A program made the translations under genes and the position numbers. This document shows positions 1 through 33,488 of a DNA stretch of 33,488 nucleotides, in pieces. Position 1 is the first letter of the stretch, and each line of letters begins with the position of its first letter. The DNA comes from Methylophilus sp. 14 (GTDB lineage: Bacteria; Pseudomonadota; Gammaproteobacteria; Burkholderiales; Methylophilaceae), in NCBI RefSeq assembly GCF_015354345.1, contig NZ_JADKYS010000010.1:1-33488 (forward strand), read 5' to 3'. A model generated the notes under the pieces. The model did not search any database, had not been told where the DNA came from, and saw only the letters and a list, made by a program, of their open reading frames with translations.

Positions 1-3000
1 GGCGTCAGGTCCAGGCTGTAAGTCAACTGGGTAGACTGGCTTGCTGTGTTACCAGCGTTGTCAGTCACTGTCACCTTCGCATCGATAGTCTTGTCTGGGT
101 CAGCAGCCAGTTCGTTACCAGCCACATTGACGCTGAAGCCAAGTTTGCCGTCAGGGCGAGTAATAGCAGTTGTGTTGTAATCTTTGCCATTGATAGTAAC
201 AACGACTGGATCACCTGCTTTAGCATCACCGCCAACGGTACCAGTCACCGCAATAGTTGTGGTTGCTTTGGCTTCTTCGATATTAATAATACCGTCGCCA
301 GCGAAGTTGGCATCCAGAGCAATGGTTGCAAACAGGTTTGGATTCACTGCCAGTTTGTAGTCTTGTGTATCCGTCGCTGTTGCGCTGTTACCTGCAGCAT
401 TAGTTGTCGTCACGCTTGCAAAGATCGTGCTGTCAGAGTCAGCTGCCAGGTCTGCACCCGGCACATTAATTGAGAACTTACCGCCAGTTTGCACTGTGCC
501 GGTGAACTCTTTGTTGTTAATGGTCAAAGTAACAACATCACCTACTTTAAATTGACCACTGACTGTACCAGTCACTGGAATCGCTGCAGCAGTTGACTCA
601 GCGACGTTCACAATGCCGTCGCCTGCAACGTTCGCATCCAGGCTGATCGCCAGTGCTGGTGGCAACAGGTTGACGGTATAGGTTTGAGTATCTGTCGCTG
701 TCGCACTGTTACCTGCCGCGTTTGTTGTCGTGACGCTCGCAAATACAGTTGCGTCAGGATCTGCTGCCAAATCTGCACCAGGCACATTGATCGAGAAAGT
801 ACCATCTGTCGCAACTGCGCCAGTGAAATCTTTACCGTTAATCGTCACCGTCACAATGTCGCCAGTTTTAAACTGGCCACTCACCGTACCAGTCACTGGA
901 ATTGCTGCCGCAGTAGACTCAGCCACGTTCACAATGCCGTCGCCTGCCACGTTCGCGTCCAGGCTGATTGCAACGGCTGGTGGCAAGACATTCACAGTGT
1001 ATGTTTGCGTATCGGTTGCTGTCGCACTGTTACCTGCCGCGTTTGTTGTCGTCACGCTCGCAAATACAGTTGCGTCAGGATCTGCTGCCAAATCTGCGCC
1101 AGGCACATTAATAGAGAAAGTACCATTTGCCGCAACTGCACCAGTAAAGTCTTTACCGTTAATGGTCACTGTCACAATGTCGCCAGTTTTAAACTGGCCA
1201 CTCACGGTACCAGTCACTGGGATTGCTGCGGCCGTAGATTCAGCGGCGTTCACAATGCCATCACCTGCAACGTTCGCGTCCAGGCTGATGGCAACTGCTG
1301 GCGGTGCTGTGTTGACAGTATAAGTTTGGGTGTCAGTGGCTGTTGCGCTGTTACCTGCAGCGTTGGTGGTAGTGACGCTGGCGAATACGGTACTGTCTGC
1401 ATCAGCAGCCAAATCGGCACCAGGCACATTAATGGAGAAGGTACCATCTGTCGCAACTGCGCCAGTAAAGTCTTTACCGTTAATCGTAATCGTCACAATG
1501 TCGCCAGTTTTAAACTGGCCACTCACGGTACCAGTCACAGGAATCGCAGCGGCTGTAGATTCAGCAGCGTTCACGATGCCGTCGCCTGCAACGTTCGCAT
1601 CAAGGCTGATGGCAACTGCTGGCGGTGCTGTGTTGACAGTATAAGTTTGGGTGTCAGTGGCTGTTGCGCTGTTACCTGCAGCGTTTGTTGTCGTCACGCT
1701 CGCAAAAATTGTGGCATCAGCATCAGCTGCCAAATCAGCACCTGGCACATTGATAGAGAACTTGCCACCATCTAATACCGTACCAGTGAAGCTCTTGTCG
1801 TTGATCGTCAGAGTCACGGTATCACCAACCTTGAACTGACCACTCACTGTACCAGTTACTGCAATCGCAGCAGCTGTAGATTCAGCAGCGTTCACAATGC
1901 CATCACCGGCAACGTTTGCATCCAGGCTGATCGCCAGTGCTGGTGGCAACAGGTTTACTGTGTAAGTCTGTGTATCTGTTGCTGTCGCACTGTTACCTGC
2001 CGCGTTTGTCGTAGTCACGCTCGCAAATACTGTGCTGTCTGCATCAGCAGCCAAATCTGCACCAGGCACATTAATGGAGAAAGTACCGTCTGTCGCCACT
2101 GCGCCAGTAAAGTCTTTACCGTTAATCGTAATCGTCACAATGTCGCCAGTTTTGAACTGGCCGCTCACTGTACCAGTCACTGGAATCGCAGCGGCTGTAG
2201 ATTCAGCCACATTCACAATGCCGTCACCTGCAACGTTTGCATCTAAGCTAATTGCCAATGCTGGTGGCAATACATTCACAGTGTATGTTTGTGTATCGGT
2301 TGCTGTCGCGCTATTACCTGCGGCGTTGGTCGTTGTCACGCTTGCAAAGATCGTGCTGTCTGAGTCAGCAGCCAAGTCGGCGCCAGGAACATCAATTGAG
2401 AACTTACCGCCAGCTTGTACTGTGCCAGTAAAATCCTTGTTGTTGATAGTTACGGTAACAACATCACCCACTTTAAACTGGCCACTCACGGTACCTGTTA
2501 CTGGGATTGCTGCCGCAGTAGATTCAGCCACGTTCACAATGCCGTCGCCTGCCACGTTTGCATCCAGGCTGATCGCCAGTGCTGGCGGCAACAGATTGAC
2601 TGTGTAAGTCTGGGTATCTGTTGCTGTCGTGGTATTACCTGCGATGTCTGATGTCGTAACACGCGCATCAATTGTTTGGTCAGCATCAGCCGCCAAATCA
2701 GCACCAGGAACATTAATTGAGAAGGTCCCTGCCGCAGTCACAGCACCTGTGAAGTCTTTACCGTTGACGGTCACCGTGACAATGTCACCCGTTTTAAATT
2801 GGCCGCTTACTGTACCAGTTACTGGGATCGCAGCCGCAGTAGATTCAGCCACATTCACAATGCCATCACCTGCAACGTTTGCGTCCAGGCTAATAAACAG
2901 CGCTGGTGGAACAGTATCAATCGTAAAGTTCAATGATGCGGACGGATCACTGGTGTTACCAGCTGGATCTGTCGCTGTTACCGTGATGCTATGACCACCA

Positions 3001-4970
3001 TCAGCCAATGGTGTTGTTGGCGTAAATGTCCAGGTGCCATCAGGTTTAACAAGGGTTGTACCAAGCTTGGTGCCATTATCGTAAATAGTCACCGTATCGC
3101 CAGAATTGCCGCCCGTGCCACGAATTTCTGGTTTGTTATCATCAATCGAAGAGTTATTAACAATCACACCTTGGATTGTGCCTACATCATCATAACCTTC
3201 AAATGCTGGGATGTTAGGCGCTACTGTATCGACGGTAAAGTTCAACGGTGTCGATGGATCGCTGGTATTGCCAGCTGGGTCAGTCGCAGTCACAGTCACG
3301 CTGTGCAAGCCATCAACTAATGGTGTTGTTGGTGTAAATGTCCAAGTGCCATCAGGCTGAACAACAGTGGTACCAAGCTTGGTGCCATTGTCATAGATAG
3401 TAACTGTATCGCCAGGGTTACCATTGGAACCACGAATTTCAGGCTTGTTATCATCAATGGTTGAGTTGTTGGCGATTGGCCCCTGAGTTGGACCAACATC
3501 ATCGATGCCTTCAAAAACAGGGGTATTTGGTGCAACGGTATCAATTGTGAAGCTCAACGGTGCTGATGGATCGCTGGTATTACCAGCTGGATCAGTTGCA
3601 GTCACAGTAATGCTGTGTAAACCGTCAACCAACGGCGTTGTTGGGGTAAATGTCCATTTACCATCAGGCTGAACAACAGTGGTACCAAGCTTGGTGCCAT
3701 TGTCATAGATAGTAACTGTATCGCCAGGGTTACCATTAGAACCACGAATCTCAGGCTTGTTATCATCAATAGTTGAGTTGTTGGCGATTGGCCCCTGAGT
3801 TGGACCAACATCATCGATGCCTTCAAAGGCTGGGATATTTGGTGCAGTGGTATCAATCGTAAACTCTAACGCAGGAGACTTCGGACTTTCATTACCAGCA
3901 ATGTCTGTAGCAGTTACTTGAATACTGTGTTTAGATCCATCTGCCATAGGAGTGGCTGGTGTAAATGTCCAAGTGCCATCAGCTTTAACAATAGCAGTAC
4001 CCAATTTGGTGCCATTGTCATAGATTGTAATCGTTTCTCCTGGATTACCATTAGAACCACGAATCTCCGGTTTCGTGTCATCAATAGTTGATTTATTAAC
4101 TATCACACCTTGCACAGTGCCAACATCGTCAAAACCCTCAAAGGCAGGCGTGTTAGGTGCAACCGTATCAATAATCGCGGAGTCTGAACTTGATGGCGAG
4201 GTTTGACCAGACTGATTTGTAATGCTCGCTGTGACAGTCAAAGTATCACCAGATGGCGGAACAGGAACAGCAATAATAACGGAACCCGTAGCAATGTCTG
4301 CAGCAGTCAAAACAACATTAATCGTGCCGCTATTATGAACAAGATTAACGACATCTCCTGGCTCAAGACCTGCAGGCAAAGTGACTCTTGCATCTGTTGT
4401 AGACAGGCCTTTCAATTCACTGGCGTTTAAATAACCGTCGTTACCAATATCATCGATCAACTCTACACCAGGCGCGCCACTAGCAGGACTCAGATAAACA
4501 TAGTTAGGCGCGATGCTGCCACCTGTCGCTGCACCACCTGCACCTGTACCACCATCATAGTTGGCACCACCAGCATTGTCAGTCTGAATACGATCAAGGT
4601 TAACAAAGCTCGCATTACCATCACTACCGGCCTCACCTGCTGCAGGGCTATCCAGCACCTCGGTGATATCACGCCCTTCATTTAACGCAGTCAGTACTGC
4701 GTCAAACACTGTTTGGTTAACAGCATTCTCAGTGACGTCAGAAACGTCCACCTGAGCCAAGTTATCAGTAATCTTCACTGTTTGCGCTTCGGCAAAATTC
4801 ACAGTCTCACCATTCGCCAGTTTTACGGCAACTGCAGCACCTGAAGCGGTAATGACCTTATCACCCGCATGCAACACTTCACCGACTTTCAGCATGTGGC
4901 GATTGCCACTCGCATCTACAACGATAGCCATCCCTTGAATATTTGTGACAGTTCCGATTACTGTAGCCAT
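1..4970 (-). CDS. lapA-like: Giant LapA-like RTX/Ig-repeat adhesin, N-terminal part (runs off left edge)
   Basis: This is an open frame with no stop from the ATG at 4970 to the window edge, giving at least 1656 residues, and the gene is incomplete. Residues 1-105 resemble the retention module of LapA-type adhesins, which holds the protein in the outer membrane secretin-like pore after type I export. Residues 109-112 read PAAG, a di-alanine site of the kind LapG cuts (TAAG at about the same position in Pseudomonas LapA). A Gly/Ala/Asn-rich linker follows at about 112-155. From about residue 265 come four 104-residue Ig-like repeats (motifs DNKPEIRGSNGNPGDTVTIYDNGTKLG, in part) and then nine 107-residue Ig-like repeats (PPALAISLDANVAGDGIVNVAES, in part). 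AGGATAA lies just before the ATG. The usual C-terminal RTX calcium repeats and secretion signal would lie outside the window. The neighbours encode its secretion and release machinery. Confidence in the family is high; surface-adhesion function is inferred. Confidence 0.93.
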   Translation of the reverse strand, partial: MATVIGTVTNIQGMAIVVDASGNRHMLKVGEVLHAGDKVITASGAAVAVKLANGETVNFAEAQTVKITDNLAQVDVSDVTENAVNQTVFDAVLTALNEGRDITEVLDSPAAGEAGSDGNASFVNLDRIQTDNAGGANYDGGTGAGGAATGGSIAPNYVYLSPASGAPGVELIDDIGNDGYLNASELKGLSTTDARVTLPAGLEPGDVVNLVHNSGTINVVLTAADIATGSVIIAVPVPPSGDTLTVTASITNQSGQTSPSSSDSAIIDTVAPNTPAFEGFDDVGTVQGVIVNKSTIDDTKPEIRGSNGNPGETITIYDNGTKLGTAIVKADGTWTFTPATPMADGSKHSIQVTATDIAGNESPKSPALEFTIDTTAPNIPAFEGIDDVGPTQGPIANNSTIDDNKPEIRGSNGNPGDTVTIYDNGTKLGTTVVQPDGKWTFTPTTPLVDGLHSITVTATDPAGNTSDPSAPLSFTIDTVAPNTPVFEGIDDVGPTQGPIANNSTIDDNKPEIRGSNGNPGDTVTIYDNGTKLGTTVVQPDGTWTFTPTTPLVDGLHSVTVTATDPAGNTSDPSTPLNFTVDTVAPNIPAFEGYDDVGTIQGVIVNNSSIDDNKPEIRGTGGNSGDTVTIYDNGTKLGTTLVKPDGTWTFTPTTPLADGGHSITVTATDPAGNTSDPSASLNFTIDTVPPALFISLDANVAGDGIVNVAESTAAAIPVTGTVSGQFKTGDIVTVTVNGKDFTGAVTAAGTFSINVPGADLAADADQTIDARVTTSDIAGNTTTATDTQTYTVNLLPPALAISLDANVAGDGIVNVAESTAAAIPVTGTVSGQFKVGDVVTVTINNKDFTGTVQAGGKFSIDVPGADLAADSDSTIFASVTTTNAAGNSATATDTQTYTVNVLPPALAISLDANVAGDGIVNVAESTAAAIPVTGTVSGQFKTGDIVTITINGKDFTGAVATDGTFSINVPGADLAADADSTVFASVTTTNAAGNSATATDTQTYTVNLLPPALAISLDANVAGDGIVNAAESTAAAIAVTGTVSGQFKVGDTVTLTINDKSFTGTVLDGGKFSINVPGADLAADADATIFASVTTTNAAGNSATATDTQTYTVNTAPPAVAISLDANVAGDGIVNAAESTAAAIPVTGTVSGQFKTGDIVTITINGKDFTGAVATDGTFSINVPGADLAADADSTVFASVTTTNAAGNSATATDTQTYTVNTAPPAVAISLDANVAGDGIVNAAESTAAAIPVTGTVSGQFKTGDIVTVTINGKDFTGAVAANGTFSINVPGADLAADPDATVFASVTTTNAAGNSATATDTQTYTVNVLPPAVAISLDANVAGDGIVNVAESTAAAIPVTGTVSGQFKTGDIVTVTINGKDFTGAVATDGTFSINVPGADLAADPDATVFASVTTTNAAGNSATATDTQTYTVNLLPPALAISLDANVAGDGIVNVAESTAAAIPVTGTVSGQFKVGDVVTLTINNKEFTGTVQTGGKFSINVPGADLAADSDSTIFASVTTTNAAGNSATATDTQDYKLAVNPNLFATIALDANFAGDGIINIEEAKATTTIAVTGTVGGDAKAGDPVVVTINGKDYNTTAITRPDGKLGFSVNVAGNELAADPDKTIDAKVTVTDNAGNTASQSTQLTYSLDLT
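300..2925 (-). repeat. Eight tandem 321-bp Ig-like repeats in the adhesin, continuing leftwards
   Basis: The anchor encoding PPAxAISLD occurs at 655, 976, 1297, 1618, 1939, 2260, 2581 and 2902, with every interval exactly 321 bp (107 residues). The next anchor to the left, near 331, is diverged and spaced 324 bp. Each unit contains GDGIVNVAESTAAAIPVTGTVSGQFK, DFTG, FSINVPGADLAAD and TNAAGNSATATDTQTY (in part). The DNA identity between units explains the long antisense open frames in this region, which I do not regard as genes. Confidence 0.9.
2920..4170 (-). repeat. Four tandem 312-bp Ig-like repeats in the adhesin
   Basis: The anchor (CTGG)TATTACCAGC recurs at about 2951, 3263, 3575 and 3887, exactly 312 bp apart, which equals 104 residues. 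The second and third units (about 3263-3830) are nearly identical at the DNA level, while the outermost unit near 3890-4170 is the most diverged. Each unit encodes a bacterial Ig-like fold with motifs KPEIRGSNGNPGDTVTIYDNG, WTFTPTTPL and VTATDPAGNTS (approximate). The units probably form a stiff stalk; near-identity of neighbours suggests recent duplication or gene conversion. Confidence 0.88.
4518..4970 (-). other. Adhesin N-terminal retention module with di-alanine LapG site
   Basis: This is the sub-domain of the adhesin covering residues 1 to about 150. It begins MATVIGTVTNIQG and contains the compact beta-rich segment GEVLHAGDKVITASGAAV typical of retention modules. The candidate cleavage site PAAG at residues 109-112 (about 4635-4646) follows the helix-like stretch TVFDAVLTALNEGRDITEVLDS. 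Cleavage between the two alanines would be expected from Pseudomonas LapG. Confidence 0.85.
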
Positions 4971-5041
4971 TTTTTATCCTCATTTAAGATTGAGACAATT
5001 CTGATAGTGTCGTATTAAACGCGAATACAAAACAGAAATCT

Positions 5042-5059
5042 ATTGTACTAAAGTACAAT
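5042..5059. promoter_or_regulatory. 18-bp perfect palindrome upstream of the adhesin gene
   Basis: ATTGTACTAAAGTACAAT has perfect 8-bp arms and a 2-bp centre. It lies 72 bp upstream of the adhesin ATG, inside the only interval (4971-5113) that can hold an adhesin promoter, because a strong terminator closes the upstream gene. The symmetry suits a dimeric DNA-binding protein. The LuxR-type regulator encoded at 7023-7625 is a candidate, but nothing in the sequence proves this. I found no convincing -35/-10 pair nearby. Confidence 0.5.
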
Positions 5060-5113
5060 GCCTGAACCAGATATAGAGGCCGCCATGCTTGCCAAGCGGC
5101 GCTGGCAGATATA

Positions 5114-5146
5114 AAAAAAGCGGTGCCAATTTGGCACCGCTTTTTT
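5114..5146. terminator. Strong bidirectional intrinsic terminator between lapE-type gene and adhesin
   Basis: The hairpin has the stem GCGGTGCCAA/TTGGCACCGC with a one-base loop, flanked by six or more A residues on the left and six T residues on the right. It therefore terminates in either direction. It sits 33 bp past the stop of the TolC-OmpA gene and 144 bp before the adhesin ATG, so the adhesin must have its own promoter. Confidence 0.9.
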
Positions 5147-5178
5147 ACGCCCCCGACATGCGGGAGGTAAGCGCTATA

Positions 5179-6984
5179 TTACTGAGCAACAGACTGGAAG
5201 CGAATGACTTCAACACGGCGGTTGGCATCATTACCACTTACAGGGTCATTTTCAGCAATCGGCTGTGAGAAACCATAGCCTTTTACGACCAGACGCTGGG
5301 CATCCATGCCTTTTTTGACCAGGTAGTCAGCAACCGCTTTTGCACGCTTCTCTGACAAGACCAGGTTGTACTTCTCTTTTGAGGTATTACGCTTGTCGGT
5401 ATGACCAGCGATTTCAACCTTGTCATTGCCCCACTCTTTAACAACGTCGTATACGATATCCAAATCTGCATATGACTCTGGCAAGATGATGGCGCTATTT
5501 GCCTGGAACAAGATACGCGGCGTGAATTTCATCGTCGCTTTTTCTTGTGTTTTTGGCTTGAAGGCTTCGCCTTCCCAAGGTTTAGCGTTAGCTAACAATG
5601 CAGCTTTGTCAGGCACTACTTGTGTAGGCGCAACGGCTTTACATACATTCTCGCGATCCATGTACTCTTCACGTGGATACTCACCCACGTCAGCACGCGT
5701 CACACCCAGCTTGCTCAGCAACAAACCCTGACCAGCGTATGTTCTTGCGTAAGAAGTGCTAAGATCCATTTCAGCATTGGTAAAATTACGACGGGACTGG
5801 AAGTATTCGTTTTCAGTATCCAGTAAGTCGAGCAAAGTACGTTGGCCAATATCATATTGTTTACGATAGGCTAAACGCGCATTTTCGATAGAATCCTGAT
5901 GTTGCTTGCGATAAGCAACTTGCTCAGTTAATTGCTTGATGTTGTTGTAAGCAATCGCCACCAGCTGACGCGTATCGATACACGCTTTGTCACGCAAGTC
6001 ATGTGAGCGATTTAAGGTTTCTACCGCAGAATCCAGGTTTGATTTATCAGTGAAACCATTAAAGATGTTCCAGCTTGCTGTAACCTCTAAAGTATCTGCA
6101 GCCAATGTGCTGTTTTTGCTCGCATCATTCACATCGATTATTTTGCGGCCTTGCAAATCCAGTCTCGGCATAAATGGCGCTTTTTTTCCAGAAACAGATT
6201 TTTCAACCGCGATAATATTCTCAATAGCCGCCAGGATATTTGGGTTTTGCTTGTAAGCGGTATCCAATACCTGATCTGCGCTACCAGCCAAACCATCACC
6301 TGTCAGCATCACTTCATTGACATTATCAGGCGGCAACTCACCTACCAGACGTTGAAAACGGGCAGACACATCATATAAGTTAGTGGTTTCTGTCAGCAGG
6401 TTGGCTTCAGCTAAAGCCAAACGACCAGTCGCCTGCTCCAAGTCAACCTTTTTGCCTACGCCTGCATCCACGCGAGATTTGATCTTGTCAAAAACCTGCT
6501 TGTGCACGACAAAGTTGTCTTGTGCATAAGACACCAGACGGCGATAGCGCAGCAAATCAAAATACGCAGTTGCCGTATCCAGTGCAACACCTTGCATTTG
6601 GCCTTGCAATTCATAGAAGCGTGATTTCGCAACATGATCAAGACGGCCAACTTCGGAAGGCGTCGCCAAACCATCAAAAATCATTTGACGCAAAGTCAAG
6701 GTGGATTGCTGGTTGGGTGTATAAGTGTTGTTGACGTTTGGCGTCAAACGCTCTTGATTACGGAACGTTTGATCAACTGTCAAGTTTGGCAGGTATCGGC
6801 CTTTGGCAGCAGACTCATCAAACTCTGCAGCTTTATAAGCATGGAAGCTGGCTTGAACCTCCGGGTTTTCGGAGACAGCCTTTTCGATAATTTTCTCTAG
6901 CGTCTCAGGACTGGCAGCCCAACTGATAGACGAGAAAGAAAATACACCCATTAATAGTGCCGAGGCGATTTTTTTTAGTTTCAT
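5179..6984 (-). CDS. lapE-like: TolC-family outer membrane efflux channel fused to OmpA-like peptidoglycan-binding domain (LapE-type)
   Basis: This 601-residue protein is predicted to be the outer membrane pore of the type I secretion system for the adjacent adhesin. Residues 1-23 are a signal peptide ending SWA. Residues from about 27 to 440 are a TolC-type outer membrane efflux protein (TLEKIIEKAVSENPEVQA at the start, RKQYDIGQRTLLDLLDTENEYFQSR near the end). A linker of about 45 residues follows. Residues 486-601 are an OmpA C-terminal domain with IAGHTD and LSEKRAKAVADYL, the region that carries the Asp and Arg used to bind meso-DAP of peptidoglycan. In the Pseudomonas system LapE has no such domain, and in some other Lap-type clusters the OmpA domain is a separate gene, so the fusion is notable. 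It is the last gene of the lapB-lapC-regulator-lapE run, 38 bp after the regulator. Confidence 0.94.
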   Translation of the reverse strand: MKLKKIASALLMGVFSFSSISWAASPETLEKIIEKAVSENPEVQASFHAYKAAEFDESAAKGRYLPNLTVDQTFRNQERLTPNVNNTYTPNQQSTLTLRQMIFDGLATPSEVGRLDHVAKSRFYELQGQMQGVALDTATAYFDLLRYRRLVSYAQDNFVVHKQVFDKIKSRVDAGVGKKVDLEQATGRLALAEANLLTETTNLYDVSARFQRLVGELPPDNVNEVMLTGDGLAGSADQVLDTAYKQNPNILAAIENIIAVEKSVSGKKAPFMPRLDLQGRKIIDVNDASKNSTLAADTLEVTASWNIFNGFTDKSNLDSAVETLNRSHDLRDKACIDTRQLVAIAYNNIKQLTEQVAYRKQHQDSIENARLAYRKQYDIGQRTLLDLLDTENEYFQSRRNFTNAEMDLSTSYARTYAGQGLLLSKLGVTRADVGEYPREEYMDRENVCKAVAPTQVVPDKAALLANAKPWEGEAFKPKTQEKATMKFTPRILFQANSAIILPESYADLDIVYDVVKEWGNDKVEIAGHTDKRNTSKEKYNLVLSEKRAKAVADYLVKKGMDAQRLVVKGYGFSQPIAENDPVSGNDANRRVEVIRFQSVAQ

Positions 6985-7022
6985 GTGCAGACTCTTAACA
7001 AGTTATAAAGATTCATCCAGAA

Positions 7023-7625
7023 TCAGTATAACCACTGAAGTGCCAGATGCAAACGATCCCGCACCTTTAAGGTATCAAACACAGAGGTCAAATGTGCTTT
7101 GACGGTGCGCTCAGAAATAGAAAGTGTGCGGGCAATCTCTTTATTGCTATTGCCTTTGGCTGCCTCTAATGCAACCTCGCGCTCGCGCTTGGTCAAGCCA
7201 TCTAAAATTTCTTCAGTAGCATCCGACTGCGGATTCACGCGTGTTGTCAGCGTAATCAAATGTTTGAGTACGTCGCGCCCTAACCAGACACCGCCTTGTG
7301 AAACCACGCTATACACCTCTTGCAACACATGCTGGTGTGCATAAGCATGCAAATAGCCCACAGCCCCCACTTCAAGCGCCTGCATCGCTTCTGCTTGATC
7401 TGGGTTATTAGATAACACAATCACCTTGGCCGACGGCAAGAGCGTTAATATCTGCTGCACATGTTTGCGCCACTGATTACCCTGCTCAATTTGTGCATGT
7501 ACCCAGATAATGGAAGCACCGGCGACATCTGCCGACACAACATCGGCAATCGTCGTTAATTGCGGGAAAGCCTTGAGCCAGGATTCTATGGACTGTTTTA
7601 AGGTAGTGATAAATATATGCTTCAT
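7023..7625 (-). CDS. LuxR/NarL-type regulator with degenerate receiver domain, in the secretion operon
   Basis: This 200-residue protein has the layout of a NarL-family response regulator. The C-terminal residues 143-198 are a clear LuxR helix-turn-helix (LTKREREVALEAAKGNSNKEIA, in part, then SERTVKAHL). The N-terminal half has the receiver-like pattern PSAKVIVLSNNPDQAEAMQALEVGAVGYL, but the strand that should end in the phospho-acceptor Asp reads IIWVHAQ (residues 39-45), and the Lys usual after GYL is missing. It is thus probably phosphorylation-independent (inference). The ATG is 5 bp after the lapC stop, so it is translated with the secretion genes. Likely targets are the adhesin or the secretion operon. 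I know of no equivalent gene at this place in the Pseudomonas lap locus. Confidence 0.88.
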   Translation of the reverse strand: MKHIFITTLKQSIESWLKAFPQLTTIADVVSADVAGASIIWVHAQIEQGNQWRKHVQQILTLLPSAKVIVLSNNPDQAEAMQALEVGAVGYLHAYAHQHVLQEVYSVVSQGGVWLGRDVLKHLITLTTRVNPQSDATEEILDGLTKREREVALEAAKGNSNKEIARTLSISERTVKAHLTSVFDTLKVRDRLHLALQWLY

Positions 7626-7630
7626 AGTAA

Positions 7631-9043
7631 TTAGCGCTCGGTTAGTGCGTAAGATTTAGCTTTTAACACTGGTTTTAATAAGTAGGACAGCACTGTTTTT
7701 TTACCGGTCAGAATATCGACCTGTGCCACCATGCCGGGAATAATCGGCAAGTGGTCGCCCAGATTATTCTTGTCTGTTCTTACCTTAACGACATAATATG
7801 CATTACCTTTATCGTCTATGGTGGAATCTGCTGCAATATCTTCTACCGCGCCATCCAAACTGCCATAAATCGTGTAGTCATAAGCCGTCAACTTAATCAC
7901 CGCAGGCTGCTGCGGGCGGATAAACGCAATATCCTTGGTTTGCACTTTGGCTTCAATCACCAGCGCATCATCAGAAGGCACCACCTCCATGACTTCCTTG
8001 CCGGGCTGGATCACGCCACCTACGGTGTTGTAATACAGCTTGCTGACTTTACCGTTAACGGGGGACGTCAAGGTAGATTGCTTTACTTTATCTGACAGTG
8101 CGAGACTGGATTGCGTCAGGCTATTAATTTTGGCGGTGGTTTCGTTCAAGTCCGTACGAATTTTACTCAGGAACGACTGTTGTGCTTCCGACACTTTACG
8201 CCTAGCCTCAGAAATCGCTGCTGTCAAACGACCCATTTGTGCAGATGCCTGGTCAATATCCCCTTTCGCACGATTGGCATCACGTTCCAACCTTAAGATC
8301 TCGATCTCGGATACCGCGCCACTATTTAACAAAGGGCGATTGGCCGCCAGCTCTTTACTGGTGGAGTCATAAGTTTTAATCGCCACTTCTTTCTTAAACT
8401 GCACTTCAGACAGCTCGCGCTCGCGCTGTGACAACTGATCCCTGGCGATATTGATTTGTGAGTTGAGTTCATCCCTGGCGGCATTAAACAATTGCAATTC
8501 TTGTAAGTAAGTATCAGGCGTTTTTTGCTGTACTTCAGACGGCGGATTAAAACTGCCGCCATTGGCTAAGGCCTTCAGGCGCGCCTCTTTGGCCTTGAGG
8601 GATAAATACTGGCTTTCATTCTCTTTTAATGAAGAAATAGCCCGTGTTTCGTCAATCTTAATTAACGGTTGACCTCGTTTTACGGTATCCCCCAACTGCA
8701 CCATGATATCGACCACGATACCGCCATCCAAAGACTGCACCACCTGTATCTGGCGGGACGGAATCACACGCCCTTCGCCCCGAGTGACTTCATCCACCTT
8801 GGCGACACTTGCCCAGACGAGTAGCACCAGCAAAATCGCCAAAATACCGTACATAATCAACTTGGCATGCAACATGGTGTCTTCTATCATCACATCATGC
8901 GCTTGCTCGGACCAGGTGCGTGATTCAGCGGTCTCGGTTTTGATGACCTTGTCTACCAGAGCATGCACTGGCTTGCCGAGGCGCACCCAGATACTGTCCG
9001 GCTTGGTGACTTCACCTAATTGATCGAATATTTTTTTTGCCAT
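7631..9043 (-). CDS. lapC: HlyD/LapC-type membrane fusion protein of type I secretion system
   Basis: This 470-residue periplasmic adaptor connects the inner membrane ABC transporter to the TolC-type channel. A cytoplasmic N-terminus of about 60 residues precedes one membrane helix (about 62-80, IMYGILAILLVLLVWASV). The typical HlyD segment TRGEGRVIPSRQIQVVQSLDGG and a lipoyl-like half motif VQLGDTVKRGQPLIKID follow. Long coiled-coil helices rich in Glu, Gln and Ala occupy about 130-320. The second lipoyl half (LTSPVNGKVSKLYYNTVGGVIQPG) and the beta-barrel end (YYVVKVRTD, IIPGMVAQVDILTGKKTVLSYLLKPV) complete the family architecture. It begins 4 bp after the lapB stop and is clearly in the same operon. 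The length is normal for LapC/AprE-like adaptors. Confidence 0.95.
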   Translation of the reverse strand: MAKKIFDQLGEVTKPDSIWVRLGKPVHALVDKVIKTETAESRTWSEQAHDVMIEDTMLHAKLIMYGILAILLVLLVWASVAKVDEVTRGEGRVIPSRQIQVVQSLDGGIVVDIMVQLGDTVKRGQPLIKIDETRAISSLKENESQYLSLKAKEARLKALANGGSFNPPSEVQQKTPDTYLQELQLFNAARDELNSQINIARDQLSQRERELSEVQFKKEVAIKTYDSTSKELAANRPLLNSGAVSEIEILRLERDANRAKGDIDQASAQMGRLTAAISEARRKVSEAQQSFLSKIRTDLNETTAKINSLTQSSLALSDKVKQSTLTSPVNGKVSKLYYNTVGGVIQPGKEVMEVVPSDDALVIEAKVQTKDIAFIRPQQPAVIKLTAYDYTIYGSLDGAVEDIAADSTIDDKGNAYYVVKVRTDKNNLGDHLPIIPGMVAQVDILTGKKTVLSYLLKPVLKAKSYALTER

Positions 9044-9047
9044 ATTG

Positions 9048-11192
9048 TTATCTCGCCTTACCTACTTTACCGGCGCGCAGCGCAGCAGTGACGTCCTCTT
9101 TATTACCATCTGCAACCACCTGACCGCCATCAATCACAATCAGGCGTTCTGCCAGTTCCAGCATCGCGTTACGGTGACTGATCACAATCATAGTTTTATC
9201 AACTGCGGCTTGGGCGATGTTACGTTTAACGGTTTCCTCACCGGAGTGATCCATAGCACTGGTCGGTTCATCCAGCAATACAATTTGTGGCTGCGTCACA
9301 AACGCCCGCGCAATGCCCACGCCCTGGCGCTGGCCGCCAGACAAAGTATCTCCGCGCTCGCCCACTTCGAGGTCAAAGCCTTTGGGGTGCGCATTCACAA
9401 ACTCTGCAATACCGCCCACTTGCGCCGCCTGTAACACGGAGTGATCATCGGCATGCGGATGACGCAAGGTAATATTTTCACGCAATGAGCCATAAAACAA
9501 ATGGTTATCCTGCTGGACATAACCAATACTGCGGCGCAACTCAGCCGGATCAATCTGCCGCGCATCAATGCCATCAATCAGGATCGCGCCTTCGGTTGGT
9601 TGATACAGGCCAAGAATCAGTTTATTAATGGTTGTTTTACCCGAGCCCATACGGCCAATCAGGCCAACGTGCTCACCAGGGCGAATCCTGAAAGAGACTC
9701 GGTTCAAAGCCAACTCATCCGAGCCAGGATACTTAAAAGAAACATTTTTAAATTCGATCTCACCCTTGAATGCCGGGCGAGACAGAAAATTAACGCCTTT
9801 ATTACGCTCTACCGGTTTACCCATCACTTCATCTAACGATTTCAGAGAAGTCGCTGCGGTGTGATATTGCGTAAACAGACCGGCGATTTGCGAAATAGGT
9901 GCCAGGCCACGGCTGGTTAATTGCGAGCAGGCAATCAATCCCCCCATGGTTAAATCCCCATTCGAGATTAAATACACACCTAAAATCACAATCGCAACAC
10001 TAATAATTTGCTGCAAGGCATAGGTACCATTGGTAATAGAAGAAGACAGTAGTTTGAGCTTGCTGCCAACTTCAGACAAAAACAGTGCACTTTTCTCCCA
10101 TTTGCCCTGCATCTGGCCTTCGACGCCCATGGACTTCACCGTTTCCAGGCCTACCAGACTTTCAATCAGCGTGGCATTGCGCTGGGCGCTGGCGCGGTAC
10201 ATGGTTTCTGACAGATCATGCATTTTGGTCTGTACGCTGAGCGAGTAAATCAACACAATCGCGCCACCAATCAATGCTGGCAACACCATATAAGGGTTAA
10301 TCCAGGCAATGACAATCAGGAAAATAATGCCGAATGGCAAGTCAATGAGCGTCACGACCGTGGCCGAGGTAATAAAATCACGCACGCTTTCAAACGATCG
10401 CAGATTGGAAGCAAAAGAGCCGACAGAGTTAGGCTTGGCTTCATAACGGGTGCCAAGCACTTTTTCCATGATTTGCGCACTGAGTTTCACATCAATACGT
10501 GCGCTGGCCCAGTCCAGGAAATAGGCTCGCATGGAGCGCAACAATAAATCGCCCAGCACAATCAGCGCCACACCTATGCCTAATACCCACAATGTTTCTA
10601 CCGCCTTGTTTGGCACCACACGGTCATACACGTTCATGGTAAACAGCGGCATGGCCAAGGCAAAAATATTGATCAGCAAGGCTGCAACCATCACATCACG
10701 GTAAATGCCCTTGTTTTCGGCCAAGGTTCCCCAAAACCAGTGCCTGACTTTGACGCGCCCCACTTCTGGGGTACGTGCATCAAACATAAAGTTCTGTTTG
10801 GTGATCAAGGCATAGCCAGTATATTGCGCCACCAGATCAGCCAGACTCATGGTCACGGCATCTGGCGACAAATCTGGGAATACCACCTGGGCAAAATGCT
10901 GGCTGTCATCTAGTTTGATCAGTTGGCAGGCGCGGTGATTATTCAGCAGCAAAGTCACATCTGCCTGAGGTTGCAGCAATGTTGCAACCGCCCCCTGCTT
11001 CACCGTCACTTCCAGCCGCAAACGTTCAGCTGAGCGTTTAAACAATTCAGGATTAAGCTTGCCCCCTTCCAGCGGTAAGCCAGAAGTTAAAGCATCGCGG
11101 GTTGTTGCCAGTCGATTATGGCGACAGATATAAAGAAGACACTCGAGCAGAGCGTCTTTTGCGGTCTTATTAAAGTATGGCGTCGTTTCCAT
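9048..11192 (-). CDS. lapB: Type I secretion ABC transporter, LapB type, with C39-like N-terminal domain
   Basis: This 714-residue inner membrane exporter energises secretion of the neighbouring adhesin. Residues 1-130 form a C39-peptidase-like domain without the catalytic Cys context, as in HlyB/LapB transporters, where it binds substrate rather than cutting it. Residues about 160-440 carry the six-helix ABC transporter membrane domain. The ATPase domain has Walker A GRMGSGKTT (513-521), Q-loop near 560, signature LSGGQ (617-621), Walker B IVLLDEPTS (from 637) and the switch His in ISHR (673). The 137-bp gap to lapD upstream probably holds the operon promoter; TTGATG and TAGAAT occur there but are spaced only 15 bp, so I do not call it. 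It starts the four-gene run lapB-lapC-regulator-lapE. Confidence 0.96.
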   Translation of the reverse strand: METTPYFNKTAKDALLECLLYICRHNRLATTRDALTSGLPLEGGKLNPELFKRSAERLRLEVTVKQGAVATLLQPQADVTLLLNNHRACQLIKLDDSQHFAQVVFPDLSPDAVTMSLADLVAQYTGYALITKQNFMFDARTPEVGRVKVRHWFWGTLAENKGIYRDVMVAALLINIFALAMPLFTMNVYDRVVPNKAVETLWVLGIGVALIVLGDLLLRSMRAYFLDWASARIDVKLSAQIMEKVLGTRYEAKPNSVGSFASNLRSFESVRDFITSATVVTLIDLPFGIIFLIVIAWINPYMVLPALIGGAIVLIYSLSVQTKMHDLSETMYRASAQRNATLIESLVGLETVKSMGVEGQMQGKWEKSALFLSEVGSKLKLLSSSITNGTYALQQIISVAIVILGVYLISNGDLTMGGLIACSQLTSRGLAPISQIAGLFTQYHTAATSLKSLDEVMGKPVERNKGVNFLSRPAFKGEIEFKNVSFKYPGSDELALNRVSFRIRPGEHVGLIGRMGSGKTTINKLILGLYQPTEGAILIDGIDARQIDPAELRRSIGYVQQDNHLFYGSLRENITLRHPHADDHSVLQAAQVGGIAEFVNAHPKGFDLEVGERGDTLSGGQRQGVGIARAFVTQPQIVLLDEPTSAMDHSGEETVKRNIAQAAVDKTMIVISHRNAMLELAERLIVIDGGQVVADGNKEDVTAALRAGKVGKAR

Positions 11193-11329
11193 GGCAGATG
11201 ACTTATTATTATCCTTATCCGAGCAAAATCAGGGACTGACTGTCCGATTATTTATTCTATGGCGTGCCAAGCACCATCAAAACGATGAGTATATGGCATA
11301 ACACCCCGAAATTACAAAAATTGACATTT

Positions 11330-13258
11330 CTACAGCGCACCAAATTGTAAATTTTCTTGTACGAACGGCCCGGTTACCGCTTCAATACCGATCGCATTCA
11401 AGCTATCCAGCTCTTGCTGGTCTTGCACGCCTTCGGCAATCGGCACAATCCCCATGGTGCGTACCATCATGCACAAACCGCGCATGAGGGACTGTTGTTG
11501 CGGACGCAGGTGAATGTCACGGATCAGTGACGCATCAAACTTGATGTAATCCAGGCCCAGTTCATGCAAGTCACCCAATTGCGCCAGGCGAGTGGAAACA
11601 TGCTCCAGGCCGACCATGCAACCCAGGGATTTCACCAGGTGCACAAACTCTTTAAATTTAACAAAATCACTGAATGCTGCTTCTTCCGCCACTTCAAAGC
11701 TCAACCGGGCTGGCGTTGCCACTGTCAGGATTAATGCTTGCAACTTATCTTTATACTCATCACTGCGCATGGCTGCCGCAGACACGTTCACACTGAGGCT
11801 GGCATTGTTCTTCGTCAGCATATCAACGGCATACTCCAACGCTAGGCCGTCCAGTGTTTTAATCATATCGAGCTGGCTGGCCCAATCAATAAACGCACCT
11901 GCAGCCAGCCATTGATCACCCTCATCAATATGCAAACGCAATGGACACTCATAGTGATACAGCTGCTGGTCGCGCTGCATCACCGGGTAGCAGGCCAGCT
12001 TGATCTGCTTCTGTTCAATCGCCTGCAAGAACTGCTCTTTCCATTGATTGAGGTAGTTTTTCCTTGAAGTGACGATGCTATTGGCATTCATCACCCGCAT
12101 AGGAATCGCCGCCTGGTCTTCAGCCAGGTCGAGAATAAACTGCATCACACGATGAATATCGACAAAGTCATCGCCTTTTTTAGTTTTGGTATGTGTAACC
12201 ACAAACTGGAACTGCAATAACTGCTGCGCCGCGTTCAGTTTTTCCAGCACCAGTTTGAGCTCGGTCGTGACGGCAAAATCATCCAGCGGCTGGCGGCTGA
12301 AAATACCGAACACACCGCCTGCCAGGCGACCACACACCACGTCCTGGTAATGCTCCATCTGCTGTTGCACGGCATCACCAACCTTTTTAATCAACTGGTT
12401 GGTCACGCTGTAGCCCATTTGCTTATCGATGTCAGGCAAATTACGCAGTTGCACCAAAATCAGCACACCTTCGACAAAGCCATCATTTTTGAGGGCAACC
12501 GAAGCCGTATTGGTGAAATGTGACTGATTCATCAAACCGGTCACTTCATCGTAGTTGATTTGCTGGTTAAAAGTATTCAGGCGCTCAGACTCTGCCGTCA
12601 CCATGGATTTAACGCGGTCAGACAGCGTATTCATGGTGCGCACCAGTTTCTGGAACTCTTCTGTGGCAGGTTCTGCAATGGTGATGTACTTGCGCTCACC
12701 CAAGGCTTCGGCTTGTGCAATCACGTCATCCAATGGTTTCAGGATACGCTTCAGCCAGAAGCCGGACACGACATAACTGAGCAAGGCGACAATTAATGTC
12801 CACAACACGGCGTGGCGCGAAGTCTCCCACAACTGGTCATAAGCCAGCGATGGCTCGCTTTCAAGCACCAGTGTGCCATATTGCTGCCAGCCAGACTGGA
12901 TGCTGGCTACGCCGGGCTGGATGCTGACAGAGAATACCGACTGAAACCAAGCCGGTGCCACAGAATGCGGGTTGCGGTTCACCCGCTCTATCATGAGCTT
13001 GTTATCAGGAGAAATAATGGCAATACGGCGATAATGCCCCATATCAAACTGGGCGCTGATAATCAGCTCAACCGTCACGTTGTCTTTCTGGATATTCGAA
13101 AGCGTGATGGCCAGCCCATTGGCGTTGTCGTTATTTTTCTTCTGTAGCTGTTCCGCCATGTAACGATGATCGTCATAAACGCTGAGGAACAAGCATCCCG
13201 CCGCCACCATTAAAATAATGACAGAAATCGCAATTCTGATCTGTTTTACTAAAGACAT
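11330..13258 (-). CDS. lapD: LapD-type c-di-GMP receptor with degenerate GGDEF and EAL domains
   Basis: This 642-residue inner membrane protein is predicted to sense cytoplasmic c-di-GMP and control the LapG protease across the membrane. Helices at about 9-27 and 150-168 flank a periplasmic LapD/MoxY-type domain. It contains a Trp at residue 124 in SGWQQYG, matching the loop Trp that contacts LapG in Pseudomonas LapD. A HAMP segment (about 170-222) is followed by a GGDEF domain whose active site reads AGGVF (313-317), and an EAL domain whose signature is ECP (437-439) and whose DDFG loop is LEHVST. Both enzymes should be inactive, as known for LapD, leaving a c-di-GMP-binding EAL fold. It lies between lapG and lapB, all on one strand. 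Confidence 0.94.
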   Translation of the reverse strand: MSLVKQIRIAISVIILMVAAGCLFLSVYDDHRYMAEQLQKKNNDNANGLAITLSNIQKDNVTVELIISAQFDMGHYRRIAIISPDNKLMIERVNRNPHSVAPAWFQSVFSVSIQPGVASIQSGWQQYGTLVLESEPSLAYDQLWETSRHAVLWTLIVALLSYVVSGFWLKRILKPLDDVIAQAEALGERKYITIAEPATEEFQKLVRTMNTLSDRVKSMVTAESERLNTFNQQINYDEVTGLMNQSHFTNTASVALKNDGFVEGVLILVQLRNLPDIDKQMGYSVTNQLIKKVGDAVQQQMEHYQDVVCGRLAGGVFGIFSRQPLDDFAVTTELKLVLEKLNAAQQLLQFQFVVTHTKTKKGDDFVDIHRVMQFILDLAEDQAAIPMRVMNANSIVTSRKNYLNQWKEQFLQAIEQKQIKLACYPVMQRDQQLYHYECPLRLHIDEGDQWLAAGAFIDWASQLDMIKTLDGLALEYAVDMLTKNNASLSVNVSAAAMRSDEYKDKLQALILTVATPARLSFEVAEEAAFSDFVKFKEFVHLVKSLGCMVGLEHVSTRLAQLGDLHELGLDYIKFDASLIRDIHLRPQQQSLMRGLCMMVRTMGIVPIAEGVQDQQELDSLNAIGIEAVTGPFVQENLQFGAL

Positions 13259-13376
13259 CTGAAAGCCCTCTTACTTTCCTGGGGGAGATTCGGCCATAAC
13301 CCGCCGAGCGTGTAGGCTTCGCGCACTAGCCTAGCATTCTGCCTCCATAATAACCACATTTCTAACAGGTTTTTAA

Positions 13377-14051
13377 TCATTCCACTCCATCCTGTCGCAT
13401 ACGCGTCAATACATCTCGCCATTTAGAGATGTTGGAAGGTGAGCCAGCACGCATATTCGGGTTATTGGCAACGAATAACCCTTTATCATTAAAACTGAAC
13501 ACTGGCGCCAAATCGCCACGCCGGGAGGCCGGCAGCAATTCGAAATTCAAGTTATCAAGCACCAGTGGATCACTATTCGGTGTTGCATAATAGGTTAAGA
13601 CCATATGCGGCCTAATGGCTCCGCTGGGCATGCGCGCCCGGACATAGGTCAGGCGTAACTTGTCCTGTGACACACCCAGCTTCTTCAGCAGGGTATATTT
13701 GGCAATACTAAAGTCCTCACAGTCGCCCGCCCCTTTACCAAAGGTTTCCAGCGGACTGGCCCAGTAATCTTCGATGCCCCACAGCGTAATGTCATCCACA
13801 AACAATACATGCTGGTTGGTAAAATCGTTGACCATGCTCACCTTGGTCATTTCACTGGCACCCGCAATCTGCGCAAACAATTCATTCATGCGCATCACAT
13901 TCTGGTAGGCTTCTTCGCCATAGCGCTGCCTGATTTTTTCCAGCATCGCCAGCACATAGTCATCCGCCAGCGTCTGCGTCCATAGCAGACTCAGCGCCAG
14001 GCATAAGCCTGTCAGCAGTCGAGCAATCAATGGCGATACGTGGCGTCTCAT
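13377..14051 (-). CDS. lapG: LapG-type periplasmic cysteine protease (bacterial transglutaminase-like, BTLCP)
   Basis: This 224-residue protein has an N-terminal signal or anchor segment (residues 10-29, ending TLA) followed by a transglutaminase-like fold. The catalytic triad is visible: Cys111 in GAGDCEDFS, His149 in RPHMVLTYY and Asp166 in VLDNLN. WGIEDYWASPLE before the Cys is also typical of the family. LapG cuts the retention module of LapA-type adhesins at a di-alanine site when LapD does not hold it, releasing the adhesin from the cell. The adhesin at the far end of this locus carries such a site. LapD starts 118 bp downstream. Assignment is firm from motifs and context. Confidence 0.95.
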   Translation of the reverse strand: MRRHVSPLIARLLTGLCLALSLLWTQTLADDYVLAMLEKIRQRYGEEAYQNVMRMNELFAQIAGASEMTKVSMVNDFTNQHVLFVDDITLWGIEDYWASPLETFGKGAGDCEDFSIAKYTLLKKLGVSQDKLRLTYVRARMPSGAIRPHMVLTYYATPNSDPLVLDNLNFELLPASRRGDLAPVFSFNDKGLFVANNPNMRAGSPSNISKWRDVLTRMRQDGVE

Positions 14052-14124
14052 GTGAAATTCATTCCCAGTGAGCGATTATGTCACGGCTCAATCAAGCACA
14101 ATTTACCAAACAAAGCGGTTTTAA

Positions 14125-15615
<1,491 letters not shown>

Positions 15616-15680
15616 ATAGTGTTGACTAAGTCGATTTGATCCGAGATTTTCTTGCTCATCATGTAAAACATCCCGCTTAT

Positions 15681-15716
15681 GAACAGGCAGTAAACATCTT
15701 GTTTCGCTGCCTGTTC
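15681..15716 (+). terminator. Hairpin between purB and tamA (possible terminator or attenuator)
   Basis: GAACAGGCAG (15681-15690) pairs perfectly with CTGCCTGTTC (15707-15716), and the loop can extend the stem with AAAC/GTTT. There is no run of T after it, so it is not a classical intrinsic terminator. It lies 65 bp after purB and 28 bp before the preferred tamA start, where it could partly separate the two transcription units. Confidence 0.45.
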
Positions 15717-15743
15717 TGGGCAAACACCACGTGCAAGCAGTTA

Positions 15744-17525
15744 ATGCACTTCATGCTGACTTTGCTGGCCCTGGTTTTGCTAGCACAGACAGCCACCGGG
15801 CATGCTCAAGACACGCCCTGGTTTGAGGTTAAACCTGGCAACAGCTACCAAACACGCTTTTCACTCGCCAACGATACGCCCCCAGAAGATACCTCAGCAC
15901 TACGCGAGCTGCTGCAAAAACACCTGACCATCCACGAAGCCATGCAAAACCCGCGCATGAACGACAGTGAATGGCGCCGATTAGTACAAAAAACCCCGCA
16001 AGAAATTGCCGATTTACTGGCCACTGAGGGTTACTTTAAAACCAAAACCGCCACCGTCCAACCTAGCGTCAACCTGGCCGAATTTCATATCAGCCTGCCA
16101 CCGCAAGCCAAAGTCAGCCAGGTCAACGTCGCCATTACAGGCGAAATCCAACAGCCCAGCCACCTGACAACCTTAGAAGCTGCGCAAAAAAGCTGGCCGC
16201 TGCCGGTAAACAGCACGTTTACCCAGCAAGCCTGGACTACCGCCAAACGCGAATTACTCGCCACCTTGCTGCGTGCAGAGTTTCCTAATGCCAAGATCAC
16301 CACGTCGCAGGCCATGGTCAATCCGCAAACTCAAGAGGTGTTGATTACCCTTGCCATGGATTCCGGGCCCGCGGTGCGCATCGGCGAAGTCCACATCCAT
16401 GGGCTACAGCACTACAAAGAGTCGCTGATACGCCCGCTCAATACCCTGAAAACGGGCGCGCCCTACCGTCAGGCAGATTTACTCACCTTACAAAACAGCT
16501 TTATGGCCACCGGCAAATTCCGCTCGGTGGATGTCGTCGCCAAAACCGAGACGCTCAATACCGACCACAGTGCTGACATAGACGTCACCGTGCACGAAAT
16601 GGAGCAAAATACCGTGCGCGTCGGCGTCGGCGCCAGCACTAACACCGGCGCCCGTATCGTGTTTAACTACACCGACCGCAACCTGTTTGACCGCGGCCTG
16701 TTATGGGACAGCAGCTTGCGCTTAGAACAACGCCTGCAAGCCGTCACCTCCAACATCACTTTTCTCACCGATGACAAAGGCAACCGCGACAGCATACAAA
16801 ACAGTGTGACCCGCACTGACCTTGAGGGCCAGATCACCACTGCCGTACAAAATGGGGTACGCCGCTACTGGGGTCAGCCCGGCATTTTCGAGCAATATAT
16901 CGGGGCGAATCTGCTGTATGAATTCTTAACCGTAGATGGCGAATCGTCACAATTCAATAAGGCCGCCACACTGGCCTATGGTCTCAATATGCGCAAACTG
17001 GATCATCCGCTGGCACCGACCAAAGGCTGGATTTTAAACACCCAGTTTCAACTGGCACCGCTGGACAAACTGTCAGATGGCCGTTTTCTGCAATCACAAG
17101 CCAGGTTGCAGGGCTTTTATCCGCTGACACAATCCACGCAATGGCTTGGCCGCATTGAAGTCGGCACAGTCACTGGCGCCCGCAGTGTACCTGCAACCTA
17201 TTTATTCCGTGCCGGTGGCGACCAGTCTGTACGTGGCTACGCCTTTCAGTCGCTCGGGGTGCAAGAAGCTGACGCGATTGTTGGTGGCCGCGTCTTACTC
17301 ACCGGCAGCAGCGAAATCGTGCAATGGCTAACCTCTTCATGGGGCGCAGCCATGTTTGTGGATTTTGGTCATGCCGCCAACAGCTGGAAAGACTATGACC
17401 CGGCCTTCGGCTACGGCCTGGGCGTACGCTGGCGCAGCCCGATTGGCCCAGTCGGCGTCGATATCGCCTATGGCGAAGAAACCAAAGAATACCGTTTGCA
17501 CTTTAACCTGGGCGTGAATTTCTGA
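15744..17525 (+). CDS. tamA: TamA: Omp85-family outer membrane assembly factor
   Basis: This protein of about 593 residues is an Omp85/BamA relative that, with TamB, helps insert outer membrane proteins and has been linked to phospholipid transport. With the start at 15744 it begins MHFMLTLLALVLLAQTATGHA, a good signal peptide. The longer frame from a TTG at 15636 would place a hairpin inside the gene and bury the signal peptide. The N-terminal half holds POTRA-type modules (about 20-280), and the C-terminal half is a 16-strand-type barrel with FNYTDRNLFDRGLLWDSSLR, FRAGGDQSVRGYAFQSLG (the conserved Omp85 motif) and a terminal aromatic residue, GVNF. The stop overlaps the tamB ATG (TGATG), showing translational coupling. 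Confidence 0.93.
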   Translation: MHFMLTLLALVLLAQTATGHAQDTPWFEVKPGNSYQTRFSLANDTPPEDTSALRELLQKHLTIHEAMQNPRMNDSEWRRLVQKTPQEIADLLATEGYFKTKTATVQPSVNLAEFHISLPPQAKVSQVNVAITGEIQQPSHLTTLEAAQKSWPLPVNSTFTQQAWTTAKRELLATLLRAEFPNAKITTSQAMVNPQTQEVLITLAMDSGPAVRIGEVHIHGLQHYKESLIRPLNTLKTGAPYRQADLLTLQNSFMATGKFRSVDVVAKTETLNTDHSADIDVTVHEMEQNTVRVGVGASTNTGARIVFNYTDRNLFDRGLLWDSSLRLEQRLQAVTSNITFLTDDKGNRDSIQNSVTRTDLEGQITTAVQNGVRRYWGQPGIFEQYIGANLLYEFLTVDGESSQFNKAATLAYGLNMRKLDHPLAPTKGWILNTQFQLAPLDKLSDGRFLQSQARLQGFYPLTQSTQWLGRIEVGTVTGARSVPATYLFRAGGDQSVRGYAFQSLGVQEADAIVGGRVLLTGSSEIVQWLTSSWGAAMFVDFGHAANSWKDYDPAFGYGLGVRWRSPIGPVGVDIAYGEETKEYRLHFNLGVNF

Positions 17526-20500
17526 TGTCACTCGTAAACACATTCAAGCGCTTGCTCAAACTCATACTCAATGGTGTGCTGTGTTTATCGCTCATCATCA
17601 CGCCACAAATGGTGTGGGCAGCCAATGTGCTGCTGATGACCAGTTTGAAAGAATTTGAAACTGACCTGGGTAACGCAACACTCAAAGTGGATGGCATAGA
17701 CTCCAATATGCATCTGGCGGTCACCCCCAAAGGCGAACTCACCGTCTCGCAGTTTCGCGCCAAACAAATCACTTTACGCTTTAAACCAACTACTGAAGTC
17801 ACGCCAACGCCTCAAACTACAAAAACACCGCTACCATCGCACATCAACATTCCCCTGCCGTTTCACTTGCTCTCCGGCCAGATTGACCGACTCACCATTA
17901 TTCAGGGCACGAGCACTTCAGAGATCACACAGATTCAGTTTGACCTTGATGCCGACAACCAAGCCTTACAGTTTCGTATTGCACAAGCGCTGAGTCCGTG
18001 GGGCAAGGTCAGTACCCATTTTCAGATGCAAAATGCTGCGCCCTTCGCGCTCAATGGCTGGCTGGACGTGCAACAACCGCAAACAGAATTACCTTATCAC
18101 CTGCGCACCGAACTACATGGTGATTTAACCCGGCTGGAGATTGCCGCCAACCATCACTACCAGCCACAAGCCAGACCTTTTGCGATAGTGCCAGCCAGCG
18201 GGCAGACCGAGGACCTGCTGCAAATCAGCGCCAGCATTGGCCTCGATGAAACACGCAACAGCCACTTGTTACTGCATCTGCAACAGTTGCAAGCCAAGCA
18301 TATCCATCCGCAACTGGCTGGCAAGGTGGATTTAAAAATTGTCACCGATGGTAGCCTGACCGAACAAGGCCAGATGCTGGCAACCATAGACGCCGGAGAT
18401 AGCCGCTTGCAGGGCCAGCCGCTGATTGTGCGTGGCAGTGCCAGCCTGCAAGGCACGCAACTGATGCATATGGATTTGCTGGCGCAACTGGATAAAAACA
18501 AACTGACCATACAAGCCGGTAAAAACACCTCTACTGCGGTGGTCACCACGTTGTCATGGCAAGCCGAGCTCGAGAATCTGGCGCAACTGATGCCAGGCTT
18601 TGCGGGCCAGGTAAAAGGCACTGGCACGGTGCAACAGTCGGCCAGTGGCTTTGCAACTACCTACCAACTCTCAGGCCAGAAATTGCAGTTACCACAAGGC
18701 TTAACGTTAGTCGGCTTTGAGGCACAGGGTCAGGCCACGGATCAGACACAGGGCTCACTCAAAAACCAGGTCAAGCTACGCAGTTTGTCACAGCAGAACG
18801 CACGCGGCATAGACAGCCCACCGATTGATGCCGAACTCAACTTGACGGGCACGCTGGCAAAACACCAGTTGGCACTCAAAGTACAGGATGCTGATCCGTT
18901 ATTGCAGCGCAACCTATTACTAGCCCTGGAAGGCAGTTGGCAAGCAAACACCTGGCAAGCACAGCTCACGCAATTGCAAGATGCTAATGGCAAGGTCTTT
19001 CAATTGGCACAACCTGCCAGCCTGCAATGGCAAAACGAGCAAGGCTTCCAGCTGCAAAACCTGGTCGTCAATGCCCTCTCAGGCCAACTGCAACTCGATC
19101 AACTGCGCTACCGCCCGGCACGAACCGCTAACCCGGTCACACAACAGCCCGCCGAAAAAGTACAGTTCAGCACGCAAGGGGCACTCAAGGCATTTCCGCT
19201 ACAAGCGCTGATGGCATGGCTGGTGCCCGAGCATTCAGAAGCCTTACCGGCAGACCATTTGCGTGTTTCGGCACAATGGAAGCTCGCCTTAGATGAACAA
19301 CTCAACGGCACACTGCACCTTGAGCGTGCCTCGGGCGACTGGCAAACCTACAACAACAGCGAGGCGCGCTGGCAGGGGCTGGGCATCAATACACTTTTCA
19401 CAGAAGTACAGGCGCAGAATAATCGCATCAGTGTGCAAAGCAGCATACGTGCAGACAGCGCAATAGACCTGCAATTCACTGGCAACACCGTCGTCACACC
19501 GACAGCAAATGGCATGGTCATTCAACGCTCAGCCCCACTTTCGGCACAACTCAAGGCGAATATCTCGCAACTGGGCTGGCTAGCCAAGCTGATGCCAGAC
19601 ATGCAGCCAGCCGGTCAACTCACCATAGATGCCCAGGCCAGTGGCATCATCGCTCAGCCGAAATTACAAGGCAGCCTGCAAGGCCAGGCGCTCGCCTTAC
19701 AAGTCCCCTCGCAAGGCCTGTGGCTGGAACAAGGTAATCTGCATGCCACGCTGGCAGGCGACCAGGTGAATATTGACCAACTACACTTTGCTGGCAAAAC
19801 TGGCGAACTCAATGGCAATGGCCAACTGGTGTTTAAAGAAGATCGCTGGCAATTGGATGCCGCCATGCAACTCAACAAACTGCAGGCCTTATCCCGCGTA
19901 GACCGCTGGGTACAACTGAGCGGCAATACCAACATCAGCATGACCAGTGAGCAAACCACGCTCAGCGGCAAGCTCAAGATACATAAAGGCCTGTTTGAAC
20001 TGCCGAAAGCCGACAAGCCAAAACTGGACGAAGATGTCGTGATTGAATCACCACAAACCAGCCAGGCTGAACCGACGTCGAAACTGGTGTTTAACAACTT
20101 TGCACTCGACTTTGGCGACAAACCGCTGGTATTACCGTTCAAGGAATCCGAACAATTCATGTTGCGCGGCCAAGGCTTAAACGGTGCATTGAGTGGCAAT
20201 ATGCAGCTCAATGGCGCGCTGGATGAACTGACCGCCGCAGGCACACTGGAAATCACCGGCACGTATATCGCCTACGGCCAGTCACTCAATATCGAAACCG
20301 GTCGCCTGATATTCAGCGGCAAACTGCCTAACATCGGCCTTGATATGCTGGCGACCAGACAAGTGGAAAGCACCAAAGTCGGCATACAAATCAATGGCAG
20401 CCTGCAAACCCCGCAATTAAAATTGGTGTCTACCCCTGACACTAGCAACGAAAACAAAATCTCGCTGCTAGTACTGGGGCAACCCATGTCGCAAGTCGGC

Positions 20501-20815
20501 AGTAGCGATATGGCTTTATTATCAGTCGCCGCTGGCGCCTTGCTCTCTCAAGGCGATTCAGTCTCACTGCAAACCAAAATAGCACAAGCCGTCGGCCTCG
20601 ACAGCATAGACGTACGCGGCAGCGGACCGACCAATTACGCCGTCAGCGTCGGCAAACGCATTAACCGCAACCTGGTGGTTGGCTATGAAAAAAGCATTGT
20701 CGGCCTGTTAAATGTTGGTAAACTCACCTATCAACTGACCAAACGCATCTCCATCGAAACCCGCACCGGCTCAGACAACGCGCTGGACGTGTTTTATGGA
20801 TTTAGCTTTGACTAA
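17525..20815 (+). CDS. tamB: TamB: translocation and assembly module inner membrane component
   Basis: This 1096-residue AsmA-like protein has an N-terminal hydrophobic anchor (LILNGVLCLSLIITPQMVWA) and a very long periplasmic region of beta-rich repeats ending in the TamB/DUF490 C-terminal domain. Typical end features are GTLEITGTYIAYGQSLNIETGRLIFSG (in part), LLVLGQPMSQ, and the final NALDVFYGFSFD with a terminal aromatic-x-Asp. TamB is thought to form a hydrophobic groove bridging inner and outer membranes, acting with TamA. It is somewhat shorter than E. coli TamB (about 1260), within the range of betaproteobacterial forms. Its ATG overlaps the tamA stop by one base. Confidence 0.93.
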   Translation: MSLVNTFKRLLKLILNGVLCLSLIITPQMVWAANVLLMTSLKEFETDLGNATLKVDGIDSNMHLAVTPKGELTVSQFRAKQITLRFKPTTEVTPTPQTTKTPLPSHINIPLPFHLLSGQIDRLTIIQGTSTSEITQIQFDLDADNQALQFRIAQALSPWGKVSTHFQMQNAAPFALNGWLDVQQPQTELPYHLRTELHGDLTRLEIAANHHYQPQARPFAIVPASGQTEDLLQISASIGLDETRNSHLLLHLQQLQAKHIHPQLAGKVDLKIVTDGSLTEQGQMLATIDAGDSRLQGQPLIVRGSASLQGTQLMHMDLLAQLDKNKLTIQAGKNTSTAVVTTLSWQAELENLAQLMPGFAGQVKGTGTVQQSASGFATTYQLSGQKLQLPQGLTLVGFEAQGQATDQTQGSLKNQVKLRSLSQQNARGIDSPPIDAELNLTGTLAKHQLALKVQDADPLLQRNLLLALEGSWQANTWQAQLTQLQDANGKVFQLAQPASLQWQNEQGFQLQNLVVNALSGQLQLDQLRYRPARTANPVTQQPAEKVQFSTQGALKAFPLQALMAWLVPEHSEALPADHLRVSAQWKLALDEQLNGTLHLERASGDWQTYNNSEARWQGLGINTLFTEVQAQNNRISVQSSIRADSAIDLQFTGNTVVTPTANGMVIQRSAPLSAQLKANISQLGWLAKLMPDMQPAGQLTIDAQASGIIAQPKLQGSLQGQALALQVPSQGLWLEQGNLHATLAGDQVNIDQLHFAGKTGELNGNGQLVFKEDRWQLDAAMQLNKLQALSRVDRWVQLSGNTNISMTSEQTTLSGKLKIHKGLFELPKADKPKLDEDVVIESPQTSQAEPTSKLVFNNFALDFGDKPLVLPFKESEQFMLRGQGLNGALSGNMQLNGALDELTAAGTLEITGTYIAYGQSLNIETGRLIFSGKLPNIGLDMLATRQVESTKVGIQINGSLQTPQLKLVSTPDTSNENKISLLVLGQPMSQVGSSDMALLSVAAGALLSQGDSVSLQTKIAQAVGLDSIDVRGSGPTNYAVSVGKRINRNLVVGYEKSIVGLLNVGKLTYQLTKRISIETRTGSDNALDVFYGFSFD

Positions 20816-20832
20816 TCACGTATATTTTCTAA

Positions 20833-21426
<594 letters not shown>

Positions 21427-21449
21427 CCGTTTTTCAGGAAAAGTAAGCT

Positions 21450-22175
21450 ATGTCTGCTGCCCTCGCTCACGAAGCCCGTCAGTTTTTATTTTCAACCCGG
21501 CATGCCATTTTGTCGACGCATTCGATGAAATATCCTGGCTACCCTTTTGGCTCTGTGGCCCCCTTTGTCTGTAACCAGCAGGGCGAGCCGGTGTTATTGA
21601 TCAGCACCATTGCCGAGCACACTAAAAATATCCAGGAGAATGCAAAAGTGTCGTTACTGGTGTTTTCCGGCGCCGATGATTTGCAAGCCAATGCACGCCT
21701 GACGCTGATGGGCGAAGCCATTCATTGCGATAAACAAGACGAAGACTTGCGTGCGCGTTATTTACGCTACCTGCCACAAGCCGCCAGTTACTTTGATATG
21801 CATGATTTTCATTTTTACCGCATCAAGATTGAGCAAGTACGCTATATTGCGGGCTTTGGCCGTATGGGCTGGTTTGAAGGCGATGCCCTCAATGACGACC
21901 TGGCTGACAGCATGCTGGCGGCACAGGAAGGCGGCATTGTTTCCCATATGAACGAAGACCACAAAGACAGCCTGCTGCAATATTGCCAACATGTGCATGG
22001 CGTGACAGCCGATCATGCGGAAATGATCGGCCTGGATGCAGAAGGCTTTGATGTGCAATATCATCAGGGCGAAGAAACACAAGGCTTGTTGCGCTTTCAG
22101 TTTGAACAACCAGTATTGAATGCAATGGACGCGCGTAAAGCACTAGTTGCCCTTGCACAAGCAGGTAGATCATGA
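21450..22175 (+). CDS. HugZ-like heme/flavin-type protein (PPOX split barrel plus DUF2470)
   Basis: This 241-residue protein has an N-terminal pyridoxamine-phosphate-oxidase-like split barrel (FLFSTRHAILSTHSMKYPGYPFGS to about residue 150) and a C-terminal DUF2470 domain with VSHMNEDHKDSLLQYCQ. This arrangement is that of HugZ-type heme-degrading proteins and many uncharacterised relatives, so heme binding or oxygenation is possible but cannot be decided by reading. AGGAAA lies before the ATG. The stop overlaps the ATG of the following membrane protein gene (ATGA). WrbA upstream suggests a redox-housekeeping cluster. Confidence 0.88.
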   Translation: MSAALAHEARQFLFSTRHAILSTHSMKYPGYPFGSVAPFVCNQQGEPVLLISTIAEHTKNIQENAKVSLLVFSGADDLQANARLTLMGEAIHCDKQDEDLRARYLRYLPQAASYFDMHDFHFYRIKIEQVRYIAGFGRMGWFEGDALNDDLADSMLAAQEGGIVSHMNEDHKDSLLQYCQHVHGVTADHAEMIGLDAEGFDVQYHQGEETQGLLRFQFEQPVLNAMDARKALVALAQAGRS

Positions 22176-22534
22176 TTCCACGCATTTTATCCGTTAGCCG
22201 CAGTGCGGCCAGCCTCAGCCTGCTGGGCCTGATTGTCTTGTGCCTGGGTTGGGAGATTTTCTGGGCGCCTTTACGCGCGGGCGGTAGTTTGCTGTTTCTC
22301 AAAACACTGCCCTTACTGCTACCGTTATTTGGCATCTTGCGCGGCAAACGTTATACCTATCAATGGTCAGGCATGCTGATTTTGTTCTACTTCACCGAAG
22401 GCGCCGTCAGGGCATGGTCAGAGACAGGGGTCGCACGTTGGTTGGCAGCGGCAGAAGTCATCCTCAGCCTGGTTTTCTTTGCCAGCGTGATTGCCTATTC
22501 CAAATACACAGGCCGCAGTTACCAGCCTGCGTGA
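22172..22534 (+). CDS. DUF2069 family membrane protein
   Basis: This 120-residue protein has four hydrophobic segments (about 11-30, 38-57, 66-84 and 91-108) and the conserved polar positions of DUF2069 (GWEIFWAP, RGKRYTYQWSGML, LYFTEG-like FYFTEGAVRAWSE). Its function is unknown; the family is often found next to wrbA in proteobacteria, as here. It overlaps the HugZ-like gene by four bases and ends the plus-strand run before the surE promoter. Confidence 0.88.
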   Translation: MIPRILSVSRSAASLSLLGLIVLCLGWEIFWAPLRAGGSLLFLKTLPLLLPLFGILRGKRYTYQWSGMLILFYFTEGAVRAWSETGVARWLAAAEVILSLVFFASVIAYSKYTGRSYQPA

Positions 22535-22596
22535 GATCGCTTTAACAGCGTCTATACAGGTGCCATTTTCACTATAAATTCTTTCGTGCACGGACG

Positions 22597-22624
22597 CTGA
22601 CAAGCCTGGTAAACCTTATATAAT
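22597..22624 (+). promoter_or_regulatory. Near-consensus sigma-70 promoter for surE, possibly giving a leaderless mRNA
   Basis: CTGACA (22597-22602, 5/6 match) and TATAAT (22619-22624, 6/6 match) are separated by 16 bp. The expected start site, about 7 bp after the -10 box, falls at about 22631, immediately before or at the surE ATG at 22632. No Shine-Dalgarno sequence is seen in the few bases between. Confidence 0.7.
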
Positions 22625-22631
22625 ATCGGGC

Positions 22632-23381
22632 ATGAGAATTCTGTTATCCAATGACGATGGCTACTTGGCACCAGGCCTGAACACACTTGCCAGCCACCTA
22701 AGCAAAATCGCTGATATTACGGTAGTGGCACCCGAGCGTAACCGCAGTGGCGCCAGCAATTCACTCACGCTAGATCGCCCCTTGAGTGTCAAACAAGCCG
22801 CCAATGGTTTTTACTATGTCAACGGCACGCCTACTGACTGCGTACACATTGCCCTCACCGGCCTGATGCAAGACATGCCGGACATGGTGATCAGTGGCAT
22901 CAATGATGGCGCCAATATGGGCGACGACACCATTTACTCAGGCACGGTCGCGGCCGCGACAGAAGGCTACCTGCTAGGCATTCCTTCATTTGCGGTCTCT
23001 ATGTCGCAGCACCAGCCAGCCCACTTTGAAACAGCGGCAAAAATCGTGGTCGACCTGGTCAAGCAATACAACCACAGCGAATTTACCGAGCCTACCCTGC
23101 TCAATATCAATGTGCCAGACCTGCCATTGCAAGAGATTAAGGGCCGCCAGATCACGCGTCTGGGCAAACGCCACAAAGCTGAGTCTGTGATTAAACTCCA
23201 AACTCCGCGTGGTGAAACCGTGTACTGGGTAGGCGCTGCCGGGCAACCAAACGATGGTGGTGAAGGCACTGATTTTTATGCAGTCTCACAAGGCTATGTT
23301 TCTATCTCCCCGATTCAGGTAGACCTGACCAAGCATTCGCAAATCGCAACCATGCAACAATGGCTGCAAGCCAAGAATTAA
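22632..23381 (+). CDS. surE: SurE 5'/3'-nucleotidase
   Basis: This 249-residue metal-dependent nucleotidase dephosphorylates nucleoside monophosphates and is linked to stress survival. [10 protein letters not shown] at the very start holds the metal-binding Asp pair (8 and 9), and [11 protein letters not shown] holds the conserved Ser/Asn loop. VSGIN-like [27 protein letters not shown] and LNINVPDLP are further family signatures. The alignment with E. coli SurE begins exactly at this Met, which supports the start even though it is practically at the predicted transcription start. pcm follows after only 5 bp. Confidence 0.97.
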
Positions 23382-23386
23382 GTATT

Positions 23387-24061
23387 ATGGCAATTCCAAG
23401 AACATCCAATAAAACCGGCATAGGCATGACATCGTCACGTACGCGTGAGCGCATGCTGACCCGCCTGCGCGAACAAGGTATTAGCGATGAAGTGGTGATC
23501 GCCGCCATGGCCGATATTCCGCGCCATATTTTTGTCGATGAAGCGTTGTCTATTCGCGCTTATGAAGATGTTTCGCTGCCAATTGGTTATGGCCAGACCA
23601 TTTCACAACCCTACATTGTGGCCAAAATGACGCAAATCCTGCGCAATGGCAAACAGCTCAACAAAGTGCTGGAGATAGGCACCGGTTGCGGCTACCAGAC
23701 AGCAGTATTGTCACGCGTCAGTAGCGAAGTCTACTCACTGGAACGCATCCGCCCGCTGGTGATGAAAGCTAGAAACCATTTGCGCACCTTAAAATGCACC
23801 AACGTTAAGTTGGATCACGCCGATGGCAGCCTGGGTTTGAAAAATTATGGTCCGTTTGATGCCATCATGGTCACCGCTGCCGCCAGCCATGTGCCGCAAG
23901 AGCTGGTTGAACAACTGGCCGTGGGTGGCCGCATGGTAATCCCGGTTGGCACCACAGAACAAGTCTTACATCTGATCGAGCGTAGCGCGCAAGGTGTACA
24001 ACAAATTGCGTTGGAGCCGGTCAAATTTGTTCCATTGTTGGGAGGCACGGCTTTATCATGA
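23387..24061 (+). CDS. pcm: Protein-L-isoaspartate O-methyltransferase
   Basis: Pcm repairs isoaspartyl residues in aged proteins using S-adenosylmethionine. The protein starting MAIPRTSN is 224 residues. Motif I of the methyltransferase fold, VLEIGTGCGYQTAVL, is at about 94-108, preceded by LPIGYGQTISQPYIVA, the substrate-binding signature of this family. FDAIMVTAAASHVP and KFVPLLGG are also conserved. A longer frame overlapping surE begins at 23360, and a shorter start (MTSSRTRERML) lies at 23426; I chose the first ATG after the surE stop, with moderate certainty. The stop overlaps the nlpD start (ATGA). Confidence 0.93.
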   Translation: MAIPRTSNKTGIGMTSSRTRERMLTRLREQGISDEVVIAAMADIPRHIFVDEALSIRAYEDVSLPIGYGQTISQPYIVAKMTQILRNGKQLNKVLEIGTGCGYQTAVLSRVSSEVYSLERIRPLVMKARNHLRTLKCTNVKLDHADGSLGLKNYGPFDAIMVTAAASHVPQELVEQLAVGGRMVIPVGTTEQVLHLIERSAQGVQQIALEPVKFVPLLGGTALS

Positions 24062-24945
24062 GATTTCGTACTTTGCTCACGGTATGGGGCACCAGTTGCA
24101 CACTTGCCGCCTGCGCCTTGAACTCACCCATGCCACGTGCGCCGGTCAGCAGTAGCCCGGCCACCAGTGAGAGCAAACCAGCCGCCCCGGCAACGTTGGG
24201 CGCCAATCAATACCTGGTGCAAAAAGGTGACACACTGTACAGCATAGGCCGTAAGTTTGGCATCCCGTTCATGAAACTGGCAGACTTTAACCAGTTGCAG
24301 GCGCCTTACGAGATTCAGGTTGGCCAGGTACTTAACCTGAATGCCAAAGCAACGAGCAGCACAGCAAATAGCAAAGCCAATGACAGCGCCAATGCGCCAG
24401 ATGATGCAGAAGTCGTGACTTCAGCGATTGTTCGCCCAGACATTAACAACACTGCTGAACCCGCGACGACTGCAACAGCAAGCAATGCGCAGACACCTGC
24501 TGACACCGGCAAGACGGCAACCGCAACGGACCTTGAGGCCATTACCGATGCAGATATTCAATGGCAATGGCCATTAGCGGGTAAAGTCAGCACCGGCTTT
24601 GACGCCCAAACCAATAAAGGCCTCAATATCACCGGCAATGCGGGCCAGGTGATTAATGCCGCAGGGGCGGGCAAAGTCATTTACAGCGGCATGGATGTAC
24701 GTGGCTACGGCAAACTGATCATCATCAAACACAATAGCAACTTGCTGTCAGTGTATGCCCACCAAGGGAATTCTCTGGTCAAAGAAGGCGTGTTTGTCGC
24801 CTCTGGCGAAAAACTGGCCAATTTGCCTGCCCAAGCCAATAACAAATCACCGGTACTGCATTTCGAGATCCGCCAAAAAGGCAAACCGGTAGACCCGGCC
24901 AGTTATTTACCGAATAATCCGGCTACAATAGGCAGTAACAGTTAA
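24058..24945 (+). CDS. nlpD: NlpD-type lipoprotein: LysM plus degenerate LytM/M23 domain
   Basis: This 295-residue outer membrane lipoprotein probably activates a cell-division amidase (AmiC-type), as known for NlpD. The lipobox LAAC places the lipidated Cys at 19. A LysM peptidoglycan-binding repeat is at about 50-94 (YLVQKGDTLYSIGRKFGIP). A Ser/Thr/Ala-rich linker leads to an M23 domain from about 165 to the end. The catalytic HxxxD is replaced by NITG (GLNITGNAG), while HFEIR is kept, so this is a non-enzymatic activator type. It follows surE and pcm with overlap. In many proteobacteria rpoS comes next; here it does not. Confidence 0.94.
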   Translation: MRFRTLLTVWGTSCTLAACALNSPMPRAPVSSSPATSESKPAAPATLGANQYLVQKGDTLYSIGRKFGIPFMKLADFNQLQAPYEIQVGQVLNLNAKATSSTANSKANDSANAPDDAEVVTSAIVRPDINNTAEPATTATASNAQTPADTGKTATATDLEAITDADIQWQWPLAGKVSTGFDAQTNKGLNITGNAGQVINAAGAGKVIYSGMDVRGYGKLIIIKHNSNLLSVYAHQGNSLVKEGVFVASGEKLANLPAQANNKSPVLHFEIRQKGKPVDPASYLPNNPATIGSNS

Positions 24946-25018
24946 CACCCGCGCACGCTGTGCGGGCTTGAAAGCAGTGAATCGCGCAGATGCGCATATT
25001 GCTTGAAAGGAGTAGCGC

Positions 25019-25366
25019 ATGGATCCGAACCGTTACAGTAAGAACCGCACTATCCGCCCCGATAGTCCCTGGCAAATCGTGCAGGCATTATTCACCCTGG
25101 GCTTGATGGTGTGTGGCTTTATCGGCATTGCCGTGCATGTATTTGGCAGCAATCAGGGGCCGATGGACTGGGTGCAATGGGTCATGGCTTCAACGCTCAA
25201 CATGATACTCACTGCCGCTGGGCTAGTGGCCGCCTTCGCCTTCCATCGCTACATCACCCACATCAGTAGCCAGCAACGGCGCTCAGCCAGCAACCTGCCG
25301 GTCTACGCCATGATGCTGGTCGGCGCCTATTTCATCTATAGACTCATCACTACCGGCCACTGGTAA
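25019..25366 (+). CDS. Small membrane protein of unknown function
   Basis: This 115-residue protein has a basic polar N-terminus (MDPNRYSKNRTIRPDSP) and three likely membrane helices (about 18-44, 52-78 and 93-110). I do not recognise a family. GAAAGGAG just before the ATG is a good ribosome site, so it is probably a real gene. It lies 73 bp after nlpD, in the place where rpoS often sits, and converges on leuA. Confidence 0.75.
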   Translation: MDPNRYSKNRTIRPDSPWQIVQALFTLGLMVCGFIGIAVHVFGSNQGPMDWVQWVMASTLNMILTAAGLVAAFAFHRYITHISSQQRRSASNLPVYAMMLVGAYFIYRLITTGHW

Positions 25367-25373
25367 AGATACA

Positions 25374-25399
25374 CCGCCTATCGTCAAGACGACAGGCGG
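25374..25399. terminator. Hairpin between the small membrane protein gene and convergent leuA
   Basis: CCGCCTATCGTC and GACGACAGGCGG pair over 12 bp with one mismatch and a two-base loop, located between two converging stops (25366 and 25412). There is no T-run on either side, so it is a weak or Rho-assisted terminator at best. Confidence 0.5.
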
Positions 25400-25411
25400 C
25401 GGTCACTCACA

Positions 25412-27097
25412 TCAGGCCGTTTTGGCCATATCTACTGGCTGTACACCACAGCGATTCATGCCGCTGAAAATCGCTTTAATAGACGCGGTGACAATATTGG
25501 TATCCATCCCCACGCCATAACAAACCTTGCCCTGGCAGACGACCTCGACAAAAGCACAGGCAGTCGCTTCGCCAGCAGAAGGACTGGCACCCAGCGAACG
25601 CTCTTCAAAACTGCGCACCTGCACCTGTATGCCAATATTCTGCAGTGCATGAATCGCCGCATCTACCGGCCCATTGCCCTGCCCGCTGGCGATGGTCGGT
25701 ACACCATTGACGGCAATATGCATGCGGATAGCCTGTCCTTGTGCATGCGTCTCAAGCTGGTAGTCCTGAAAGTGCAGAGGCACGATGGCAGACACATACT
25801 GCGCATTAAACAGCTGCCACAGCTCGACTGGCCCGACTTCACTGCCATGTTGGTCAGTGTATTGCTGCACCACGCCTGAAAACTCCACCTGCATGCGTCT
25901 GGGCATAACAACGCCATAATGGTTTTCCATCAGGTAGGCCACGCCGCCTTTGCCAGACTGGCTATTCACGCGAATAATCGAATCATAATTGCGGCCCAGG
26001 TCTTTAGGGTCAATCGGCAGGTAAGGCACATTCCAGCGCGCATCTGCCTGCTGTGTCGCAAAGCCTTTTTTAATCGCGTCCTGATGTGAGCCAGAAAAAG
26101 CAGTAAACACCAGGTCACCCGCATACGGATGACGCGGATGAATCTCAATCTGCGTACATTCTTCTACCGTACGGCCTATCGCGTCAATGTCCGAAAAGTC
26201 CAGGCCTGGATGCACGCCTTGCGTGTACATATTGAGCGCCACCGTCACCAGGTCCACGTTACCAGTGCGCTCGCCATGTCCAAACAGGCAGCCTTCCACG
26301 CGGTCAGCCCCGGCCATGATGCCCAGCTCAGTTGCCGCCACCGCCGTACCGCGGTCATTATGCGGATGTAGGCTCAAAATCACGCTATCACGGCGGGCAA
26401 GGTTGCGGTGCATCCATTCAATCTGGTCCGCATACACATTCGGGCTCGCCACTTCTACCGTCGCCGGGCAATTGATAATCACTTTGCGTGTTGGCGTCGC
26501 CTCCCAGGCCTCGGTGACCGCATCACACACCTCTTTAGAAAACGCAATCTCAGTGGCCGTAAACGTTTCCGGGCTATATTGCATGATGATCTCGGTCTCA
26601 GGCATGTCAGCTGCCAGCGCTTTGACTAGCTTCACCGAATCCACGGCCATGGCCTTCACCTCAGCCTTGCTCATATTAAAGACAACCTCTCTAAACGTAG
26701 GCGAAATCGCATTATAAATATGCACAATGACACGGCGCGCGCCACGCACAGACTCCATAGTGCGGCGTATCAGATGCTCACGTGCCTGCGTCAGTACCTC
26801 GATAGTGACATCATCCGGAATACGTTTTTCCTCAATCAGGCTGCGCACAAAATTAAAATCCGTTTGTGACGCAGAAGGAAAAGCCACTTCAATTTCTTTA
26901 AACCCCATCTGGCACAGCATATTAAACATACGCAGTTTCTTTTCCGCATCCATAGGCTCAAACAGCGACTGGTTACCGTCACGCAGGTCAGTGCTCATCC
27001 AGATCGGTGGCTGGCTGATGACCGCATTCGGCCACTGGCGGTCTTTGAGATTCACAGGGGGAAAAGCCTGATATTTTTGTGCGGATTGTGCCTGCAT
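25412..27097 (-). CDS. leuA: 2-isopropylmalate synthase (type 2, LeuA)
   Basis: LeuA condenses acetyl-CoA with 2-ketoisovalerate in the first committed step of leucine synthesis. With the start MQAQSAQKYQAF the protein is 561 residues. The catalytic HMGL-like domain has DLRDGNQSLFEPMD near the N-terminus, FPSASQTDF, LHPHNDRGTA and GCLFGHGERTGNVDLV. The C-terminal regulatory domain (about 430-550) is the site of leucine feedback inhibition and ends near YGVGMDTNIVTAS. I chose 27097 because GGAG lies six bases upstream of that ATG, while the in-frame ATG at 27109 has no ribosome site. An Lrp/AsnC regulator is encoded divergently across 163 bp. Confidence 0.97.
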   Translation of the reverse strand: MQAQSAQKYQAFPPVNLKDRQWPNAVISQPPIWMSTDLRDGNQSLFEPMDAEKKLRMFNMLCQMGFKEIEVAFPSASQTDFNFVRSLIEEKRIPDDVTIEVLTQAREHLIRRTMESVRGARRVIVHIYNAISPTFREVVFNMSKAEVKAMAVDSVKLVKALAADMPETEIIMQYSPETFTATEIAFSKEVCDAVTEAWEATPTRKVIINCPATVEVASPNVYADQIEWMHRNLARRDSVILSLHPHNDRGTAVAATELGIMAGADRVEGCLFGHGERTGNVDLVTVALNMYTQGVHPGLDFSDIDAIGRTVEECTQIEIHPRHPYAGDLVFTAFSGSHQDAIKKGFATQQADARWNVPYLPIDPKDLGRNYDSIIRVNSQSGKGGVAYLMENHYGVVMPRRMQVEFSGVVQQYTDQHGSEVGPVELWQLFNAQYVSAIVPLHFQDYQLETHAQGQAIRMHIAVNGVPTIASGQGNGPVDAAIHALQNIGIQVQVRSFEERSLGASPSAGEATACAFVEVVCQGKVCYGVGMDTNIVTASIKAIFSGMNRCGVQPVDMAKTA

Positions 27098-27192
27098 GCT
27101 GTGCTCCATCGGTTTTGTTTTTGACAGGAGACATGATAGAGGTTTGGCAAAAAATTAAATTGCTAATTTCCACTTAAATAGCCAATTTAAAA

Positions 27193-27237
27193 AATATTAT
27201 TTCAATTTATTAATTATTTTTGTAATATTATTTCAAT
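27193..27237. promoter_or_regulatory. Helically phased direct repeats in the leuA-lrp intergenic region (putative Lrp sites)
   Basis: AATATTATTTCAAT occurs exactly at 27193-27206 and again at 27224-27237, with starts 31 bp apart, about three helical turns. The interval 27160-27260 is strongly AT-rich with further TTGAAATT and CAATTT elements. Lrp/AsnC proteins bind such degenerate AT-rich phased sites, so autoregulation of the divergent regulator, and perhaps control of leuA, is likely but unproven. Confidence 0.5.
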
Positions 27238-27260
27238 ATAAAATTAAAGTTGAAATTTAT

Positions 27261-27725
27261 ATGAAATTAGACCGCTTCGACAAAGCCATACTCAGCATTC
27301 TGCAAACCGACGGACACATCAGCAACCAGGAACTCGCTGACCGTATCGGCCTCTCCCCCGCGCCATGCCTGAGAAGAGTCAAAGCATTAGAACAAGCAGG
27401 GCTGATACTTGGCTATCAGGCACTGGTCGACGCCAAAAAGCTGGGGCTTAGCCTGATGGCACTGATTGGTATCTCCATGGACCAACACACACCAGAGAGA
27501 TTTGCCAACTTTGAAAGCAGCATCACGCAGATTCCAGAAGTGCTGGAATGCCTGCTGATCACTGGCCAACAATCGGACTACTTGCTTAAAGTGGTTGTAA
27601 AGGACATGGATGATTACCAGCACTTATTACTGCATAAAATCACCAAGATTGCGGGAGTTACGGGGGTTCATACCAGCTTTGTACTGAGAAATGTGGTGGC
27701 ACGGGCGAAAGTGCCAGTGGATTGA
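27261..27725 (+). CDS. Lrp/AsnC family transcriptional regulator
   Basis: This 154-residue protein has an N-terminal winged helix-turn-helix (LDRFDKAILSILQTDGHISNQELADRIGLSPAPCLRRVKALEQ, in part) and a C-terminal RAM/ligand-binding domain (about 65-145, with VLECLLITGQQSDYLLKVVVKDM). Proteins of this family form dimers to octamers and respond to amino acids. Its position, divergent from leuA over a shared AT-rich region with repeated sites, points to control of leucine metabolism (inference). The SPAPCLRRV recognition helix is typical of Lrp. No clear ribosome site precedes the ATG, but the start matches family length. Confidence 0.95.
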   Translation: MKLDRFDKAILSILQTDGHISNQELADRIGLSPAPCLRRVKALEQAGLILGYQALVDAKKLGLSLMALIGISMDQHTPERFANFESSITQIPEVLECLLITGQQSDYLLKVVVKDMDDYQHLLLHKITKIAGVTGVHTSFVLRNVVARAKVPVD

Positions 27726-27764
27726 GTTGTGAGCATAAAATAAAAATCTGCTCCTTGTTGTGAT

Positions 27765-28327
27765 GTTGCTTTTCGCCTATGGGCGAGTCACTTTCTGGTG
27801 CTTGTCCCCCAGAAAGTAACCAAAGAGGACGACACCCAGCCATCACGGCCTGCGGCTCCCTTGTGTTGCTCAACAAAGTGGGCGTCCATCGAAACTCGCC
27901 CTAGCGGCTTGCAAAGGAAGCAAGCCACCGCGGAACTCGAACAGACGATGGCCGACTACCCCCACTTCGTCTCCGCTACTCAGCGTGATAGGATGGGATT
28001 CTTCTCGCCAAACTTACATTGATGAGATTTGGACGGTTCAAAAACCAGATTCTTTGTCTTATAACCATCGACGGTTGCAGTCGCATGGTGTGCGGGGTCC
28101 CCATCTGACGCGCCGAGCAACGCAGGATTGGCGGGAGTTGTCGGCCATCGGCTGTCCGAATCCCGCAGCAGCTCACGTAGTTTGCGAGCTGCCAGGTTGA
28201 GTTTCGATGGACGCCCGGCAAGCCGAGTAGCACAGGAATCAAGCGGAAGCTGGGGTGCACTTTCTTTTGGTTACTTATTCTTTGGGCAAGCAAAGAAAAG
28301 TAACTCGCCGAAAAGGCGAAAAGCAAC
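27765..28327 (+). repeat. Large structured non-coding element, copy A (full length)
   Basis: The interval 27726-28461 has no credible gene and is mostly this element. The ends GTTGCTTTTCGCC (27765-27777) and GGCGAAAAGCAAC (28315-28327) are perfect inverted repeats. Inside, GGGCGTCCATCGAAACTC (27880-27897) pairs perfectly with 28199-28216, and 27939-27956 pairs with 28140-28157 at 16 of 18 positions. Each arm holds its own hairpin (GGCTTGC/GCAAGCC at 27906-27926 and GCAGCTC/GAGCTGC at 28168-28192). The central core 27972-28123 matches copy B in reverse orientation. The whole could fold as a long multi-branched stem. No transposase is encoded. Short frames inside are interrupted and I treat them as shadows. 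Confidence 0.8.
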
Positions 28328-28416
28328 CCTTCAACAAAGAACACCCTTCCCTCCTCGCCTTAGTCTAGCTCCACTTCGTAATGAGGAACCTAAATTAACC
28401 GGGAAACACAAAAAGC

Positions 28417-28443
28417 AAAAGGCCATGCAATGCATGGCCTTTT
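28417..28443 (-). terminator. Intrinsic terminator of the thioredoxin-like gene
   Basis: AAAAGGCCATGCA and TGCATGGCCTTTT form a 13-bp stem around a single A, starting 19 bp after the thioredoxin-like stop. Read on the minus strand it ends in a T-run (complement of the A-rich left flank, 28411-28420). Confidence 0.8.
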
Positions 28444-28461
28444 AAACACAACAATCAATAA

Positions 28462-28830
28462 TTATTGCTTAGCGTCTTCCGCTTTGTAATATTCACGCAC
28501 TGGCGTCATATCAAACTCACGTGCCCATTTGATAATCTCATCCAGCGCCGGAGCACCAATCTCACCGACTTGCGCATGAATCCCTGCACGCTCGCGAATC
28601 ACCAGCAATCCTGGAATTTGCTTTACTTCAAAGTACTCAGAAATTTCCGGGTCCGTTTCAGTATTCACCATACCAAACACAATGTCCGGATTTTTTGCTG
28701 CAGCAGCTTCAAAAGTGGGTGTAAACGCCACGCAAGGATCACACCACGGTGCCCAGAAATCAACCACCACGAACGCATTATTTTCGATGGTTTCTTTAAA
28801 ATTCGCTTTGGTCAGTGTTACAACCGCCAT
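28462..28830 (-). CDS. Thioredoxin-family protein
   Basis: This 122-residue cytoplasmic thioredoxin fold has the active site WCDPC (residues 29-33) in place of the canonical WCGPC, and a cis-proline loop QIPGLL (Pro73). VVVDFWAPWC before the site is standard for thioredoxins. The C-terminus extends about 12 residues beyond classical Trx (REYYKAEDAKQ). It is a likely disulfide reductase, perhaps a secondary thioredoxin. GGAG lies six bases before the ATG. It stands alone between two terminators, so it is probably monocistronic, next to structured element A. Confidence 0.93.
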   Translation of the reverse strand: MAVVTLTKANFKETIENNAFVVVDFWAPWCDPCVAFTPTFEAAAAKNPDIVFGMVNTETDPEISEYFEVKQIPGLLVIRERAGIHAQVGEIGAPALDEIIKWAREFDMTPVREYYKAEDAKQ

Positions 28831-28933
28831 ACTATCTCCAGTCCAAAAAATTGTTTTTATGGCATATATTTTAACAGACGATCGTTACTGCCAGCGAAAT
28901 TTTCACTGGTAGTTGACACGAGTGCTCTAAAAC

Positions 28934-28960
28934 AAAAAAGTCGGCAAAGCCGACTTTTTT
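28934..28960. terminator. Bidirectional intrinsic terminator after the PEP-CTERM gene
   Basis: AAAAAAGTCGGC, loop AAA, and GCCGACTTTTTT make a clean stem flanked by A and T tracts, 20 bp past the PEP-CTERM stop and about 100 bp upstream of the thioredoxin-like start. Confidence 0.88.
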
Positions 28961-28980
28961 ATCGTTCACATACACATGAA

Positions 28981-29514
28981 TTACGCAGTGGTTTTTCTTC
29001 TACGCACCAATACAATCGCACCTAAGCCAGCCATCAACAAACCGTAGGTTTCTGGTTCTGGCACAGCATTCACACGGAATGCATAGTTCAGATTGGTGAC
29101 ATTGTTGTCTCTGACAAAAGCAGAAGCAGCTGAGTGGATATCACCCAACACAAATGAATCTACTGGGCCGTAGTATGCACCGTTGTATTTGTTGTTGTAG
29201 TCTTGTGCAAATACAGCACCGCCGTAACCAATCACATCATACCAAGCCTGGAAGTCGATGTTTGCAGCAGACGCATCAATAGTACTGATGACGTAGTCTG
29301 ATGCAGAGCCACCAAACAACAGTGCAGCGGCTTCTTGCGCTGTATAGGCTAACGGGCCATTGGTAGCATCAAAGGCACTATCACTCCAGTATGGTGCATC
29401 ATCGTTATACACAGACCAGCTACCCACAAAGGTATAACTAGCGGCATTGGCAAAAGACATGCCTACAAACAAGGCTGCGCCGACCAGCGTTTTAGTAAAG
29501 CGCGAAATCAACAT
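28981..29514 (-). CDS. PEP-CTERM sorting domain protein
   Basis: This 177-residue exported protein has a signal peptide (residues 1-24, ending ANA). The mature part is Ala, Asp, Asn and Tyr rich. The C-terminal tripartite sorting signal is VPEPETYGLLMAGLGAIVLVRRRK in parts: the motif VPEP at 151-154, a membrane helix, then an Arg cluster. PEP-CTERM proteins are processed by exosortase EpsH and are associated with exopolysaccharide-producing Gram-negative bacteria. No exosortase gene is in the window. AGGAGAGA precedes the ATG. The specific function is unknown. Confidence 0.93.
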   Translation of the reverse strand: MLISRFTKTLVGAALFVGMSFANAASYTFVGSWSVYNDDAPYWSDSAFDATNGPLAYTAQEAAALLFGGSASDYVISTIDASAANIDFQAWYDVIGYGGAVFAQDYNNKYNGAYYGPVDSFVLGDIHSAASAFVRDNNVTNLNYAFRVNAVPEPETYGLLMAGLGAIVLVRRRKTTA

Positions 29515-29574
29515 ATTCTCTCTCCTCTAAGAATTAACCCGAATAAACAGGCATATTTTTAATAACAAATTTTA

Positions 29575-29604
29575 TTTATGGTCCATGCTAATTCATCGTG
29601 TCAA
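29575..29604 (-). promoter_or_regulatory. Probable promoter of the PEP-CTERM gene
   Basis: On the minus strand TTGACA (29604-29599, perfect) is followed after 18 bp by CATAAA (29580-29575, weak -10). The start site would be about 50 bp upstream of the ATG at 29514. The rest of 29605-29682 shows no other feature. Confidence 0.5.
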
Positions 29605-29682
29605 ATAACTCAACAACAATATGATTGATCAGCGGCTAATCTACCCAAACGGGCTAATCTGCGCATAGACAGAAATGCCACA

Positions 29683-30276
29683 TTACTGACCTTGCCATAC
29701 GCCATTAAAAAATAACTCCTCCAGTGGCTTGCGGCTACGGGCAGCCAGTTCGCGCTCTTTCACTTCTCCCGACAAACTGTCTACGGATGCCTGGTAGCCG
29801 ACGGTAACCATCGCCAGGATCTGGTAACGCTCAGGCACATTGAACGTCATCCTGGCTTTATCGGCATCGAATCCACCCATTTGGTGCGCCATCAGCCCCA
29901 GTGCCGTGGCTTGCAAACACAGGTTTTCAGTCGCGGCGCCGGTATCGTAGGCGGCCCACTTATTCGGTTTATCGTTATGCCCAAACAAAGTATCTGCGCA
30001 AATTAATAACAGCACCGGCGCGTTCACTGCCCAGCCTTGGTTGCCAGGCACCAGGCAATCAAACGCTGCCTGCCAGGCTTGCAGGTTATCGGCCTTGTTG
30101 CAAAAGACATAGCGCCAGGGCTGGTCGCCAAAACAGGATGGCGCCCAACGGGCAGCTTCAAGCAGGCTGACCACTTGTTCTTTGCTGACCGACTGGTCTG
30201 CATCATAAGCACGGCCGCTCCAGCGGTTGGCTAACAGTTCATGAATGGCTTGTTGCGTGATCGCAGGTTTTTGCAT
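29683..30276 (-). CDS. Nitroreductase family FMN oxidoreductase
   Basis: This 197-residue protein has the nitroreductase fold: an N-terminal RWSGRAYDADQSVSKEQVVSLLEAARWAPSCFGDQPWRYV with the FMN-contacting Arg-Ser-like start and SxxxxQPW segment, and a mid-protein AAYDTGAATENLCLQATALGLMAHQMGGFD typical of the family. It binds FMN and uses NAD(P)H to reduce quinones, nitro compounds or an unknown substrate. I chose the ATG at 30276 because GAGGA lies about seven bases upstream; an in-frame TTG at 30282 is less likely. Only 10 bp separate it from the mutS stop, and its ribosome site overlaps the end of mutS, so the two are co-transcribed. Confidence 0.94.
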   Translation of the reverse strand: MQKPAITQQAIHELLANRWSGRAYDADQSVSKEQVVSLLEAARWAPSCFGDQPWRYVFCNKADNLQAWQAAFDCLVPGNQGWAVNAPVLLLICADTLFGHNDKPNKWAAYDTGAATENLCLQATALGLMAHQMGGFDADKARMTFNVPERYQILAMVTVGYQASVDSLSGEVKERELAARSRKPLEELFFNGVWQGQ

Positions 30277-30286
30277 GGTCAAATCC

Positions 30287-32833
30287 TCACAATTGTTTTT
30301 TTAAAGAATACAGTAACTCTAACGCCTGCTTGGGCGTCAGGTCATCTGGTTGAATACGTTCTAACTCTGCGACCAGCGGGTGCAAAGGCGGGTCCTCTGG
30401 CACATGACTGACCGCAAACAAATCATTTTGCGGTGTAGCCGCAATGGTTTGGTTTTCCAGTTGCTGCAGTTTGCGCTTGGCCAGTTGCACTACAGATTTA
30501 GGAATACCGGCCAGCTGCGCCACCTGTATGCCGTAACTCATGGTCGCGGCGCCCTCTTCTACCTTATGCAAAAACACAATGCCCTGACCATGCTCCACCG
30601 CATCCAGGTGCACATTGGCGGCATGCTTGGCTTCATCGACAATTCTAGTCAACTCAAAGTAATGGGTCGCAAACAAGGTCAACGATTTGTTTTTTTCCAG
30701 TAACTGTTTAGCCACGGCCCAGGCCAGGCTCAAACCGTCAAAAGTGCTGGTGCCGCGGCCAATCTCATCCAATAACACCAGGCTATTGGCACTGGCATTG
30801 TTCAGGATATTGGCCGTTTCCGTCATCTCTACCATAAAGGTTGAGCGCCCACCTGCCAGGTCATCAGAAGCACCAATCCGGGTAAAGATGCGGTCTACCT
30901 CACCAATAACTGCACGTTGTGCGGGCACAAAGCTGCCACAATAGGCCAACAATACAATCAATGCTGTCTGCCGCATAAAGGTGGATTTACCACCCATGTT
31001 CGGGCCAGTAATCAGCAGCAATTGCCGATAGGCATTGAGCGTGACGTCATTCGCCACATAAGGCTGCGCAATGCTTTCCACCACTGGATGGCGGCCGTGC
31101 TGAATATCGAAGCCAATTTCGGCACGAAACTCAGGTTGTACGTAATTAAGTGCCCGCGCCCGCTCGGCAAAACAAGCCAACACATCCAGGCTGGCGACCG
31201 CCGTGGCGATGCGTTGCAACGTGGTGATGTGCGGCAATAGTGCATCCAGCACCTGCTCATAAAGCATTTTTTCGCGCGCCAAGGCACGCTCATTGGCACT
31301 CAGCACCTTATCTTCAAATGCTTTAAGTTCAGGCGTAATAAAGCGTTCAACGTTTTTTAGTGTTTGGCGGCGACGATATTCCGGTGGCGCACTTTCGGCT
31401 TGCAAGCGGCTGATTTCAATATAAAAACCATGCACACTGTTATATTCGACTTTGAGGTTGGCAATGCCAGTACGGGCTTTTTCTGCAGCTTCAAATTGCA
31501 ATAAGAAGTCACCATGATCGGTCTGAATCGCACGCAACTCATCCAGCTCGGCATCGTAACCAGCGGCAATCACGCCGCCTTCGCGCAACACCGCAGAAGG
31601 CTCCGCCTGAATCGCCTGCACCAACAATTGCAACGCATCAGAGGGTGCTTGCAATTCACCCAGCAACCCTTGCAATAAAGGCGACATCGCTCCTGGCAAG
31701 GCTGAGGTCAGCGCCGGCAATTGCAACAAACTATCACGCAGACCAGACAAATCACGCGGACGGGCCGTTTTCAGGGCGACCCGTGCCGTCATGCGCTCAA
31801 TATCGCCTATCGGATGCAGCGCCTGCTGCAAGGTACACTCCAGAAACTGCCCCAGCAACTCAGCCACTGCCAAATGACGCTGCTGGATGAGGTGCTGATT
31901 GCGCAAAGGATGATGCAACCAATGACGTAACAATCGCGCGCCCATGGCCGTCTGTGTTGAATTCAACAATGAATACAAGGTAGGCGTGGCTTCACCACGG
32001 ATGGTGGTATCAATTTCCAGGTTGCGGCGTGTTGCCGCGTCTAGTTGCAGGTAATGATGGCTCTGCTCTACACGTAAACCGGCAATATGCGGCAATGCCG
32101 TGCGCTGTGTATGTTTCACGTACTCTAGCAATGCCCCTGCTGCCGTCACTGCCGCAGGCATCTCTCCACAGCCAAAACCGCCCAGGTCATGCGTATTAAA
32201 TTGCTGCGTTAAACTACGGTTAGCGGTATCCAGGTCAAACTGCCATGGCGCCAAGCGTTTTTTGGCGCAACGTGACTGTTGCAACACCTCTGAACTATGG
32301 TCCTCCGCAATCACCAGCTCGGCAGGATGAATACGCTCCAGCTCTTGCGACAAATGCCCGGGCGCGATCTCACTTAACACAAACTCGCCTGAAGCCAGGT
32401 TGAGTCGCGCCAACCCAAGCACACCTTCGCCTTTGGCCACACACAGCAGCGTGTTATCGCGTGTCTCATCCAGCAGCGCCGCGTCCGTCAGGGTGCCAGG
32501 CGTGAGGATACGCGTCACCTCACGCGCTACTGGCCCTTTAGACGTTGCCGGATCACCCACCTGCTCGCAAATGGCCACTGCTTCGCCCATTTTTGCCAAC
32601 TTGGCCAGATACCCTTCGGCTGCGTGGTAAGGCAAACCCGCCATTTTAATCGGCTCGCCATTGCTGGCACCACGGCGGGTCAGCGTAATGCCCAGCAAAC
32701 GAGATGCTTTTTCGGCATCCTCAAAAAACAATTCATAAAAATCGCCCATGCGGTAAAACAGCAGCATATCGGGATACTGTGCTTTTAACGTCAGATATTG
32801 ACGCATCATCGGGGTGTGATTTTCGAAGGACAT
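30287..32833 (-). CDS. mutS: DNA mismatch repair protein MutS
   Basis: This 848-residue protein (E. coli MutS is 853) recognises mispairs and starts mismatch repair with MutL. The mismatch-binding motif is Phe-Tyr-Glu in GDFYELFF (32-34). Walker [10 protein letters not shown], then [17 protein letters not shown] and Walker [17 protein letters not shown], lie in the C-terminal ATPase domain, followed by FATHYFELT. Connector, core and clamp regions are all present and uninterrupted, so mismatch repair should be intact. Upstream, 32834-32975 shows no other gene and no clear promoter. Confidence 0.98.
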
Positions 32834-32975
32834 GCAGGGAAACTTTGATTTAGAGGTGTTGGAATAAATAGCCAGTGCATCTTACAACAAAAGCATGTTT
32901 TTTGCCGAGAGTGCTTTTAGAAAGAGGATGATGAAAGAAAGTCATTCTTCAAAGCTGTTTGTTGCATGTTGACAT

Positions 32976-33488
32976 TTCTTTCGCCTTTAGGCGAGTCACT
33001 TTTCTTTACTTTTTCGACGTGGCAGTATTTTGTGAGTGTTGCTTTCGCCTTTCCGACGACCATTCTTTCTTATGCTTGTCCATAAGAAAGAAGGCAAAGA
33101 ACAAGACACCCCAGCTTCCGCTTGTATCCTGCGTTGCTCGTCAAAATAAGCGGTCACGAAACTCAACCTAGTAGCTCACACAGAACGTGAGCTACTGCGG
33201 GATTCGAACAGTCGCTCCCTTCTTCCTTATTTTGACTGCGCTACTCGGCGCGGCAGATGGGGACCCCGAACACCATACGACTGCGACCATTCGCGAATTG
33301 AAGAAAAAGAATCTGGTTTTTTGACCGTCAACATTTATGCAATGTGAGTTTGGCGAGATAAATCCCATTCCATCACGCTGAGTAGCGGAAACAAAATAAG
33401 AGTAGAGGGAGCGACTGTCTGAGCTCCGCAACAAGCCACGAAGTGTGTGGCTTGTCAGGGCGAGTTTCGTGACCGGCTTATTTTGTTG
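32976..33488 (-). repeat. Large structured non-coding element, copy B (inverted, cut by window end)
   Basis: This is the same element as copy A in opposite orientation. The core 33239-33389 aligns with the reverse complement of 27972-28123 over its whole length. The outer end GTTGCTTTCGCC begins at 33038, and an extra partial copy of that end (TTTCGCCTTTAGGCGAGTCA) lies at about 32979-32998. The arms 33142-33164 and 33462-33485 pair apart from one bulged base, and 33206-33234 pairs with 33392-33421. Arm hairpins are GTAGCTCAC/GTGAGCTAC (33171-33195) and ACAAGCCAC/GTGGCTTGT (33431-33455). The window ends inside the element. No credible gene is present. Confidence 0.78.

What the first reader, a model, noticed from the sequence alone, without database searches (positions are those of the whole stretch)
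27765..33488. Two inverted copies of a cloverleaf-like element whose arms co-vary
Copies A (27765-28327) and B (about 33038 to past the window end) share a core of about 150 bp in opposite orientation. The flanking long arms differ between copies: A uses GGGCGTCCATCGAAAC, B uses AATAAGCGGTCACGAAAC. Yet in each copy the left arm still pairs with its own right arm almost perfectly, and each arm contains a hairpin whose stem sequence also changes with pairing kept. Divergence with preserved pairing suggests selection or arm-to-arm conversion for structure, such as a structured RNA, a cruciform, or the termini of a non-autonomous mobile element.
Basis: seen in the sequence. Interest (0 to 1): 0.78.

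Follow-up and report, generated by a model that had tools for sequence, protein, structure and literature searches.

The report
Shuffled nested DNA hairpins, fixed sites
The two copies belong to a family of about 550-base elements with nested hairpins that sit at the same intergenic places in different Methylophilus species, swap parts among copies while keeping their stems paired, and have relatives in other bacterial families.

Summary
A (27770-28326) and B (33042 to the contig end) are 2 of about 30 copies of a ~550 bp element in this Methylophilus genome: terminal hairpins, a ~120-nt nested hairpin unit, a core, an inverted second unit, terminal hairpins. Pairing runs within each unit; the left-arm/right-arm pairing of A and B is not general (22 of 123 copies). 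Stems of 123 copies differ yet stay Watson-Crick paired. In 41 units from 26 genomes of other families 93.6% of cells pair, covariation 0.527 against 0.101 shuffled. G.T is not favoured over A.C, so no RNA signature. The 30 loci fetched here all have an element or remnant at the orthologous site in species G007, and its 30 have one here, yet orthologous copies are barely more alike than others. Polarity follows the replichore in G007 (27 of 28) but not in G004 (10 of 15) or G021 (5 of 9). Best reading: ancient, now immobile DNA-hairpin mosaics homogenised by gene conversion, BIME/REPIN-like but failing that family's tests. No description was seen in the searched papers.

The parts
27770..28326 (+). 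Element copy A, full length
   Evidence: Family profile positions 1-555, 608 bits; blastn family of about 30 loci in the genome
27771..27822 (+). Left terminal hairpins of A (TTTCGCC..GGCGA, then CTTTCTGG..CCAGAAAG)
   Evidence: Inverted repeat 27787-27798/27809-27820; covarying columns 20-28/39-47 in 123 copies
27858..27984 (+). Hairpin unit 1 of A
   Evidence: Boundaries from the family alignment; used in alignment A1
27875..27882 (+). Unit 1 outer stem, left strand (AAAGTGGG)
   Evidence: Faces 27961-27967; columns 106-112/189-195, 4 of 7 pairs with two or more Watson-Crick types; not in the single-sequence best fold of A
27961..27967 (+). Unit 1 outer stem, right strand (CCCACTT)
   Evidence: See previous row
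27906..27926 (+). Unit 1 inner hairpin (GGCTTGC / GCAAGCC)
   Evidence: Columns 136-142/150-156, 6 of 7 pairs with two or more Watson-Crick types; in the best fold
27985..28108 (+). Core between the two units, partly hypervariable, gives the element its polarity
   Evidence: Alignment of 123 copies
28109..28234 (-). Hairpin unit 2 of A, inverted relative to unit 1
   Evidence: Boundaries from the family alignment; alignment A1
28259..28326 (+). Right terminal hairpins of A
   Evidence: Columns 499-502/524-527 covary
33042..33488 (-). Element copy B, cut by the contig end
   Evidence: Profile positions 102-552, 439 bits, minus strand (locus L028)
33130..33252 (+). Unit 2 of B (outer stem AAAATAAG / CTTATTTT)
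   Evidence: Sequence; folds with both stems, z -4.23 as DNA
33378..33488 (-). Unit 1 of B, incomplete
   Evidence: Sequence and profile match

Best explanation
An ancient family of non-coding DNA elements built from nested hairpins. Shown: ~550 bp anatomy (terminal hairpins, unit, core, inverted unit, terminal hairpins), about 30 copies, intergenic and more often than not between convergent genes, sites shared between species, modules reassorted among copies, stems kept Watson-Crick paired. Inferred: the copies descend from early insertions of a non-autonomous element whose mobility has stopped in Methylophilus. Copies are homogenised by gene conversion or homologous recombination at their short conserved blocks. 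A hairpin is exchanged as a unit, or corrected against its own other arm, so pairing survives while sequence changes. [quoted passage not shown]
For: Copy family; anatomy and one polarity. Covarying stems in 123 copies; 18 of 21 consensus pairs with both-side changes in 36 units; 41 units found by the model in 28 loci of 26 genomes of other families: 93.6% paired, covariation 0.527 against 0.101 shuffled and 0.049-0.087 slid. Module types assort almost freely between unit 1, unit 2 and ends (Cramer V 0.24-0.37, shuffled means 0.21-0.25), more linked within a unit (0.48, 0.45). Sites: 29 of 30 loci each way between this genome and G007 (26 of the 29 by both flanks, 3 by one); the two exceptions have a remnant at the site. 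All 15 fetched loci of G004 and all 11 tested of G021 share at least one flank with a site here. Orthologous copies 0.815 identical, other cross-species pairs 0.805, pairs within the genome 0.81. Polarity 27 of 28 in G007 (p 2e-7), 23 of 25 sampled copies in Methylophilus sp. 42, sign change at dnaA.
Against: No empty site, target duplication or transposase was found, so insertion itself was not shown. Polarity is weak in G004 (10 of 15) and G021 (5 of 9). Retention of all 30 sites is more than one expects of neutral DNA and favours a host function. A slight orthology signal exists: the ortholog is among the 3 most similar of 24 in 7 of 24 cases. Of the 300 top covarying column pairs 68 are complementary; the rest reflect module linkage. 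No association with Y1 transposases: 20 of 26 model-positive against 165 of 247 other genomes, p 0.38.
Confidence: 0.5

Rival explanations
1. A host-maintained chromosomal DNA site: the hairpins fold in single-stranded DNA and are bound by a conserved protein acting in replication, segregation or nucleoid folding.
For: 30 of 30 fetched sites kept between two species while sequences turn over; in G007 polarity switching at dnaA and mean distance to dnaA 0.33 of a replichore, KS p 0.0028; conserved unpaired blocks (AACTC, TCRRACAR, GYTRCTC) between variable stems; spread over other families.
Against: Polarity not kept in G004 or G021, and nearness to dnaA weaker there (p 0.053 and 0.34); model matches per genome range from 3 (G022) and 5 (G027) (lower bounds) to dozens of places; no binding protein identified.
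Confidence: 0.22
2. A structured RNA or 3'-UTR/terminator element: hairpins are transcribed at the ends of convergent genes and stabilise or terminate transcripts.
For: By a simple gene rule, convergent context for 17 of 28 full-length copies here and 15 of 28 in G007, 62 of 116 in all loci examined, divergent in 2; strong covariation.
Against: No G.U preference (33 G.T against 37 A.C; 5 against 17 and 9 against 12); no Rfam family; no promoter-like match inside A and 2 terminator-like hits in it (3 in the scanned stretch, shuffled mean 1.4).
Confidence: 0.15
3. A recently active miniature transposon with terminal inverted repeats.
For: Multi-copy, intergenic, TTTTCGCC/GGCGAAAA ends; terminal inverted repeat of 30 nt, 80%.
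Against: Sites shared between species; no polymorphic insertion seen. Autonomous partner not found: the longest frames between widely spaced units in L210, L214, L221 and L222 have no Pfam match; only these four loci were checked.
Confidence: 0.06

Closest known systems
REPIN/REP and BIME elements with RAYT (TnpA-REP) transposases
   Same: Multi-copy intergenic palindromic DNA, inverted doublets that fold as hairpins, compensatory changes in the stems (REPINs, passages of PMC3116915), mosaics of units (BIME, passages of PMC3733652).
   Different: ~550 bp with two ~120-nt units, not 20-40 bp REPs; no constant GTAG or CGTC head; no Y1-transposase association and none detected at E 0.001 in G007 and G009, which carry the copies; modules swap; sites shared between species.
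IS200/IS605 ends and derived palindrome-associated elements
   Same: Subterminal secondary structures and lagging-strand targeting (start of the abstract of PMC6006769, seen in the listing) resemble the hairpins and the polarity seen here.
   Different: No HUH transposase linked; much longer; each strand carries one unit in each orientation.
Integron attC sites (recalled, no call)
   Same: Imperfect folded hairpins with conserved unpaired bases and variable stems.
   Different: Units are inverted pairs in intergenic DNA; flanking motif differs by recall; not tested.

Membership tests
REP/REPIN/BIME (RAYT-dependent) | Short palindromes (20-40 bp) with GTAG or CGTC head | tested here: not met
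   Units are ~120 nt; flanking motif is GYTRCTC and varies (by reading the alignment)
REP/REPIN/BIME (RAYT-dependent) | Cognate RAYT/Y1 transposase in the genome | tested here: not met
   Not detected in G007 and G009, weak single hits in G000, G013, G004, two in G021; 20 of 26 model-positive against 165 of 247 negative genomes, p 0.38
REP/REPIN/BIME (RAYT-dependent) | Inverted doublets able to fold with compensatory changes | tested here: met
MITE | Terminal inverted repeats | tested here: met
   A: 27749-27778 / 28314-28343, 80%
MITE | Target-site duplication and polymorphic insertion sites | tested here: inconclusive
   No empty site found, but most loci were fetched because they hold an element; flanks of 25 copies and 20 loci of G132 were read by eye only, no duplication evident
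Structured RNA family (Rfam) | Match to a curated family | tested here: not met
   0 matches at gathering score; 3 sub-threshold unrelated matches
Structured RNA in general | G.U pairs favoured over A.C on the transcribed strand | tested here: not met
   few mismatches, limited power
Structured RNA in general | Expression | not testable with these tools
   No transcript data at hand

The most novel reading that the evidence does not exclude
A broad, undescribed class of host-kept DNA hairpin sites in Gammaproteobacteria (GTDB sense): folded units with conserved unpaired blocks that work in single-stranded DNA at replication forks, held at fixed positions and rewritten by concerted evolution.
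Probability: 0.15. Interest if true: 0.85.

Novelty: new variant of a known kind. Interest (0 to 1): 0.62.

Why it matters
Dispersed palindromic repeats in bacteria are usually read as short sequences spread by a transposase. Here long nested hairpins keep their positions between species, and one lies between the same two genes in another genus, while their sequence is reshuffled and their pairing kept. That separates inheritance of place from inheritance of sequence, gives a natural system for studying DNA hairpin maintenance and ectopic gene conversion, and would explain contig breaks seen at these copies. Because related units occur in other families, a general role or a general parasite becomes testable.

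Tried and rejected
tRNA-like cloverleaf: no tRNA; a resemblance of GTTCGAATCC to a T-arm was seen by eye and dropped. Known RNA family. Y1/RAYT partner: six genomes and a class sample; no link, and the RAYT loci L187-L190 hold no element. Autonomous version: longest frames between widely spaced units in four loci have no Pfam match; three more stretches (L223-L225) were fetched and not analysed. Polarity in another family: G142 has four two-unit copies, too few to judge. Plasmids and phages: matches covering 9-12% of A in 10 plasmid records, none in phages. Composition as cause of polarity: element GC skew is near zero (mean -0.010), strand difference in DNA folding energy is small (2.0 kcal/mol; bottom strand more stable in 17 of 25). 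Positions in G004 and G021 without an element were not examined, so losses there are unknown. One further column set with high covariation (33-36/61-64, z 17.7) was left out of the stem counts because it pairs across a hairpin loop. Papers: eight searches in an open-access library. Searches returned nothing; others listed 3, 1 and 1 papers, unrelated by title and abstract start; two listed 10 and 15 papers, among them REP, REPIN and BIME work. Passages were read in PMC3733652 and PMC3116915; six terms sought in PMC2267715 had no occurrence. No description of these elements was seen.
Full report
What is in the window. The window is contig C2 of a 3.0 Mb genome. Copy A (27770-28326) lies between open frames at 27261-27725 (+) and 28462-28830 (-), a convergent pair. 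Copy B (33042-33488, minus strand) starts 209 bases upstream of the long frame 30287-32833 (-) and is cut by the contig end.

Copies. Blastn with A finds about 30 loci in the genome; 25 of 525-600 bp were aligned. Pieces also lie at ends of contigs C3, C10, C11 and C12. Among 61 genomes (own included) 31 have a match: 20 of 22 of the genus and 11 of 39 others.

Anatomy. The core gives every full-length copy a polarity: terminal hairpins, arm, unit 1, core, inverted unit 2, arm, terminal hairpins. A unit is a nested hairpin: flanking motif GYTRCTC, outer stem of about 8 pairs, internal loop, AACTC block, inner stem of 7 or more pairs, TCRRACAR block, outer stem, second motif. The two flanking motifs also covary as pairs (9-123 and 11-121).

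Pairing. In 123 unique full-length copies six stems have maximum covariation 15.5-22.5 times the standard deviation over all column pairs (mutual information with average-product correction). Relatedness was not corrected for, stems were chosen at 85% complementarity or more, and 68 of the 300 top pairs overall are complementary, the rest reflecting module linkage. Over these six stems there are 4434 Watson-Crick cells, 33 G.T, 37 A.C and 26 other. In the 36 units of A1, 18 of 21 pairs show both-side changes. The set A2 is independent of A1 in origin: 41 matches in 28 loci of 26 genomes of other families. There 93.6% of 626 cells pair, 208 cells have both sides changed, and covariation is 0.527 against 0.101 shuffled and 0.049-0.087 slid. 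A2 was found and aligned by the model, which leans towards its structure. G.T against A.C is 5 to 17 in A1 and 9 to 12 in A2. An RNA should favour G.U on its own strand; this is not seen, with limited power. Folded alone as DNA, A's two units show the inner hairpin but not the outer stem (z -2.35, -0.82), B's unit shows both (z -4.23), so for the outer stem of A the case rests on covariation.

In A and B the left strand of unit 1 also matches the right strand of unit 2, because both units carry related types. Generally it does not: 22 of 123 copies at the 6 of 7 level and 3 of 123 over 17 bases, against 109 of 123 for pairing within unit 1. The whole element can still fold globally (A: -141.4 kcal/mol as DNA, mean of 20 shuffles -84.5).

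Reshuffling. Each module has a few recurring types. Combinations are nearly free between unit 1, unit 2 and ends (Cramer V 0.24-0.37, shuffled means 0.21-0.25, some above by three standard deviations or more) and more linked within a unit (0.48, 0.45); copies with types outside the six commonest were dropped per comparison, leaving 83 to 106 of 123. Copies at 24 orthologous sites are 0.815 identical, non-orthologous cross-species pairs 0.805, pairs within the genome 0.81; the ortholog is among the 3 most similar of 24 in 7 cases. Flanks of site L003 lie at two different loci in G004 (L272, L037) and in G021 (L271, L273), so breakpoints coincide with elements.

Sites. Between this genome and G007 (flanks 81-94% identical in most alignments) 29 of 30 fetched loci match each way; of the 29 here, 26 by both flanks and 3 (L006, L028, L030) by one. 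The leftovers were followed: L008 has an internally deleted remnant in G007, and the G007 locus L178 matches, by one flank, the element piece at the start of contig C3. All 15 fetched loci of G004 and all 11 tested of G021 share at least one flank with a site here; four further G021 loci were left out as second hits at the same places, and a few weak matches in both genomes were not fetched. Two other genera of the family have 3 and 5 model matches (lower bounds). Six of these eight were compared. One (L330) lies between the orthologs of the two genes that flank the element pieces at the end of contig C11 and the start of C10 here (the join is inferred, and 0.76 kb beside one piece was not examined). 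Three lie within a few kilobases of a site, two do not. The windows cover 408,364 bases, 13.5% of the genome.

Context and polarity. By a simple longest-frame rule, full-length copies lie between convergent genes in 17 of 28 cases here and 15 of 28 in G007; the rule is rough and scored A itself as codirectional because of a short frame. Polarity follows the replichore in G007, 27 of 28 (p 2e-7, terminus assumed opposite dnaA). Here 23 of 28 have element-oriented GC skew below zero. In Methylophilus sp. 42 it is 23 of 25 sampled copies. The sign changes at dnaA in G007 and G013. It is not kept in G004 (10 of 15) or G021 (5 of 9). Over 116 copies, many of them orthologous, 87 follow the rule. 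Because sites are inherited these are not independent insertions.

Spread. A covariance model of the unit matches 26 of 273 other genomes drawn from the class. In 13 of 28 fetched loci of those a second unit follows in inverted orientation, always plus before minus. G132 has 36 places at E 1e-27 or better, up to about 210 bp in most; in the 20 aligned, the outer arms also change in step, as read by eye.

Mechanism. I read these as old non-autonomous hairpin mosaics, immobile now, kept alike by gene conversion, with pairing preserved because hairpins are exchanged whole, corrected arm to arm, or selected as folded DNA. Which of the three holds is not decided. Retention of every fetched site between two species argues for some cost of loss, so a host function is the main rival.

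Novelty. Eight searches of an open-access library and passages of two papers showed no description of these elements. The closest kind is BIME/REPIN, whose size, head motif and transposase link are not met.

Noticed in passing
L355, L358, L363, L367, L369, L372, L390, L401, L414, L428 (IMG/VR contigs): The minimal loop motif TGTTTGAGCGNAGCGAGTT has exact matches in 80 listed viral-collection stretches; in those named here it sits, by eye, in the loop of long nested hairpins with differing stems, several with a tail like the element's end arm. The unit model finds nothing at E 0.1 in the 35 of 80 scanned, so the link rests on motif and visible pairing.
   Followed up: partly
L366, L380, L386, L392, L418 (IMG/VR contigs of about 9-10 kb): The same motif lies without an evident hairpin in small contigs. 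Another stretch of L366, away from the motif, resembles filamentous Vibrio phage VCY over 40% of the query.
   Followed up: partly
L435:2659-2899; L127:3326-3610; L130:3266-3496: Copies with the inside deleted and both ends kept: a decay form of the element.
   Followed up: partly
L011, L015, L017, L018, L021, L024, L435: Some copies carry a small extra hairpin module (around GGACGAAAGTCC / GGACTTTCGTCC) in a unit or arm.
   Followed up: no
window 684-3320 and 5179-14051: Repetitive frames at the left end, near frames that by eye look like a type I secretion system and a LapD/LapG-like pair: perhaps a giant adhesin operon (recalled names, not tested; frames).
   Followed up: no
L187-L190: Weak Y1-type transposase hits, one or two per genome in four of six Methylophilus genomes, without elements nearby.
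   Followed up: partly
L221:2191-3603; L222:1573-2358: Frames of 470 and 261 codons lie between two widely spaced units in two other families and have no Pfam match.
   Followed up: partly
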